Assembly: GCF_038051995.1 (NCBI RefSeq)
Contig: NZ_CP150290.1
Coordinates: forward strand, 3,400,001 to 3,464,000
Direction: 5' to 3'
Source: Paenibacillus sp. FSL H8-0537
GTDB lineage: Bacteria; Bacillota; Bacilli; Paenibacillales; Paenibacillaceae
Length of the DNA stretch: 64,000 bases
Position numbers and translations under genes: made by a program. The notes under the pieces are model-generated. The model made no database searches. It was not told the origin of the DNA and saw nothing but the letters and a program-made list of their open reading frames with translations. Of this stretch, positions 1-64,000 are shown one piece after another; positions within the stretch are counted from its first letter, which is position 1, and each line of letters begins with the position of its first letter.

Positions 1-129
1 AAATAAAGAAAAGTGATATTTAATTATCACATTGATAAATATCGACCATTGAATGGTTTAATTCTAGGTTTTACAATTAAAATTGTCAAATGCAATAGAA
101 ATTCAGTCCTTTACAAAGGAGACAACGAT

Positions 130-819
130 ATGAAAACATTAGTAATAATTGGAGCAGGCAAGGGATTGGGCTTGTCCTTGGCGAAGCGTTTTGGTAAGGA
201 AAACTTTCAGGTGGCAATAGTTGCGCGAAATGCTGGTAAGCTGCAAGAAATGGTAGACGAGCTAAAAGCCGTTGGTATTGAAGCCTCCTATTTTACAGCT
301 GATATTTACAGCAAAGAACAAATTGAACAGGCCATAACTGGAATTAAAGAAAAGTATGGCCATATTGACGTGCTGGAATTCAGCCCTACACCAGGTCATT
401 TCCCTCCGACTTCTGTATTGGAATTAACGGCGGAGAATGCAAGGGACGTATTGGAAGGCTACGTCGTCAGTGCCATCCACGTTGTCAATGCCGTTCTGCC
501 GGATATGCTCGCCAAGAAGGAAGGTTCCTTACTGTTTACAACCGGGTTATCCGCTATGTATCCCGTTCCAATGATGGGGAATATCGGTATCGCAGGTGCG
601 GGCTTGCGCAATTATTTGGCTAATCTGCATACAGAACTGTCGTCAAAAGGTATATTCGTGGGGCACCGATCTTTAGGTGTTTTTATTAAGGAGCCAGGTA
701 TTGGCACGATCAATGATCCAGATGTGATTGCTAACATGTGGTACCAAGCATATGCAGAGAAAAAGGTATGGGAAGAAGAGTATCCCAAAGGCGTCACCCC
801 TGAAACCGTCGTATTCTAA
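130..819 (+). CDS. Atypical short-chain dehydrogenase/reductase (SDR) family protein
   Basis: This 229-residue protein has an SDR Rossmann fold. The N-terminal dinucleotide loop GAGKGLG is at residues 8-14, followed by an ARN segment typical of NADP binding. The start is the ATG at 130, with AAAGGAG about 8 bases upstream; the reading frame runs further upstream but without a ribosome site. The usual catalytic Tyr-x3-Lys is missing: where YSAAK would align, before the helix GLRNYL, the protein has I152 and G156. It may therefore bind NAD(P) without normal SDR chemistry. The substrate is unknown. It stands alone and faces a regulator remnant. Family is fairly sure, activity is not. Confidence 0.8.
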   Translation: MKTLVIIGAGKGLGLSLAKRFGKENFQVAIVARNAGKLQEMVDELKAVGIEASYFTADIYSKEQIEQAITGIKEKYGHIDVLEFSPTPGHFPPTSVLELTAENARDVLEGYVVSAIHVVNAVLPDMLAKKEGSLLFTTGLSAMYPVPMMGNIGIAGAGLRNYLANLHTELSSKGIFVGHRSLGVFIKEPGIGTINDPDVIANMWYQAYAEKKVWEEEYPKGVTPETVVF

Positions 820-890
820 AAAATTGCAAAAACTTGCTGTAGATTAAGAATGACCTCGCAAAATGGATGATGGGATTGCAGTTCATCCGA

Positions 891-1247
891 TTAGTCTGCG
901 GGGCCATTTTTGATGAATTTTCCAGGAGAAATCCCGTTCACCTTCGTAAAGCTGCGAATAAAATTCGCATAATCACCAAAACCCGATTGATAACAGGCCT
1001 CCGTAATACTCATACCCTCGGTTAAATAATATTTCGACAACTCGATGCGGCGACTGAGAATGTACGCTCGAATGGTGAGTCCGGTGTGCTTTTTAAATTG
1101 CCGACTGATATAGGTACTATTCATGCACAACACTTCTGACAAATGTTCAAGAGTCAGTTCCCTCGCTAGGTTGACCTCAATATAGTTCATCGTGTTGCGA
1201 ACCAGCTCAGGCATAATGTCTGTTGGAACAAAAGTCTCACCCGTCAA
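891..1247 (-). pseudogene. C-terminal remnant of an AraC-family transcription regulator
   Basis: The 118 residues are a complete AraC DNA-binding domain with two helix-turn-helix units: LEHLSEVLCMNSTYISRQFK, then ITEACYQSGFGDYANFIRSF. The N-terminal ligand-binding cupin half is absent. The minus-strand frame continues upstream only to about position 1298, where a stop occurs, and the sequence there is shared with an unrelated plus-strand fragment. A full family member is about 270-300 residues, so this is most likely a gene cut by a rearrangement near 1300. The remaining piece could still be translated from the ATG at 1247. Its target is unknown. Confidence 0.7.
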
Positions 1248-1301
1248 GATTCCGCCGCTCAGTACATTGGGGTGGTCCAGTTCTGGGGGAGTGTTACTTC
1301 A

Positions 1302-1664
1302 GTAGCCAATCCACATATTCATCCTATGTCCAGCAATCTAGTGGATGAGCTGTTTTATTACGTCCAGCAGCGGGAGGAAGCTTATGTTCTTCAGCGCATG
1401 ATGGACACAATTGGCTGGGGCTGTCAGACATACAATCGCTATGATCAGGAATACGGCTATGGAAAAAAAGGATGGATGTCCGAACGGTTCTGCCATTCGG
1501 AAGGACTTGTCACCGAAAAGTACGCGGATGGTACTCCAGCCAGCACCTGGTTCTGTCTGATGCCTTGGGCTGGCGGTTCGGTCATCGAGGGACTTGCTGG
1601 CGACTACTGGGAATATTCACAGACAGAAGATAGCCTGATCAATCATACAACGCATACAACGTGA
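1302..1664 (+). pseudogene. C-terminal remnant of an unidentified, possibly carbohydrate-active protein
   Basis: An open frame of about 120 codons is rich in Trp, Tyr and Gly (for example IGWGCQTYNRY and WFCLMPWAGG) and ends at 1664. The composition resembles the C-terminal end of a glycoside hydrolase, but I do not recognise the family. There is no convincing start codon with a ribosome site, and upstream the frame enters the antisense of the AraC remnant. It looks like the 3' end of a larger gene joined to the broken AraC gene at about position 1300. Confidence 0.4.
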
Positions 1665-1799
1665 GGACGAGGTGGGCACAGGAACGCCAATTCGTGCAGT
1701 TTATTATGGAGAACTTACGTAAAAACATAGCAATAATTGCGGTACTTCCTGCTTGAAATCATCAGTAAAAGGAAGCATGCCCTTATCATTTTCGTGAGA

Positions 1800-1830
1800 T
1801 TTTAAAATAAATCGTGCATCACCCTCATAT
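1800..1830 (+). promoter_or_regulatory. Copy 1 of a 31-bp conserved upstream element
   Basis: The block TTTTAAAAT, three bases, TCGTGCATC, three bases, CTC, one base, TAT matches the copy at 8933 at 25 of 31 positions without gaps. A TATAAT -10 hexamer follows at 1842-1847, 12 bases downstream, so the element sits roughly where an activator site next to a -35 region would. It precedes the module 1 binding-protein gene. The proposed ligand, the regulator at 7161, is inference. Confidence 0.6.
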
Positions 1831-1899
1831 GAACTTCCATTTATAATTGTTACTATAACAGTGTAGAAAGACAATACGGATTGAATTAGGAGGGTTAAG

Positions 1900-3222
1900 A
1901 TGTTGAAATGGAAGCGTTCTCTTACAGTCTTAGCGATGACGGCTTTGCTGGGAACGGCGGCGGCATGCGGCGGAGTGAATAACAATGCAGAATCCACTGC
2001 AGAACCTGCTGGTACTAATGCTGCGTCAACGGCTGCACCTAGCAATGAACCTGTTAAGCTGCGTATTATGTGGTGGGGGTCCCAGCCACGCCATGAGGCG
2101 ACCTTGGCTGCGCTGGAATTGTACACAAAGAACAATCCTAATGTTACGTTTGAGCCGGAATACTCAGGCATGGATGGATATCTGGATAAATTATCGACAC
2201 AGGCTGCCGCTAATAACGCACCGGATGTCGTTCAGCTTGATCCAGGCTGGATGCCGGACTGGATGTCGCGCAACCAATTGGTTGAGCTGGCTCCTGAGGT
2301 TGATATAAGCAAATTCGACGAGAAATTGCTGGCAGGAGGTCAACTTGACGGTAAGCAATACGCTGTTCCATTGGGTTCAGTTGCATTTGGTATGGTGTAT
2401 GACAAGGCTGCAATGGATAAACTCGGTATTGCAAATCCGGTCAATGGCTGGTCATGGGATGATTTCTTCACCTTGGCCAAAGAATCCAAGTCTAAGCTGC
2501 CAAGCGGACAATATTTCACCTTGGATTATGCAGGTAACTACTTTATGTATTCAGCCTACCAATATGCTAAAGGTAAAGGCCAGGTTATCACTAAAGATGG
2601 GCATTTCAATGCAGATCAAGCAACCTATTTGGAATGGACCAAGAAATTTGAAGAGCTGCGCAAGGAGGGACTGGTTCCTCCAGCTGACGTAAACGCATCC
2701 GACAAGGAAAACGATCCGCAAATGGACTTGATGGCCGCGGGTAAGGTTTTGTTCCGGTACAGCTTTTCCAATAATTTAGGCACTTGGGACAGTATTAAAC
2801 CAGGAGCTTATGCACTTGTAACTATGCCGCGTGCAGAAGAAGCAGGCGGATGGCTGAAGCCATCGATGTATCTGTCTGTCTCCAAAAATTCCAAGCATGC
2901 TGAAGAAGCCAAAAAATTCATTAATTGGTTTGTGAATGATCAGGAAGCAGCTAACATTTTGCAGACATTCCGCGGCCTGCCAGCTAACAAGGAAATAGCG
3001 ACCTCTCTGGAAGCAAGCATGAGTGATCTGGATAAGGTTGGTTTAGGTCTCCTCCGTGCTACAGAGCCGGATGGTCAAACCTGGTCGGCTGGAGCAGGCG
3101 GCTGGACAAACTTTATCGATAAAGACTGGGTGCTTGTCAGAGATCAGCTCAGTTTTGAAAAAGTTACGCCTGAGAAAGCCTATGAGCAGCTGAAAGAAGC
3201 CGCGCAATCTTACGAAAAATAA
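1900..3222 (+). CDS. Sugar ABC transporter substrate-binding lipoprotein (module 1)
   Basis: This 440-residue family 1 extracellular solute-binding protein is anchored outside the membrane. It has a basic N-terminus, a hydrophobic stretch and a lipobox ending at Cys23 (LLGTAAAC), then an Asn/Ala/Thr-rich linker. The mature part has the MalE-like opening LRIMWWGSQPRHEATLAALELY and ends in a family-typical KAYEQLKEAAQSYEK segment. The start ATG has AGGAGG 5-10 bases upstream. It belongs with the two permeases at 3403 and 4362; no ATPase is encoded nearby, so a shared MsmX-type ATPase is assumed. Neighbouring xylanases suggest a xylo-oligosaccharide ligand, which is inference. Confidence 0.93.
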   Translation: MLKWKRSLTVLAMTALLGTAAACGGVNNNAESTAEPAGTNAASTAAPSNEPVKLRIMWWGSQPRHEATLAALELYTKNNPNVTFEPEYSGMDGYLDKLSTQAAANNAPDVVQLDPGWMPDWMSRNQLVELAPEVDISKFDEKLLAGGQLDGKQYAVPLGSVAFGMVYDKAAMDKLGIANPVNGWSWDDFFTLAKESKSKLPSGQYFTLDYAGNYFMYSAYQYAKGKGQVITKDGHFNADQATYLEWTKKFEELRKEGLVPPADVNASDKENDPQMDLMAAGKVLFRYSFSNNLGTWDSIKPGAYALVTMPRAEEAGGWLKPSMYLSVSKNSKHAEEAKKFINWFVNDQEAANILQTFRGLPANKEIATSLEASMSDLDKVGLGLLRATEPDGQTWSAGAGGWTNFIDKDWVLVRDQLSFEKVTPEKAYEQLKEAAQSYEK

Positions 3223-3232
3223 TGCAAGAACG

Positions 3233-3262
3233 AAGGCCCGGGGCAGTCTTGCTTCGGGCCTT
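3233..3262 (+). terminator. Hairpin between binding-protein and permease genes
   Basis: AAGGCCCG (3233-3240) pairs with CGGGCCTT (3255-3262) across a 14-base loop just after the binding-protein stop. The following bases are AT-rich but not a clean U tract. It may partly terminate or protect the upstream message so that binding protein exceeds permease. Confidence 0.6.
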
Positions 3263-3309
3263 GCATTTATTTCGGTAAGGAAGTTTAGTTCTTCTTTTTT
3301 ATCGTTATA

Positions 3310-3340
3310 TTTTGAAAGAATTCGAGCATTCCCCTCCTTT
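3310..3340 (+). promoter_or_regulatory. Copy 2 (diverged) of the 31-bp conserved upstream element
   Basis: TTTTGAAAG, AATTCGAGCAT and CCCCTCCTTT align without gaps to the copies at 1800 and 8933, with 22 of 31 identities to the copy at 8933. It ends 62 bases before the first permease start. This suggests the permease-sensor genes have their own regulated promoter besides read-through from the binding-protein gene. Confidence 0.45.
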
Positions 3341-3402
3341 AGCGGGACATATACGGCCTATATACTTAAACTATAAAAATTAAGCACAAGAGGTGACCAC
3401 AG

Positions 3403-4365
3403 ATGAACCGTTCTACAGCCACTATAGCCCAAACTGCTGCGAAAACGAAAAAAAACTCATACTTCAAAAGCAGATGGAACGCTCCGCTAGCAGGATATTT
3501 GTTTATTTCCCCCTGGCTGATCGGGTTTCTAGCGCTTACGGCGTACCCGTTATTCTTATCTCTGTACTATTCATTTACCGATTACACGTTGATGCAGCCG
3601 ATGAAGTGGATCGGGACCCGCAATTATGAGCGTATCTTTACAGCAGATCCCAAATTCATCCAATCCGCTAAGGTAACCTTTACTTATGTGCTGGCGTCCG
3701 TGCCTTTGAAGCTAATAGCCGCTCTCTTTGTAGCTATGATCCTAAGTAAGGCCGTAAAAGGTATCAGCATCTACCGCACAGCGATTTATTTCCCATCACT
3801 CATTGGAGGAAGTATCGGGGTATCACTGCTCTGGCGCAATATTTTTGGTGTAGACGGGGTCTTTAACAAACTGATTGCTGTCTTTGGTTTTGAAGGAAAG
3901 GGCTGGATTACCAATCCCGATACGGCGCTTGGCACGCTGATTCTGCTGACAGTCTGGCAGTTCGGATCTACCATGGTTATTTTTCTGGCAGGACTCAAGC
4001 AAATTCCGAATGATCTGTACGAGGCTTCTTCTGTAGATGGGGCAAGCAAAGTATCCCAATTCTTTAAAATCACGCTGCCGATGCTTTCACCGATTATTTA
4101 TTTCAACCTGATCATGGCAGTCATTGGCGCTTTCCAAATGTTCACCTCCGCATTCGTGATCACGAACGGCGGGCCGATGAATGCCACTTATGTATATGCG
4201 ATGTACTTGTATGAGAGGGCATTCAGCCGCTACGAGCTGGGATATGCTTCGGCACTTGCCTGGATAATGCTATTGGCCATTATTGCAGCTACCGTCCTGA
4301 TTTCCCACACCTCGAAGTATTGGGTATTCTATGAAACAGACACTGGAGGGAGAAAACGCAAATGA
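3403..4365 (+). CDS. Sugar ABC transporter permease, MalF type (module 1)
   Basis: This 320-residue membrane protein has about six transmembrane segments. The first is near residues 25-55 (LAGYLFISPWLIGFLAL). The cytoplasmic EAA loop reads EASSVDGASKVSQFFKITLP, the coupling site for the ATPase. AGAGGTG upstream of the ATG at 3403 serves as ribosome site. It overlaps the next permease gene by four bases (ATGA), so the two are translationally coupled and form one channel with the lipoprotein at 1900. Assignment to the carbohydrate uptake 1 class is firm; the transported sugar is inferred from context. Confidence 0.93.
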   Translation: MNRSTATIAQTAAKTKKNSYFKSRWNAPLAGYLFISPWLIGFLALTAYPLFLSLYYSFTDYTLMQPMKWIGTRNYERIFTADPKFIQSAKVTFTYVLASVPLKLIAALFVAMILSKAVKGISIYRTAIYFPSLIGGSIGVSLLWRNIFGVDGVFNKLIAVFGFEGKGWITNPDTALGTLILLTVWQFGSTMVIFLAGLKQIPNDLYEASSVDGASKVSQFFKITLPMLSPIIYFNLIMAVIGAFQMFTSAFVITNGGPMNATYVYAMYLYERAFSRYELGYASALAWIMLLAIIAATVLISHTSKYWVFYETDTGGRKRK

Positions 4366-5210
4366 CAACAACACTAAAATGGAAGTCGGCGCTTCGTCAT
4401 CTGTTCATGATTCTCTTCAGCTTCGTTATGGTTTATCCGGTTATCTGGTGGATCGGTGCTTCACTGAAACACAGCACAGAGCTTACCTCGCCGTCCATTT
4501 TCCCTGCTGCTGCGCAATGGAGCAACTTCACTAAAGGCTGGAACGCGGTTCCCGGACATACGTTTACCGATTTCTATCTTAATACCTTTGGACTTGAACT
4601 TGCTGTAATTGTCACAACATTGTTATCCTGTACACTGGTTGCCTTCGGTTTTGCTAGATTGGATTTTCCGTTGAAAAACTTTTGGTTCTCCATCCTCATG
4701 CTGACATTAATGATGCCTGGACAAGTGCTGATCATTCCTCAATATACCCTGTTTTATCAGCTGGGTTGGGTGAATACGTATCTCCCGTTCATCATTCCCC
4801 ATCTGCTGGCTGGAGGGGCAGGCGGCAGCTTCTTCGTCTTCCTGCTGATCCAATTTATACGCGGTGTTCCCAGAGAACTAGATGAATCTGCCAAAATTGA
4901 CGGGTGCTCCTGGTTCGGAATCTTCTGGAGAGTGGTCATGCCTCTTGCTTTTCCGGCAATTGTTACCGTGACCATCTTCTGCTTCCTGTGGAATTGGGAC
5001 GATTTCCTGGGTCATCTCCTGTATATCAACACAGTAGACAAATATACGGTCGGCCTGGCGCTTCGAATGATCAATGATTCTCAGTCTGCTCAGGAGTGGG
5101 GTCAGCTGCTTGCCATGTCACTAGTGTCTATTCTTCCGGCAACCATCCTCTTTATGTTTCTCCAGAAGTATTTTGTGGAAGGGATTGCAACGACTGGAAT
5201 TAAAGGATAA
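4362..5210 (+). CDS. Sugar ABC transporter permease, MalG type (module 1)
   Basis: This 282-residue partner permease has six predicted transmembrane segments. It opens with the MalG-like sequence MILFSFVMVYPVIWWIGASLK. The EAA loop is DESAKIDGCSWFGIFWRVVMPLAFP, and the C-terminus FLQKYFVEGIATTGIKG is typical of the class. Its ATG lies in the stop of the preceding permease gene. It would pair with that permease and the binding protein at 1900. A 16-bp inverted repeat follows the gene. Confidence 0.93.
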   Translation: MTTTLKWKSALRHLFMILFSFVMVYPVIWWIGASLKHSTELTSPSIFPAAAQWSNFTKGWNAVPGHTFTDFYLNTFGLELAVIVTTLLSCTLVAFGFARLDFPLKNFWFSILMLTLMMPGQVLIIPQYTLFYQLGWVNTYLPFIIPHLLAGGAGGSFFVFLLIQFIRGVPRELDESAKIDGCSWFGIFWRVVMPLAFPAIVTVTIFCFLWNWDDFLGHLLYINTVDKYTVGLALRMINDSQSAQEWGQLLAMSLVSILPATILFMFLQKYFVEGIATTGIKG

Positions 5211-5229
5211 GATGTAAAAAAACATCTCT

Positions 5230-5278
5230 CAATAAACGGTAAAGCGTCGAATGCCCTTCGCTGCTTTACCGTTTATTG
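5230..5278 (+). terminator. Strong hairpin after the module 1 permease genes
   Basis: CAATAAACGGTAAAGC (5230-5245) pairs perfectly with GCTTTACCGTTTATTG (5263-5278) around a 17-base loop. No U tract follows on the plus strand, so it may act as an attenuator or mRNA-stabilising stem between transporter and sensor genes. Confidence 0.6.
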
Positions 5279-5311
5279 TGTCTGAACCGGACTTGAAGGG
5301 AGGTCAAGCAT

Positions 5312-7048
5312 TTGCTCAATCCTTTTAAAAAATATAGAATTGACCGTCTGTTTTTTCATAGCTTTGCCATTGTGCTTATTGCAGTAATCGGTGTTACCGC
5401 ATGGACAAGCTACAGCAATTCTTCCAAGGCGCTCGTACAGACCACCTCCCACTACCAGCAACAGCTTCTTGATGAATTGAATAATGAAATTAACACCAAG
5501 CTGGTCATGATCGAACAGATATCACTGTCCAGTTCCCGCGATAGCGAGCTGACCAATTATCTTCTGAACAGACAAGACGAATTTGAGAGATACCGCAGAC
5601 GTGCTGAAGTGGAAAGCGCTCTTGCAAATTTGACTTATGCTATTCCTCTAATCCAAGGAATTGACCTGTATATGGATAATCCAATCCAAAGTGAACGGCA
5701 AAACTATATTCAATTCCGAAATTTTATGGATTTGGATACTAAGGGAAGAGCCGAATGTTTGGCGAAGAACGATTATTGCTGGTCCAAAGAGTATAGGTTC
5801 CCCAGTACGCAGGGCGAGATTCCTGTACTTAGCTTTTACAGAAAAATAGTCTTTGAGAATGACTATTTGGGAGTTCTAGTCGTTCACATCAAAGCCAACG
5901 AAATACGAAAACTGTTAACAGGCAATTCGGATGGATCAAACAGGATCATGGCGGATAGCGAAGGTCAGCAAATTATGAAAATAGGTGATGCGCTGGACCA
6001 GAACGATTGGTCTAGGTGGATTGATGTGAAAAGTAATAAATCCGGTTATGTCCATATTCCGGCAAAAGATGGCTCACATGATACACTGCTCGTCTACTCC
6101 AGAATGGATAATTCCATCTGGACGCTTATTGAATTTACATCCTGGAAACAAATCACGGCAAGCAGCCTGAAGCTGGCAGAATGGATCGGCTTGATCGGTA
6201 TTGCAGCAGTCTTGCTGGTCGTGCTCCTGACCCACTTTTTAAGCAGGCAGTTTACGAAGCCTATCAAAAGGCTTGTAACTGCGATGCGAGTGTACTCCGT
6301 AGGAGGCGACAATGTAGAACTTCCGATGGATTATGAGAATGAATTCGGTTATTTATTCTCTGGTTACCGAAAGCAGAACGAGAGGATTGAAGAACTGTAT
6401 CTCTCTTTGGAGCGCCGTTACGAACAGCAGCGGAAAGCCGAAATTGAGGCACTTCAGGCCAATATTAATCCGCATTTCCTTTATAATATGCTGGATCAAC
6501 TGAACTGGATGGCGATTGAGGCAAGGCAGGATGAACTTAGCCGTATTTTGGAGCTGATGGGTCGTATGTTTCGGATCGGTCTATCCAACGGGAACAGTTT
6601 TATCCCAATAGCTGATGAACTGCTGCATATAAATTGTTATTTGGAAATCCAGCAGCTGCGCTGGGGAGAAGGACTTGAATACAGGATTGAGGCTTCCTCC
6701 GAGCTTCAGACGTTATATATTCCAAAGCTTACACTGCAGCCGTTCGTGGAGAATTCTATCGTTCATGGCTTCAACAAACAGAGAAGCGGCCATGTGTCAA
6801 TCGTAATGGAGATAATTGCTAATACTGTGCACATTGTCATTGATGATAACGGTTCGGGACTAAAGCAGTCTGAAGACAGGCCGCATAACCGTCATACAGG
6901 AGGCTATGGTATACGCAATGTGAGAGAGAGGATTGCCGGATATTTCGGTGTGAGTTATGGAATTGTTCTGGGAGAACGTGAAGAAGGCGGAACAAGAGTG
7001 GAAATCACGCTACCGTTGCTGACAGAGCCACCAAGCAAAAATGACTGA
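5312..7048 (+). CDS. Sensor histidine kinase, YesM type (module 1)
   Basis: This 578-residue membrane sensor has an N-terminal transmembrane helix (about 12-34), an extracytoplasmic sensing region of about 250 residues, a second transmembrane helix near 295-315 and a HAMP segment. The His_kinase domain NINPHFLYNML has phospho-acceptor His388, and the ATPase domain has DDNGSGL and GGYGIRNVRERI. It starts at TTG 5312 with GAAGGGAGGT upstream. With the regulator at 7161 it forms a two-component pair sitting between the transporter and the giant xylanase. The stimulus is probably a xylan fragment, which is inference. Confidence 0.92.
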   Translation: MLNPFKKYRIDRLFFHSFAIVLIAVIGVTAWTSYSNSSKALVQTTSHYQQQLLDELNNEINTKLVMIEQISLSSSRDSELTNYLLNRQDEFERYRRRAEVESALANLTYAIPLIQGIDLYMDNPIQSERQNYIQFRNFMDLDTKGRAECLAKNDYCWSKEYRFPSTQGEIPVLSFYRKIVFENDYLGVLVVHIKANEIRKLLTGNSDGSNRIMADSEGQQIMKIGDALDQNDWSRWIDVKSNKSGYVHIPAKDGSHDTLLVYSRMDNSIWTLIEFTSWKQITASSLKLAEWIGLIGIAAVLLVVLLTHFLSRQFTKPIKRLVTAMRVYSVGGDNVELPMDYENEFGYLFSGYRKQNERIEELYLSLERRYEQQRKAEIEALQANINPHFLYNMLDQLNWMAIEARQDELSRILELMGRMFRIGLSNGNSFIPIADELLHINCYLEIQQLRWGEGLEYRIEASSELQTLYIPKLTLQPFVENSIVHGFNKQRSGHVSIVMEIIANTVHIVIDDNGSGLKQSEDRPHNRHTGGYGIRNVRERIAGYFGVSYGIVLGEREEGGTRVEITLPLLTEPPSKND

Positions 7049-7114
7049 TCCCCGATATGATTAAAGTAAGCGCTTCCTTAGAGGGAGTGAGCGACGGGCG
7101 TGCTTTCGTACTTA

Positions 7115-7154
7115 AGGAGTTTAGGAGTTTAGGAGTTTAGGCGTTTAGGAGGTA
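7115..7154 (+). repeat. Five tandem 8-bp units containing a Shine-Dalgarno-like core
   Basis: The units read AAGGAGTT, TAGGAGTT, TAGGAGTT, TAGGCGTT and TAGGAGGT, with no gaps. They end six bases before the ATG at 7161. The last unit carries AGGAGGT, the working ribosome site; three others carry AGGAG. Copy-number change here would move or multiply potential ribosome docking sites. Confidence 0.9.
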
Positions 7155-7160
7155 AGCGTA

Positions 7161-8780
7161 ATGTGGAAAATCGCAATCATCGATGATGAGCGGCAAGTCC
7201 TTAATGGAATGAAACGGGCGATTCCCTGGGATGAACTGGGAGCAGAGTGGGCTGGAGAGGCTATGAACGGAGAGGACGGCCTGGAGGTAATCCGCCGTAC
7301 CCTACCGGACATTGTAATCACTGATCTTTATATGCCCGTGATGAGTGGGCTGGATATGATGGAGCAGCTGAGGAAGGAAGGATTTAAAGGCAAAATCATT
7401 ATTCTCAGCGGTTATTCGGATTTTGAGCATGCGAGACAAGCTTTAAGGTTTCAAGTGACCGAATATGTATCCAAGCCAATCAGTCTGCCAACGTTAAAAT
7501 CCATTTTGAGCAATGTCGTACAGGAACTGGAGGAGGAGGAGGAGAGGCGAAATAGGCAATGGGAGCTTGAGTTTAAAATGACGCTGTATGAGCCTTTTGT
7601 TGAAAAGGAGTGGGTCCGCTCCGCAGCTGTAGGTACCCTTGACCATGCATATAGAGACAGCACGCGTCTTCCTCCGTCTTATCTTTTTTGGCAGGAATGC
7701 AAGCATGTCACAGTTGGCATCGAGCTGATTCGGGATGAACGAGCCGGATGTCTATCCGTCTCCGATTGGAACCTGTTCCGGTTTGCAGTCAGTAATATTG
7801 CTTGTGAAGTAGCCCGTAAGCTGTTCCCTGATCTGGAATATGCAGAGCTGCACAGTACCCGAGCATTACTGATTATTCACCCGGATGCAGGAAATCTCGA
7901 ACAGTTAGAAAACAAGCTGAAAGAGCTGGGGATCAGGCTGATTGACAGTATTGGCAGTTATCTAAAGCTGATTACACGTATAGGAATCGGGGGAGTGAAG
8001 GATTCATGGACCAACCTCTCAGACTCAACAGAGGAAGCTTTCCGTGCGATGGATCAAAGGGCATTGCGTGCCGCCTCCTCACATGAAGTGTATAGATACC
8101 AGGAGAACAGCAGCAGCGAACCGGGTAATGTCGCCCTCTTTCCGGTCAAATTCTCGTATAAGCTGGCAACAGCAATGAAGGCATCGCAGGAAGTGGAAGC
8201 CCATCAGCTTGTACTGGAATATATAATGGAAATGAAAAATCAAGAGGGGATCTCGCAGGGATACGTACAAATGCTTGGGAGCGAGCTGTGGGGAATTATA
8301 ACCTACTCGCTGTATGAATCCGGCTTGGTACTGGATGACCTGTTCACCAATGACCAGATTGCCAAGGAAATCAATAGCCTGATCGTACCGGACCAGCTGG
8401 CAAGCTGGCTGATGGACAAAATCACCAAGATCTGCAGCAGCAGACAATGGAAAGGAAGCAGCAAGCACCGGCAGGTTGTCGAATTCATGACCAGTTACAT
8501 TCATGAGCACTATGCCGAAGAGCTGACACTCGCCGAGCTGTCGGATAAGGTATACATTTCACGGAACCACTTGTCTATTATTTTTAAAAATATGACCGGA
8601 GAAACCTTTAACAATTACCTGACCCGAGTTCGGATCGAGAAGGCGCGCGAGCTGCTTATGGAGCGGAATATGCTGGTGTATGAAGTGGCGGAGCGGGTCG
8701 GTTATAAGAACATTCCCTACTTCAGCACACTGTTCAAAAAAATAACCGGTATGAATCCTACAGAACTCATAAAAAACTAA
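7161..8780 (+). CDS. Response regulator with AraC-type DNA-binding domain, YesN type (module 1)
   Basis: This 539-residue cytoplasmic regulator has an N-terminal receiver (1-125) with IIDDE acidic residues near 7-9, phospho-acceptor Asp55 (IVITDLYMP) and conserved Lys near 104 (YVSKPIS). A long linker domain of about 300 residues follows. Two AraC-type helix-turn-helix motifs lie at the C-terminus (LTLAELSDKVYISRNHLSII and VYEVAERVGYKNIPYFSTLF). It is the partner of the sensor at 5312. The three 31-bp elements at 1800, 3310 and 8933 are its most likely targets, by proximity only. An unusual repeat sits in its ribosome-site region. Confidence 0.93.
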   Translation: MWKIAIIDDERQVLNGMKRAIPWDELGAEWAGEAMNGEDGLEVIRRTLPDIVITDLYMPVMSGLDMMEQLRKEGFKGKIIILSGYSDFEHARQALRFQVTEYVSKPISLPTLKSILSNVVQELEEEEERRNRQWELEFKMTLYEPFVEKEWVRSAAVGTLDHAYRDSTRLPPSYLFWQECKHVTVGIELIRDERAGCLSVSDWNLFRFAVSNIACEVARKLFPDLEYAELHSTRALLIIHPDAGNLEQLENKLKELGIRLIDSIGSYLKLITRIGIGGVKDSWTNLSDSTEEAFRAMDQRALRAASSHEVYRYQENSSSEPGNVALFPVKFSYKLATAMKASQEVEAHQLVLEYIMEMKNQEGISQGYVQMLGSELWGIITYSLYESGLVLDDLFTNDQIAKEINSLIVPDQLASWLMDKITKICSSRQWKGSSKHRQVVEFMTSYIHEHYAEELTLAELSDKVYISRNHLSIIFKNMTGETFNNYLTRVRIEKARELLMERNMLVYEVAERVGYKNIPYFSTLFKKITGMNPTELIKN

Positions 8781-8827
8781 TAATTGAACTTCCCAAAGCT
8801 AAGCTCTTTTATGGAGAGATTGGAGTG

Positions 8828-8859
8828 AAAAGCCCACTCTCTCTATAACTGGGCTTTTT
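8828..8859 (+). terminator. Rho-independent terminator after the module 1 regulator
   Basis: AAAAGCCCA (8828-8836) pairs with TGGGCTTTTT (8850-8859), ending in a run of five T. It closes the module 1 transcript before the xylanase promoter region. Confidence 0.85.
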
Positions 8860-8932
8860 GCTGTTTGCGAGAGTAAATTCGGCAATAATCAGAAATTTTC
8901 TTTTCGTAAAAAAACAAATCATTATAGTGTTA

Positions 8933-8963
8933 TTTTAAAATGATTCGTGCATCGTTCTCCTAT
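8933..8963 (+). promoter_or_regulatory. Copy 3 of the 31-bp conserved upstream element
   Basis: TTTTAAAAT and TCGTGCATC are identical and identically spaced to copy 1 at 1800. This copy lies 199 bases before the giant xylanase ATG at 9162 and upstream of the cre-like site at 9006. The stretch 8781-9161 otherwise holds only the terminator at 8828 and the 11-bp repeat at 9013. Confidence 0.6.
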
Positions 8964-9005
8964 AAATTTCAATTTTGAATTGGTAAGCTATAACCAAGCA
9001 AAAAA

Positions 9006-9019
9006 TGTAAGCGCATACA
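9006..9019 (+). promoter_or_regulatory. Candidate catabolite-responsive element (cre) before the xylanase gene
   Basis: TGTAAGCGCATACA matches the CcpA consensus TGNAANCGNTNNCA at all fixed positions but one. It lies between copy 3 of the 31-bp element and the start codon, a position where CcpA could block transcription when better sugars are present. Match by eye; function inferred. Confidence 0.5.
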
Positions 9020-9034
9020 GTATGCATACAGTAT
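9013..9034 (+). repeat. Two tandem 11-bp repeats overlapping the cre-like site
   Basis: GCATACAGTAT occurs twice without gap (9013-9023 and 9024-9034). The first copy shares its 5' half with the cre-like sequence. It may be a second regulator site or chance. Confidence 0.7.
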
Positions 9035-9161
9035 TAAATTTAGGAAAGGGGGCAATTCACATTTCAATACCGAACGCGCTGATTGAGAATGAGTGCTCTG
9101 TAGATCAAATGCGCACGATTATTTTACAGCAAGTTACATGATAAAAGGAGGAACACGTATA

Positions 9162-12100
9162 ATGATTAAAAAAATTCGGAGAAAGACACTTGCGGTTTCA
9201 ATAGCTGGCGCGCTTCTGCTGTCTGTTATGACTCCAGTGCCATTTTCCACCCCAATTCAGGCAGCTCCGACAGTTGCAGCTCCGGCACAGGTAACCGCCG
9301 ATTGGTACAAGACCTATCAGACAATGGATGGGGTAGGTGCCGCTTATGCGTACACGGATTCCATTCATATGATGCAGTTGGCTACGGCTGGTCATCAAGA
9401 CACCGTCAGGCATCTGCTGGATCTGACCTTCAGTGAACAAGAAGGCACGGGCCACGACATTGTTCGGGTCATCATTGGTGATAATGGAGGCCTTGCCACT
9501 ACAGGCGCCACAGCAGCCAGCCCAGGGTTCAATCCTCTAACAGGTTTGCTTGCAGATGTCAGCAACCCTGGTTTCGATGTTGAAGGAAATGCCATTCCCA
9601 TGAGGGGATCAGCGGGTCAGTATGGTTATAAAATAGAAGCTGAAAACCGCTATGCAGACGGCAATACCGACAGTATCTGGCCTGTTGAACCTGAACACGC
9701 TCCAGGCACGCTGGTACCGGTGCAAGATTTCGTCTGGGATTATCCGTCATGGAATCAGCCAATTGGCAATGACGATGGAGGACCAACCAATCTCCTTAGC
9801 GCACCGGGGGAAAATCCTGTTGTAATTAAAAACTCGCCGCGTACCCGTAAAGAGCTGTTCGATTTCGATCAGGTCTGGACGATGCGTCAGGCGATGCAGT
9901 ATGGCGTCAAGCAATTCTATGCTTGTACGTGGACCGTACCTTACTGGATGAGCCAATCTTCGACCAATTCACCGAGCAAAATTGTACGTGGCGACACAGC
10001 TACCATAAACGGTAAACCGGTAAAAATTTACTATCAGGCCTACGCAGATTATCTCGTTCAGTATATCCGGGGAATGTGGGAGCAATGGGGGATTCCGATC
10101 ACTCACATCAATCCCTTCAACGAGGTTGATCTTGCAGGCGGAACAGCTTCATATGTAACAGAGCTAATTAATGGGTATATCGGTCCTACCTTGAAAAAAT
10201 CGATGCAGCCAGGCGGGGCCCTTTATGATATCCAAAACCCAGACGGAAAGCTCATTGACTTTATTCCGCAGCTTGCCGCTGTGGACGGTACCAATCTCAG
10301 CGCCTCACTAAGCAGAGGCGGCGAAGTGTTCTCTCAAACCGACCCTGATAATGCATTGGACAAAAATCCGTATCTCGACTTATTTACCACCCATTTGTAT
10401 GGTACGGTCGGCATAGGGACGGATGAGAACAAACTGTATCATACAGGTGACTTTTCCCAGAGTCCTCTGGATTATTCAAAGGATGGAAGCAAGTATCCCG
10501 AATACCTGACCAAGTATAAACTGTGGCAGGCAGAGTTTATGAATCAGGATACCGCTGACGGATCAGCCGGTGCATATACGCAGCGGTACGGCAATCAGAA
10601 TATCAATGACGCTGTGCGCTGGTCTAATTTGATGACCAATATGTTCAGCAGCAACCCCGGCTTTAACGGCTTCGTCTGGTGGAGCATGTGGGATAGTAAC
10701 GGAGCGGACGGTTCTGACCTGATTCGCTTCGTCACTACCAACTCTCAACAGGAGCCGGGACGTATCAGTACGTTAACTGGTGAATATCGTATATTCAAGC
10801 GTTTCTACGGCTACGGGCATTTCTCCCGGTTTATGAATCCCGGCGATGTTCGTTTTGATGTTACACGTGTTCCCGCAGCCGATATGAATGTTATTGGGTT
10901 CAAGAACCAAAATACCAATGATTACTCGATCACGGTTTCCAATGCCAAAAATGATGACAGCATTCAGCCGCTTGAATTCAGCCTGAAGGATTTCCCGACA
11001 GGCACTACAAGTGTAACCGTGTTCCGTACTTCAGGAAGCGAAAATCAGAAGAAGCTGGGAACGATTCCGGTAACGAATGGCAAGTTCGTCATCGACATCC
11101 CGTCCGCCAGCATTGTTACTATCGTTCCGTCTCAGGGTACTTTTGCCACCTATAAGGGCCTTGACGGCGAACGCGACATTTTCTCCACTCTTGAGGCGGA
11201 GGGAAATGATAACGGCATACCTGGCGACAGCGCCGGAAATGCCGGCCGCGCAGGCGAGGCGGTGTCACTCGGTGCCGGTGAATACCTGGCCTATAAAAAC
11301 CTGAACTTCGCAGATGGCTCCGCCAACGGCGGTGTTGTCCGCAGACACTTGTTATATTTGACCGCTCAGACGAAGTCGGCTCAAGGAGGGAGGCTTACCG
11401 CTTATGTTATTCCGGTAGGAACCGCTGTGAGCAGCAGTGCTGATGTCCAGTCCAACGGTACGCGAGTAGCGGAAATTTCGGTTCCAGCCAATGAAACATA
11501 CGGTAAATTTCAGTCGATGGTCAATACAGGCGATCTTAGCGCCTATGGCCATAAGGATCTGTATATGATTGCCGAACCGAACGGATCTAATGGTGCGATT
11601 ATCGTTGACCGCTTCCTGTTCGGAGCCAATGATTCCGACTGGAGTCTTGCCGCTAATAACTCGGTGGCATCCATACCAGGGAACCTACTGCAAAATGGAG
11701 ATTTTGATACAGCAACGTCCTCCAATACAAATAATTGGACCACAGGACGTTACAATAATGGAAGCTTTGAAATGGTTGTGAATGGACCTGCGTTAACTGC
11801 GGATACCATTCAGAGCTACTCGGGCCTTTCCCGATATCTGAAAAACAACGCTACCTCGAAGGTTGCCGGAGCTGGGAAGATGTCGGGCCGCATTGATTCC
11901 GCGCAGCAATATGACGGCATGTGGCAGGATGTTACCGGAAAGCTGAACAAGGGAGAGAGCTATAACTTTAAGGGCTATTTCCTCTCTATGATGAGTCGGC
12001 CTGAGAGCTATGATGTCGCAGCGGAAAATCCGGGTGACGTGGAAGTTGCACTTGTGTATTACGACAAGAACGGTAATCAGCTGGGCATGAACGGGGTTAA

Positions 12101-15100
12101 TGAGCGCGATATGCCTGAGCCTTACGCAGCCCGTGAGGCTGGTGATCCTGCTTATTGGAGCAACGGCAAGTTTATCGGGCGCATACTTGAAGGCGGGCCG
12201 CTCACCCTAAGCTCTTTCCAGCCCGTTGACGTGAAGGTTGCAGACTGGCATGAGACGCCTAACCAGCCGTTTACTTATGATGAACCGGCAGGTACTGCGA
12301 AGGTGGTAATAGCGGTGTATGCAAAGGATGCCAACATCCTGTATGCGGATCAGCTGTCGCTGACTCCTGAGCTTGTAGCTTCATACAGTATTTTTATTGA
12401 CGGCGTTCAGCCAGCTAATTTTGATGCTACCAGACATGATTACGCCTATACGGTATCTGGCAGCACCATACCGAAAGTAACGGCAGTTTCTAACGATCCT
12501 GCTGAACTCATTAGCATTTCGCAGGCGGACAGCACACAAGGTACCGCAGTTGTCCGTTTTATCAAAGGCGAAAATGTTAAGTCGTATAAAATTTCCTTCA
12601 GTACGAACGAAATTATTGATTTTACCAATGGCCTTCCAGTAGATTGGGAAGTCATGAATCCGGTTGAGCCGCAAAATGCATTAAGCTATAGCGCTGAGGG
12701 TGCGACGATCAAGACGTTGAAGGGCGATACGGATTATCCCAACAGCCATAATATGCTGCAGTTTCCGGGTTCAGCTGAAGGCAGCTGGACGCTGACGGCG
12801 AAGCTTGCCGTAGATAAGCCGCTTAATGATTCTGCAATGGGTGAAAATTCCCAAGTGGGGCTTGGCATCAGCCGAGCATCTAGCGGTGAGTTTTACAGAA
12901 TAAATGCGCGAAAAGTAAGCACGAATATCAAAGTTAATAATTCAGGCAAAACAGGCAGTACCGCATTTACCAACAATACCAATCAGACCAATTTGAGCGG
13001 TACAAACTACTTTCTCCGAATTGTTAAGGAAGGAAATACGGTTCAAGGGTATTTTTCGACGAATAGCGGCACAACTTGGACGCCTATGGGCAGTTCGTCA
13101 ACTTATGCCCCAGATTTCTTCAAGGATGCAAAAGTTCAATTGTATGGAACCAATGTCAGTGCCTCGACCGATTTCAAGGTTACCTTCTCGAGCGTGACAT
13201 TGGTTAAGACATTAGATGAATCCGGAGGACGGGGTGAGGATCAACTCGCTGTAGAAGAAGCAGCCGCGCTAATCGGTAACCGGATAACGGTTCCGAATGC
13301 AGCTGGTGATGACGCAGCTGCGCTGAAGACCAAAGCACAAGAATACCTTAATAACAATGAAGAGCTGAAGGCGCTTGGAGTGACCACAGCACTTTCCTAC
13401 CAGAATGGTGGCTTTACGCTAATCATAACGAAAGGTAGCGCAAGCGTATCGATTGGCCTGCTTACCATTGTGGCCGGTGTGAAATCCACAAGGGATTTTG
13501 AGGATCAAACGGTACAAGGCTTCAAGCCAAAGGGCAGTGCTGGCGTGACGCTTACGGCTACCAACGAAGCCAACCATACTCAGGGAGGAGCTTATTCCCT
13601 CAAAGTAACCGGCAGAACCGCCAATTCGGACGGCCCGTCCGTTAATTTGAAGGACGCTGTCAAGATTGGCAATGAGTACAAAGCTACTGTATGGGTTAAG
13701 CTGATTGACCCGGCAAGCGCTCAGCTTAAGCTGACAGCACTGGTCAATGCCCCAACGCCTTATTACATCAGTCTTTCAACCCAGAACGTCAGTAAAAACG
13801 GAGAGTGGGTCAAGCTGGAAGGCACCTACCGTTATCTGCACAATGATGTCACTCTATATGTAGAAAGCCCTAACAGTGCTGCAGCATCGTATTATATTGA
13901 TGACTTTAGCTTCGAAGATACAGCGCTGCAGAATATTGTACCTCTTAAAGATGTCTATAAGAGTGACTTCCTGCTTGGAAATGTACCGGGCAATAATGAA
14001 ATTACCCCGGGCAACGGGCAGAATGCCTTCTTTAACTATCATTTTAATAGTGTAACCTTTGGCAATGAGATGAAGCCGGATGCGCTGCAGAAGAACAAGG
14101 GTACCTTTACATTTACGAGGTCTGATGAAATGACAGCAAAGTCTCAGGCTATGGGAATGAAAGTACACGGACATGTACTGGTATGGCACAGTCAGAGCCC
14201 GGCATGGTTTACACAGCAAGTGGACGCAGCGGGCAATGCATTGAAGGATCAGGCAGGCAACCCAATCTATCTCAGCCGCGATGAGGCGCTCGCGAATATG
14301 AGAACCCACATCCAAACTGTAATGGAACACTTTGGGGATAAGGTAATCTCGTGGGATGTCGTCAATGAAGCCATGCAGGATGGGCCACCAGCTGTTGCTG
14401 ACTGGAAGGATGCGCTCCGGCAGTCCCCCTGGTACTACTCCGTAGGTCCTGACTTTGTGGAGCAAGCATTTATTGCGGCAAGGGAAGTGCTGGTTAAACA
14501 CCCAGAATGGAACGATATCAAGCTGTATTACAATGATTTCAATGACGAGTTTCCGGAGAAGCGGGACGCCATCTACGACATGGTTAAAGAAATCAATGAC
14601 CGTTACGCGCTGACTCATCCCGGAGAAATGCTGGTTGACGGAATCGGACTGCAGTCACATTACGATATGAGAACGAAGCCTGCCAATGTGGAAGCAGCAA
14701 TTGTCAAATACGCTTCCCTTGGTGTTGAAATCTCCATAAGCGAACTTGATGTTCTCGCTGGAATGAATTCCTCCCTTTCTGCAGAGTGGGCGGAGAAGCA
14801 AGCTAATTTGTATGCCCAATTGTTCCAGATCTATAAGAAGCATGCCGATAAGATTGCGCGTGTCACCATCTGGGGATATACAGACAGCTCCAGCTGGAGA
14901 GCCAGCCAGAATCCTCTGCCTTTCGTTGGTTCTCTGGCACCGAAGCCGGCTTATTATGCCATTATCAATCCGGAGAAATATCTGGCCGAGCATCCGCTCT
15001 ATATCACACCTGAAACCAAGAGCTCTACTGCGCTGTATGGTACGCCGGATATCAATGGAACCATTGATGACATCTGGAAGGATGCGCCTGAGATTCAAAT

Positions 15101-17159
15101 CGATAACCAACTGATGATATCGTCCGGAGCATCCGGAACAGCGAAAACGCTGTGGGACGATGAAAACCTGTATGTGCTGTTTCAGGTGAAGGATACGCAG
15201 CTGAGCAAAGACAACGCAGATAAGACAAAGCAGGACTCAGTCGAAGCCTATGTGGACGAGGACCGCATCAATGCATGGCCATACCGCGAAGATGACGGAC
15301 AATACCGGGTCAATTTTGCCGGCGAGCAGTCCTTCAAGTTCCTCAGTAATTCGACACCGGCGGTTTCTCCCGGATTTGAATCGGCGGCATTAACAGCCGG
15401 AACGGAATATACGGTGGAAATGAAGATTCCGTTCAAAACCATCACCCCGGTAAACGGGACACAAATCCGGTTTGATGCACAAGTAAACAATGCAACGGGA
15501 GCGAATCTGGTCGGCGTGGCAACCTGGAATGATCTGCTTGGCAGAGCGACAAAGTCGACAGAGGTGTTCGGCAGCCTAACCCTTATCGGCAAAGGAGATC
15601 AGGCTCCGCCGACTTGGGCAGGTGGCAGCAAGCTGGAAGCTAATGATGTAACTAGCACCGGAGTCACCTTGTCGTGGCCAGCGGCTGCGGATAACCTAGG
15701 AGTCATCGGTTACCGGATCTACAACGGTATCGATGAGGTACCAGTTACCGTAGCTGGCGGCAAATCCATTGAAACGGTAACGGTAGATGTATATCATCAG
15801 CTGTTGTCCGGATTGATGCCAAATACACAGTATACCTTCAAGGTGGAAGCAGGAGATGCTGCCGGCAACTGGAGCACAGACGGACCTTCCGTTTCGGTAA
15901 CTACACTGCCGACGTCAGACACCACGCCACCGGTTTGGGCAGAAGGAAGTATGCTCGCGGCCTCCAATGTCACGAGTAAGGGACTGACCTTGACGTGGTC
16001 GGCGACGGCTGCGGATGATAGCGGTATTGCTGGTTACCGGATCACGAATGGAGTTGATAACAAGTCCGTTACGGTTACGGATGCCGTGTATACGGAGACT
16101 GTAACCGGGTCTGTATACAGTCATCAAGTAACGGGATTAAAACCGAATACGCAATATACGTTTAAGATAGAGGCCGGGGATACAGGCGGGAATTGGAGTA
16201 CGGGCGGACCATCTGTTTCAGCAACCACACTGCCGGCTTCAGACACTACCCCTCCGTCATGGTCGGAGGGAAGCAAGCTCGAAGCCTCTCAAATAACGGC
16301 TTCCGGACTCACCTTGACATGGACGGGGTCTACAGATAATACAGCAGTCACGGCTTACAAGATTTACAGCGGACAGGAGGAGATTGCGACGCTGCCTGGA
16401 ACGGTGCATAGGTACGAGGTGTCCGGACTTGCGGCGGGCACAGGGTATGCGTTCTCGGTGCAGGCAGGTGATGCGGCAGGAAACTGGAGTATGGACGGTC
16501 CAAACACCCGTGTAACCACGCTCAGCAACAGCGGGGGGCCAGCGGTTCCGACACCAGCAGCAACACCGACACCTACGCCAACAGCAACACCTACGCCGAC
16601 ACCGGTGCCAGCAAGTGATTTTAAAGATCTGGGCAGCAAATACAGCTGGGCTTCTGAGGCGATTGATGCGCTGTATGCAAAGGGTATTATTAAAGGAACC
16701 TCCGAAACGACCTTTAGTCCGGAGAAAAACATTACGAGAGCCGACTTTGTGCTGCTGCTGGTGCGTGCTCTTGGCCTCGATGCAGAAGCCGATACCCATT
16801 TCGCAGATGTAAGTCAAGGAGCATACTACTATGAAGCCCTCAGTATTGCTAAGAAATTGGAGATTATCCAGGGAATGGACGGCAATAACTTCAATCCGAA
16901 GGGAGAAATCTCGAGGCAGGATATGATGGTTATGGCAGCCAGAGCGTTGAAGGCAGTGAATAGGCTAACCGCCAGTGACAGCGCCGGAGACTTAAGCGGC
17001 TATACAGATGGAACGAAGGTTGCCAAATACGCCATCGATAGTATAGCAGCCCTGGTCAAGGAAGGGATTATCCACGGAGATGGAAAATCCCTTCATCCAA
17101 CCGGAACAGCTACACGAGCGGAAGCGGCAGTAATTATCTACAGAATTTACGGAGAGTAA
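9162..17159 (+). CDS. Giant secreted bifunctional xylanase: GH30 + GH10 with CBMs, FN3 repeats and SLH anchor
   Basis: 2665 residues; the ATG at 9162 follows AAAGGAGG. In order: signal peptide (about 1-38); GH30-like catalytic module (about 45-655) with putative acid/base Glu321 in NPFNEVD and nucleophile Glu458 in WQAEFM; CBM6-like module (about 660-825); CBM4/9-type module (840-1068); cadherin-like domain (1070-1148); laminin-G/concanavalin-like domain (1150-1350); small unknown domain (1355-1440); CBM22 (1445-1590); GH10 xylanase (1590-1937) with acid/base Glu1736 (DVVNEA) and nucleophile Glu1861 (ISELDV); CBM9 (1950-2145); three fibronectin III repeats (2148-2455); a Pro/Thr linker; three SLH motifs (2486-2665). 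It should sit on the cell surface and cut xylan by two mechanisms, since GH30 xylanases often require a glucuronate side chain (family knowledge). Domain borders are approximate. Confidence 0.93.
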   Translation: MIKKIRRKTLAVSIAGALLLSVMTPVPFSTPIQAAPTVAAPAQVTADWYKTYQTMDGVGAAYAYTDSIHMMQLATAGHQDTVRHLLDLTFSEQEGTGHDIVRVIIGDNGGLATTGATAASPGFNPLTGLLADVSNPGFDVEGNAIPMRGSAGQYGYKIEAENRYADGNTDSIWPVEPEHAPGTLVPVQDFVWDYPSWNQPIGNDDGGPTNLLSAPGENPVVIKNSPRTRKELFDFDQVWTMRQAMQYGVKQFYACTWTVPYWMSQSSTNSPSKIVRGDTATINGKPVKIYYQAYADYLVQYIRGMWEQWGIPITHINPFNEVDLAGGTASYVTELINGYIGPTLKKSMQPGGALYDIQNPDGKLIDFIPQLAAVDGTNLSASLSRGGEVFSQTDPDNALDKNPYLDLFTTHLYGTVGIGTDENKLYHTGDFSQSPLDYSKDGSKYPEYLTKYKLWQAEFMNQDTADGSAGAYTQRYGNQNINDAVRWSNLMTNMFSSNPGFNGFVWWSMWDSNGADGSDLIRFVTTNSQQEPGRISTLTGEYRIFKRFYGYGHFSRFMNPGDVRFDVTRVPAADMNVIGFKNQNTNDYSITVSNAKNDDSIQPLEFSLKDFPTGTTSVTVFRTSGSENQKKLGTIPVTNGKFVIDIPSASIVTIVPSQGTFATYKGLDGERDIFSTLEAEGNDNGIPGDSAGNAGRAGEAVSLGAGEYLAYKNLNFADGSANGGVVRRHLLYLTAQTKSAQGGRLTAYVIPVGTAVSSSADVQSNGTRVAEISVPANETYGKFQSMVNTGDLSAYGHKDLYMIAEPNGSNGAIIVDRFLFGANDSDWSLAANNSVASIPGNLLQNGDFDTATSSNTNNWTTGRYNNGSFEMVVNGPALTADTIQSYSGLSRYLKNNATSKVAGAGKMSGRIDSAQQYDGMWQDVTGKLNKGESYNFKGYFLSMMSRPESYDVAAENPGDVEVALVYYDKNGNQLGMNGVNERDMPEPYAAREAGDPAYWSNGKFIGRILEGGPLTLSSFQPVDVKVADWHETPNQPFTYDEPAGTAKVVIAVYAKDANILYADQLSLTPELVASYSIFIDGVQPANFDATRHDYAYTVSGSTIPKVTAVSNDPAELISISQADSTQGTAVVRFIKGENVKSYKISFSTNEIIDFTNGLPVDWEVMNPVEPQNALSYSAEGATIKTLKGDTDYPNSHNMLQFPGSAEGSWTLTAKLAVDKPLNDSAMGENSQVGLGISRASSGEFYRINARKVSTNIKVNNSGKTGSTAFTNNTNQTNLSGTNYFLRIVKEGNTVQGYFSTNSGTTWTPMGSSSTYAPDFFKDAKVQLYGTNVSASTDFKVTFSSVTLVKTLDESGGRGEDQLAVEEAAALIGNRITVPNAAGDDAAALKTKAQEYLNNNEELKALGVTTALSYQNGGFTLIITKGSASVSIGLLTIVAGVKSTRDFEDQTVQGFKPKGSAGVTLTATNEANHTQGGAYSLKVTGRTANSDGPSVNLKDAVKIGNEYKATVWVKLIDPASAQLKLTALVNAPTPYYISLSTQNVSKNGEWVKLEGTYRYLHNDVTLYVESPNSAAASYYIDDFSFEDTALQNIVPLKDVYKSDFLLGNVPGNNEITPGNGQNAFFNYHFNSVTFGNEMKPDALQKNKGTFTFTRSDEMTAKSQAMGMKVHGHVLVWHSQSPAWFTQQVDAAGNALKDQAGNPIYLSRDEALANMRTHIQTVMEHFGDKVISWDVVNEAMQDGPPAVADWKDALRQSPWYYSVGPDFVEQAFIAAREVLVKHPEWNDIKLYYNDFNDEFPEKRDAIYDMVKEINDRYALTHPGEMLVDGIGLQSHYDMRTKPANVEAAIVKYASLGVEISISELDVLAGMNSSLSAEWAEKQANLYAQLFQIYKKHADKIARVTIWGYTDSSSWRASQNPLPFVGSLAPKPAYYAIINPEKYLAEHPLYITPETKSSTALYGTPDINGTIDDIWKDAPEIQIDNQLMISSGASGTAKTLWDDENLYVLFQVKDTQLSKDNADKTKQDSVEAYVDEDRINAWPYREDDGQYRVNFAGEQSFKFLSNSTPAVSPGFESAALTAGTEYTVEMKIPFKTITPVNGTQIRFDAQVNNATGANLVGVATWNDLLGRATKSTEVFGSLTLIGKGDQAPPTWAGGSKLEANDVTSTGVTLSWPAAADNLGVIGYRIYNGIDEVPVTVAGGKSIETVTVDVYHQLLSGLMPNTQYTFKVEAGDAAGNWSTDGPSVSVTTLPTSDTTPPVWAEGSMLAASNVTSKGLTLTWSATAADDSGIAGYRITNGVDNKSVTVTDAVYTETVTGSVYSHQVTGLKPNTQYTFKIEAGDTGGNWSTGGPSVSATTLPASDTTPPSWSEGSKLEASQITASGLTLTWTGSTDNTAVTAYKIYSGQEEIATLPGTVHRYEVSGLAAGTGYAFSVQAGDAAGNWSMDGPNTRVTTLSNSGGPAVPTPAATPTPTPTATPTPTPVPASDFKDLGSKYSWASEAIDALYAKGIIKGTSETTFSPEKNITRADFVLLLVRALGLDAEADTHFADVSQGAYYYEALSIAKKLEIIQGMDGNNFNPKGEISRQDMMVMAARALKAVNRLTASDSAGDLSGYTDGTKVAKYAIDSIAALVKEGIIHGDGKSLHPTGTATRAEAAVIIYRIYGE

Positions 17160-17207
17160 GCTTTAAGTAAAAGCCATCCTAATTATAGGGAAAAGCAAGA
17201 AAGAAGC

Positions 17208-17248
17208 GAGAGAAGGAAGCTGTTGAGGCTTCCTTCTCTCTTTTTTTT
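17208..17248 (+). terminator. Rho-independent terminator after the giant xylanase
   Basis: GAGAGAAGGAAGC (17208-17220) pairs perfectly with GCTTCCTTCTCTC (17228-17240) and is followed by eight T. Confidence 0.95.
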
Positions 17249-17333
17249 CTAGATTCGGGAGAAGAGTGTTTTTGGAATGTTACAGCTTGCAAATGGATAG
17301 GATTGTGAACGTTCAGGCTAGTTTTATACAATT

Positions 17334-17357
17334 ATTTATTTATTTATTTATTTATTT
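17334..17357 (+). repeat. (ATTT)6 microsatellite upstream of the GH43 gene
   Basis: Six perfect ATTT units run into a further T run. They lie in the 17160-17489 gap, about 130 bases before the GH43 start. The same gap has the terminator at 17208 and an inverted repeat CCCGTTT/AAACGGG at 17405-17424. I see no clear sigma-A hexamers there. Confidence 0.85.
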
Positions 17358-17404
17358 TTTTGTGAGGTTTAACTTAGAATAGGAGAGAGTCATTTGGCGA
17401 ATTG

Positions 17405-17424
17405 CCCGTTTCGCCGCAAACGGG
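17405..17424 (+). other. Small inverted repeat in the GH43 leader
   Basis: CCCGTTT (17405-17411) pairs with AAACGGG (17418-17424) around six bases, about 65 bases before the GTG start. It could be an RNA stem or operator; no U tract follows. Confidence 0.45.
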
Positions 17425-17489
17425 ACTGTTCAAGCTTGAAGCGTGGCCGTTTATCGATTAGAGAAATATATCCTTAGGAGGTATTATAA

Positions 17490-19001
17490 GTGAATGCTAT
17501 CATAACTAATCCTATCATGTGGTCAGATGTTCCGGATGTTGACGTAATTCGGGTTGGGTCTGAGTTCTATATGACTAGCACCAGTATGCATTCAATGCCG
17601 GGCTGCCCGATTATGAAATCGGTTAACTTGAAAGATTGGGAAATTGTAAATTATATATATGATACCTTTGAGGATAATGATGCCCATCGGCTGCTGAACG
17701 GAGAAGGTATTTATGGCAAAGGCTCTTGGGCGGCATCGCTTCGTTACAAGGATGGGGTGTTCTACGTTTGTTTTTCATCCAATGACATGAACCGGTTTTA
17801 TATCTACCACACAACTGATATTGAACATGGAATGTGGGAGCGTTCGGTAATACCAGATCTTTACCATGACCCGGGTCTTCTGCTGGATGACGATGGCCGC
17901 AATTATATCATCTACGGCAATGGTGATATTCGTATTAAAGAGCTTACGGAAGATCTTACGGCTATGAAGCCGGGTGGAGTCGACCAACTGCTGCTCGAAG
18001 GCGAACGGACTGACATAGGTCTGCGGATCGAAGGGTGTCATGCATATAAAATGAACGGCTATTACTACTTGTTCTTTATTGAATGGCCGAGAACCGGAAA
18101 TAAGCGCAGACGTCAGATATGTTACCGTTCGCGTGAGCTTCTGGGTCCCTATGAGCGAAAGATAGTCCTGGATGACGACATGGGCTATTATAATAACGGT
18201 TTAGCACAGGGCGGTATTGTCGATACGCCAGATCACGAATGGTATGCAGTACTGTTCCAGGATCGTGATGCGGTTGGTCGGGTTCCTTGTGTGCTTCCCA
18301 TGAGGTGGGAGGACGATTGGCCTGTAATCGGGGATAACGGTACAGCACCTAATGTAGTTATGACGAAGCTTCCCGCTGCTGAACCGAAGCCGCTTGTTAT
18401 CAGTGATGGATTCGACTATGCTGCTGACCGGCTTGCTCTGAACTGGCAGTGGAATCATAATCCTGATAACAGGCTTTGGTCTGTTACAGAGCGGCCTAGC
18501 TATTTGCGGCTCAAAACCGGTCAAATCGCAGAGGGCATTTTGCAGGCTCGCAATACGCTGACGCAGCGGACGGAGGGACCAGCCTGCAGCGTAGAGACAG
18601 TGCTGGAGATATCCGGAATGCAGCCCGGTGACCGGGCAGGAATGGTGGCGCTGCAGAATGGTTTTGGAACTGTTGGGATTGCAGCCGGTGAGCAAGGACA
18701 GTTCAGTATTGATATGTGTATCAACGGCGGTGACGGATACGAGGATACGGTGGAAAGCGTTGTGTTCACTGGTGAAAGGGTTTATCTTAAAATTTATTTT
18801 AATTTTGAGGACAGCATCGACCAGGCAAGGTTCTTTTATTCGGAAGATGGGATCGCGTGGAAGCCGATCGGCCGGACGCTGCAAATGAAATACACGCTGG
18901 ATCATTTTATGGGGTACAGGATTGGCCTCTTTAACTATGCGACCATTCAGTCGGGCGGTTATGCTGATTTTGATTATTTTCATTATAATAGGCAGAATTA
19001 G
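17490..19001 (+). CDS. GH43 family beta-xylosidase / arabinofuranosidase, cytoplasmic
   Basis: This 503-residue protein has no signal peptide, so it should act on imported oligosaccharides. The N-terminal five-blade propeller has the GH43 opening NPIMWSDVPDVDVIRVG, with likely general base Asp16. YHDPGLLLDDDGR supplies the second Asp, and the Glu of IEGCHAY is the likely acid. After about residue 310 comes the concanavalin-like C-terminal domain found in GH43 beta-xylosidases. The start is GTG 17490 behind TTAGGAGG. It is monocistronic, flanked by terminators at 17208 and 19049. Xylosidase versus arabinofuranosidase activity cannot be told by eye. Confidence 0.9.
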   Translation: MNAIITNPIMWSDVPDVDVIRVGSEFYMTSTSMHSMPGCPIMKSVNLKDWEIVNYIYDTFEDNDAHRLLNGEGIYGKGSWAASLRYKDGVFYVCFSSNDMNRFYIYHTTDIEHGMWERSVIPDLYHDPGLLLDDDGRNYIIYGNGDIRIKELTEDLTAMKPGGVDQLLLEGERTDIGLRIEGCHAYKMNGYYYLFFIEWPRTGNKRRRQICYRSRELLGPYERKIVLDDDMGYYNNGLAQGGIVDTPDHEWYAVLFQDRDAVGRVPCVLPMRWEDDWPVIGDNGTAPNVVMTKLPAAEPKPLVISDGFDYAADRLALNWQWNHNPDNRLWSVTERPSYLRLKTGQIAEGILQARNTLTQRTEGPACSVETVLEISGMQPGDRAGMVALQNGFGTVGIAAGEQGQFSIDMCINGGDGYEDTVESVVFTGERVYLKIYFNFEDSIDQARFFYSEDGIAWKPIGRTLQMKYTLDHFMGYRIGLFNYATIQSGGYADFDYFHYNRQN

Positions 19002-19048
19002 GATGAAATGAGCAGTTGTATAGAGCCTGGCTAAGCTACAATTTTTGG

Positions 19049-19087
19049 AGCAAAGGGAATTCATAGGAAAACCCTTTGCTTTTCTTA
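19049..19087 (+). terminator. Terminator after the GH43 gene
   Basis: AGCAAAGGG (19049-19057) pairs with CCCTTTGCT (19072-19080), followed by TTTCTT. Confidence 0.8.
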
Positions 19088-19162
19088 AGTAAAGACTATA
19101 TGCTCCTGATATGCTCCGATTTATTAAACCCCACCTCTTGCTTTGTGATTTACCCAGGATTT

Positions 19163-19201
19163 GGTAGCTTGGTTAGGTAGCTTGGTTAGGTAGCTTGGTT
19201 A
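19163..19201 (+). repeat. Three perfect tandem 13-bp repeats
   Basis: GGTAGCTTGGTTA occurs at 19163-19175, 19176-19188 and 19189-19201. They lie in the 19002-19378 gap, about 180 bases before the module 2 regulator. Thirteen-base spacing is slightly more than one helical turn, so they could be regulator half-sites or slippage products. Apart from them and the terminator at 19049, nothing else stands out in this gap. Confidence 0.9.
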
Positions 19202-19378
19202 TCGTGTATTGAATGGTCTGCTTGGAATATTTGTCCTTTCTTTGGATATTTCAATAAGTAGTCAGTAAAAATTAATGCTGTAAATTTTTATCCATGCAAT
19301 CGGGATTTTTGATCATTAAAAATGGTTATGAATGCAGAAAGTGTTGTGAATGAACTTGAGTATGGGAGTGAGATCCTT

Positions 19379-20944
19379 ATGTATGGAATCATTATTGTCG
19401 ACGATGAATTATTTGTCCGCAAGGGATTGATTGAAATGATTGATTGGGAAAGCAGCGGTTTTGAGGTGATAGGTGAGGCAGACAACGGAGAAGACGCTCT
19501 GGATCTAATCTGCAAGCTGCAGCCGCATCTTGTCATTACTGATATTCGTATGCCAAGCCTAGACGGAATCGGACTGATTCAAGCCGTAACAGAGGCGCAG
19601 CTTGAAACCGAATTTATTATTATCAGCGGGTATAACGACTTCCGGTACGCCCAGCAGGCGGTTCGGTATGGGGTGCTGGATTATGTGCTCAAGCCTATTA
19701 ATGAGAATGAAATTGTGAAAGCGCTTCATAAATATCGTGACAAGTTTTCTGCACAGAAACAGCTACAAGAGAGACTTATTACACATGAGGGAGAGAAACT
19801 GATTGAGACGCTCATCCGCGGTGAAGCTAAGGACAATGTTCTCGAGGCTTGGGAAAAGCATTGGACTGGGATGGGAGCGAAGGAATTCATGTACGGATTG
19901 CTGGAAATCAATAATGTGTTTCCTTGGGGAGACAGGCTCATCCCTCCTAAGGCAGAACTCAAAAATGCAATTCAGCAATCGGTTCAGCAGATTTGTTCGG
20001 AAACTCCGATTGTGTACGAGCATCGCCGCGCATTTGGATTTATTATACCTGATCTCTATTTAAGCGGACATAATGGAGATGCCCGGAGCTTCATGGCAGA
20101 TTGTCTGCTCCAGCTCGATAATCTCTTCTCATTAGACATTCAAGCCTATGTGGGCAGAACGGTAAGCTCCTTCATGCTGTTGAAGCATTCTTACGTCAGT
20201 GCCAAGGAGACCGTGCAATATAAATACTTCAGACACACCCAGCGAATCTTGCTGCATTCGGACATTGCCGATATGGATCTCAATTATGTCCATATCAGGG
20301 ACGAGGTGCACCGGACAATCATCGAAGCCATTGAAGAGAACAACGAGCATCAGCTTGTTTTGGTTATCGACCGAATGTTTACGGAGTTTGCAGAGAAGGT
20401 TGTATCACAGGAAGCTATAAAAGCGGCCACTATCCAATGTGTCCACAGTGTGCTGAATACGGTCAGAAGTATGGAAGGAGATGAAAAACGGCTGGCAAGT
20501 CTTGTGCCGATCATGAACTGGCAGGATCATAACATCACATTTAGCGAGCTCCGGGCATTATTTGAAACCTTTGCTCTGGAGGCTGCCGGGTTGATTCAGA
20601 GTCTCTATCAAAGCTATGGAAGTGGCGGGATTTATAAGATTAAGTGTTATGTTGATAAAAATTTTCATGAAAATCTAAATCTGAAGAGTATTGCTAATCA
20701 ATTTTATATGAATTCTGCCTATCTCGGACAAATATTCAAAAAAAACTATGGTATGTATTTCAACGACTACTTGCTCCAGCTGCGTATTACTGAGGCGAAG
20801 AAGCTTCTAAGACAGACCGACTTGCGGATTTATGAAATTGCCGAACAAGTGGGCTTTAAAAATGCTGATTATTTCGTGACTCAATTTGAAAAGCTGGGAC
20901 AGATGACCCCTACGGAATATAGAAATCGGATCGGCAAGCGCTAA
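19379..20944 (+). CDS. Response regulator with AraC-type DNA-binding domain, YesN type (module 2)
   Basis: The protein of 521 residues has a receiver domain (IIVDDE near 5-10, phospho-acceptor Asp55 in VITDIRMP, Lys in YVLKPINE), a long central domain and a C-terminal AraC double helix-turn-helix (LNLKSIANQFYMNSAYLGQI and IYEIAEQVGFKNADYFVTQF). The ATG at 19379 fits the family start MYGIIIVDDE and has GGGAGTGAG upstream; the frame extends 19 codons further upstream without support. It is followed after 23 bases by its sensor partner, the reverse of the order in module 1. It probably controls the importer at 22813. Confidence 0.92.
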   Translation: MYGIIIVDDELFVRKGLIEMIDWESSGFEVIGEADNGEDALDLICKLQPHLVITDIRMPSLDGIGLIQAVTEAQLETEFIIISGYNDFRYAQQAVRYGVLDYVLKPINENEIVKALHKYRDKFSAQKQLQERLITHEGEKLIETLIRGEAKDNVLEAWEKHWTGMGAKEFMYGLLEINNVFPWGDRLIPPKAELKNAIQQSVQQICSETPIVYEHRRAFGFIIPDLYLSGHNGDARSFMADCLLQLDNLFSLDIQAYVGRTVSSFMLLKHSYVSAKETVQYKYFRHTQRILLHSDIADMDLNYVHIRDEVHRTIIEAIEENNEHQLVLVIDRMFTEFAEKVVSQEAIKAATIQCVHSVLNTVRSMEGDEKRLASLVPIMNWQDHNITFSELRALFETFALEAAGLIQSLYQSYGSGGIYKIKCYVDKNFHENLNLKSIANQFYMNSAYLGQIFKKNYGMYFNDYLLQLRITEAKKLLRQTDLRIYEIAEQVGFKNADYFVTQFEKLGQMTPTEYRNRIGKR

Positions 20945-20967
20945 AGCGAGGAGGGGAAGGGGAATCT

Positions 20968-22710
20968 ATGAATCTACTGAATAATATCCGGCTGCGGAAC
21001 AAAATGTTTCTGGTATATTTCCTTGGTGTCATTGCTCCTATCATTCTGACGAATGCGATTTTTTATAATATTATTACCGAGAATGTAAAAGAACAAAGAA
21101 TCAATGATATTGACCGTGCCGTGGAGCAAATTAAAAATGAATTCCAGTTAATGGTTGACCAAGGTGTAGGGTTGTCTTCCTTTTTTTATGCGGATTACAA
21201 AACCAATGAAGTGTTAAACATGAATTTCACGCATACGGAAGACTATGTAGAAGCCTATGATCTCTATTTAAGATCAATTCTGAACAATTACTCCCCGTTC
21301 TCTTCTTCTCTGCAAAACAAAACGATATATGTAGACAATCCCACGCTTTTGAATTCAGGAAATATCGGCATATTATCCGATGAGGTTCGTGAAGAAGCAT
21401 GGTATAAGCTTTGGCTGAAGGATGCGACACCACAGCCTGTATTCGTTCGCATCGAAGACCCGGAGGGCAAGTTTCAATCTTTTTCGCTGCTGCGGAGAAT
21501 GGATTATTTCGCGGATCGAATGGACAAGGAAAAGCTGATCAAACTTGACTTCAAGACGATTGATATCACAGAAATTTTTTCTAATTTGAATGTGAAGGGA
21601 GATATGTACCTGCTGGGTCCAGGAGACCGGATAGAATACACAACCAACCGGGCAATTGACTGGCAGGCTAATACCAAGCATCTGTACAGCTCCTTGAAAT
21701 CAGATAATCTCATTCAATTTGAAAAGGGATATGGCAGCATTAGTTATCTGCGCGGCTGGAAGATCGTGGGTACCATCAATGAGCATGAGATTATTAAGGC
21801 GGAGGTGAAGTCCCGCTATTTCATTCTTTGGTCCGGTTGCGTAATGATGATTTTTCCTACTGTAATTATCTTATTTATTACAAGATCCATTAACGTACGG
21901 ATTATCGAAATCCTGAAGCATATGAAGAAAGTAAAAACACAGAACTTCCAGATGATCATGTATGGGGAAGCCCGTGATGAAATCGGTCAGCTGACGCTCG
22001 AATTCAACAATATGATTATGCAGATTAAGACATTAATTAACGATGTGTATATCACGGCCATCCAGAAAAAATCACTTGAGCTGGAACGGCGGAAGGCGCA
22101 GCTGAATGCTCTTCAAAGTCAGATTAATCCCCATTTCCTGTTCAATGCGCTGGAAACGATACGGATGCGGAGTCTGCTTAAGCATGAGAAGGAGACAGCC
22201 AAAATGATTCAAAGTATGGCGATGATTCTACGCAGCTCTTTAACCTGGAATAAGGAATGGGTAACGGTGGAGGAGGAACTGGGTTTTATCATGTGCTTTT
22301 TAGAAATACAGAAATACCGTTTTGAAGACAAGTTGAAATACCAGGTTGATGTAGAGCCTGAGGCTCGTGCTTGTGTAGTCCCTAAGATGGTGTTTCTGCC
22401 CTTTGTGGAGAATGCCAGCATTCATGGAATTGAACCGCTGAAAAAAGGCGGGGGAATTGATATCCGGATTGGGATTGAGGAGGATTTTGTCGTTTTTTCG
22501 GTCAAAGACAATGGAATTGGCATGAACGGGGAACAGGTCAGCAGGCTGTATGATTACCTCAAGTCGGAGGAAATTATTGGTGACCGGATTGGGATACAGA
22601 ATGTCATCTACAGAGGCAAAATGCTTTATGGCGACCGAATGGTATTTGAAGTACATAGCCATCCTGGTGAAGGAACACGGATCGTGCTAAAAATCCCATC
22701 GAATCCATAG
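20968..22710 (+). CDS. Sensor histidine kinase, YesM type (module 2)
   Basis: This 580-residue membrane kinase has one transmembrane helix near residues 12-33, an extracytoplasmic domain, a second helix near 288-308 and a HAMP segment. The phospho-acceptor His389 lies in QINPHFLFNALE, and the ATPase domain has FVENASIHGI, KDNGIGM and DRIGIQNV. The ribosome site is GAGGAGGGG. It pairs with the regulator at 19379 and lies directly upstream of the module 2 importer. The ligand is probably an oligosaccharide or the loaded binding protein (inference). Confidence 0.92.
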   Translation: MNLLNNIRLRNKMFLVYFLGVIAPIILTNAIFYNIITENVKEQRINDIDRAVEQIKNEFQLMVDQGVGLSSFFYADYKTNEVLNMNFTHTEDYVEAYDLYLRSILNNYSPFSSSLQNKTIYVDNPTLLNSGNIGILSDEVREEAWYKLWLKDATPQPVFVRIEDPEGKFQSFSLLRRMDYFADRMDKEKLIKLDFKTIDITEIFSNLNVKGDMYLLGPGDRIEYTTNRAIDWQANTKHLYSSLKSDNLIQFEKGYGSISYLRGWKIVGTINEHEIIKAEVKSRYFILWSGCVMMIFPTVIILFITRSINVRIIEILKHMKKVKTQNFQMIMYGEARDEIGQLTLEFNNMIMQIKTLINDVYITAIQKKSLELERRKAQLNALQSQINPHFLFNALETIRMRSLLKHEKETAKMIQSMAMILRSSLTWNKEWVTVEEELGFIMCFLEIQKYRFEDKLKYQVDVEPEARACVVPKMVFLPFVENASIHGIEPLKKGGGIDIRIGIEEDFVVFSVKDNGIGMNGEQVSRLYDYLKSEEIIGDRIGIQNVIYRGKMLYGDRMVFEVHSHPGEGTRIVLKIPSNP

Positions 22711-22751
22711 TTTTCAAAGAATAAACCATAATTTAATGGGTAACGATGGGA

Positions 22752-22765
22752 TGAAAACGCTTTTA
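22752..22765 (+). promoter_or_regulatory. Candidate cre site before the module 2 importer
   Basis: TGAAAACGCTTTTA matches the CcpA consensus TGNAANCGNTNNCA at every fixed position except one. It lies 48 bases upstream of the binding-protein ATG, suggesting catabolite repression of this importer. Confidence 0.5.
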
Positions 22766-22812
22766 TACTAAGGGAGTAGCACACCATTCATATATAAGGG
22801 GGAGTAAAAGCA

Positions 22813-24516
22813 ATGAGCAAAACCAGAAGAATGTGGCTTCTCTGTTTAACAGCCGTTTTATCGTTATCTATGATTACAGCTTGCTCTGGCAACAATAATA
22901 CCAAGGGGAGTACAGGAACAGCGGAGCAGAGTGGTAATCCGACTACAGAAACCAAACAGGATAAAGTCACATTTAAAATTTTCAACGGGGTAGCCGGCTC
23001 GAAGGATGGTAATACCAATCAAACTACAATCGGTAAGCTTCTTGAGGATCAAACCGGTGTGAATTTTAAACTGGAGTTTGTAGTTGGTGACTTAAATACA
23101 AAGATTGGAACGATGATTGCCGCAAACGATTACCCTGATGTGCTGATTCCGGATGCAGCAATAGAAGAAGTGCTGAATGCAGGTGCTTTTATACCGCTCG
23201 ATGATCTCATTGAGCAATACGGTCCGAATATCAAGCGGGTTTATGGAAAATCACTGAATCAAATGAAATCTAAAGATGGAAAAATCTATTTCCTCCCTAT
23301 TGCCGCGCAGGTGAACGATTTTATTCCTGAGCCGGAAGCGGGAGCGGCTTTCTGGGTGCAGCGTCGTGTGCTGGAGGAAGCCGGATATCCCAAGATCAAA
23401 ACGTTGGATCAGTATGTCGAGCTGATCACGAATTATCGGGAAAAGCATAAGGACGAAAATCTGACAGGATTAGTGTCACTTACACATGACTGGAGATTTT
23501 TTGCAACCTCCAATCCGCCTATGCACCTTATGGGCTATCCGAATGACGGCAACGTTATGGTAGATACCAACACTTGGGAAGCCAAAACGTATGCAGGTTC
23601 AGACGCCACCAAGAAGTGGCTGAAACAATTAAATACTCTCAATGCAAACGGACTTTTTGATAAAGCATCCTTTGTTGATAACTACGACCAGTATATCGCC
23701 AAATTAACTTCCCATAAGGTACTCGGCTTTTTCGATTACCGCTGGCAGGTAGACAATGCGCTTAATGTCCTGAAGGATGCGGCAAGAAAAGATCCTTCCC
23801 TGGACGGATATAATTATTTCCCGCTGCCGATAACCTTTGATGAAAATACCCCAGATGCTTATCTTGATCCTCCAGGCGGACTGGTAACCAACCGCGGAAT
23901 CGGGATTACGGTCAGCGCCAAGGATCCGGTCCGAATCATTCAGTACTTTGACAATATGCTGACAGAAGAGAATCAAACACTGTTGTCATGGGGAATCAAG
24001 GGCGAAACCTATGAAGTAAATGAAGAAGGCCGCTACTATCGTACTCAAGAGCAAATTGACAAAATTGATGAGCCGTTCAGAGAAAGCTTTGGCTTCAAAT
24101 ATTACAGTTGGAACTGGCCAATGTATAATGCTACCTCTACACTTGCTGACGGCAATGCCCGAAATGTTGCCAGCCAGCCAGAGGTTTTCCAAATGACACT
24201 GACGGAGAAGGATAAACTCATTCTGGAGAAATATGGTGTTCAAACCTATAGCCAGTTGTATGCTGAGCCGGTCAGCCGTCCTTACTTCCCTGCTTGGGGA
24301 TTTGCCAAGGAGCAAAATTCACCGGAACAGCTATGGGAAGCAAGCAAGGATGAAATGACGAAGAAGTACTTCCCGAAAATGGTAATGGCAGCTCCAGATA
24401 AGTTTGATGCCATATGGGAGGAGTATATGAAGGAGTTCGGTAAGCTAGACACTGCTGGCTATGAAAAATGGACAACGGAGCAAGTGAAGCTGAAGGTTGA
24501 GATGGCGAACCAGTAA
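22813..24516 (+). CDS. Substrate-binding lipoprotein of an LplA/LipO-type importer (module 2)
   Basis: This 567-residue extracellular binding protein has a lipobox ending at Cys24 (LSMITAC). Its length and the segments YPDVLIPDAAIEEVLNAGAFIPLDDLIEQYGPNIK and GGLVTNRGIGITVSAKDP fit the long LipO/LplA class. This class imports aldouronates or other glycan fragments in Paenibacillus (family knowledge). The ribosome site is AAGGGGGAG. It heads an operon with two permeases and a carboxylesterase. A hairpin after the stop may keep its message in excess. Confidence 0.92.
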   Translation: MSKTRRMWLLCLTAVLSLSMITACSGNNNTKGSTGTAEQSGNPTTETKQDKVTFKIFNGVAGSKDGNTNQTTIGKLLEDQTGVNFKLEFVVGDLNTKIGTMIAANDYPDVLIPDAAIEEVLNAGAFIPLDDLIEQYGPNIKRVYGKSLNQMKSKDGKIYFLPIAAQVNDFIPEPEAGAAFWVQRRVLEEAGYPKIKTLDQYVELITNYREKHKDENLTGLVSLTHDWRFFATSNPPMHLMGYPNDGNVMVDTNTWEAKTYAGSDATKKWLKQLNTLNANGLFDKASFVDNYDQYIAKLTSHKVLGFFDYRWQVDNALNVLKDAARKDPSLDGYNYFPLPITFDENTPDAYLDPPGGLVTNRGIGITVSAKDPVRIIQYFDNMLTEENQTLLSWGIKGETYEVNEEGRYYRTQEQIDKIDEPFRESFGFKYYSWNWPMYNATSTLADGNARNVASQPEVFQMTLTEKDKLILEKYGVQTYSQLYAEPVSRPYFPAWGFAKEQNSPEQLWEASKDEMTKKYFPKMVMAAPDKFDAIWEEYMKEFGKLDTAGYEKWTTEQVKLKVEMANQ

Positions 24517-24527
24517 TCCTGTTTAGG

Positions 24528-24565
24528 AGAAAGGCCGGACTGCATCGGTTGAGGCTGGCCTTTCT
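24528..24565 (+). terminator. Hairpin between module 2 binding protein and permease genes
   Basis: AGAAAGGCC (24528-24536) pairs with GGCCTTTCT (24557-24565). There is no U tract. Its position just after the binding-protein stop suggests partial termination or 3'-end protection rather than an operon end. Confidence 0.55.
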
Positions 24566-24609
24566 GAATGTTTGCTTTACCCGTATGGTTTTGGAAGGAG
24601 AGAATAAAG

Positions 24610-25584
24610 GTGGACAAAAATACGGTATTGGCCATGTCACAGTCAAAGGCAAACAAACATCCGAGCCGAATCAGTGTTTTCTTTCAAAAGCTGTTTCAAC
24701 AGCGTGCCCTCGCTATCATGTCCGTTCCCTTTTTAATATGGCTAATTATATTTAAATATTTACCGCTATGGGGCTGGACCATCGCTTTCCAGGATTATAA
24801 GCCGGCTAAGAAATTTATGGATCAAGCCTGGATTGGGTTCGAGCATTTTAAATTTTTGTTCGGGGATGATCGGTTTCTCAGGGTTCTTCGGAATACGCTG
24901 GCGATGAGCTCGATTAATCTGATTTTTGGCTTCGTTACAGCGATTACACTTGCTTTGCTGCTTAATGAAATACGCAATATTGCCTTTAAACGTGTAGTTC
25001 AGACAGTCAGCTATTTACCTCACTTTATATCATGGGTGGTAGCCGCGAGCATTATCCAAACGACTCTGTCGCCGGATGGAACGATCAATCAATTGTTGGT
25101 AGGGTTAGGCTTTATTGATCGCGGTAGTGAGATATTGTTCTTAGGCATTCCTGAGTATTTCTGGACCATATTCGGAGCCAGCTCTATCTGGAAAGACATA
25201 GGATGGAATACCATTGTGTATCTGGCGGCGATGACCACGATTGATCCTACACAATATGAAGCTGCAGAGATTGACGGTGCGAACCGTTTCAAAAAGATGA
25301 TCTATATTACATTGCCTGGTATTAAATCTGTTGTGATCATACTGCTAATTATGAATATCGGATATCTGCTGGAGTCGGGATTCGAACCACAATATTTGCT
25401 AGGCAACGGCATGAATGTGGATTATTCCGAAAACATCGATATTTTCGTGTTGAAATACGGGATTGCCCAGAGTAATTTCTCTCTTTCCATTGCAGCAGGC
25501 ATGTTCAAGACCGTGGTCAGCTTCATTCTCTTGTTCATAGCGAATAACGCTGCGAAACGCATGGGCGAAGCCAGGCTGTATTAG
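24610..25584 (+). CDS. ABC transporter permease, LplB type (module 2)
   Basis: This 324-residue inner-membrane protein has about six transmembrane segments. The LplB-class opening is FLIWLIIFKYLPLWGWTIAF, then ... QDYKPAKKF. The EAA loop is EAAEIDGANRFKKMIYITLP. I place the start at GTG 24610, 12 bases after GGAAGGAG; an upstream in-frame start would overlap the hairpin and lacks a ribosome site. It works with the permease at 25601 and the lipoprotein at 22813. Confidence 0.92.
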   Translation: MDKNTVLAMSQSKANKHPSRISVFFQKLFQQRALAIMSVPFLIWLIIFKYLPLWGWTIAFQDYKPAKKFMDQAWIGFEHFKFLFGDDRFLRVLRNTLAMSSINLIFGFVTAITLALLLNEIRNIAFKRVVQTVSYLPHFISWVVAASIIQTTLSPDGTINQLLVGLGFIDRGSEILFLGIPEYFWTIFGASSIWKDIGWNTIVYLAAMTTIDPTQYEAAEIDGANRFKKMIYITLPGIKSVVIILLIMNIGYLLESGFEPQYLLGNGMNVDYSENIDIFVLKYGIAQSNFSLSIAAGMFKTVVSFILLFIANNAAKRMGEARLY

Positions 25585-25600
25585 AAAAGGAGGAGCACGA

Positions 25601-26545
25601 ATGGAAACCGTAGCAGTCAAAAAGAATAAACGGAACAAGCATCAAATGAACTCTTCCATCGGTGACCGCTTGTTCATCATTTGCAACTACAGCTTTATGA
25701 TTTTTTTGATGATCATTACTCTCTACCCTTTTTTGAATGTACTTGCGGTTTCTCTCAACAGTGCACAGGATTCAATAAAAGGCGGAATATATCTGCTGCC
25801 AAGAGAGTGGACACTCGCTAACTATAGCTACATTTTTAGAGAGGCGACCATTTTTCATGCGACTTTCATATCAGTCCTGCGCACAGTCATAGGAACCGTC
25901 GTCACAGTCTTCTGCTCAGCCATGGTGGCTTTTACGCTTAGCAGACAGGAATATGTGCTGCGCAAATTCATCACCGTGGCCTTCATTATGACCATGTATT
26001 TTAACGGAGGATTGATTCCTAATTATCTCCTTATGAGAGACATGGGGCTGGTGGGCAGCTTCTGGGTGTATATTCTTCCGGGTATCATTGGCGTTTTCAA
26101 CCTGATCATTATCCGTTCCTTTATTGAGAATCTTCCAGAAAGTATTCTTGAGTCGGCAAAAATTGACGGTGCAGGAGATTACAGAACCTTTTTCAGTATT
26201 ATTTTGCCGTTAACGGTGCCCGTGCTTGCAACGGTAGCTTTATTTTCCGGGGTATACCAATGGAATATGTGGTTTGACGTATTTCTTTATAATTCATCAG
26301 ACAGCAATTTAAGCACCTTGCAATATGAACTGCAGAAAATTTTACAGAACTCCAATACGACCACCGGAACATCCAGCATGGATGGAATGATTCAAGGGGC
26401 CACCGGAGGACAGCAAAATATGGTTACGCCTATGGCAGTTCGTGCTACGATGACGATTGTTGCCTCGGTGCCGATTATTATGGTGTATCCGTTCCTGCAG
26501 AAATATTTTGTTAAAGGCATGATGGTAGGCGGAGTAAAAGGGTAA
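25601..26545 (+). CDS. ABC transporter permease, YtcP/LplC type (module 2)
   Basis: This 314-residue permease has about six transmembrane helices. The EAA loop is ESAKIDGAGDYRTFFSIILPLTVP. The family C-terminus VYPFLQKYFVKGMMVGGVKG is clear. AAAGGAGGAGC precedes the ATG. It lies 16 bases after the first permease and 32 bases before the esterase gene, consistent with one transcript. The substrate is probably the same glycan fragment bound by the lipoprotein at 22813. Confidence 0.93.
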   Translation: METVAVKKNKRNKHQMNSSIGDRLFIICNYSFMIFLMIITLYPFLNVLAVSLNSAQDSIKGGIYLLPREWTLANYSYIFREATIFHATFISVLRTVIGTVVTVFCSAMVAFTLSRQEYVLRKFITVAFIMTMYFNGGLIPNYLLMRDMGLVGSFWVYILPGIIGVFNLIIIRSFIENLPESILESAKIDGAGDYRTFFSIILPLTVPVLATVALFSGVYQWNMWFDVFLYNSSDSNLSTLQYELQKILQNSNTTTGTSSMDGMIQGATGGQQNMVTPMAVRATMTIVASVPIIMVYPFLQKYFVKGMMVGGVKG

Positions 26546-26577
26546 GTTCGAGCTTATATTCAGAGAGGAGCGAATGC

Positions 26578-28095
26578 ATGTTAAGAGAAGTGCATGTTGA
26601 GAATGGTATCGTTCAAGGTCTGCCAGCGGCTGATCCGCGTATTACCAGCTTCAAGGGAATTCCGTTCGCAGCCCCGCCTGTTGGAGAGAACCGCTGGCGT
26701 GCTCCTCAGCCTGTGCAAAGCTGGGATGGGAAACGGAAAGCGTATGATTTTGCCCCCATTTCAATGCAAGCACCGACTGTCATTGATATCAATAATATTT
26801 ATTCCCGGGAATGGGCAGTTGATCCAAACCTTCCGATGGATGAAGACTGTCTTTACCTTAATGTGTGGACACCTGCCAAACAGACCGATGAGAAGCTTCC
26901 TGTTTTTGTATGGTATTTTGGCGGAGGGTTCCAGGTCGGACATACGGCCGAAATGGAGTTTGACGGCGAACGTATTGCCCGCAGAGGAATTGTCGTAGTA
27001 ACCGTGAATTACCGCTTGAATGCCTTTGGCTTTCTAAGCCATCCTGAAATTACTGCCGAATCGCCCGATGCTCCCGCGAATTTTGGACATCTTGATCAGC
27101 AGGCGGGTACGCAGTGGGTGAAACGAAACATTGCTGCTTTTGGCGGAGATCCTGATCAAATCACAATAGGGGGACAGTCAGCTGGCGGCGGCAGTGTGCT
27201 GAGCCAGCTGACCTCGCCGCAAAATGAGGGGCTGTTCCAGCGGGCCGTGATTATGAGCGGTGTCTTTACTCCGCTCTACCCAAACAACCCAGTGCCTCCA
27301 AGAAACCGATCCCTAAGGACGGCTGAGGAGGAAGGAGCGTCCTTCTTTGAATTTATAGGTGTGTCGACTCTGGAAGAGGCTCGCAAACTGGATGCCGTAT
27401 ATATTCGCGATAAAATGCTAGATTATAGGGGATTATGGGGAACAGTTGTGGACCAAGTGTACTGTAAAGGCAATCCCTATGACCTTTTTCTGAAGGGGCA
27501 GCAACATAAGGTACCGATTATGCTGGGAAATACCGCCTCCGAATTTTTCAGTGTACCCGTTGTCAGCAGCGTGGATGAATTCAGAGCTATGGCTGTTGAA
27601 ATGTTCGGCGAGGAAGCGAAGGAATACCTTGAGCTATTTGCTGATCATTCAGAAAATCTGAAGGAAATGATAAGTCAGGCTTCCGTTAACCATATTGAAT
27701 ACGCGGCCCGTGTTTCCGTTAAGGCCAACAGTGATTCCGGCAGCGGCGTCCCTATGTACTATTACACTTTTGATGCCGACATTCCAGGCTGGGACAATCC
27801 GGGAACCTTTCATTCGGTGGATCTGTGGTTTCACTTCGAGACACTGGCCAAATGCTGGCGGCCCTTTGTGGGCAAGCATTATGATCTTGCCCGTCAGATG
27901 TGCAACTATCTTGCCTATTTCATTGGCACGGGAGATCCAAATGGTAAAGATTCAACCGGAGAGGATATGCCTCTATGGAAACCGTGTACAGCGGAAGCAC
28001 CATACGGCATGAAATTTGCGGAAAAGGCGGAGTTTGTGGAGAAGCTTCCGGGTGAGGTTATGCAATTTCTGGTCAGGCAATATTTCAAGCGTTAA
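26578..28095 (+). CDS. Type B carboxylesterase, cytoplasmic
   Basis: This 505-residue alpha/beta hydrolase has no signal peptide. The nucleophile is Ser201 in GGQSAGGGS, with probable Glu322 (ASEFF) and His412 (HSVDLWF) completing the triad. The oxyanion-hole motif is FGGGFQVG. AGAGAGGAG precedes the ATG. Its place as last gene of a glycan importer operon suggests it removes acetyl or feruloyl groups from imported xylo-oligosaccharides. The family also contains general carboxylesterases (pnbA-like), so the natural substrate is uncertain. Confidence 0.88.
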   Translation: MLREVHVENGIVQGLPAADPRITSFKGIPFAAPPVGENRWRAPQPVQSWDGKRKAYDFAPISMQAPTVIDINNIYSREWAVDPNLPMDEDCLYLNVWTPAKQTDEKLPVFVWYFGGGFQVGHTAEMEFDGERIARRGIVVVTVNYRLNAFGFLSHPEITAESPDAPANFGHLDQQAGTQWVKRNIAAFGGDPDQITIGGQSAGGGSVLSQLTSPQNEGLFQRAVIMSGVFTPLYPNNPVPPRNRSLRTAEEEGASFFEFIGVSTLEEARKLDAVYIRDKMLDYRGLWGTVVDQVYCKGNPYDLFLKGQQHKVPIMLGNTASEFFSVPVVSSVDEFRAMAVEMFGEEAKEYLELFADHSENLKEMISQASVNHIEYAARVSVKANSDSGSGVPMYYYTFDADIPGWDNPGTFHSVDLWFHFETLAKCWRPFVGKHYDLARQMCNYLAYFIGTGDPNGKDSTGEDMPLWKPCTAEAPYGMKFAEKAEFVEKLPGEVMQFLVRQYFKR

Positions 28096-28150
28096 GCAAG
28101 AGCAATTTTTTGGTTTTGCACCTTGCTCCGAAATCCTATTCTTAGCTAAG

Positions 28151-28187
28151 AAGCTGGCGCTTGATAAACAAGGCACCAGCTTTTTTG
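28151..28187 (+). terminator. Terminator after the module 2 operon
   Basis: AAGCTGG ... CCAGCTT with inner pairing around TTGATAAACAA is followed by six T. It lies about 55 bases after the esterase stop. Confidence 0.85.
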
Positions 28188-28250
28188 CTGAGAAAACATA
28201 TTCCATTCATGTTCCTTGGTTTCTTACTCTATCAAACAAAAATCGGCTGG

Positions 28251-29957
28251 CTAATTAATTTGAACCAACTGCCATTGCTGATTCAGATCGCCTCGGTATA
28301 AATTTTGTTGGATCTTCGCACCATTTGCCGTGGAGGATGCCAGCACTTCAACTGCTTTGTTGCTATTCACATTAAGCATGCTCCAGTATCCGTTACTCAG
28401 CTTGATCAATCGAAACTGTTGTGCTGTATTAGAGAGATCCTGCATAAGCTGAATCGCTTCCCCGTTGTTTTTCGTTCCGTTACGAACATCCATGACTTTA
28501 TTGTCAGATGAGCTCACGCTCCGCAACTTGTAATAGTTGTTATAGGTTCCTTGATTCGTAACGACCCAGCGCTGCGCCGCCGTATTATTGTCCGTCGACT
28601 GTTGAAGCTGCAGGGCGTTCGTATTTTGCCCGCCCGGCACCTCGAGTGTTTTGCCCGATGCACGGTTCACAAGCTTGTACGTGGCACCATTCGTCACTCC
28701 ATTCCAAACACCATTCCAAGGATTGAACTGGGCGCGTTCATAATACCATTCAAAAATAAAACGGGCCATCCCATCGCGGGCTGTATTGCCATCATACAGC
28801 AAGCCAGCTGTCGGGTCTGCGAACGAGCTTCTTGTGCCGGAATTCAGCAAAAACCCGTTCATATGGACGGCAATGCTCACATTGCCTGCTGCTGTGAAGA
28901 TCGCTTTCGTGTTTTTGCCGAATCCCTCGTTTGAACCGTTAAACAGCTCCCAATAGGAGGAGTCTCCGGGTTGTTTCTTAAACCAGGTGGTTTCCGTAAT
29001 ATTGATTGGATAATTATCAGCGCAAGGCTTAATATTGGTATCCCACTGCTGCTGTAAAGGCGCATAATTGTCATTGGCGCCATAGCCTGGATACCAATGG
29101 ACCGAATAACCAACATTGTTCAGTGGATCCGTCAGTGGATACGCTGCGCATAATTGATAGTATTGATCCCAGCCGAGTCCCGCCGCCCAGACAACGTTAT
29201 CTGCGCCTTTACTGCGGATTGTAGAAATCATCGAGTTTTGGAAATTTTTGAGCGAGTTCCAGTGAGCAACGAAATTGGACTGGGAAGGATTTCCGCCCCA
29301 AACACCGTTAACATCGGATAATACAGGCTCATTGATTAGCTCGAACATGACGTTATCCGCGCTCTTAATGCCGGGCTGGTCAGCTAGGTAGCCCCAGATC
29401 TGATTGAATTTAGCAAGGTTGTCGGGCGTTGTCGCTTGGTTGTTATTCAATGTGTAATCGAGACCGAGTGTTACATATAGGCCTTTGGTCTTAGCATAGT
29501 TGATATAAGGAATGATTACGTTCTGGGTGACGGCCTGCAAACCAGCAAAGTTATAGGTGCCCGCTGCAACGTCTCCCATGTCTTCCCGATCTATGAATAG
29601 ACGGACCTGATTCATATACCATCCATGGTTGTTGCCGTATTTGGCGGAAGTGCTCGTAAAGGTATCGGTAATATCCTTCAAATATTCCAGAATAGCAGCA
29701 TGCCGATTCCCGCCGTTCTGATTCAGATAGTAGTTGCTGTTCTGATAGGTCCAATAAGCACCGGAAGGCTGATGCCACCCGCTAAGCAATACGGGCTGAC
29801 CGTCAGTGTTTACCAACTGGTTACCATTAACATGGAGCTTGGACATTGGCATGCCAACCCAGGCTTCTGCCGGATTTCCGCTTAGCAGCATCGGTGATAT
29901 CAATAGTGCGAGAAGCAGCATAACCTTGACTCCTAAACTAACTTTCTTCTTACTCAT
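28251..29957 (-). CDS. Secreted GH5 glycoside hydrolase with C-terminal CBM13 (ricin-type) domain
   Basis: The protein has 568 residues. The signal peptide covers about 1-31 (VMLLLALLISPMLLSGNPAEA). The GH5 (beta/alpha)8 barrel has acid/base Glu210 in FELINEP and nucleophile Glu322 in ITETTWF. From about residue 430 follows a ricin-B-like CBM13 with three subrepeats; QRWVV, QQFRLI and QQWQLV are the QxW-type ends. The start at 29957 leaves AAGGGAG nine bases upstream; the ATG at 29966 abuts that site and is less likely. GH5 includes cellulases, mannanases and arabinoxylanases, so substrate is open, but the setting favours a hemicellulose. It diverges from the esterase at 30256. Confidence 0.88.
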   Translation of the reverse strand: MSKKKVSLGVKVMLLLALLISPMLLSGNPAEAWVGMPMSKLHVNGNQLVNTDGQPVLLSGWHQPSGAYWTYQNSNYYLNQNGGNRHAAILEYLKDITDTFTSTSAKYGNNHGWYMNQVRLFIDREDMGDVAAGTYNFAGLQAVTQNVIIPYINYAKTKGLYVTLGLDYTLNNNQATTPDNLAKFNQIWGYLADQPGIKSADNVMFELINEPVLSDVNGVWGGNPSQSNFVAHWNSLKNFQNSMISTIRSKGADNVVWAAGLGWDQYYQLCAAYPLTDPLNNVGYSVHWYPGYGANDNYAPLQQQWDTNIKPCADNYPINITETTWFKKQPGDSSYWELFNGSNEGFGKNTKAIFTAAGNVSIAVHMNGFLLNSGTRSSFADPTAGLLYDGNTARDGMARFIFEWYYERAQFNPWNGVWNGVTNGATYKLVNRASGKTLEVPGGQNTNALQLQQSTDNNTAAQRWVVTNQGTYNNYYKLRSVSSSDNKVMDVRNGTKNNGEAIQLMQDLSNTAQQFRLIKLSNGYWSMLNVNSNKAVEVLASSTANGAKIQQNLYRGDLNQQWQLVQIN

Positions 29958-30067
29958 TCGATACATCTCCCTTATTTTTTTGATTTATGTGAATCATGGT
30001 AGTAATTAGGTAGGGTGGAGCGGCCAATACCTTTCTCTTTGGTGGCGAGTTTTCCAATGGAACTAAA

Positions 30068-30081
30068 TGTATGCGCTTGCA
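30068..30081 (+). promoter_or_regulatory. Candidate cre site between divergent GH5 and esterase genes
   Basis: TGTATGCGCTTGCA differs from the CcpA consensus TGNAANCGNTNNCA at one fixed position. It sits 111 bases upstream of the GH5 start and 187 bases upstream of the esterase start, so one site could affect both. Confidence 0.45.
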
Positions 30082-30113
30082 AAATGAGTTTACTACTAGA
30101 CAATGGTCGACGG

Positions 30114-30191
30114 CAACCTGTCGAATTATGGGGTATGCCCCGCTTAACTCTACTTTGGGGGGATGAGAAAGAAGTATGAATCGACAGGTTG
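30114..30191 (+). other. Long-range inverted repeat in the esterase leader
   Basis: CAACCTGTCGA (30114-30124) is the exact complement of TCGACAGGTTG (30181-30191). A small stem GGGGTATGCCCC lies inside the loop. Together with the hairpin at 30201 it makes a heavily structured leader. Confidence 0.65.
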
Positions 30192-30200
30192 TTAGTAATG

Positions 30201-31059
<859 letters not shown>

Positions 31060-31513
31060 GCTGACAGTCGTCAGAACCTGGACGTCCAATTGGTGGGAAC
31101 AAGCACCTTCTCCGACAACGGTACAAGAAGCTTTGGATCGGATCGAAGCAAAGTTTCCGCCAATTAATAGTATGTGGCTTGGCAGTCGATCAGAGGATCA
31201 CTGCCTTTTTTATTGGAATAAAAACATAGAAGAGAGATGAAAAAATATCAATTCGGTTAAGCTATTGAATGAAGCTTAAGCTCATAAATAAAGAAACAAT
31301 GTGTATAGTGCGGGATCTATTAAAGTGATCATTTAAACGATGGATATAAATACAGGCTTATTTAATCATTTATATTGGGAGAACACTCTATATTAATAAT
31401 AAATAATAGAAAAAGTAACTTTTGAATAAAAGAGGTCACCTGCGATAGAGATAACTTAGATCTTCCTCCACTATAATAAATCTATCCTGTTAATTAGAGT
31501 GAGGTTAAAGACT
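31060..31513 (+). other. Non-coding gap between esterase and module 3
   Basis: The first 120 bases keep an open frame with weak coding look (TVVRTWTSNWWEQ), perhaps a gene remnant. A terminator follows at 31181. The remaining 300 bases are strongly AT-rich and probably contain the module 3 promoter, but I cannot name convincing hexamers. Confidence 0.4.
31181..31211 (+). terminator. Rho-independent terminator
   Basis: GGCAGT and ACTGCC flank an inner GATC/GATC pair, and six T follow. It separates the esterase gene from module 3. Confidence 0.85.
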
Positions 31514-32494
31514 ATGGCTATTCCATCCCCTGTAAATTCTTTGTCTAAGCAAACGCATTCACAGCGACAGAGGGGCATCACCCTTCTGCTGCGAAATATT
31601 GTGAAACATCGAGTGCTGCTGCTTATGCTGCTGCCAACAAGCCTTATTTTTTTTGTTAACTGCTATATCCCCATGTTTGGGGTGTTCATTGCTTTCAAGA
31701 ATATTAACTATATTGATGGAATTATGGGCAGCCCTTGGACGGGGCTGGACAATTTCCGATTCCTCTTCGCGACCTCAGATGCATGGCGAGTAACCATTAA
31801 TACGGTTTCCTACAATGTTGCCTTTATTGTATCCGGGCTAATTCTCTCGGTTGCAGTCGCCATTGCTGTTAATGAAGTGCGTGCCAAGCTTGCTTCGCGA
31901 GTCTATCAGACCATTATGATCATGCCGAATTTCTTATCTATGGTCGTTGTCAGCTATATCGTGTATGCTTTTCTACATCCGGAATACGGCTTTTTGGTGA
32001 AATATATTTTGCCCTTGTTCGGCTACTCTTCCGTCAATGCTTATATGCACCCTCAGGCATGGCCTTATATTTTATGGATAACAAAAATGTGGCACTCTGT
32101 TGGTATAGGCAGCATCATCTATGTGGCGGCAATAACCGGGATCAGTGAGGAGTTATATGAAGCTGCGAAAATGGATGGAGCTAGCAAATGGCAGCAGATC
32201 ACCCGAATCACGATTCCGCTCCTTACTCCTGTGATGGTCATCCTGACGATTCTGAATTTAGGAGGCATTTTCCGCTCGGATTTTGGCTTGTTCTATCACG
32301 TTACGCTGGACTCTGGCGCGTTGCGTTCTACGACAGATGTCATTGATACTTATGTTTACAGAGGCTTGATTCAGCTCAATGATTTGGGAATGTCCTCTGC
32401 GGCAAATTTTTACCAATCGGTTGTTGGATTTTTCCTTGTCATTGGAGCCAATAGTCTGGCTCGAAAACTTAATCGCGATACAGCACTTTTCTAG
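31514..32494 (+). CDS. ABC transporter permease, LplB type (module 3)
   Basis: This 326-residue membrane protein has about six transmembrane helices. The family segment LLLMLLPTSLIFFVNCYIPMFGVFIAFK starts near residue 35. The EAA loop is EAAKMDGASKWQQITRITIPLLTP. The ATG at 31514 has GTGAGGT eight bases upstream. Unlike modules 1 and 2, the two permease genes precede the binding protein. It partners the permease 15 bases downstream. Confidence 0.92.
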   Translation: MAIPSPVNSLSKQTHSQRQRGITLLLRNIVKHRVLLLMLLPTSLIFFVNCYIPMFGVFIAFKNINYIDGIMGSPWTGLDNFRFLFATSDAWRVTINTVSYNVAFIVSGLILSVAVAIAVNEVRAKLASRVYQTIMIMPNFLSMVVVSYIVYAFLHPEYGFLVKYILPLFGYSSVNAYMHPQAWPYILWITKMWHSVGIGSIIYVAAITGISEELYEAAKMDGASKWQQITRITIPLLTPVMVILTILNLGGIFRSDFGLFYHVTLDSGALRSTTDVIDTYVYRGLIQLNDLGMSSAANFYQSVVGFFLVIGANSLARKLNRDTALF

Positions 32495-32508
32495 AACGGA
32501 GAATCGAA

Positions 32509-33423
32509 ATGAACCCAAAAGCAAGCGTTAAAACGTCCCAGAAGGACTCTAGGCTAGCCGAGGCTATCCTTCACATTATATTCATCACTTTTAGTCTCGC
32601 ATGTATTATGCCTATCGTGCTGATTGTCGCTATTTCGTTTTCAGATGAAAAACAGCTAACGTTACAAGGCTACAAGTTCTGGCCTGACAAACTGGATGTA
32701 TCCGCCTATCAGTATCTATTTACCAATTCCACAACACTCGTAAAAGCCTATGGGGTTAGCCTTAGCGTTACCATTATTGGAACGATAATTGCAGTATTAT
32801 TAATTGCCTTATATGCCTATCCCATTTTCCGCAAGGATTTCCCTTTCAAAAAAGCATTTAATTTTTATCTTCTGATTACGATGCTTTTTTCAGGAGGGCT
32901 GGTCCCGTTCTATCTGCTATACGTCAACTTTTTGGAGCTGAAGGACTCGTTCGCCGCGCTCATTCTTCCTGGCCTTTCGAACGCGTTTTATATCTTCATT
33001 ACTCGTACATTCTTTCAGCAGACCATTCCGGAAGAGATGATTGAATCGGGTAAATTAGACGGAGCATCGGAGTGGCGAATTTTCTTTCAGCTGGTTCTTC
33101 CTATTTCTCTTCCAGTCCTCGCAACTGTGGGTTTGTTCACGACGCTGATGTATTGGAACGATTGGTTCAATTCGATGTTATTCATTAATGATACTGATAA
33201 ATATTCCTTGCAGTATGTCATGATTCAAATGATTCGCCAAGCGGAGTTTTTTAAAAATCAATTGGCGGGAAGCGGCGTAGCACTTATGGTGCAAGAAGCG
33301 GTTCCAACGGAAAGTCTTCGCATGGCGATGGTAGTCGTCTCTATTGGTCCTATTCTATTCGTCTACCCATTCTTCCAGAAGTATTTCACCAAGGGACTCA
33401 CCATCGGAGCTATTAAAGGTTAA
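32509..33423 (+). CDS. ABC transporter permease, YtcP/LplC type (module 3)
   Basis: This 304-residue permease has about six transmembrane helices. The EAA loop is ESGKLDGASEWRIFFQLVLPISLP, and the C-terminus FQKYFTKGLTIGAIKG is class-typical. It lies 14 bases after the first permease gene and 64 bases before the binding-protein gene, so the three are likely co-transcribed. As in the other modules no ATPase gene is present. Confidence 0.92.
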   Translation: MNPKASVKTSQKDSRLAEAILHIIFITFSLACIMPIVLIVAISFSDEKQLTLQGYKFWPDKLDVSAYQYLFTNSTTLVKAYGVSLSVTIIGTIIAVLLIALYAYPIFRKDFPFKKAFNFYLLITMLFSGGLVPFYLLYVNFLELKDSFAALILPGLSNAFYIFITRTFFQQTIPEEMIESGKLDGASEWRIFFQLVLPISLPVLATVGLFTTLMYWNDWFNSMLFINDTDKYSLQYVMIQMIRQAEFFKNQLAGSGVALMVQEAVPTESLRMAMVVVSIGPILFVYPFFQKYFTKGLTIGAIKG

Positions 33424-33487
33424 ATGGTCTAACTCTGGCTTTACGGCTGGTTAGAATATATGATTATATGAATGGGGAGGCAACGAA

Positions 33488-35080
33488 ATGAAGAAAATAA
33501 AAGGGTGGGGTACTGCGCTTGCTTGGCTAACCGTGACCATGCTGGCAATCTCCGGTTGCAGTAGCAACTCAAGCTCAACCAATACGCCTAGCGTAGATCC
33601 GGCGTCAACCAGCAAGACATCCGGAGACAGCGAATCCGGCAATCCCGACATCTCGAAGTACCGCAAGCTCAAAGTGTATACCGTAGGTAATTTCCCTCAG
33701 AACGACTCGAAGGAAGTTATAGCAGAAATCAACAAATATTTGAAAGAGAAAATTAATGCCGAGATCGACTTTCAAGGACTACCTTGGTCCACCTGGTCGG
33801 AAAAGATGGCGCTGGCCTACCAGTCCGGTGAACAAGTGGACTTGACCTTTGCTCCGAACTGGGCTGATTTTGCCAATAATGTATCTAAAGGGGCTTTCCT
33901 CCCGCTCGACGATCTGTTAGCCCAATACGGACAAGGAATTACAGAGACGCTGGATCCCCGTTTTCTTGACGGCGGCAAAGTAGATGATAAAATCTACGCC
34001 ATTCCAACCAATAAAGAAATTGGTGAAAGCCATACGATTATGTTTAGGAAGGATCTAGTAGATAAATATGGATTTGATGTCAACTCGATCAATACGCTGG
34101 AGGATCTGGAGCCATGGCTTCAAACGATTAAGGATAAGGAGCCTGGCATTGCTCCAATCTGGCTTTCTGGCAGCGGCTCCGATACACTTGGTTATTTCGA
34201 CAAAACAAGGCCGAGTGTGGAGGAAAACTTTCGCTACGAGCTCGTAGCGGGTGCGCCTGCCGGAATCGTGCTGGACACGAAAACAGACAAGATGATCATC
34301 AGCTCTATGGAGTCCGATATGGCTATTTATCGAATGAGACTTTACAGTGACTGGTTTAAGAAGGGGTACATTAACCAAGATGCTGCAACAACCAAAACGA
34401 GTGCCGAAGACGCGCTGAAGGCTGGGAAAACATGGATGAAGTTTGGGTCCGATAAACCGGATTCCGACAAAGAGGATTCCATTGCTACGGGTATTGAGCT
34501 CGTCAAGCTTAAAGGGAACGATCCCGAGATCAGCACGGCTAGCGTTAGCAACTCCATGATGGCAATAGGGCGTACATCTATCGATCCGGAGCGGACAATG
34601 ATGCTGCTGAATCTTTTGCATACCGATAAGAAACTAATCAATCTGATTGACTTCGGTGTGGAAAACCGGCAATATGTCAAGGTAGAAGGAAAGGATAATT
34701 TCATTAAGCTGCCGGATGGCGTGGCTACCCGTACGGATACGGGATGGGCTCCGGGCATCGAGTGGATGTTCGGCAATCAGACACTCACTTATTTGTGGGA
34801 AGGAGAAAGCGCTGACAAATGGGAGAAGTTCAAGGCCTATAATGAGAAATCTCATAAGGTGAAGTCATTCGGCTTTAACTTTAATACGGTTCCCGTCAAA
34901 ACAGAAGTGTCTGTCGTCAGCAATATTATTAAGGAATATCGCCCATTGCTTGAAACGGGAAGCTTGGACGCAGACAAGGTATTGGCTGAATACAACGGAA
35001 AGTTACAAGCTAACGGTATCGAGAACATCCGCGCCGAAGTTCAAAAGCAGTACGATGAATGGAAAACGAAGCAAAAATAA
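33488..35080 (+). CDS. Substrate-binding lipoprotein (module 3)
   Basis: This 530-residue extracellular binding protein is lipid-anchored at Cys24 (MLAISGC) and followed by a Ser/Thr-rich linker. The segments FLPLDDLLAQYGQGI and IMFRKDLVDKYGFD and the C-terminal EYNGKLQANGIENIRAEVQKQYDEW fit the LipO-like class with C-terminal DUF3502-type region. The ribosome site is GGGGAGG. Substrate is unknown; location beside esterase and GH5 genes suggests a decorated glycan fragment. Confidence 0.9.
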   Translation: MKKIKGWGTALAWLTVTMLAISGCSSNSSSTNTPSVDPASTSKTSGDSESGNPDISKYRKLKVYTVGNFPQNDSKEVIAEINKYLKEKINAEIDFQGLPWSTWSEKMALAYQSGEQVDLTFAPNWADFANNVSKGAFLPLDDLLAQYGQGITETLDPRFLDGGKVDDKIYAIPTNKEIGESHTIMFRKDLVDKYGFDVNSINTLEDLEPWLQTIKDKEPGIAPIWLSGSGSDTLGYFDKTRPSVEENFRYELVAGAPAGIVLDTKTDKMIISSMESDMAIYRMRLYSDWFKKGYINQDAATTKTSAEDALKAGKTWMKFGSDKPDSDKEDSIATGIELVKLKGNDPEISTASVSNSMMAIGRTSIDPERTMMLLNLLHTDKKLINLIDFGVENRQYVKVEGKDNFIKLPDGVATRTDTGWAPGIEWMFGNQTLTYLWEGESADKWEKFKAYNEKSHKVKSFGFNFNTVPVKTEVSVVSNIIKEYRPLLETGSLDADKVLAEYNGKLQANGIENIRAEVQKQYDEWKTKQK

Positions 35081-35085
35081 GCAGG

Positions 35086-35119
35086 CAAAGGGGGAGACTG
35101 ATGAGGTCTTTCCCCTTTT
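35086..35119 (+). terminator. Hairpin after the module 3 binding protein
   Basis: CAAAGGGGGAGAC pairs imperfectly with GGTCTTTCCCCTTTTG, giving a GC-rich stem that ends in four T. It may separate the transporter from the sensor-regulator genes or trim expression of the latter. Confidence 0.7.
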
Positions 35120-35161
35120 GTGCCTCACAGGCGTTAATAGGATAGGAAAAGGAGAGAAACT

Positions 35162-36898
35162 GTGAAATTATCTTTACAATTTAAAGTAAGCGCTCTCGTT
35201 CTGCTTCTAGTGACGCCTATTTTTCTTTTTTTATACTACACTAACATTTATTCTACAAACATTGTTCGGGAGAAAGTCGCAAAATCTGCATCGGATACAC
35301 TGACCCTTCACTTAGGTGCTCTTGATGAATTGCTAGAGCAGACGAGTACTTATTTACTTCGTACGTCAAACGAGAGCATGCTGCTGGAGCTATACTCGGA
35401 AAGTGATCCGGAAAGTGTTAATTATTATTTATCCATACGAAAATTAATGGATCAATGGTATAGCGATGTCAGCTATTACTCCAGTATTCGCAGCGTGTTT
35501 GTGTATCACCTTGATAGGGATGAACTCTTCCTCAGCAGCCAAAAAGAGTATTACAAGGAGAAGGACGCCATTCGTTCCGGACTGTCTTCCCAGCTGAAGA
35601 CCTTCAAGCTTCCGACTTCCTTGAAGTGGGAAATCGTTACCGTCGGAGGTGAGCCGGTCTTGTTTAAGGTGCTGCCTGATAAAAGTGGGAGGCTGCTCAT
35701 CGGTGTACTTGTCAGCATTGACTCATTAGCACAGCCTTTAACCCAATTGGAGTCTGTCAGTAGCGACGAAAAGATCGGCATTATATCCAAGGATGGCAAT
35801 TTGCTATGGGGGCAATTCTCAAAGGAGGATCTTGCCTTGCTCCGCAGTAAGTTGAATGATCAATCGAATCATGCTAGTGCATCCATACGCCTCAATGATG
35901 GGAGCAGCTACTTGTTTGTAGACAAACCGTCCATTTTCTCGGATCTCAACGTATTCATTCTATTGGATGAAGAATCACTTTTGGATGAGCTGCCTATGTT
36001 CCAACGCGTGATTAAAGCCATTCCTATCGCGGTTGTTGTGATATTGGTTATTATGTTCTTTCTACTAAATCGGCTCGTGTTTAAGCCTATTCAACAGTTG
36101 ACCAGCGGGATGCGCATACTTGGAAAGGGACAATTGGATTACCGTCTTAAGGAAGGGAAATCGAAGGAGTTCCAGTTGATTACAGAGCAGTTCAATCGGA
36201 TGGCCGAACAAATCGGAAATCTTAAAATCGATGTATATGAAGAAAAAATGAAAGTGCAGCAAGCAGAACTTAAGCATCTTCAAGCTCAGATAAACCCGCA
36301 TTTTTTCTTGAACTCTTTGAATATTGTCTTTCATCTTGTAGAGCTTCAGAAGTATTCGCTGATTAAGAAAATGATTGCCCACCTCGTTTCCTATTTCAGA
36401 TTCATTATGAGCACCAACGATACGTGGATTACACTTACTAGTGAATTGAATCATATTCGAAATTATATGGAAATACAGATGGTTATGTACCCAGGCAAGC
36501 TTAGCTTTCATGATAGATTCCCGAAGGAGCTAGAGAATGCGCTTATACCACCCTTGCTTGTGCAGCCGTTCGTGGAGAATGCGATTAAGCATGGATTTAT
36601 TAATAACACAAAACCATTTAGAGTCAACATTACGATAAATGAAGAAGTCGGCAAAGATGACGCTTTATATATGGTCATCCAAATCAGCGACTCTGGTCCG
36701 GGCTTCTCCGAGCTGCAGCTCGAAAGGCTTAACCTAGGATTGTATGAAAAAGATCCGACAGACCGCCAATTAGGGATATGGAATGTACGCCGACGCTTGA
36801 GTATGTTCTATAATGAACAGGCGAATATCACCTTTTACAATGATCCTCAGGGCGGTGGAGTTATAAAAATAATGTTGCCTATACATAGGAGGCTGTGA
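35162..36898 (+). CDS. Sensor histidine kinase, YesM type (module 3)
   Basis: This 578-residue membrane kinase has a first transmembrane helix at about 7-29, an extracytoplasmic sensing region, a second helix near 283-303 and a HAMP segment. Phospho-acceptor His380 lies in QINPHFFLNSLN. The ATPase domain has FVENAIKHG, SDSGPGF and QLGIWNVRRRL. It starts at GTG 35162 behind AAAAGGAGAG. The regulator follows nine bases downstream. Confidence 0.92.
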   Translation: MKLSLQFKVSALVLLLVTPIFLFLYYTNIYSTNIVREKVAKSASDTLTLHLGALDELLEQTSTYLLRTSNESMLLELYSESDPESVNYYLSIRKLMDQWYSDVSYYSSIRSVFVYHLDRDELFLSSQKEYYKEKDAIRSGLSSQLKTFKLPTSLKWEIVTVGGEPVLFKVLPDKSGRLLIGVLVSIDSLAQPLTQLESVSSDEKIGIISKDGNLLWGQFSKEDLALLRSKLNDQSNHASASIRLNDGSSYLFVDKPSIFSDLNVFILLDEESLLDELPMFQRVIKAIPIAVVVILVIMFFLLNRLVFKPIQQLTSGMRILGKGQLDYRLKEGKSKEFQLITEQFNRMAEQIGNLKIDVYEEKMKVQQAELKHLQAQINPHFFLNSLNIVFHLVELQKYSLIKKMIAHLVSYFRFIMSTNDTWITLTSELNHIRNYMEIQMVMYPGKLSFHDRFPKELENALIPPLLVQPFVENAIKHGFINNTKPFRVNITINEEVGKDDALYMVIQISDSGPGFSELQLERLNLGLYEKDPTDRQLGIWNVRRRLSMFYNEQANITFYNDPQGGGVIKIMLPIHRRL

Positions 36899-36906
36899 TC
36901 TTACAT

Positions 36907-38532
36907 ATGTACCGGATATTGATCGTCGATGACCAATATTTTGCCTTGCTTGGTTTGCAACAAGGCGTGAATTGGAACGAATTAGGTATTGCCGATGTCA
37001 ATCTGGCGGAAAACGTAGAACAAGCAGTGGAGTGCCTGGAGCGCCATCCTGTAGATTTGCTTATTTGTGATATTGAGATGCCAGGGAGGAGCGGGCTGGA
37101 ATTATTAGTCTGGGTATCGCAGCACTCACCGGACACGCTAACGATTATGCTCACTTGCCATGCTGATTTTGAGTATGCACAGCATGCCATCCACCATGGG
37201 GCATTCCATTATTTGTTGAAGCCTGTTGATTACGAGCAATTGAAACAGGTGGCCAGTGAAGCTATCGCAGAAGTCGCCAGGAAGAAAGAGCAGCATAAAT
37301 TTGAAATGCTTATACAAGACTATCGAAGAAAATGGGAGCATCAGCTGCCTATATTAGTGGAACGCTTCTGGCAAGACATCCTTAGCCAGCGCACATCCCT
37401 TCTCCCGGAATCATTGCAAAGGTCTACGCAAACTTGCGGCCTAGACTTCAAAAAGGATGATCGTTATATACTAGTTCTGTTAGGCTTGGAACAATGGAAG
37501 GAAAATTTAAGCGCTCGTGATGAGGCTATTATGGAGTACGCCCTTCGCAATTTGGCTGGAGAGCTGCTCCTGAGAGGGCTAGAGGGCGTCGTACTTCAGG
37601 ATCATGTAGGCCTCAATTTGGCGATTGTATATGTGAGGGGCGAAGAGGTTCTTGTTGGTAACGTGCTTGGTTACAATTGCCGGCAGTTCCTGAATGAGTG
37701 CAAACGGATTCTTCATTGTTCCTTGTCGATTTATATCAGCCCGACGGTATTCCTGCCGGAGATCGTTAGCGCTTATGCTCACGTGACAGAAAGAGAGCAA
37801 AGCAACCTAAACAGCTCACAGCAAGTGTTCACTCCGGCCTATCCGCCTTCCGCTAAGCTGTTGAATCAAATACCGGTAGTTGCTCCAATGAACTTGTTTG
37901 CAGAGTGGGCGACCATTCTAGAACTCGGCGAGCTTGATGAGCTGGATAGCCGTGTTAAGCAATGGTTCTGCAGCAGTGAGGCGATCACATGGACGAATGA
38001 ATCGCATCGACAATTCATTCATGGCATTCTCTTTATTGTTCATACCATTCTGGCCAAGAAAGGTTTGTCCATGCACGAGTCAGTGGAATTAAAGCAATTA
38101 TTGGATAAGGAAAGTTATCCAAAACACTCGGTAGGTTTGCAAAATTGGACGAGAGGGATTCTAGGGGTGACCGTATTACTTCTTAGGACAAGCAAGAATG
38201 TTTCCTCTACCGTCGTCACCAAGATCAGACATTACATTCGTGCACGTTTGAATCAGGAAATCAATCGCGAAGAACTGGCCGCCCATGTCTATCTAAACCC
38301 GGCGTATTTATCCAGATTATTCAAGAAGGAGACCGGATTATCCTTGTCAGACGCGATTATTCACGAACGAATACAGGAGGCCAAACGATTGCTGGAAGAA
38401 ACCGAATACAAGATTACCGATATTGCGGAGAATGTAGGGTATACCAGCCTGGGAAGCTTCTCTAACTTATTCAAAAGAGTTGTCGGCGTAACACCGCAGC
38501 TATATCGGGCTCGAAAAAAAACGAATAATTAA
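36907..38532 (+). CDS. Response regulator with AraC-type DNA-binding domain, YesN type (module 3)
   Basis: This 541-residue regulator has an N-terminal receiver with ILIVDDQ, phospho-acceptor Asp55 (ICDIEMP) and Lys in YLLKPVDY. The central part is long and less conserved. Two AraC helix-turn-helix motifs end the protein (REELAAHVYLNPAYLSRLFK and ITDIAENVGYTSLGSFSNLF). The ATG at 36907 gives the family start MYRILIVDD but is 14 bases from AGGAGG. A GTG at 36895 overlaps the kinase stop but is only two bases from it, so 36907 is preferred. It probably controls module 3. Confidence 0.92.
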   Translation: MYRILIVDDQYFALLGLQQGVNWNELGIADVNLAENVEQAVECLERHPVDLLICDIEMPGRSGLELLVWVSQHSPDTLTIMLTCHADFEYAQHAIHHGAFHYLLKPVDYEQLKQVASEAIAEVARKKEQHKFEMLIQDYRRKWEHQLPILVERFWQDILSQRTSLLPESLQRSTQTCGLDFKKDDRYILVLLGLEQWKENLSARDEAIMEYALRNLAGELLLRGLEGVVLQDHVGLNLAIVYVRGEEVLVGNVLGYNCRQFLNECKRILHCSLSIYISPTVFLPEIVSAYAHVTEREQSNLNSSQQVFTPAYPPSAKLLNQIPVVAPMNLFAEWATILELGELDELDSRVKQWFCSSEAITWTNESHRQFIHGILFIVHTILAKKGLSMHESVELKQLLDKESYPKHSVGLQNWTRGILGVTVLLLRTSKNVSSTVVTKIRHYIRARLNQEINREELAAHVYLNPAYLSRLFKKETGLSLSDAIIHERIQEAKRLLEETEYKITDIAENVGYTSLGSFSNLFKRVVGVTPQLYRARKKTNN

Positions 38533-38547
38533 TATTGTCAACAGAGT

Positions 38548-38582
38548 GAAAGTAATGCGGGCAATTCGCTTGTGTTACTTTC
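38548..38582 (+). terminator. Hairpin after the module 3 regulator
   Basis: GAAAGTAA (38548-38555) pairs with TTACTTTC (38575-38582), with GCG/CGC pairing inside the loop. There is no U tract, so terminator function is uncertain. Confidence 0.4.
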
Positions 38583-38728
38583 GAAGGAACCAGTCGTGAC
38601 CAGGTACTAGATAATATGAAAGCCAAGTTCGACACTGGAACAATTGATCTACATTATCAATGATCTTAGTGTTACGGTTGTCTCTAAACAAGCTAGACGA
38701 CATTGTCAATAGTTTGGTACAATATATG

Positions 38729-38753
38729 AGAACGCTGTTTTAAATTATAAAAC
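38729..38753 (+). promoter_or_regulatory. Probable IclR operator, copy 1
   Basis: AGAACGC, one base, then the perfect palindrome GTTTTA-five bases-TAAAAC. It ends 21 bases before the IclR start and is repeated with identical spacing before the pentonate operon at 39583. It fits an autoregulated repressor site. Confidence 0.75.
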
Positions 38754-38774
38754 GAAAGGAGGAGAATACATTCC

Positions 38775-39530
38775 ATGCCCATCATTCAATCACTCGACCG
38801 TGCACTTACTATTCTGGATTTGTTTGATGAGCATAATCGAGTATTGAAAATAACCGAGATCAGTGCCAGGGTCGGCTTGCATAAAAGTACTGTGCATTCC
38901 CTGCTTAAGACGCTTCAACATCATCGCTACATTGAACAGGATGAGAATGGGCTGTATCGGCTCGGGATGCGTCTGCTGGAGAAGGGGCAGCTGCTATTGC
39001 AGAGCTTTGACATCCGGGAGATCGCAAGAGGACCGATGGATGCACTGTCAGGGAAGACGGGACAGACTGTTCATCTTGTCATCCGGGACGGAGCGGAAGG
39101 CGTCTATATTGATAAGGTTGAAGGCAGCAAAGCAGCCATTCGATATTCCCGGATTGGCCGACGTGTACCACTGCACAGCAGCGCAGTCGGCAAGATGCTA
39201 GCGGCTTACGTGCCGGAGGCTGAGCTGGAGGGGTTGCTGGAGAAATACGACTATTCCATTCATACGCCACATACAATCTCAAACAAGTCGGACTTCCTGA
39301 AAGAGCTGATCTCCTCGCGAAATGCAGGCGTCGCCTACGACCGGGAAGAGAATGAAGCAGGTGTCCGTTGTGCCGCGGCGCCGGTGTATGACCACAGCGG
39401 AAACATTACGGCGGCGATCAGCATCTCGACGATGACGTCAACAGTCGGAGATGAGGAATTAGCGGCTTTCGTCCTGCTTTTGCAGGAGACGGCAGAACAG
39501 ATTTCACGCGGACTCGGCTACCGTCCATGA
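38775..39530 (+). CDS. IclR-family transcription regulator of the pentonate operon
   Basis: This 251-residue regulator has an N-terminal winged helix-turn-helix (ILDLFDEHNRVLKITEISARVGLHKSTVHSLLKTL, about residues 12-48). An IclR effector domain follows from about residue 80, with RIGRRVPLHSSAVGKMLAAY and the C-terminal ISISTMTS region that binds small acids in this family. AAAGGAGGAG precedes the ATG. The ligand is probably a 2-keto-3-deoxy acid or pentonate (inference from KdgR-like members). It sits next to the catabolic operon and shares an operator with it. Confidence 0.92.
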   Translation: MPIIQSLDRALTILDLFDEHNRVLKITEISARVGLHKSTVHSLLKTLQHHRYIEQDENGLYRLGMRLLEKGQLLLQSFDIREIARGPMDALSGKTGQTVHLVIRDGAEGVYIDKVEGSKAAIRYSRIGRRVPLHSSAVGKMLAAYVPEAELEGLLEKYDYSIHTPHTISNKSDFLKELISSRNAGVAYDREENEAGVRCAAAPVYDHSGNITAAISISTMTSTVGDEELAAFVLLLQETAEQISRGLGYRP

Positions 39531-39582
39531 TAATGCGATTATATGCAAAGATTCTGGGCGGATCTTTTTTTACCACAATATA

Positions 39583-39607
39583 AGAACGCGGTTTTATAAT
39601 GTAAAAC
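39583..39607 (+). promoter_or_regulatory. Probable IclR operator, copy 2, overlapping a TATAAT
   Basis: AGAACGC, one base, GTTTTA, five bases, TAAAAC as at 38729. A TATAAT hexamer (39595-39600) falls inside the palindrome, so a bound repressor would block polymerase. It ends 24 bases before the operon start at 39632. Confidence 0.75.
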
Positions 39608-39631
39608 AATTTGATTGGAGGTCATGTCATT

Positions 39632-40537
39632 ATGCGTATATTTCGTTACCTCGAAAACTCGCTTCCCTATTTGGGAGTAAAGACAGAAGACGGAGATTCT
39701 TATCGGCTAGATGCGCCGGATCTTATGACACTCGTCGCAAATGCCCGCACCGCCGGGTTGACAACCGCTGCTTATATTGAGACGATGCTCGGCAGTCTCT
39801 CGCCGATAGGTGCTCCCGCCGAAACGCTGAACCTGACGACGCCACTGGACGCACCGGAGGTATGGGCGGCAGGTGTAACCTATCAGCGCAGCCGTGAGGC
39901 GCGAAATTATGAAGCGACGGATGGAAGGCTCGATGCGGCCACATTTTACGACAAGGTGTACGAGGCCGAACGGCCGGAGCTGTTTATGAAATCGACAGCG
40001 GCCCGTACCGTTGGACCTGGTGAGTCGGTTTGCCTGAGAAGCGACTCCTCGTGGCAGGTGCCGGAGGCAGAGCTTGGGCTTGTCTTAGATCGTTCTGGTG
40101 CAATCGTCGGCTATACAGCTGGCAATGATATGAGCTGCCGCGACATCGAGGGCGAAAATCCTCTTTACCTGCCGCAGGCGAAAATTTGGAAGCGTTCCTG
40201 CTCGATCGGACCGTTCGTCCGCTTGGCGGAGACGGTCGCTGACCCTTACGCGCTCTCAATTGCCTGCCGCATTTACCGGGACGGAGCGCTGGTCGTTGAA
40301 GAAACGGCTCATACCGGCCTGTTAAAGCGCAAACTGGAGGAGCTTGTTGGCTTCTTGAAACGAGATAACGAGCTGTTCGACGGTACGGTTTTGCTGACAG
40401 GCACCTGTCTCGTTCCGCCTAACCAGTTTACGCTGGCCTCCGGCGACCGCATCGAAATTGAAATCGAAGGTATAGGGACGCTGGTGAACACGGTAATTAG
40501 TACTCATGAGCTGGACATGGCTCCTAATCACGCCTAA
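39632..40537 (+). CDS. Fumarylacetoacetate-hydrolase-family protein, probable 2-keto-3-deoxypentonate dehydratase
   Basis: This 301-residue FAH-fold protein has typical features: [17 protein letters not shown], the acidic metal site around [10 protein letters not shown], and [23 protein letters not shown], which is the FAH signature helix-loop. In the Weimberg route an FAH member (XylX) dehydrates 2-keto-3-deoxyxylonate to alpha-ketoglutarate semialdehyde. The two following genes encode the neighbouring steps, so this role fits. The ATG at 39632 follows GGAGGT. It is shorter than XylX of Caulobacter. An acylpyruvase-like activity is the alternative. Confidence 0.82.
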
Positions 40538-40550
40538 GGGGGAAAAAATA

Positions 40551-42032
40551 ATGGTAAACAGCGAATACACGGTGAACCCGGAAATTCCGGCAATAGATAA
40601 CTATATCGGAGGCGAATGGAAGTCGCCTCTCTCCGGCAGCCGCAAGCCTGGCTGCAATCCGGCCCGCAACAGCGAAATCGTTAGCTTAACGCCTGACTCC
40701 GACTGCGACGATCTAGACGTTGCGGTCGCATCCGCTGAGGCTGCCCGCCAGGCATGGCGAAAGCAAACCGGAGCTCAGCGCGGCGCCCTGCTGTTCAAGG
40801 CGGCTGATCTGCTGGAGAGTCGCTTGGAGGAGATCGGCCTTGCGATGACCCGCGAGATGGGCAAGACGCTTGGCGAGGCGAAGGGGGAGACGGCCCGCGG
40901 CGCAGCCATTTTACGCTATTACGCAGGCGAGGGTATGCGTCCTGTCGGTGACGTGATTCCGGCAACAGACGCAGAAGCGTTAATGTTCACGACCCGCGCG
41001 CCGCTCGGCGTCGTCGGCGTCATTTCACCTTGGAATTTTCCTGTAGCGATTCCCATTTGGAAAATAGCGCCCGCACTGGTATTCGGAAACACTGTCGTTT
41101 GGAAGCCGGCGGCAGAGACGGCTTTCACCGCCTCGCTGATTATGGCTTGCTTCCATGAAGCTGGCTTTCCAGCGGGCGTTGTGAATATGGTTATTGGCAA
41201 CGGTGCCGTCATTGGGCAGGGTATCGCCGAGCATCCGGGCATTCACGCCGTAACCTTTACGGGCTCTGATGTGGTCGGCAAGCGTGTCGGCCAGAAAGCT
41301 CTAGCACGCGGGGCGAAGTATCAGCTGGAGATGGGTGGTAAAAATCCAATTATCATCGCATCCGACGCCGATCTGGACCTCGCGGTTGATGCAACAATCA
41401 GCGGAGGCCTTCGCTCAACCGGCCAAAAGTGTACCGCAACGAGCCGCGTTATCGTCGTGCGCGATGTTTACGAGACGTTCAGGTCGAAATTGCTCGAGAA
41501 GGTGGAAAGGCTAAAGGTGGGCGATGGCTTGAACGCGGAGACGTGGCTTGGACCATGTGCCAGCCAGAAGCAGTATGAAACCGTGCTTGATTACATTCGC
41601 AAGGGCAAGGAGGAAGGCGCAGAGCTTCTCGTCGGCGGCGAGCGGCCGGACGATCCGGCACTCGCGGACGGCTACTTCATCACACCGGCCGTGTTCGACC
41701 GGGTGATGCCGAAGATGGCCATTGCGCGGGAGGAAATTTTCGGGCCAGTGCTGGCACTGATTGAGGCGCGTGACCTTGATGAGGCGATTGAGCTCGCGAA
41801 CGATACGGAATATGGACTCAGTGCCTCCCTTTATACGAGCAATCTGGGTTATGCACTGAAGTTTATTCAGGAAACGGATGCAGGGCTCGTCCGGGTTAAT
41901 GCTGAGACAGCGGGCGTGGAGCTGCAGGCGCCGTTCGGAGGAATGAAAGGCTCCAGCTCCCATTCTCGCGAGCAGGGACAGGCGGCTATCGAGTTTTACA
42001 CAGCAGTGAAAACGGTGTTCATGAAGCCTTAA
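40551..42032 (+). CDS. Alpha-ketoglutarate semialdehyde dehydrogenase (aldehyde dehydrogenase family)
   Basis: This 493-residue ALDH has the NAD(P) segment [12 protein letters not shown], the general base Glu260 in LEMGGKNP and nucleophile Cys294 in [34 protein letters not shown] is the family C-terminal mark. It would oxidise alpha-ketoglutarate semialdehyde to alpha-ketoglutarate, the last step of the oxidative pentose route. The ATG at 40551 has AAGGGGG upstream; a longer in-frame start at 40506 would overlap the FAH gene and has no ribosome site. It sits 13 bases after that gene. Confidence 0.9.
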
Positions 42033-42051
42033 CCAGAAGGGGATACGCGCG

Positions 42052-44046
42052 ATGGAGGATCTGTTGAAAAACGTTATGGGACCAGACGGAGCGGATTATT
42101 TCGAGGTGACCACACATGCGGCTGGGCCGCCTGGCAAGCTCCCGCTGACCCCGGAGCTTCTTCTGAACGAGCCTAGCGGCAATCTGTTCGGCTGGAGCCA
42201 GAACGTCGGCATGGGATGGCAGACGGATCGCTTGCAGGGCAGGGAGGTTCTAATTTTGGGCACGCTTGGCGGTATCCGCAATGAGGACGGCACACCTGCC
42301 GCGCTTGGCTACCACACCGGCCACTGGGAGATCGGCCTGTTAATGAAAGCGGCGGCGAAAGAGATTGCCGACATGGGTGGTATCCCGTTCGCCGCTCATG
42401 TTAGTGATCCGTGCGACGGACGCTCGCAGGGCACGCCGGGCATGTTTGATTCACTGCCTTACCGCAACGACGCAGCAATGGTCATGCGCCGACTGATCCG
42501 TTCGCTGCCTAACCGAGCGGCCGTTGTGGGCGTTGCGACGTGCGACAAGGGCCTGCCTGCGATGATGTTGGCGCTTGCCGGAATGAAAAGTCTGCCTGGC
42601 GTTATTGTGCCGGGCGGCGTTACGCTGCCGCCGACGAATGGCGAGGATGCTGGCAAAATCCAGACGATTGGCGCCCGATACGCGAACGGCGAGCTGTCGT
42701 TGGAGGAAGCTGCCGATCTTGGCTGCCGAGCCTGCGCGACGCCGGGCGGCGGCTGCCAGTTCCTCGGAACGGCGGGAACGGCGCAGGTCGTGGCAGAGGC
42801 ACTAGGAATGACTGTGCCTCACGCCGCGTTGGCCCCGTCAGGCCAACCGGTCTGGACGGAGATGGCGCGCCAATCTGCCCGTGCGGCTATGGCGCTTGCA
42901 AGCAGGGGCCTCACACTTGGTGACCTGCTGACGGACGCGTCTATCCGTAACGCTATGGTTGTTCATGCGGCTTTCGGTGGCTCCACGAACCTGCTGCTGC
43001 ACATTCCTGCGATTGCTCATGCAGCAGGTCTCACGGTGCCGAACGCCGGGGACTGGGCGACAATCAACCGCAACGTTCCTCGACTGGTCAGTGTACTGCC
43101 GAATGGGCCTGTTCCTCATCCGACAGTCCGTGTGTTTCTTGCCGGGGGAGTACCGGAGGTGATGCTGCATCTCCGGCGGCTCGGCGTGCTGGATGTAAGC
43201 GTGCTCACCGCGAGCGGTGTCACACTGAACGAAACGCTGGACTGGTGGGAGACGTCCGAGCGGCGGAAGAGTATGCGAAACTATCTTGCTGAGCGGGAAG
43301 GGATCGACCCGGATACGGTCATATACAGCCCCGATCGGGCGCGGACCGCTGGCTTGACGCCGACCGTTACGTTCCCGTCCGGAAATATCGCGCCGGAAGG
43401 CTCCGTCATTAAGTCGACAGCCATCGACCCGTCGGTTCTTGACGTCGAGGGTGTATTCCGGCATGTTGGACGGGTAAAGGTGTACACGACCGAGCGCGAT
43501 GCGATCCGCGCAATCAAGACAGGCGGCATATTCGCTGGCGACATATTGGCTCTGATCGGCCGCGGCCCGGCAGGAACCGGGATGGAGGAGACCTACCAGT
43601 TGACGTCGGCGCTGAAGCATCTGACATTCGGCAAGCAGGTGTCGCTCCTGACCGACGCCAGGTTCTCCGGCGTGTCGACCGGCGCCTGCATCGGACATAT
43701 CGGTCCGGAAGCGCTGGCAGGTGGTCCCGTCGGGCGCCTGCGAGACGGGGACTGGGTAGACATCCGCATCGACACGCGCAAGTTAGAGGGCTCGATCGAT
43801 ATGGTCGGCTGCGGCGAGCTGCCGGATACGCCGGAGGCAGGGGCAGCGATCCTTTCCACTAGACCGCCGCATCCCTCTCTTGCGGAGGACCCGGAGCTAC
43901 CGGACGATACCCGTCTTTGGGCCGCGCTGCAGTCTGCCAGCGGCGGAACCTGGAAAGGTTGTGTTTATGATACGAGCCGCATTATTCGGACGCTGGAAGC
44001 AGGCATGCGCGTGCTCGCAGCGGAAGCCGATGGTGAAGAAGTCTAA
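42052..44046 (+). CDS. yjhG: D-xylonate (pentonate) dehydratase, YjhG/YagF family
   Basis: This 664-residue IlvD/Edd-superfamily enzyme closely resembles E. coli YjhG/YagF from end to end: [22 protein letters not shown], the cluster cysteine segments [11 protein letters not shown] and [25 protein letters not shown], and [20 protein letters not shown] near the C-terminus. It removes water from xylonate to give 2-keto-3-deoxyxylonate with an iron-sulfur cluster and Mg (family knowledge). AGAAGGGGA precedes the ATG. It is the last gene of the operon. Codon use is strongly G/C-ending, unlike genes on either side. Arabinonate cannot be excluded as substrate. Confidence 0.92.
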
Positions 44047-44156
44047 TTAACTGAATTTTTTAATGTGGATTTATAGTGACTCTTGATGCGGATTCGCATT
44101 CACCTCTTTTACAAGCAAGCAACATGATAACCGATTTAGAAGGTGGACTAATTCTA

Positions 44157-44212
44157 AGTAAACAAAAGCAGGGGCATAATCCGTGATGGATTTGCCCCTG
44201 CTTTTGTTTACT
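44157..44212 (+). terminator. Bidirectional terminator with 20-bp perfect stem
   Basis: The arm AGTAAACAAAAGCAGGGGCA (44157-44176) is exactly complementary to 44193-44212 with a 16-base loop. On both strands the 3' side carries CTTTTGTTT. It lies between the pentonate operon and the convergent small gene at 44211, whose stop it overlaps. Confidence 0.85.
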
Positions 44213-44468
44213 ACTTGCTTAACTTCAATCCCAGCTTCTCAGCGTTTTGTCTAATAAGCGCTACTAAAGCTTGAGTTTCTGTTTCTGGAAAATTTCGAAT
44301 TTCAACTAGCTTGCTATCCGCCAATTTGGCGTTTCCTGCACCTTGTGTTGGCGTCACTTCTGCTGGTCCAAATTCTCCTGCGAGCTTATAGCCCATTGAT
44401 TTGGCTACAGGGATATAGCCACCATATGCCAATGACATGGTTACAAAGCTGAGAATTTTGTTAAACAA
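44211..44468 (-). CDS. Small hypothetical protein (85 residues)
   Basis: I do not recognise this protein. The N-terminal 20 residues are hydrophobic (MFNKILSFVTMSLAYGGYIP), followed by a Gly/Ala/Pro-rich middle and a basic-acidic C-terminal helix (ETETQALVALIRQNAEKLGLKLSK). It may be a short membrane-associated or secreted protein, or a truncated remnant. It converges on the pentonate operon and ends in the bidirectional terminator. No strong ribosome site is visible upstream of 44468. Confidence 0.45.
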   Translation of the reverse strand: MFNKILSFVTMSLAYGGYIPVAKSMGYKLAGEFGPAEVTPTQGAGNAKLADSKLVEIRNFPETETQALVALIRQNAEKLGLKLSK

Positions 44469-44564
44469 TTAGCTCTTATGAGTCATGTGTTAAGAAGTAG
44501 AAATAAGCGACAATAGACATATGCTTAAAAGTTCTATTGTCAATCTCAAAGGGGGATATTCGCA

Positions 44565-45395
44565 CTGTATAAACAAATTAAATGGTTAATTTTAATTATA
44601 CCTACTCTAACCATTTGGGTATGGGAGTATGTTCGGCATGAATATTTATTGCCCTATATATCCATGGATGCGGGGAATTGGATTTCACCGTTAATTGTAT
44701 TTGTAGTCACTCTGCTGCTGATCACGCGGCTTTTTACAATTTTAGAAGCGATTCAAGAGGAACTGCAGCAAGCAAGGCTGATACAAATGGCGCTTCAGGA
44801 GCGTGAAAAGCTGGCTAAAGAACTTCATGATGGCGTTGCCCAGTCCTTATTTCTAGTTTCTGTTCAGCTCGAGCAGCTTAAACCAATTATGGAACAAGAC
44901 GAGAAGCTGCTGTCTATTAAAAATACGGTACGGGAGGTCAACGAATACGTTCGTCAGTCCATTTCCCATTTAAAATATCCGCCTGAGGTAGCCATTGAAC
45001 CTTGGAATGATTCCATTAGCAACTTAATTAATGAGCTGCATTTCGATTCAGATATAAACACCGAATATAGTTGGCCAATATCAGAAATTAATTTAACGGA
45101 TAAGGAAAAAATAGCATTATACGCATTTATTAGAGAAGGATTGCTTAATATTCGAAAGCATGCGAAGGAAGTCAATCATATTCGGATTCGCTTAGAATCA
45201 ACAGAATACGGCTGGACATGTCGTATTTCAGACAATGGATTAGGCTTTACCGATGATCCGTTGCTCAAGGAAGGCAGTTATGGCTTGAAATTTTTAGAGA
45301 AACGGACAATAGAGTTGGGATGGGAACTCCAAATGAGACGAGAATCGGAAAGAACCGTACTTGAAGTAATACAGCGGGAGGCAGGTGTAGCTTAA
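44565..45395 (+). CDS. LiaS/NarX-type sensor histidine kinase with probable CTG start
   Basis: The protein of 276 residues has two N-terminal transmembrane segments: LIKWLILIIPTLTIWVWEYV-like at about 5-22, and SPLIVFVVTLLLITRLF near 40-57. A coiled region, the HisKA_3 site His88 in AKELHDGVAQSLF and an ATPase domain with SDNGLGF and GSYGLKFLEKR follow. The first standard in-frame start is TTG 44649, which would lose the first membrane segment and has no ribosome site. CTG 44565 sits nine bases after AAAGGGGG and restores a complete protein. The downstream regulator gene is broken. The stimulus is unknown. Confidence 0.8.
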   Translation: MYKQIKWLILIIPTLTIWVWEYVRHEYLLPYISMDAGNWISPLIVFVVTLLLITRLFTILEAIQEELQQARLIQMALQEREKLAKELHDGVAQSLFLVSVQLEQLKPIMEQDEKLLSIKNTVREVNEYVRQSISHLKYPPEVAIEPWNDSISNLINELHFDSDINTEYSWPISEINLTDKEKIALYAFIREGLLNIRKHAKEVNHIRIRLESTEYGWTCRISDNGLGFTDDPLLKEGSYGLKFLEKRTIELGWELQMRRESERTVLEVIQREAGVA

Positions 45396-45509
45396 ATGAC
45401 CAATCAACAAGTACGCGTTCTTATTGTAGACAATCATCCCTATGCCTGGAACTGCTCGAAAACACGAGTAGCGCTCCGTCGTTTACAACCATTTCGTCGT
45501 TCATTTTAA
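45396..45509 (+). pseudogene. Stub of a NarL-type response regulator gene
   Basis: The ATG follows the kinase stop directly. The first 15 codons read MTNQQVRVLIVDNHP, the start of a receiver domain. After about codon 18 the similarity stops and the frame closes at 45509. More than 90 per cent of a regulator of about 210 residues is missing, including the phospho-acceptor and DNA-binding domain. It looks like a deletion scar that orphaned the kinase. Confidence 0.75.
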
Positions 45510-45564
45510 TAGCTGGGGAATGGTTATGATAGCATGTGAACGGAATGAGGAAGGAGGGAGTTAT

Positions 45565-45924
45565 ATGAATAGTAAGCTTAAGAACGGTTTTGTAGTAGGC
45601 GTCCTTCTAGGTGTGTTGGTAATATCGGCATGCGGAGGTTCAGGAGCTGACGCTGCAACGAATCATAACAGTACAGAAGAAATGAGTGTCCAAAATGGCG
45701 CTCCAGAAATCATATACAAGAAGAAATGCATGTCCTGCCATGGTACTGATCTTCAAGGTAGAAGAGGGCCCAGTCTCCAGAGCATTGGAAGTCGATTAAC
45801 GGAAGAGGAAATCGTTGACATTGTTACAAACGGCAAAAATGGAATGCCCAAGTTTGAAAAAAACATTTCGGCAGAGGATATTCAAAGTGTTTCCAAATGG
45901 TTGTCGGAGCAAAAGCCTAGATAA
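45565..45924 (+). CDS. Lipoprotein cytochrome c (c551-like)
   Basis: This 119-residue membrane-anchored cytochrome has a lipobox ending at Cys23 (LVISAC), then a linker. The heme site CMSCH has Cys55, Cys58 and axial His59, and Met94 in KNGMPKF is the sixth ligand. AAGGAGGGAG precedes the ATG at 45565. It is a single-heme electron carrier on the outer membrane face, like Bacillus CccB. It sits beside Sco and nos genes, so it may serve a copper oxidase or reductase, although none is encoded here. Confidence 0.9.
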   Translation: MNSKLKNGFVVGVLLGVLVISACGGSGADAATNHNSTEEMSVQNGAPEIIYKKKCMSCHGTDLQGRRGPSLQSIGSRLTEEEIVDIVTNGKNGMPKFEKNISAEDIQSVSKWLSEQKPR

Positions 45925-45962
45925 AAACGGCAGCGCTGTAATGATGCAGCGCTGCCGTTTTT
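45923..45962 (+). terminator. Bidirectional terminator between cytochrome c and the OmpR-like gene
   Basis: AAAAACGGCAGCGCTG (45923-45938) pairs perfectly with CAGCGCTGCCGTTTTT (45947-45962), loop of eight. T runs exist on both strands. Confidence 0.95.
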
Positions 45963-45986
45963 GTTTTGTTCCTAATTCAATCTTCA

Positions 45987-46709
45987 TCATACTAGGCCTG
46001 CCTTGCTAAATATGTAGCCTACCCCTCGCACCGTTTTGATCATGGCTCCTATATCCGGTGAAAGGGGGGTCAGCTTTTCGCGAAGACGTTTGATATGTGT
46101 GTCTACCGTTCGGTAATCGTTTACTTCAGACTGTCTCCATACGATACCAAGAAGATGAGCACGCGTGTGAACGATATCTGCATGAAGCGCAAGATAATAG
46201 AGTAGATCGAATTCTTTTAGAGACAGGTGGATTTCCGTGCCATCTACTACAATACGGTGAGCAGATGGATTAATGGTGAGTCTACTTAACTGTATAGTTG
46301 GATAATTCGTTCTGCTTGTTGCTTTCAGGGCTTGAACAGTGCTTCTTCTAAGAATAGCTTTGGTTCGCCATATCATTTCTTTATAGGAAAATGGCTTTTC
46401 TAAACAATCATCGGCTCCTGCTTCAAAGCCAGCTAATCGCTGGTCTTCCTTGCCATTCTCTGTAATTAACATAATGGGGGTTTGTAATCTTTTCCTGATG
46501 GCGATGCATGATTGAATATTACTCAAGCCGGTTTCCGCATGGTCAATAATGATTAAACCATAATGATTGCGATCTGGTTTAAGCCAAGCATTTTTCACAT
46601 GAGACGTGGTGTCTGTAGGATAGCCCTCTTTCAAAAAAAAGGAATTCAATTGAGCTTGGGTATGTTTTTCCTGACTAATAACGAGAATAACACTTTTCTT
46701 TTGTTTCAA
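45987..46709 (-). CDS. OmpR-family response regulator with degenerate receiver
   Basis: This 240-residue regulator has a receiver (1-120) and a winged-helix DNA-binding domain (150-235: LSLKEFDLLYYLALHAD and RTVDTHIKRLREKL ... TVRGVGYIF). Asp56 (LIIIDHAETG) could be the phospho-acceptor, and the conserved Lys is present in LEKPFS. The acidic pair that holds Mg, normally DD in VVDDE, is Ser12-Gln13 (LVISQEK). Phosphorylation may therefore be weak or absent. No kinase is adjacent. It is convergent with cytochrome c and could regulate the respiratory genes around it (inference). Confidence 0.88.
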   Translation of the reverse strand: MKQKKSVILVISQEKHTQAQLNSFFLKEGYPTDTTSHVKNAWLKPDRNHYGLIIIDHAETGLSNIQSCIAIRKRLQTPIMLITENGKEDQRLAGFEAGADDCLEKPFSYKEMIWRTKAILRRSTVQALKATSRTNYPTIQLSRLTINPSAHRIVVDGTEIHLSLKEFDLLYYLALHADIVHTRAHLLGIVWRQSEVNDYRTVDTHIKRLREKLTPLSPDIGAMIKTVRGVGYIFSKAGLV

Positions 46710-46875
46710 GGTAGCGACCCTCCATTAAGCAATGAGTTGAATCAGCAAGGTTATATTAGCTGACTATCTTGCATCATTATGCTCTTTACGAATATGAAGT
46801 AATATGCCTCGATATAGCTAAAAATCGATAAAATGTAACGAACTAATGAACAATACGCGAAGCAGAAGAAGATAA

Positions 46876-46910
46876 TAAAAACCAGCCATCCTAAGTCGGA
46901 ATAGCTGGTT
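46876..46910 (-). terminator. Terminator of the sco operon (minus strand)
   Basis: On the minus strand AACCAGC-TATTCC pairs with GGAT-GGCTGGTT and is followed by a T run. It lies about 40 bases after the sco stop. Confidence 0.85.
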
Positions 46911-46951
46911 GGGAGGAGCTCAATTAAATTTTTCAATGTCATTTTAACGGA

Positions 46952-47563
46952 TTATTTTTCTTTAAGGAGAGCATTAATGTCTTTCAAAATAGCGGAGTTA
47001 TCCATTTCTTCACCCATGCGATAGACCTTGCGAATTTGATGATTGGCATCCAGCAGCATGAGGGAGGTTACCGTATGTACGAACTGGTCATCTTTCAGCT
47101 TTTGAATCGCAATCCCATATTCTCTTGCTTTCTCAATCGTATAGGCCTCGTCTCCACGCAGCAGCTTCCAGCCTGACCGATCAATACCCATACGCTCGGC
47201 ATAAGCTGCAAAAACCTCCGGTGTATCCGAATTAGGGTCAAAGGTTATGGCTGCGAATTGTACATTTTCTCCAAAACGGCCCTGTTTCTTCAATTCATCC
47301 TGCAGCAGCACCATATTATATGTCGTTGCAGGGCAAATATCCGGACAGCTTGTGAACATAAATTCGATCAGCATTACTTTTCCCAAACTGTCGCTCAGAT
47401 TATAGGCTGTGCCGTCCAGCTCCTGAAGGGTGAAGGCTGGGGCTTCTCTCAATACAGGAAGCTTGCTGCTTCCTCCTTGAAACGTATACACAAGATAAGC
47501 GACCAAGGCCGCCACGAAAATAATGACTGCGATAAGAAGGGGGCTGCGTTTTTTTGTTATCAT
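46952..47563 (-). CDS. SCO1/SenC-family copper chaperone
   Basis: This 203-residue protein is anchored by an N-terminal transmembrane helix (about 9-28) with a thioredoxin-like domain outside. Copper ligands Cys73 and Cys77 lie in TSCPDICPAT, with a conserved His in FVHTVTSLML. Sco proteins load the CuA site of cytochrome oxidases and, in some bacteria, NosZ (family knowledge). Its ATG overlaps the stop of the upstream 49-residue gene by four bases, so the pair is translationally coupled. Confidence 0.92.
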   Translation of the reverse strand: MITKKRSPLLIAVIIFVAALVAYLVYTFQGGSSKLPVLREAPAFTLQELDGTAYNLSDSLGKVMLIEFMFTSCPDICPATTYNMVLLQDELKKQGRFGENVQFAAITFDPNSDTPEVFAAYAERMGIDRSGWKLLRGDEAYTIEKAREYGIAIQKLKDDQFVHTVTSLMLLDANHQIRKVYRMGEEMDNSAILKDINALLKEK

Positions 47564-47709
47564 ACCTGATTATCCTTATCACTTACGACTGGATGAGGAA
47601 CGATGCTATTTTGCAGCTCATTGTCCTCCTGTACAAGCTTCGCTCCGTTGAGCATAACGTAAGCGCCGCCACCTAAAAATAATCCTCCTAAAATAAACCA
47701 ATACAGCAT
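47560..47709 (-). CDS. 49-residue single-span membrane protein coupled to sco
   Basis: The short gene encodes MLYWFILGGLFLGGGAYVML followed by a polar tail of 29 residues (NGAKLVQEDNELQNSIV and so on). One glycine-rich transmembrane helix is predicted at 3-20. On the minus strand AAGGGAG lies eight bases before the ATG, and the TGA overlaps the sco ATG. These signals make it a real gene in spite of its size. I know no function; a helper for Sco or oxidase assembly is a guess from position. Confidence 0.75.
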   Translation of the reverse strand: MLYWFILGGLFLGGGAYVMLNGAKLVQEDNELQNSIVPHPVVSDKDNQV

Positions 47710-47826
47710 GTCTCGTTCTCCCTTCTTCGTACTCATTCATTATATAAGTAAAGCATGTTGCAACTTAATGACTCGTAGGAGCTATTTTCACAATCATAAA
47801 GAACAAATGTCACACGATAGTCAATA

Positions 47827-47844
47827 TTGTGCCTTTTTTCACAA
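47827..47844 (+). promoter_or_regulatory. Rex-type operator upstream of cydA
   Basis: TTGTG, eight bases (CCTTTTTT), CACAA matches the Rex core TTGTG-N8-CACAA. Rex represses cydABCD in Bacillus and releases it when NADH is high (family knowledge). It lies 160 bases upstream of the cydA start. The 47710-48004 gap also has a GTGAC/GTCAC palindrome at 47860-47875 and a direct repeat TGTCACACG at 47808 and 47870. Confidence 0.7.
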
Positions 47845-48004
47845 AGTAGCCGCTTTTTCGTGACAGCATTGTCACACGTAGCCGCTCAATGGGGCCATAC
47901 AAAAACATCAATGATGATCTATAATGATGATTATCTGAAAGTGAGTGAAGAAAATCACATACTTTTTTCAGTACATAACATGCAGAAAAGAGGTAACCAC
48001 CTAG

Positions 48005-49399
48005 ATGGACGTAGTAGAATTAGCACGCCTTCAGTTTGCAACGACAACGATCCTTCATTTTGTCTTTGTCCCCATATCCATAGGTTTGTCTTTGCTTGTG
48101 GCTATCATGGAAACGATGTATGTCATTACAAAAAAAGAATTGTACAAGAAGATGACGAAGTTTTGGGCGCATTTTCTGTTGATCAACTTTGCTGTTGGCG
48201 TCGTTACTGGTATTTTGCAGGAATTTCAATTCGGGATGAACTGGTCTGACTTTTCACGGTTTGTTGGAGATGTGTTTGGGACTCCTCTAGCCATTGAAGC
48301 GCTTCTAGCTTTTTTTCTGGAATCTACCTTTATTGGACTATGGGTATTCGGCTCGGATCGCTTATCCAAGGGCGTCCATCTCGCCTGCATGTGGCTGGTA
48401 TCCATTGGAACGATGTTATCGGCATTCTGGATTTTGACGGCGAATTCATTTATGCAGCGTCCCGTCGGATTTACTTTGAATAATGGCCGGGCAGAAATGG
48501 TCGATTTCTGGGCGCTTGTAACGAACGAACAGGTGCTTTGGGAGTTTCCGCACACGCTGTTTGCAGCCTTTGCAACAGGCGCATTTTTGATTGCAGGAAT
48601 CAGCGCATGGAAGCTGCTTCGTAAAAAGGATATGGCGTTCTTTAAGCCCTCCTTTACTTTAAGCATCATCGTCGCCTTTGTATCGTCCATAGCCATTGCA
48701 TTATTCGGCCATGGTCAGGCTCAATTTTTGGTGGAGACACAGCCTATGAAGATGGCTGCAAGCGAAGGCTTATGGGAAACGAGCAGCGATCCCGCACCTT
48801 GGACCGTTATTGCAGGCATTGATCCGGATAAACAGGAGAATTCATTTGAGCTGAAAGTGCCTTACCTTCTCAGCTATCTCTCTTACAGCCAGTTCTCAGG
48901 CTCGGTTATTGGAATGAAAGAGCTGCAAGCTCGTTATGAGGCTGAGTATGGACCCGGAAATTATATCCCGCCTGTACGCACAACCTTCTGGAGCTTTCGA
49001 ATTATGATCGCTTGCGGCAGTGCCATGATTTTATTAGGACTGTATGGAGCTTATCTTGCGGTGCGCAAAAAGCTTGAACAGTCAAATAAGCTGTTTATGC
49101 GCGTGATGATGTTTGCAATCGCTCTGCCGTTTATCGCGAATACCTCCGGCTGGATTATGACAGAGGTAGGCCGTCAGCCGTGGACGGTATTTGGACTTCT
49201 GCAAACGAAGGATTCCGTCTCTACGACGACGAGCGCGGGGGAAGTGCTGTTTTCCTTCATTTTGTTTACCGTACTTTATGTCATTTTATTGGGTGTTCTG
49301 GCTTTTCTGTTTGTTCGCGAAGCTCGCAAAGGGCCGTATGCAGCCCATGAGCCAGAAATCGCCCTGCAAGATCCATATCAATTCAAGGAAGGGGTCTGA
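48005..49399 (+). CDS. cydA: Cytochrome bd oxidase subunit I
   Basis: This 464-residue integral membrane protein has about nine transmembrane helices. The heme ligand His18 (TTTILHFVFVP) and the later His in EFPHTLFAAF are present, as is the Met of IMTEVGRQPW. The quinol-binding loop is of the short type seen in Firmicutes. AGAGGT precedes the ATG. It is the first gene of a cydABDC operon and oxidises menaquinol, reducing oxygen to water at low oxygen. A Rex box lies upstream. Confidence 0.97.
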   Translation: MDVVELARLQFATTTILHFVFVPISIGLSLLVAIMETMYVITKKELYKKMTKFWAHFLLINFAVGVVTGILQEFQFGMNWSDFSRFVGDVFGTPLAIEALLAFFLESTFIGLWVFGSDRLSKGVHLACMWLVSIGTMLSAFWILTANSFMQRPVGFTLNNGRAEMVDFWALVTNEQVLWEFPHTLFAAFATGAFLIAGISAWKLLRKKDMAFFKPSFTLSIIVAFVSSIAIALFGHGQAQFLVETQPMKMAASEGLWETSSDPAPWTVIAGIDPDKQENSFELKVPYLLSYLSYSQFSGSVIGMKELQARYEAEYGPGNYIPPVRTTFWSFRIMIACGSAMILLGLYGAYLAVRKKLEQSNKLFMRVMMFAIALPFIANTSGWIMTEVGRQPWTVFGLLQTKDSVSTTTSAGEVLFSFILFTVLYVILLGVLAFLFVREARKGPYAAHEPEIALQDPYQFKEGV

Positions 49400-49401
49400 C
49401 G

Positions 49402-50415
49402 ATGTCGCTTAGTGATTTGTGGTTTTTGTTAATTGCCGTATTATTTACAGGCTTTTTCTTTCTTGAGGGCTTTGACTTTGGTGTTGGTATGGCAACGGGC
49501 TTGCTTAGTCGCAATGATAGGCAGAAAAGAGTGCTTATCAATACCATCGGTCCTTTCTGGGATGCAAATGAGGTATGGCTAATCACGGCCGCCGGGGCTA
49601 TGTTTGCTGCTTTTCCGCATTGGTATGCTACGATGTTCAGCGGCTATTATGTCCTGTTTACGCTTATTTTGATAGCACTGATCTTAAGAGGTGTCGCATT
49701 TGAGTTTCGCGGCAAGGTGGACCATTCGTGGTGGAGGAAAACATGGGATATAGCCATTCTGATTGGAAGCAGTGTTCCTCCGCTGTTATTCGGTGTTATG
49801 TTTGCTGGGTTACTCAAGGGGCTGCCCATAGGACAAGACATGGAGATGCGATCTGGATTCGCCGACGTTGTGAACAGCTACAGCTTGTGGGCAGGCATTA
49901 CGATTGTCGGTTTGTGCTTGCTGCATGGCCTTACCTTCATTTCTCTGCGGACAATGGGAGAGCTGAGAGAGCGTTCCCGCCATATGGCGGCTAAATTTTT
50001 ACCCGTGCAAGCTGTTTTGTTGGCTGTGCTTGTGGTATGGACCTATTCCGTCACTGATTTATTTGAACGCCGTGGGGGCTTATTGCTGGTATTTGTCATG
50101 ATCGGAGTCCTTGCGGTGTTGCTTTCCGGATGGTTCCTGAAGCGGGGACAGGAAGGCAGAGCCTTCTGCATGTCGGGGCTGTTGATATTGTTGACATTTG
50201 GATCGTTTTTTGTTGGACTTTTCCCTCGATTCATGGTCAGCTCAATTCATACAGCGTTTGATCTGACGCTTTATAACGCCGCTTCCAGTGCTTATACATT
50301 AAAAGCAATGACGATTGTGGCAGCTACGCTCCTTCCCCTTGTTCTGGCTTACCAAGCCTGGAGCTACTTTGTCTTCCATAAACGTGTCAACGAGAAGGAG
50401 CATTTGGAATATTAA
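49402..50415 (+). CDS. cydB: Cytochrome bd oxidase subunit II
   Basis: This 337-residue membrane protein has about eight or nine helices. It begins with the family motif FFLEGFDFGVGMATGLL and has NEVWLITAAGAMFAAFPHWYATMFSGYY. Start ATG lies two bases after the cydA stop, behind AAGGAAGGGG. It is the structural partner of CydA and ends in TAATG shared with cydD. Confidence 0.97.
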   Translation: MSLSDLWFLLIAVLFTGFFFLEGFDFGVGMATGLLSRNDRQKRVLINTIGPFWDANEVWLITAAGAMFAAFPHWYATMFSGYYVLFTLILIALILRGVAFEFRGKVDHSWWRKTWDIAILIGSSVPPLLFGVMFAGLLKGLPIGQDMEMRSGFADVVNSYSLWAGITIVGLCLLHGLTFISLRTMGELRERSRHMAAKFLPVQAVLLAVLVVWTYSVTDLFERRGGLLLVFVMIGVLAVLLSGWFLKRGQEGRAFCMSGLLILLTFGSFFVGLFPRFMVSSIHTAFDLTLYNAASSAYTLKAMTIVAATLLPLVLAYQAWSYFVFHKRVNEKEHLEY

Positions 50416-52160
50416 TGGACAGGTCATGGTTTCAATTAAAAGGAATCCAGCTGCATATGCTGCTGATTGTGCTTTCCCTTCTTCAAGGAGCAGCTATTAT
50501 AGGTCAAGCCACCTTTTTAGCCAAAGCCATTACGTTGTTATTTGAAAATAAGCCGATTGATCAAGCAACTCAGCCGTTGCTCCTGTTTTTGATAAGCTTC
50601 GTCGCTCGCCAAACTTTCGTCTGGCTTCAGCGACGGCTTTCCGGCGGCTTCGCAGAAAAAACAGCTGAAGCCATTCGGCAGCAGCTGCTTGTGGCGATAT
50701 TCGGGCATGGTCCGAGTTTTGCAGCGAAGCAGGGGAGCGGGCGACTGGTTACGCTGGTGTTGGATGGAGTGGATCGTTTTCGTACGTATTTGGAGCTGTC
50801 GATTGCCCGTACGATTGATATGCTCTGTGTTACGGTTCTACTTTTGCTGTGGGTATATAGGCTGGACATGATATCGGGAATCATTCTGATGTGTACGCTT
50901 CCGATACTGATCGGTTTTTTCATTCTGCTCGGGTTCGCGGCAAGGAAGCAGGCTGACAAGCAATGGCGAACTCATCGGATGCTGTCGCATCATTTCACAG
51001 ATTCCTTGCGGGGCATGCTGACGCTGCGCTTTCTGAAACGGAGCAGAGCACATAGCGAGTCGGTCGGAAATGTCAGCAATCAATACAGGGTATCGACTAT
51101 GCGAACGCTGCGTGTGGCATTTCTTTCGTCTTTTGCCCTTGATTTCTTCAGTATGTTATCGGTTGCTTTTGTCGCAGTAGGCTTGGGCATTCGTTTGGTA
51201 AATGGAAATCTCGGACTCGAGGTTGCGCTGGCCGTGCTCTTAATCGCACCCGAATATTTCACGCCCGTCAAGCTGCTGGGTACGGATTACCATGCTTCTC
51301 TCGATGGCAAAGAAGCCTGGGGCACGATTCGCTCCATTGTTAGCTCTAAAAAACAATTTGAAGCAGGGCAGGAAGACAAACCTCCTTCTATGCTAGCAGA
51401 GCAAAAAGGAGAGCTGGCTATGGAGCTTTCTGGCATCGAGGTTGCGGGCGATGCAGGGACTTTTCTGCTGAAGAAGGTGTCCGTGCAGCTTCCGCAAAAT
51501 GTTACCCGAATTGGCATTGTTGGTGCCAGCGGGGCAGGGAAAACGACACTTCTTGGCTTGCTGAGCGGGTTCATTGAACCGGATCGCGGTGAGTTTCGGG
51601 TGAACAACGTACGGATGACCGGAACCGTCAGAGAAGAATGGCGACGCCAAGTGGCCTATATTCCGCAGCATCCCCACCTGTTCAGTCAATCGCTCACTGA
51701 TAATGTCAGGTTCTATGCTCCAGATGCCACACAGGAACAGGTTGAGAGGGCGATAGACGCAGTTGGGCTGCGTTCTTTGGTCGATCAGCTTCAGATGGGA
51801 AGCGATTCGAAAATTGGAGAGGGTGGAAGAGTGCTAAGTGGGGGGCAGGCACAACGTGTTGCACTGGCCCGTGCGCTTCTGAGCAGCCGTCCCGTCATTT
51901 TACTCGATGAGCCAACGGCCCATCTTGACATTGAGACCGAATACGAACTAAAGCAGATGATGTTAACTGTTTTGCAAGGAAGAAAGGTGTTTATGGCTAC
52001 ACACCGTCTGCACTGGATGCCAGAAATGGAATTTATCCTAGTACTGGAGCAGGGTCGCCTTGCAGAAAGTGGAACACATGAGCAGTTAATGGAGCAGCAA
52101 GGCGTCTATTATAATTTGATCTTGCAAGGCTCGGGGGAGGGTGGCTATGAAGGGGAATGA
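50415..52160 (+). CDS. cydD: Thiol reductant ABC exporter, CydD subunit
   Basis: This 581-residue half transporter has six transmembrane helices (about 1-300) and an ATPase domain with Walker A GASGAGKTT, signature LSGGQAQRVALARAL and Walker B PVILLDEPTAHLD. Its ATG overlaps the cydB stop by one base. With CydC it exports glutathione or cysteine needed to assemble bd oxidase (established in E. coli). Bacillus naming calls this first subunit CydC. Confidence 0.93.
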   Translation: MDRSWFQLKGIQLHMLLIVLSLLQGAAIIGQATFLAKAITLLFENKPIDQATQPLLLFLISFVARQTFVWLQRRLSGGFAEKTAEAIRQQLLVAIFGHGPSFAAKQGSGRLVTLVLDGVDRFRTYLELSIARTIDMLCVTVLLLLWVYRLDMISGIILMCTLPILIGFFILLGFAARKQADKQWRTHRMLSHHFTDSLRGMLTLRFLKRSRAHSESVGNVSNQYRVSTMRTLRVAFLSSFALDFFSMLSVAFVAVGLGIRLVNGNLGLEVALAVLLIAPEYFTPVKLLGTDYHASLDGKEAWGTIRSIVSSKKQFEAGQEDKPPSMLAEQKGELAMELSGIEVAGDAGTFLLKKVSVQLPQNVTRIGIVGASGAGKTTLLGLLSGFIEPDRGEFRVNNVRMTGTVREEWRRQVAYIPQHPHLFSQSLTDNVRFYAPDATQEQVERAIDAVGLRSLVDQLQMGSDSKIGEGGRVLSGGQAQRVALARALLSSRPVILLDEPTAHLDIETEYELKQMMLTVLQGRKVFMATHRLHWMPEMEFILVLEQGRLAESGTHEQLMEQQGVYYNLILQGSGEGGYEGE

Positions 52161-53895
52161 CCATCGACAAATCGGATGGCTGCTGCCTTATCTGAGACAG
52201 CATGTTTGGACCTTCACAGCCGCACTTTTACTCGGTGCTTTGGCACTTGGCTGTGCAGGTGCACTGCTGTTCACTTCGGGCTATCTGATCTCACGCTCGG
52301 CATTAAGACCTGAAAATATTTTGATGGTGTATGTGCCGATTGTGCTTGTACGCACCTTTGGCTTTGGCAAGGCTATTATTCAATATATGGAGAGACTGAC
52401 TGGTCATGATGCGGCACTTCGCGTATTATCACGCATGCGTGTTCGATTGTATCGCGTCTTGGAGCCGCAGGCGCTGCAGCTCCAAACCCGGTTTCGCACA
52501 GGAGATTTACTAGGGCTGCTTGCAGAGGACATTGAAAAGCTCCAGAACGTTTATTTAAAATTCCTGCTTCCCGCCTTATCTTCTATCCTCATTTATGCTG
52601 CAGGAGTAGCCGCATTGGGACGTCTGGATCGTATGCTCTCCCTTATGATGGCACTATATTGCGGCTTTTTACTATTTCTAGTACCCTTCATTGCTTTGAT
52701 GGCATCGATGGGGAGAAGGCGCAGAGCAAAGCAAGTCCGTAGTGAAGCTTATCAGGAGCTGACGGATGCAATGTTCGGCATGTCCGACTGGATTCTAAGC
52801 GGCCGAATTCAGCCGTTTCTGCAATCCTTTTTCAAAAAGCAGGAATCCTCTTCGCGGATAGAGAACTCGCTTCGCCGCAGCGAATGGCGGGTAAACTGGA
52901 TTTCTCAGTGCGGTATAGGTGCTGCGGTTATGGTTATGACGCTATGGGCAGGACGGCTAGCAGATGAAGGAACGATTCCAGTGACGTGGATAGCCGCACT
53001 GGCGCTTATTGCCTTTCCGCTTCTAGAGGCTATGGTACGTGCAGCAGGGGCCGTAGTCCAATTGCCGGAATACCAGACTTCACTTAAGCGTCTGCAGGCT
53101 ATAGAAAATGCAAATGCCACGGATGGTCGCATTTTCACATATTCCCCTGCCCCTAAGCCCTCAAGTTTGTTGCCGAAAGCAGGGCTGCTTGACCTACAGG
53201 GAGTAAGCTTTCGTTATTCTCATTCACGGGAATGGGCCGTAAATGATATTTCTTTACAGCTTCCTCAAGGAGGAAAAATCGCAATTTTAGGACGCAGTGG
53301 CTCCGGCAAGTCGACATTATTGAATCTGATTCAAGGAGAATTACAGCCTGATAGGGGCAGTGTTAAGGTGAACGGTATTCCTGTAAATGCCGAAGCCGGA
53401 AATTCGAATTCGTTCTCCGTATTAAATCAGAATCCGTATCTGTTTGATACTTCTGTTGCTAATAATATAAGACTTGGCCGCCCGGAAGCTAGCGATGAGG
53501 AGGTGCGTTTGGTTACCGAGCAGGTGCGTTTGAATGAGCTGATTGAGTCTCTGCCAGACGGATACCATACAAGGATGGAAGAAACAGGGCTTCGTTTTTC
53601 AGGCGGTGAAAAGCAAAGAATCGCGCTCGCACGTATCTTATTGCAAAACCACCCGATTGTACTTCTGGATGAACCTACTGTTGGGCTTGATCCAAAAAAT
53701 GAGCGCGAGCTTATGCGGACTGTTTTCCGCGTTCTGCATGGAAAAACGGTCGTTTGGGTCACCCATCATCTCAGTGGCATGGAAGAGATGGATGAAGTGA
53801 TTTTTATGGATCAAGGCAGGATCAGCATGCGAGGCACGCATGAGCAGCTTATGAGGGGAAATATGCGATATCGCAAGCTTTACGAATTAGAATGA
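52147..53895 (+). CDS. cydC: Thiol reductant ABC exporter, CydC subunit
   Basis: This 582-residue half transporter has an N-terminal six-helix domain with LLFTSGYLISRSALRP, typical of CydC, and the ATPase motifs GRSGSGKST, FSGGEKQRIALARIL and IVLLDEPTVGLDP. I prefer ATG 52147, six bases after GGGGGAGG, over the GTG at 52141 that touches the ribosome site. It overlaps cydD by 14 bases and completes the cydABDC operon. No clear terminator follows. Confidence 0.93.
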   Translation: MKGNDHRQIGWLLPYLRQHVWTFTAALLLGALALGCAGALLFTSGYLISRSALRPENILMVYVPIVLVRTFGFGKAIIQYMERLTGHDAALRVLSRMRVRLYRVLEPQALQLQTRFRTGDLLGLLAEDIEKLQNVYLKFLLPALSSILIYAAGVAALGRLDRMLSLMMALYCGFLLFLVPFIALMASMGRRRRAKQVRSEAYQELTDAMFGMSDWILSGRIQPFLQSFFKKQESSSRIENSLRRSEWRVNWISQCGIGAAVMVMTLWAGRLADEGTIPVTWIAALALIAFPLLEAMVRAAGAVVQLPEYQTSLKRLQAIENANATDGRIFTYSPAPKPSSLLPKAGLLDLQGVSFRYSHSREWAVNDISLQLPQGGKIAILGRSGSGKSTLLNLIQGELQPDRGSVKVNGIPVNAEAGNSNSFSVLNQNPYLFDTSVANNIRLGRPEASDEEVRLVTEQVRLNELIESLPDGYHTRMEETGLRFSGGEKQRIALARILLQNHPIVLLDEPTVGLDPKNERELMRTVFRVLHGKTVVWVTHHLSGMEEMDEVIFMDQGRISMRGTHEQLMRGNMRYRKLYELE

Positions 53896-54044
53896 ATGGT
53901 GCATGTTCCTCATAGCCCTTTTGAGGCATACGGAAAAAATCCTATTTTTGTTAAAATACAAATAAGAAATTATGGCGGGTAGGTGAAAAATTGCGAATAT
54001 ACCGAGGATATTCATTTAACGAAAAAGAAGCAGGTTGTGGTTCA

Positions 54045-55382
54045 ATGAAGAACGTTCAAAAATCCATATTGCTGGTCCTATTGGGTGTTTTGTCCTTTAT
54101 TTACATAACGCCTTCCATAAAAGCAGAGAAACAGGCCAAAGATTTGCAGTCCCTCATTAATGAGGCACAGCCAGGCACTACGATTATTCTGCCGCAAGGA
54201 ATATATGAGGGCCCCATAGTGATTGACAAGCCCCTTCAATTGGAGGCGAAGTCAGGGGAAGAGGTCACAATAAACAATCCTTCTAATAAACCCGCTATTC
54301 AAATTATTGCTAATGATGTGGCGTTAACAAGAATCACAATTCGTGATGAACAGGTTAAGCAGCAGCCAACTGTGCTGATTCAGGCAGACGGCGTGTTATT
54401 GGATCAGTTGCATATCCATACGGGCTCCTTCGGCATTAAGATGAGGAAGGCTGATTATGGTGAAGTGCGAAATACGAGTATTGTATGGGCAGGGAAGGGG
54501 GCTAAGCGGTCAATCAAGATGTCCGACAAGGGAAACGGAATGGATCTGTATGACTCGGATAACAATATGTTTTATGGAAATACCGTCATCGCTATGCATG
54601 ATGGCATTTATATGGAGAACAGCGACAACAATTTGGTTGAAGAAAATCATTTTGAGCGGCTGCGTTATGGCGTGCACTGCATGTATACAAAGGGAACGAT
54701 TATACGCCATAACATCGGGAGGTTGAATATTACCGGAGCTATGGTTATGGCGGCCCGTAAGGTTGAGCTTTCTAATAATCAATTCACGAAACAAAGTGAG
54801 AATGTAAACTCACAGGGAATCCTTTTGTTTGACGCACATGAAATAATGGTTTTCGATAATCATCTGGAGGGAAACCGGGTTGGGTTATACGTGGAGCAAT
54901 CAACACTCAACCGTATTACAAACAATAGCATCGTTGGAAACTTTATTGGCCTCCAGTTGCTAGATGCTGAAAACAATACCATGAGCGGAAATCAGTTTAT
55001 TGGCAATGTGGCAAGTGCTGCGTCTAGGAACAGTGTCAATAATACACTCGATGGAAACTATTGGGATACTTTTCAAGGCATTGATCTGGACGGAGATGGA
55101 AAAAGCGAGATTTCTTACGCGATTAATCCTTTTTTCCAAAGTCTTGTGAAAGCAAAGCCAGGCTTTCAGCTTTTCTTTCAGTCTCCAGGTATGGTCTTTC
55201 TTGAAGGGCTTTACCAGTCACAAAAAGAGCAATGGGCATCAGATGCTTCTCCTTTGATGGAGCCAACGGAAAATGCTCGCTTAGTTATATCCAAGCAGAC
55301 CTTGCAGCACTCCGCTATCATAGGCGTCTTATTGCTTTGTCTATCTATGTTATTCATTTATATGGGGGTAAGAAAAAGATGA
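54045..55382 (+). CDS. nosD: NosD-type copper-cluster maturation protein
   Basis: The protein of 445 residues has a signal peptide (about 1-28), then a long right-handed beta-helix of parallel repeats with the NosD/carbohydrate-binding pattern (NMFYGNTVIAMHDGIYMENSDNNLVEENHF, ... NRITNNSIVGNFIGLQLLDAENNTMSGNQF). A C-terminal membrane anchor is at about 420-442. NosD works with the NosFY ABC complex in delivering sulfur or copper for the CuZ site of nitrous oxide reductase. ATG 54045 gives a clean signal peptide; TTG 53991 is a possible earlier start behind GTAGGTG. The stop overlaps nosL. Confidence 0.88.
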   Translation: MKNVQKSILLVLLGVLSFIYITPSIKAEKQAKDLQSLINEAQPGTTIILPQGIYEGPIVIDKPLQLEAKSGEEVTINNPSNKPAIQIIANDVALTRITIRDEQVKQQPTVLIQADGVLLDQLHIHTGSFGIKMRKADYGEVRNTSIVWAGKGAKRSIKMSDKGNGMDLYDSDNNMFYGNTVIAMHDGIYMENSDNNLVEENHFERLRYGVHCMYTKGTIIRHNIGRLNITGAMVMAARKVELSNNQFTKQSENVNSQGILLFDAHEIMVFDNHLEGNRVGLYVEQSTLNRITNNSIVGNFIGLQLLDAENNTMSGNQFIGNVASAASRNSVNNTLDGNYWDTFQGIDLDGDGKSEISYAINPFFQSLVKAKPGFQLFFQSPGMVFLEGLYQSQKEQWASDASPLMEPTENARLVISKQTLQHSAIIGVLLLCLSMLFIYMGVRKR

Positions 55383-55948
55383 AAATGAAGTCATTTAACG
55401 CAATGCTTTTGATAATGGTTATCGTACTGCTAACGAGTGCCTGTGGAGCAAAGGAATATAAGCCGCAGGAGATTAATGAAGAAACCGATATATGTGTCAT
55501 TTGTAACATGGCCGTAAAAGACGACCCCTATGCTACGCAAATCATTACGAAGGATGGACAATCCTTGAAATTTGATGACATTGGCTGTATGAATGATTGG
55601 AAGGTTCAGAATGGAACGGAGACGGTAGGGGCTGAGTTTGTAAGAGACCATAACAGCGGAAACTGGCTCAAATATGAAAATGCCTATTATGCTTACGACG
55701 CGGAATATGTGACCCCAATGGCCTACGGCGTTATCGCCTTCGAGAACCAAGCTTCCGCACAAGCCTATATCGCTGAACAAGGTAAGGGCGAATTGCTTAG
55801 CTCAGCTGATCTAAAGGATCATAAGTGGGAAGTGAACCGCGATATGATGGACATGGAAAATATGGAGATGCACAACGAAAGCATGCACTCCGATGATAGT
55901 AAAGAAGAGATGGAAATGGGTCATGGAACAGAAGGGAAGGACTCGTGA
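55379..55948 (+). CDS. nosL: NosL-type copper chaperone lipoprotein
   Basis: This 189-residue lipoprotein has Cys22 as lipid site (LLTSAC). The NosL copper motif CVICNMAVKDDPYATQI gives Cys and Met ligands, and FDDIGCMNDW is the second family block. The last 35 residues are very rich in Met, His and acidic residues (MMDMENMEMHNESMH), a likely copper-holding tail. ATG 55379 overlaps the nosD stop by four bases, and its own stop overlaps nosY. It should hand copper to a NosZ, which is absent here. Confidence 0.9.
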   Translation: MKMKSFNAMLLIMVIVLLTSACGAKEYKPQEINEETDICVICNMAVKDDPYATQIITKDGQSLKFDDIGCMNDWKVQNGTETVGAEFVRDHNSGNWLKYENAYYAYDAEYVTPMAYGVIAFENQASAQAYIAEQGKGELLSSADLKDHKWEVNRDMMDMENMEMHNESMHSDDSKEEMEMGHGTEGKDS

Positions 55949-56766
55949 TTCAGACCGCGCACATTGCAATAAGGGAAGTAAGGCTAGGGTTTCGCAATCC
56001 GTGGGCCTATTCCTTCATGGGACTGTTTGCTATATTTATGCTGTGTCTGCTCCTCATCAATGCGCAGGGCTACGTACAAGGCTATTCGGGCATCACGGGA
56101 ACGACGCTTAATTTAATTTTATACTTATTGCCACTAATGGCATTGCTGCTGGGCTCTTTTTCCTTGACTGCCGAGAAGGAGGACGGGAGCTGGGAGCTGT
56201 TATCCGTCTATCCATTAAGCACATGGTCCTTTATCCTCGGCAAATATATCGGGCTCGCGATTGTGCTGCTTGTTATTGTTTCGATAGGCTTCGGGTTGGC
56301 AGGTGCTCTAGGTTTTGCTGCAGGCTCTGGCTTTGGACTGCTTACTTACTTGCAGCTGCTGGCTTTTTCCAGCAGCGTGGCCTTATTTTTTCTAGCGATC
56401 GCTCTGTTAATAGGTACGCTAGCGAAAAACCGTTGGCAGGCATTAACGATTGCCGTAGCGATCTGGTTTTTTGCGATTATTGGCTGGCCTCCGCTGCTTA
56501 TTGCAGTGCTTGGCTTCATGCCTTACCCCATGATCAAACCTACGGTGACGCTGCTTACCTTTCTTAATCCAGCGGAGCTGTCCCGTCTATTTACAGTTGT
56601 AAAGCTTGGAGGGGGAGCAATTCTAGGTCCTGAATATTATGAATGGATTACATGGATCAGACGGCCTAGCGGCAACTTTGATTTTGTAGCAGTTGCACTG
56701 ATATGGATTGGCAGTGTAATGGCAGCTGCACAACTCATATGGGAGAGGAGGCGCTTGCGTGGCTAA
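55945..56766 (+). CDS. nosY: NosY-type ABC transporter permease
   Basis: This 273-residue membrane protein has six hydrophobic segments. The start IAIREVRLGFRNPWAYSFMGLFAIFMLC and the SFSLTAEKEDGSWELLSVYPLSTWSFILGKYIGL segment match the NosY/ABC-2 class. GTG 55945 overlaps the nosL stop and follows GAAGGGAAGGA. It forms the membrane part of the NosDFY complex with the ATPase downstream, overlapping it by eight bases. Confidence 0.9.
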   Translation: MIQTAHIAIREVRLGFRNPWAYSFMGLFAIFMLCLLLINAQGYVQGYSGITGTTLNLILYLLPLMALLLGSFSLTAEKEDGSWELLSVYPLSTWSFILGKYIGLAIVLLVIVSIGFGLAGALGFAAGSGFGLLTYLQLLAFSSSVALFFLAIALLIGTLAKNRWQALTIAVAIWFFAIIGWPPLLIAVLGFMPYPMIKPTVTLLTFLNPAELSRLFTVVKLGGGAILGPEYYEWITWIRRPSGNFDFVAVALIWIGSVMAAAQLIWERRRLRG

Positions 56767-57496
56767 ACCGATGGTTAGGCTAGATGGGATTACAAAAAAG
56801 ATGAAGAAGCAAGTGATTATAGAAGGGCTTAATCTACAAATAGAAGAAGGCCAAATTGTCGCATTATGCGGTGGGAACGGTGCAGGCAAGAGCACGATTC
56901 TGAGAATGATTGCGGGCATTTCGCATCCTGACAGTGGCAAGATTACGGTTGGCGGTTTACAGTGGAAAAATAATCGTAAGCGTTATGCGGACCTTATTGG
57001 CTATATGCCTGATGATTTTCGCTTTAGTCAGGGGTTGACCGCATTTGAAACACTCGCCTTCTGGGCCGCGCTTCGTGGGGTACCACAGAGGAGAGTAAAG
57101 GAGCTTCTGCAAGAAGTTGGTCTTGAGGATACGGGAAAAAAATCAGTCTCCAGCTTCTCTAAAGGAATGAGGCAGCGTATATTGTTTGCGCAGGCTTTGC
57201 TGGCAAAGCCACCTGTCGTTCTAATGGATGAACCTACGAATGGACTTGATCCTTACTGGATCGAATCTTTTGTACGTATGGTTAAAGAAACCGCCGCGAG
57301 CGGTCAGACCGTTATCTTCTCCACGCACCAGCTTCATGTAGCCGAAGCTCTGGCAGATCGCATTGCTTTGCTACGAGGAGGTCAAATTGAGCTTGAAGGT
57401 ACAGCAGCTGATATTCGAGCGCAGCTAGGCGCGAGCGGCCTGCAGGCAGCATTTGCTGAATGGTTTGGATTAACCGGAAAGCTTAACGGATACTAA
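56759..57496 (+). CDS. nosF: NosF-type ABC transporter ATPase
   Basis: This 245-residue ATPase has Walker A GGNGAGKST at 38-46, signature SFSKGMRQRILFAQ, Walker B VVLMDEPTNGLDP and the switch His in STHQLHVAEAL. GTG 56759 lies within the end of nosY behind GAGAGGAG. It energises NosY. This is the last gene of nosDLYF; beyond it the sequence turns into gene debris. Confidence 0.9.
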   Translation: MAKPMVRLDGITKKMKKQVIIEGLNLQIEEGQIVALCGGNGAGKSTILRMIAGISHPDSGKITVGGLQWKNNRKRYADLIGYMPDDFRFSQGLTAFETLAFWAALRGVPQRRVKELLQEVGLEDTGKKSVSSFSKGMRQRILFAQALLAKPPVVLMDEPTNGLDPYWIESFVRMVKETAASGQTVIFSTHQLHVAEALADRIALLRGGQIELEGTAADIRAQLGASGLQAAFAEWFGLTGKLNGY

Positions 57497-57520
57497 TCGG
57501 CTACTAAGTATGGTTGTTTG

Positions 57521-57700
57521 ATGGTGTTCGCTTTAATGGTGTCCGCCAGCAGCATTCTTGGGTTGGAGCAACTCCTGCAGGCTGGCGCAAAATTGTATGG
57601 CCAGGGAGACCTTATACCAAGCTATATATTTTTGATGATGAGTCATTGATTACCGGGTCATTTAACTTCACGTTTAACGTTTTTTGCAGAGCCATGTCAA
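57521..57700 (+). pseudogene. Frameshifted remnant of a phospholipase D-superfamily protein
   Basis: One frame reads SSILGLEQLLQAGAKLYGQG, the beta strand before a PLD active site. A second frame from about 57602 reads PYTKLYIFDDESLITGSFNF, which is the HKD motif (HxKx4Dx6GSxN). The active-site His is Tyr (TAT at 57613, one base from CAT). So the fragment carries both a frameshift near 57600 and a lost catalytic residue. Nothing else recognisable is left; flanking sequence to 57880 appears non-coding. Confidence 0.6.
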
Positions 57701-57884
57701 TAGTTTTTGATGAGCTGAGCGTGCTGAATAAGAAGAATTGCCGTCGTAGTAAGGCCATAAACGGGGATATAATTTCAATATCAAAGTATAATCGCGGAAA
57801 GGCTGCGTGGGATCGTGACGATTTCTTCTGGTGCTGGACTTAGAGACGCTTAGTATATTGACATAGATTGAGTGAGTCAATGAT

Positions 57885-57909
57885 CGGTACAGTCATGTAC
57901 CGTTTTTTT
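57885..57909 (+). terminator. Rho-independent terminator
   Basis: CGGTACA pairs with TGTACCG around a four-base loop and is followed by seven T. Confidence 0.9.
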
Positions 57910-58073
57910 GTGTCCAGAGAGGCTGTTTTTAAAATAGTACCTGATAGGGTGATCATGCATGAATGATTATTCAAAAAACCAACCGTATAAAAGCTCCCGA
58001 TCTGATATCCAAAATGTTCTGCGTTATTCATGCCTAATGCTCATTCTATCATCTTATCAAAATGGAGGGTGTC

Positions 58074-58855
58074 ATGAATGAATTTATTGAAATAAAAGGT
58101 GCACGAATACATAATTTAAAGGATATTGATATACGAATCCCGCGAAACAAGCTTACTGTCATTACAGGAGTATCGGGCAGCGGTAAAACAAGTCTTGCAT
58201 TCGATACATTATATGAGGAGGGCAAGCATCGTTATCTCTTATTTTCGGGAACCCAATTTATGGTGGATTCTGTTTCCCATTTTGATAGTATAACCGGCTT
58301 GTCTCCTACAGTAGCAGTTGAACAGCGCATTATTCGTCAATCTAATATGATGGTTTACCTCTTTCTATGGAATTTTTTCAGAAAAACTCTCCTAAATGCA
58401 TGTGTGTAAAATGTTTAGGTAGTGGAAGTTATCATGAAATTGACGAAGATGCAATTATTAAAACAGACATGCCGATCAAAAACATTTTCGATGGTTTTTT
58501 GATAAAGCACAGACATCATAGAGGAAATTTCAAAAAATTCTGCCAACTGCATAATATAGACGTAAACAGCACGATCGGTACATTATCAGATGAGTCATTG
58601 TTATTGTTTAAATATGGCTGCCGGAAAAGTGGATTTGTCGGGGCAGTCGTTTTTTTTCATGATATGCAGAAGCATTGGACTAGCAAAAACATCCGACATC
58701 ATTCTGCGGATAAAGAAATCAATTTATGGGGAATTAAGGAAGTCTCAATTACTTGCCCAAAATGTAAGGGATCAGGTCTTGGTGAACAGGCCATTCCTAC
58801 TACAATAGCAGGCAAAACGATTACTGAACTCGAAAATATGTATACTCTTCTTTAA
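58074..58855 (+). pseudogene. Broken UvrA-like ABC ATPase gene
   Basis: The first frame (to about 58340) encodes the UvrA N-terminus: [20 protein letters not shown], Walker A GVSGSGKT at residues 32-39 and [15 protein letters not shown]. Near 58345-58370 the frame shifts and the expected STVGT-type region is missing. A second frame continues with a zinc-type CMCVKC and later CPKCKGSGLG, ending at TIAGKTITELENM. Everything after that (signature, second ATPase) is gone. Full UvrA-like proteins are over 750 residues. It is a dead remnant, probably of a short UvrA-like resistance or repair ATPase. Confidence 0.75.
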
Positions 58856-59214
58856 TGAATTTCAGTTTTTCACCCATTACAAAGGCTAGCTGGGTTTGAA
58901 ACTCCCCATACAGATTTGCTTTTACCAAGGATAAAAAGAGCAGTTTGTGGTAAAGACAGAGATCAAATAAAGATTTAACTACCACATTGGGATCGGTACT
59001 GGGGCCCATACGCCGGATTAATTCATTGAATACCGATTCCATCTGGTACAGCACGACATCCGATTTATCGTCAAACAAACGATAAAAGGTGGCTCTACCC
59101 ACGCCGGACACGTTAATGATCTGCGTGACGGAGATATCGTTATAATCCTGTGTTCGCATCAATTCCTCCATGCCCCTGCAAATGAGTATTTGGATTGTGT
59201 TTTTCGCTTATCAT
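58821..59214 (-). pseudogene. TetR-family regulator with homopolymer frameshift and truncated C-terminus
   Basis: The main frame encodes MEELMRTQDYNDISVTQIINVSGVGRATFYRLFDDKSDVV, a clear TetR DNA-binding domain, starting at 59171. Coding similarity continues upstream without start codon. An ATG at 59214 is one base out of frame; shortening the five-A run (59200-59204 on the plus strand, as T) by one restores MISENTIQILICRG in front of MEELM. The C-terminus stops after KEEYTYF, about 60 residues early, exactly where the UvrA-like remnant also ends. Either decay or a homopolymer sequencing error explains the frameshift. Confidence 0.7.
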
Positions 59215-59366
59215 TTCCGATTATTCTTTAGTTACAAGTTTGATTGACGATGCTATACAAGAGCTGTATTCTCATATCATGTGTCACATGATATTGGCGC
59301 GTCCCATTTTTGTTATCGGGAGTGGCCTTTTTTTTATTGTCTTTGAACGGTTATTTAAGGGAGAAT

Positions 59367-59561
59367 ATGGGGAGCTATTTTCCTCAATACTGTCCAGTGG
59401 GGACAGTTAGTAAGTACCGACTCATCGTATTTGATCATGAAAAGCAACCATTTATACCTCTCACCGAATATTATCATCATCAAATCACTAGGATTGGTGA
59501 GAGTTCTGTTATTGCGTATTTAAACTTTTTCTACTGGCTAAAAAGCGAAGGGACACATTAG
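59367..59561 (+). pseudogene. N-terminal remnant of a probable tyrosine recombinase / transposon integrase
   Basis: The ATG follows AAGGGAGA. The 64 residues VSKYRLIVFDHEKQPFIPLTEYYHH and IGESSVIAYLNFFYWL resemble the N-terminal core-binding region of integrases of the Tn554 type, from memory and not from a search. The frame stops at 59561, leaving no catalytic domain. It could be a mobile-element scar. Confidence 0.4.
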
Positions 59562-59647
59562 AATACATTGCTCCGAAACCCCCTTTGTACGCCATACGGA
59601 GGAATGAAGATGATCACTTAGAGTAGGCGTTGATGAAGGGGGATGTA

Positions 59648-59985
59648 GTGGTTTATCTTATACCCTATATTGATGGTCTTGAGATTGACTATGAAGAAAG
59701 TGGAATGCTAGGCGGATTCACCATGAATAAAATTCATTTAAGAATGAATGGGAATTGGAAGAGGGACAATATGTAAGGATTTATGAAAAATATATCGGAG
59801 GAGGCTCAGATGCTTTTACGATTGGCATAAATGCGAGTGCTACACCGATCGATCCCGCATTGGTTCAATCCATTGAAGGATTTCATTTCTTTGTTGAAAA
59901 AACAGATGCCTGGATCTTACAGGATGAACTTCTCCAAATTGACTGTAATGAAAATGGCATATTTTCAAGCAAAATCTCCTATTGA
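59648..59985 (+). pseudogene. Frameshifted small gene of unknown function
   Basis: From GTG 59648, behind GAAGGGGGA, the frame reads VYLIPYIDGLEIDYEESGML to IHLR and then drifts. A second frame continues EWELEEGQYVRIYEKYIGGGSDAFTIGINASATPID and ends at 59985. Adding one A to the TTAAG near 59737 joins both into a single protein of about 112 residues. I do not recognise it. Either a decayed gene or a sequencing error. Confidence 0.5.
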
Positions 59986-60118
59986 ATATGTGGATCATAT
60001 TCTTGAGCACGACTCCACTTTTTAAACATTTAACTTTACAAAGTAGAATGCTTAATGTATATTCAGAATGATAAGAGGTTTAATTTACCATAATAACCAT
60101 CAACTTACGGAGGTGTGG

Positions 60119-61546
60119 ATGACAACCAACAATCAGATTGGGATTTTTGATGCTCAGTACAGGGCGCCTACAATTGGTATTATGCTGGTTCTAGCAACCG
60201 TAGCTTTCGAAGGGCTGGCTATCACGACTATTGCCGCGAAAATGGCACAAAGTTTAGAGGGCATTCATTTATACGGTTGGATCTTCAGCGCATTTTTGTT
60301 ATCTCAGCTTATTGGAACCTTGGTTATGGGTCAGCAGGTTGACAAGCGCGGTGTTTTTACATCCATGCTGGTATCTTTTAGTGTTTTTGTGCTAGGAACT
60401 GTGGTCTCCGCTATTTCTATCGATATGCACATGCTTATTGCCGGAAGAGCCCTTCAAGGTTTTGGAGCGGGGGCCCTGATCACATGCGTTTATACCTGTG
60501 TGACATTGCATTATCCAGATGCACTTCGTACTCAAATCCTGGCCGCATTCTCCATGGCATTTGTACTGCCTTCCTTGATCGGGCCTTATGTAGCAGGCCT
60601 TATTGCTTCCTATATCTCGTGGCGATATGTTTTCTGGATCGTTCTACCTTTAATTGGATTGGCGCTCAGTCTTACATTCCGCTCTTTCCGTGATTTGCAG
60701 CTTCGGCAAGATCTGACAGGTCCAGCGCGAGCAACCGACTCGAAGATTATTTATGCGATTCTACTTGCCGTTGGAACGGGGCTGTTACTCACAGGACTTG
60801 GTATGATAACCGATTGGAAAGGCATAGTACTCACTTTGGGTGGAATAGTCGTCATGATCCCACCAATGCGTAAACTGCTGCCTGTGGGCACTTTTTCGGT
60901 GAAAAAAGGATTGCCTGCTACTTTGGTTTCCAGAGGGCTATATGTTGCTTGTTATTTTACAACGGAAAGTTTTGTGATCTTGGCACTAACCGAAGTGAAG
61001 GGGTTATCAGCTGACCTTGCTGGCCTTCTTGTAGCAGCAGGTTCTCTGAGCTGGTCCGCCGCAGCGTGGTTGCAAGCCAAGCTTGATGCACGAGATCAAG
61101 GTCTTGCCCGAAAGGGCAGAGTCATGACCGGCATTGGGATTATGATCGCTGGAACTGTACTCGTGATCCTGGCTCTTATTTTGACGGACGGTGGAATTAT
61201 ACTCATCCTTCTCTCGCAAATGATTACAGGGTTCGGTGTTGGATTGGCCAACCCTACTACTGCAGCCATTGCTTTACAACATGCCATGCCCAGGAAAGAG
61301 GGAGAAATGTCCGCGAATCTGCAATTTGTGGATTCCTTCTATATGGGAGTAAGCATTGGAGTTGGTGGCGCTCTGATTGCCTTGTCCGAAACTTTACAAT
61401 GGGGCATATCGACAGGCGTTTTGATCGTGTTAACACTGCAATTACTATTAGTCTTGTTAAGTTTCTTGGCAGCACTACGAATTAACAAACTCGTTCATCA
61501 AGAACATCATCCGATCAGCCAGGTGAAGGACAACATTTCCATGTAA
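60119..61546 (+). CDS. MFS drug-type exporter
   Basis: This 475-residue membrane protein has about 14 hydrophobic segments. The major facilitator loop between helices 2 and 3 reads MGQQVDKRGVFTSML, and GRALQGFGAGALITCVYT follows, typical of DHA-type multidrug exporters. ATG 60119 follows CGGAGGTG; the frame extends 17 codons upstream without a ribosome site. The glycosyltransferase gene starts 70 bases downstream, so the two may form a resistance pair for a macrolide-like compound. Substrate unknown. Confidence 0.88.
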   Translation: MTTNNQIGIFDAQYRAPTIGIMLVLATVAFEGLAITTIAAKMAQSLEGIHLYGWIFSAFLLSQLIGTLVMGQQVDKRGVFTSMLVSFSVFVLGTVVSAISIDMHMLIAGRALQGFGAGALITCVYTCVTLHYPDALRTQILAAFSMAFVLPSLIGPYVAGLIASYISWRYVFWIVLPLIGLALSLTFRSFRDLQLRQDLTGPARATDSKIIYAILLAVGTGLLLTGLGMITDWKGIVLTLGGIVVMIPPMRKLLPVGTFSVKKGLPATLVSRGLYVACYFTTESFVILALTEVKGLSADLAGLLVAAGSLSWSAAAWLQAKLDARDQGLARKGRVMTGIGIMIAGTVLVILALILTDGGIILILLSQMITGFGVGLANPTTAAIALQHAMPRKEGEMSANLQFVDSFYMGVSIGVGGALIALSETLQWGISTGVLIVLTLQLLLVLLSFLAALRINKLVHQEHHPISQVKDNISM

Positions 61547-61616
61547 CGGATGACGGCCGCGTCGTTAAATACATCACGAAGAACGGGGGGACAAATTGCA
61601 TAGGGAGGTGGATAAG

Positions 61617-62840
61617 ATGGCACGTGTATTAGTAGTCATTACTCCAGCTGAAGGACATGTGAATCCGTCGTTAGGATTAGTTACTCAGTTGACGAACAAT
61701 GGTGAGGAAGTCATCTATGTATGCACGGAGGAGTATCGTTCCCGAATTGAACAAACCGGTGCCCAGATACTTACCTATCCATTTCCACAAGATGCCTTCT
61801 CTCATGATCCGGTGTTGAAACCCCAGGAGTACAAGCATTCTTATCAGTTCATTTATATGATGGTAAGCGGTATCATTCGGAGGATCATCCCCAATGTGCT
61901 GCGAGTAATAGAGAATCAAAAGTTTGACTATATAATCTTTGATTCCCTGATGGGATGGGGAGGGACTATTCTTTCAGAAAAACTGGGAATTCCCGCGGTG
62001 TGTTCGATTGCCTCCTTTGCTTTTGTAGAGCCTCTCGGGTCTGGATCAGACCTTAATGAGACGGAGACGAAGGAGCTTTATGAGACTACGATGAAGATAA
62101 CAACTGAGTTATCCGAAGAGTTTCAAGTGAGTATTCCAGCCATGGAAAAGATTCCGGCACATGCAGGTCAGTTAAAGCTCGTGTACACCAGCCGTTATTT
62201 TCAGCCGCAGGCAGAAAAGCTGGATGATCGTTTTATTTTCACTGGTCCTTCGATCATAACACGTCAAGATGCTCCGGCCTTCGCGTTCGAGCTGCTTCGT
62301 GAACGGTACCCTCAAACCGTGTACATTGCCATGGGTACGATTTTAAATAAGAACTTGGGTTTCTATCAGCTTTGCTTTGAAGCATTAGGGGATCTACCCG
62401 TGAATGTTGTTCTATCTTCAGGGAAATACACGGATATGGATCCGCTGACGGAACAAATTCCTCCTAATTTTATCGTCAAGCCATACATTGCACAGTTGGA
62501 CATGCTGCAGCATACAGATGTTTTTATTACACATGCTGGAATGAACAGCACGAGTGAGGCGCTATATTACAACGTTCCGATGGTGATGATCCCATTAACG
62601 TCAGATCAGCCTCTTGTTGCAGATCGGGTACAGGAGTTGGGTGCGGGTATTACTTTGAATAAACATAACCTCAGTGCAATTGATTTGAGAGAGGCGGTAA
62701 CAGAAGTCCTGCACAATTCACTTTATAAACGGCAGGCTTACCTCATCGGTGAATCTTTACGCCAGGCTGGCGGTTACAAGCGGGCTGCCGAAATGATCAT
62801 GAGTCATATGGGTTCAGCCCGAGGAAGTTACACAATTTAG
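61617..62840 (+). CDS. MGT-family (macrolide-type) UDP-glycosyltransferase
   Basis: This 407-residue GT1-fold enzyme has an N-terminal acceptor domain starting VLVVITPAEGHVNPSLGLV. The C-terminal donor domain has the nucleotide-sugar motif HAGMNSTSEALYYNVPMVMIPLTSDQ near residues 305-330. Macrolide glycosyltransferases and Bacillus YjiC-like enzymes share this layout and inactivate antibiotics or glycosylate flavonoids (family knowledge). ATG 61617 has GGGAGGTG seven bases upstream, better than TTG 61596. A terminator follows. Confidence 0.9.
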   Translation: MARVLVVITPAEGHVNPSLGLVTQLTNNGEEVIYVCTEEYRSRIEQTGAQILTYPFPQDAFSHDPVLKPQEYKHSYQFIYMMVSGIIRRIIPNVLRVIENQKFDYIIFDSLMGWGGTILSEKLGIPAVCSIASFAFVEPLGSGSDLNETETKELYETTMKITTELSEEFQVSIPAMEKIPAHAGQLKLVYTSRYFQPQAEKLDDRFIFTGPSIITRQDAPAFAFELLRERYPQTVYIAMGTILNKNLGFYQLCFEALGDLPVNVVLSSGKYTDMDPLTEQIPPNFIVKPYIAQLDMLQHTDVFITHAGMNSTSEALYYNVPMVMIPLTSDQPLVADRVQELGAGITLNKHNLSAIDLREAVTEVLHNSLYKRQAYLIGESLRQAGGYKRAAEMIMSHMGSARGSYTI

Positions 62841-62853
62841 TGGTGTTCCATTC

Positions 62854-62880
62854 AAAGTCGCTTACAAAGCGGCTTTTTTT
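62854..62880 (+). terminator. Terminator after the glycosyltransferase
   Basis: AAGTCGCTT pairs with AAGCGGCTT (one G-U pair) around a three-base loop, followed by a T run. Confidence 0.85.
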
Positions 62881-62887
62881 GTTTTTC

Positions 62888-62937
62888 GGAACCAAGTTCT
62901 TGTCCAAAGCCAAAGCCAAGGACAAGAACTTGGTTCC
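62888..62937 (+). repeat. 18-bp perfect inverted repeat
   Basis: GGAACCAAGTTCTTGTCC (62888-62905) is exactly complementary to 62920-62937; the loop repeats AAAGCC. There is no U tract, and a further GACAAGAAC copy follows at about 62949. The 62841-63235 gap otherwise has the terminator at 62854 and the promoter at 63099. Confidence 0.85.
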
Positions 62938-63098
62938 TTAGCCGAGAAAGACAAGAACATTGTGCCATTGTCGAATAAATTGATGTAAAGGGATTTGCAC
63001 GTTTTAGCCCAAGCCTTAGAAGCATGCAAACAAACCATTTAAAAAAGATTGTTTTAGTAATTTCAAAAGAATTTCTTAAGACTAGAAAAAAAATAAGG

Positions 63099-63126
63099 TT
63101 GACATTAAATCATTCAGTTCTATAAT
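63099..63126 (+). promoter_or_regulatory. Consensus sigma-A promoter
   Basis: TTGACA (63099-63104), 16-base spacer, TATAAT (63121-63126). Transcription would start near 63133, leaving a leader of about 100 bases before the carboxypeptidase TTG. Confidence 0.85.
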
Positions 63127-63235
63127 TTGGTGAGGTGAGTTCTATTGAACTTTTGGTTGATGGAGAACATAAAGAAAGCTTAATGGGACACATCGATTTG
63201 GAGCGTCCAATGATCAGAGATGAGGATAGAGAACA

Positions 63236-64000
63236 TTGATTTTTAGAATATTCAAACCATTAATCACAGTAATCGTCGTTTGTATACTGGCAATATTTGT
63301 GTTACCGCTCGCAGTTTCAGCCACGAACCAAGGAACACTTAACTCATCGGGGATGTCTGACATACCGACTGTGGAATCATTGCATCTTAATGTTAAATCC
63401 GCCATTCTTATTGAACAAACTACAGGAGATGTTCTATTGTCCATCAACGCCGATCAGGGCTTTGCGCCGGCAAGTATGGTCAAAATGATGACAGAGTACA
63501 TTGTTGCCAAAAAAGTTAGAACAGGAGAACTATCCTGGGATGACATCGTTACAGTCACCGATCATGCATCTAAAAGCATAGGTACCCGTGCATTTCTTGC
63601 AGAAGGAGATCAGCATACGGTAAAAGAACTGTACACCGCAATGGCAGTGGGATCCGCGAATGATGCTGCCATTGCTCTTTCTGAGCATGTATCGGGCACA
63701 GAACAGAACTTTGTAACACTTATGAATGAGGAAGCCAAACGCATGGAACTGACTAAAACCCATTTTATCAATGCTACCGGACTGAGCCGCGCTGACATGC
63801 CAGAAGGCTTTCTCCCTGATGAAATGGGAGAAACGCTGATGTCAGCAAAAGACGCGGCCACATTGGCGAAAAACCTTATTCAAGATGAACCAGATTATGC
63901 TGATGTCACAGCCATTCCTGTTTACAAGATGCGTAAGTCCGATAAAGATCCAATTGTCAATTCAAACCGGATGCTAGAGACTAACAAAGCTATTCCGAGT
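63236..64000 (+). CDS. D-alanyl-D-alanine carboxypeptidase (S11 family), runs off window end
   Basis: 255 codons are visible without a stop. A signal peptide (about 1-28, PLITVIVVCILAIFVLPLAVSA) precedes the penicillin-binding core. Catalytic Ser80 and Lys83 lie in SMVK, and SAN at 140-142; the KTG box lies outside the window. It trims peptidoglycan pentapeptides outside the membrane. The only fitting start is TTG 63236, behind GATGAGGATAG, a weak ribosome site. A consensus promoter lies 110 bases upstream. A 34-codon frame (63135-63239) overlaps its start by four bases, but is probably not translated. Confidence 0.9.
   Translation, partial: MIFRIFKPLITVIVVCILAIFVLPLAVSATNQGTLNSSGMSDIPTVESLHLNVKSAILIEQTTGDVLLSINADQGFAPASMVKMMTEYIVAKKVRTGELSWDDIVTVTDHASKSIGTRAFLAEGDQHTVKELYTAMAVGSANDAAIALSEHVSGTEQNFVTLMNEEAKRMELTKTHFINATGLSRADMPEGFLPDEMGETLMSAKDAATLAKNLIQDEPDYADVTAIPVYKMRKSDKDPIVNSNRMLETNKAIPS

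Follow-up and report, generated by a model that had tools for sequence, protein, structure and literature searches.

Genes and repeated elements at the locus

The window, a 64,000-nt stretch of the genome of Paenibacillus sp. FSL H8-0537, contains a set of + strand genes for sugar import, signalling and xylan degradation. These encode a 440-aa sugar-binding protein of an ABC importer (1900..3222; PF01547, PF13416), whose nearest solved relative is YesO (5z6b), two permeases of the importer (3403..4365, 320 aa, and 4362..5210, 282 aa; both PF00528), a 578-aa YesM-type sensor histidine kinase (5312..7048; PF06580, PF02518), a 539-aa YesN-type response regulator with a receiver and an AraC-type DNA-binding domain (7161..8780; PF00072, PF12833, PF00165), and a giant surface xylanase (9162..17159) with GH10, carbohydrate-binding, fibronectin and SLH domains and a sub-threshold GH30 match. 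The longest frame of the xylanase opens at GTG 9093, but the sequence favours the ATG at 9162, which follows AAAGGAGG, as the start. Among the NCBIfam matches listed for eight proteins (25 of 101 for the regulator), none was above the cut-off.

Three ungapped copies of a 31-mer are present on the + strand, at 1800-1830, 3310-3340 and 8933-8963. The original prediction had claimed a gapless 25/31 identity between the first and third copies, and the same count was obtained; the 22/31 claimed for the copy at 3310 holds against the copy at 8933, and the figure against the copy at 1800 is 23/31. A repeat finder aligns the copies at 1800 and 8933 over 68 nt (1785-1852 and 8918-8985, 52/68 identical). 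When 1010 nt of intergenic DNA were resampled 300 times under a first-order Markov model, the highest 31-nt self-match was 23 and 25 was never reached; over 68 nt, the highest in 100 resamplings was 38. A pattern built from the three copies, searched with up to 3 mismatches over the whole genome (7,005,912 bases), found just these three places, and its reversed control found none; the copies match their own pattern by construction, and the informative part is the absence of other matches. A wider 39-base pattern added one place in the genome (361543, minus strand, 3 mismatches), with no match to its control. With a 43-column profile for which 74 non-redundant sites were taken from other genomes and none from the window, the copies score 60.3, 57.6 and 48.9 bits, compared to -13.5 for the next-best place in the window and a window maximum of 0.5 for 50 column-permuted profiles. 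A chance origin of the copies is ruled out by the resampling, the genome scan and the permuted-profile controls, and they are probably paralogous in origin.

The kinase and regulator genes of the window have no element of their own, and inspection by eye found no clear copy before the genes at 17490, 19322, 31499 and 38775. Searches around the six other GH10 genes and the single GH67 gene of this genome turned up no copy, and the regulon is therefore taken to comprise three promoters here.

Architecture of the proposed operator-promoter module

The 31 bp proposed originally as the whole element turn out to be just the central part of a longer, proposed operator-promoter module, in which a TCG-type box precedes the 31-mer and a -10 follows it. 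The module of the binding-protein gene (1788..1856, + strand) contains TCGTG at 1792-1796, a second TCGTG at 1812-1816 within the 31-mer, and the -10-like TACTAT at 1851-1856 with TGT in front. The permease gene module (3298..3366, + strand), which represents the permease class, contains TCGTT at 3302-3306, TCGAG at 3322-3326 within the 31-mer, and the -10-like TATACT at 3361-3366. In the giant xylanase module (8921..8989, + strand), TAGTG at 8925-8929 is followed by TCGTG at 8945-8949 within the 31-mer, and the usual -10 place (8984-8989) holds a weak TAAGCT, with TATAAC following at 8989. A -10-like hexamer begins at base 52 in 67 of all 104 sites tallied, the largest pile-up in 200 shuffles being 13. 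For the conservation display and the shift test, near-identical sites (at least 85%) were removed, leaving 77 of the 104. In the window copies the TCG-type boxes are spaced by 20 bp, as tandem half-sites might be, but column similarity at a shift of 20 (77 of 104 sites) has z = 1.4 and is outscored by shifts of 11 and 27, which is not enough to establish a direct repeat.

The window hexamers at the -35 place are TATGAA, TTTAGC and TATAAA, and there is no good -35 among these promoters. The layout is that of an activator site, in which a conserved site upstream of the -10 extends to the -35 position. These features bear on the suggestion that no specific regulator is involved and that the copies are strong promoters, retained by descent or stemming from recent duplication. 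The -10 does belong to the module, and the probable paralogy of the copies would suit such an origin, but the best-conserved part precedes the -10, is neither a -35 nor a plain A+T tract, and is kept where the flanks diverge; moreover, restriction to these genes would not be expected of a constitutive promoter. A purely promoter-based origin is thus considered very improbable. Start codons lie 62 to 198 nt downstream of the window copies, a distance compatible with an RNA leader such as an attenuator or a riboswitch-like element. However, the -10 is downstream of the block, which should therefore not be transcribed, and the window gives no Rfam match at or above the gathering score of the family; this explanation has next to no likelihood and was rejected.

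The xylanase promoter also contains a match without mismatch (9006..9019, + strand) to the CcpA cre consensus, 73 nt past the first base of its 31-mer. Two matches to this consensus occur in the window, compared to 0.15 expected. In relatives the offset is 74 in three loci (L023, L024, L059) and 95 in another (L090).

Occurrence in related loci and genomes

Related loci were represented by the best 80 of 207, divided by regulator identity into 48 orthologue loci (at least 54%) and the remaining 32 paralogue loci. In the orthologue loci, which were picked by their regulator, kinase and regulator are both present in 48/48. Gene-by-gene counts at these 48 loci, made with tblastn, place the element before the binding-protein gene in 41/44, the first permease in 42/46 and the regulator in 14/48, and within 260 nt of the giant xylanase in 5/8; it was found before none of the kinases (0/48), second permeases (0/46) or GH67 genes (0/33). 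At a threshold of at least 22 bits, all 97 matches in the orthologue loci are on the gene strand, and each of 20 column-permuted profiles gives none. At 15 bits or more there are 111 matches, 106 of them in the orientation of the genes; the other 5, on the opposite strand (15.6 to 17.2 bits), were left out of the element count. The same genes are thus preceded by the element in relatives, as expected from the earlier claim that the copies lie upstream of genes belonging with regulator 7161, and the scan proposed with it, of the genome and relatives, found the motif not scattered in the genome and before the same genes in relatives.

In the 32 paralogue loci among the same best 80, where the regulators share 42-48% identity, 14 matches of at least 18 bits were found, 12 before the first permease and 2 before the binding protein. 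They are variants of the element; permuted profiles average 0.4 matches.

Across 394 genomes of the family, the element is present in 75 of the 77 genomes with the regulator, versus 15 of the 317 without it, and a reversed-pattern control matched 4 of the 394. The pattern used was shaped on sites seen in relatives, and the association is inflated because related genomes share descent. The two genomes that have the regulator without the element carry it at 51-52% identity. In an even sample of 398 genomes from the class, the regulator was found at E <= 1e-120 in 6, all of them in the family of the window's organism. Copies unlinked to the locus mostly precede GH10 xylanases (25 of 27 among the matches listed, per-genome counts being complete); no xylanase lies behind the other two (L143, L144), and the 25 xylanases include two short frames of 506 aa (L178) and 389 aa (L180). 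In genomes with the element and without the regulator, 0 of 8 copies precede a GH10 xylanase (8 sites in 7 of the 15 genomes). The proposed xylan regulon is supported by the unlinked copies, which precede other xylanases in relatives; in this genome it covers just three promoters.

Proposed operator of regulator 7161

A cognate regulator with receiver and AraC-type domains and a sensor kinase are encoded beside the sites. Regulator 7161 is the best candidate binder because its presence tracks the element over the 394 genomes. An alternative is that the element is the true operator of another regulator, either the second YesN-type regulator (19322) or an unlinked AraC-type activator, with 7161 merely co-inherited. 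YesN-like regulators are indeed many (81 to 434 first-look candidates per listed genome), linked inheritance alone would yield much of the association, and binding of the element by 7161 is itself a prediction. However, with presence thresholds of 1e-170 for 7161 and 1e-150 for 19322, the latter occurs in 29 genomes, of which 17 have the element, and is absent from 73 of the 90 element genomes. Its distribution follows the element much less than that of 7161, which disfavours it as the binder. Furthermore, variants of the element account for all 14 matches in the paralogue loci, which is what one would expect were each regulator to read a version of its own. Another binder is therefore regarded as unlikely.

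The reading preferred here, and considered highly probable on the sequence evidence, is that a small xylan regulon is activated by regulator 7161 after its phosphorylation by kinase 5312, with the element as the operator. The kinase would sense xylan fragments, xylo-oligosaccharides or aldouronates, and, as its family suggests, would phosphorylate the regulator. The regulator is predicted to bind the conserved block, probably as two subunits, with the downstream part of the bound block covering the observed -35 position of promoters that lack a good -35, and to recruit RNA polymerase to the -10 at the preferred distance seen in the sites. Three separate promoters would be switched on, those of the binding protein, the permease pair and the surface xylanase, and in some relatives the regulator may also activate its own gene. 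At the xylanase promoter, the cre match just past the -10 may allow repression by CcpA in the presence of better sugars. This proposed switch is testable with one protein and three short fragments.

A more general reading, given about even chances, is that the module is one word of a YesN operator code, in which each importer-linked YesM/YesN pair reads its own variant and two promoter classes set graded outputs. It is suggested by the paralogue loci, because their 14 matches all precede the first permease or the binding protein. The frame of such a code, placed at a single distance from the -10, would comprise a TTTTRAAA-type block, a GTGCAT-type centre and a CTC..TAT-type end, and the separately conserved classes would be a binding-protein/xylanase type (TCGTGCATC) and a permease type (TCGAGCATT). 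If this is true, sequence could serve to match the many YesN paralogues with the genes they control. These genomes encode numerous YesM/YesN pairs, whose sites are, to judge from the open-licence literature, little defined; one pair now gains a precise, conserved predicted operator, a -10 spacing preference, two promoter classes and unlinked xylanase targets.

Comparison with known systems

The gene types resemble those of Geobacillus stearothermophilus, in which the XynDC two-component system accompanies the XynEFG xylo-oligosaccharide importer (PMC10269863, PMC4194401): in both, kinase and response regulator adjoin an uptake system for xylan fragments made up of one binding protein and two permeases. 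As far as the available text of these reports goes, the window set differs in its gene order, its separate element-bearing promoters and its giant surface xylanase. Predicted AraC-type two-component regulons of Caldicellulosiruptor bescii likewise have sites upstream of importer gene promoters, described in the accessible text as tandem repeats with large spacers and read as activator sites (PMC8579813), although both regulators and organism are different.

Another AraC-type two-component regulator of hemicellulase genes is XydS/XydR of Clostridium cellulolyticum. In gel shifts its effector domain bound its targets, within regions narrowed to some 250 bp, and the available portion of the study lists shared repeats, yet states that no consensus site was identifiable for AraC/XylS activators (PMC3572039). 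The window system, in which binding is predicted, has by contrast a defined conserved site.

In Paenibacillus sp. JDR-2, the aldouronate utilization cluster unites importer, regulators and GH67, and is reported to be under coordinate regulation with Xyn10A1, an SLH-bearing GH10 xylanase encoded at a distance (PMC4765114). The available text of that report mentions no operator, and the terms AraC, YesN and binding site were not found in it. The grouping of importer, regulators and GH67 and their co-regulation with an SLH-bearing GH10 xylanase, predicted here, are the features in common, and the proposed operator would supply a DNA basis for this JDR-2-type co-regulation of a distant surface xylanase with an uptake cluster.

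Copies of the element in the host genome

The 31-mer occurs ungapped on the plus strand at 1800-1830, 3310-3340 and 8933-8963, where the original prediction had placed it, and the predicted agreements of 25/31 and 22/31 were reproduced, the remaining pair agreeing at 23/31. Between the first and last copies the alignment extends to 68 nt (52/68 identical). In first-order Markov resamplings of 1010 nt of intergenic DNA, the top self-match was 23 over 31 nt (300 resamplings) and 38 over 68 nt (100 resamplings). Random spread through the genome was not seen: a pattern derived from the three window copies themselves matched, at ≤3 mismatches, these three places only in the 7,005,912 bases (one contig) of the host genome, in which the window spans 3400001-3464000, and a wider 39-base pattern found one additional place, at 3 mismatches. 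A profile trained exclusively on other genomes scored the window copies at 60.3, 57.6 and 48.9 bits, and the next-best window place at -13.5. We regard the element as a genuine, conserved operator-promoter module, putative as a regulator target.

The surrounding genes encode the sugar-binding protein (gene 1900) and permeases (3403 and 4362) of an ABC importer, a YesM-type kinase (5312), a YesN-type regulator (7161), and a giant surface protein (9093/9162-17159) that carries GH10, carbohydrate-binding and SLH domains along with a GH30 match below threshold. Downstream of it come gene 17490, of the GH43 type, and another YesN/YesM pair (19322, 20968). Between the second permease and kinase genes, a 22-nt inverted repeat (5230-5278; 91% complementary, 5-nt loop) resembles a terminator or processing hairpin, which may keep expression of the kinase and regulator below that of the permeases; similar words, of the form AAACGGTAAAGC, occur near the kinase gene in several relatives. 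Immediately 5' of the regulator start codon, four tandem TTTAGGAG-like 8-bp units (7104-7151) include several ribosome-binding-site-like words and are possibly a variable translation signal. Gene debris occupies 890-1664: the minus strand at ~900-1270 resembles, by eye, the end of an AraC-type protein, one translated frame is full of stops, and the frame 1272-1664 matched no Pfam family.

Conservation in related loci

The best 80 of 207 related loci (76/80 named Paenibacillus) include 48 orthologue loci, with regulators at least 54% identical to 7161, totaling 1,012,005 bases. Here a profile of the three window copies gave 97 matches of at least 22 bits, all 97 on the gene strand, and 20 column-permuted profiles gave 0 each; all 48 loci carry at least one gene-strand element of at least 15 bits. 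With genes located by tblastn and elements counted if ≤260 nt upstream, the predicted placement held among relatives, the element preceding the binding-protein gene in 41/44 loci and the first permease in 42/46, as well as the giant xylanase in 5/8. It also precedes the regulator gene in 14/48 (near 9790-9860 in L036-L038, L040-L045, L063, L066 and L099, and near 9920 in L060 and L065), suggesting that the regulator may activate itself there; the regulator gene in the window lacks its own copy. No element was found within this distance upstream of the kinase (0/48), second permease (0/46) or GH67 gene (0/33). Position before the binding-protein, first-permease, regulator or giant-xylanase gene explains 102/106 elements, and the remaining four (in L038, L040, L042 and L090) lie 300, 511, 329 and 151 nt before a giant-xylanase-like frame.

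The 32 paralogue loci gave 14 matches of at least 18 bits (permuted-profile mean 0.4), followed by the first permease in 12/14 and the binding protein in 2/14; it thus seems that related regulators employ variant forms of a single frame at these same promoters.

Anatomy of the module

In non-redundant sites, the conserved block opens with a TCG-type box some 12 nt ahead of the 31-mer; a -10 comes after the block, and the flanking sequence shows almost no conservation. The best -10-like hexamer begins at module base 52 in 67/104 sites (largest count at any one base in 200 shuffles, 13), so that the 31-mer end falls over the -35 position. The hexamers at this place in the window copies are TATGAA, TTTAGC and TATAAA, none of them a good -35; such a block over the -35 position is the layout of an activator-dependent promoter. 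The xylanase copy has a weak TAAGCT at the usual -10 place. Paired boxes 20 bp apart (TCGTG/TCGTG, TCGTT/TCGAG and TAGTG/TCGTG in the window copies) hint at possible tandem half-sites, but column similarity at shift 20 reaches z = 1.4 only, and shifts 11 and 27 score higher. The sites fall into two classes: those of the binding protein, regulator and xylanase usually carry TCGTGCAT or close variants, and those of the permease usually TCGA, then GCATT variants.

The probable cognate regulator

Using a pattern shaped on sites from relatives, the element was found at ≤2 mismatches in 90 of 394 family genomes (reversed control pattern, 4/394), and a relative of regulator 7161 (E ≤ 1e-170) in 77/394. 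Both occur together in 75 genomes, an association inflated by linked inheritance, with the element alone in 15 and the regulator alone in 2, where it is 51-52% identical. The second YesN, of the 19322 type (E ≤ 1e-150), is present in 29 genomes, 17 with the element, and absent from 73 of the 90 element genomes. Unlinked copies are more telling. Among the matches listed, 27 copies in regulator-bearing genomes lie on another contig or far from the regulator, and in 25 of them the frame that comes next encodes a relative of GH10 xylanases, which is either an SLH-bearing ~1340-aa protein or a relative of the window giant xylanase (84% identity, 1962 residues). Among the eight copies examined from regulator-less genomes, none (0/8) has a xylanase behind it. 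The other two of the 27 unlinked copies are possible decayed or extra regulon members: L143:1079-1109, which has the look of a duplicated binding-protein promoter lacking a nearby gene, and L144:5288-5318, 5' of a Gfo/Idh-type oxidoreductase gene.

Regulator 7161 is very probably the protein that binds the module, which would be an operator for a two-component regulator of the YesN type, marked by a preferred spacing and by targets unlinked to the regulator gene. The analysis shows the copies, how they are conserved, where they lie relative to genes and -10, and that they co-occur with the regulator; from this we infer its binding and phosphorylation. Structures related to both of its domains (6swf, 6swi and others) are titled only "two-component response regulator".

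Proposed regulon, cargo and catabolite control

The host genome has seven GH10 matches and one GH67 match, and the stretches around the six other GH10 genes and the GH67 gene gave best profile scores of ≤-17.4, so that, as far as the profile tells, the regulon would comprise three promoters. In 33/48 relatives GH67 is part of the locus, and in 25 of these it separates the binding-protein and permease genes, an arrangement that points to aldouronates or xylo-oligosaccharides as the likely cargo and as the signal, the presumed inducer.

The window holds two perfect matches to the cre consensus (0.15 expected). One, at 9006-9019, lies 73 nt downstream of base 8933, where the xylanase 31-mer starts; the other (30068-30081, minus strand) is upstream of a minus-strand lectin-domain gene (28251-29966). 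No strict match was found at the window binding-protein and permease sites. Among the 101 elements of at least 18 bits in the orthologue loci, four have a strict match within -60 to +200, and all four belong to the 9 xylanase-type sites, at offsets of 74 (L023, L024 and L059) and 95 (L090). Presumably, CcpA would switch off the exported xylanase by acting at the promoter of the xylanase gene itself.

Comparison with known systems

Open-licence literature yielded no published site for this YesN regulator group. Caldicellulosiruptor AraC-type two-component sites are described as tandem repeats upstream of promoters (PMC8579813), the XydR paper states that a consensus site for AraC/XylS activators could not be identified (PMC3572039), and MsmR1, an AraC-type regulator of P. 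polymyxa, has motifs of its own (PMC9722767). Other reports describe an arrangement similar to the window locus in Geobacillus XynDC/XynEFG (PMC10269863, PMC4194401), and a similar link to a distant surface xylanase in Paenibacillus JDR-2 (PMC4765114).
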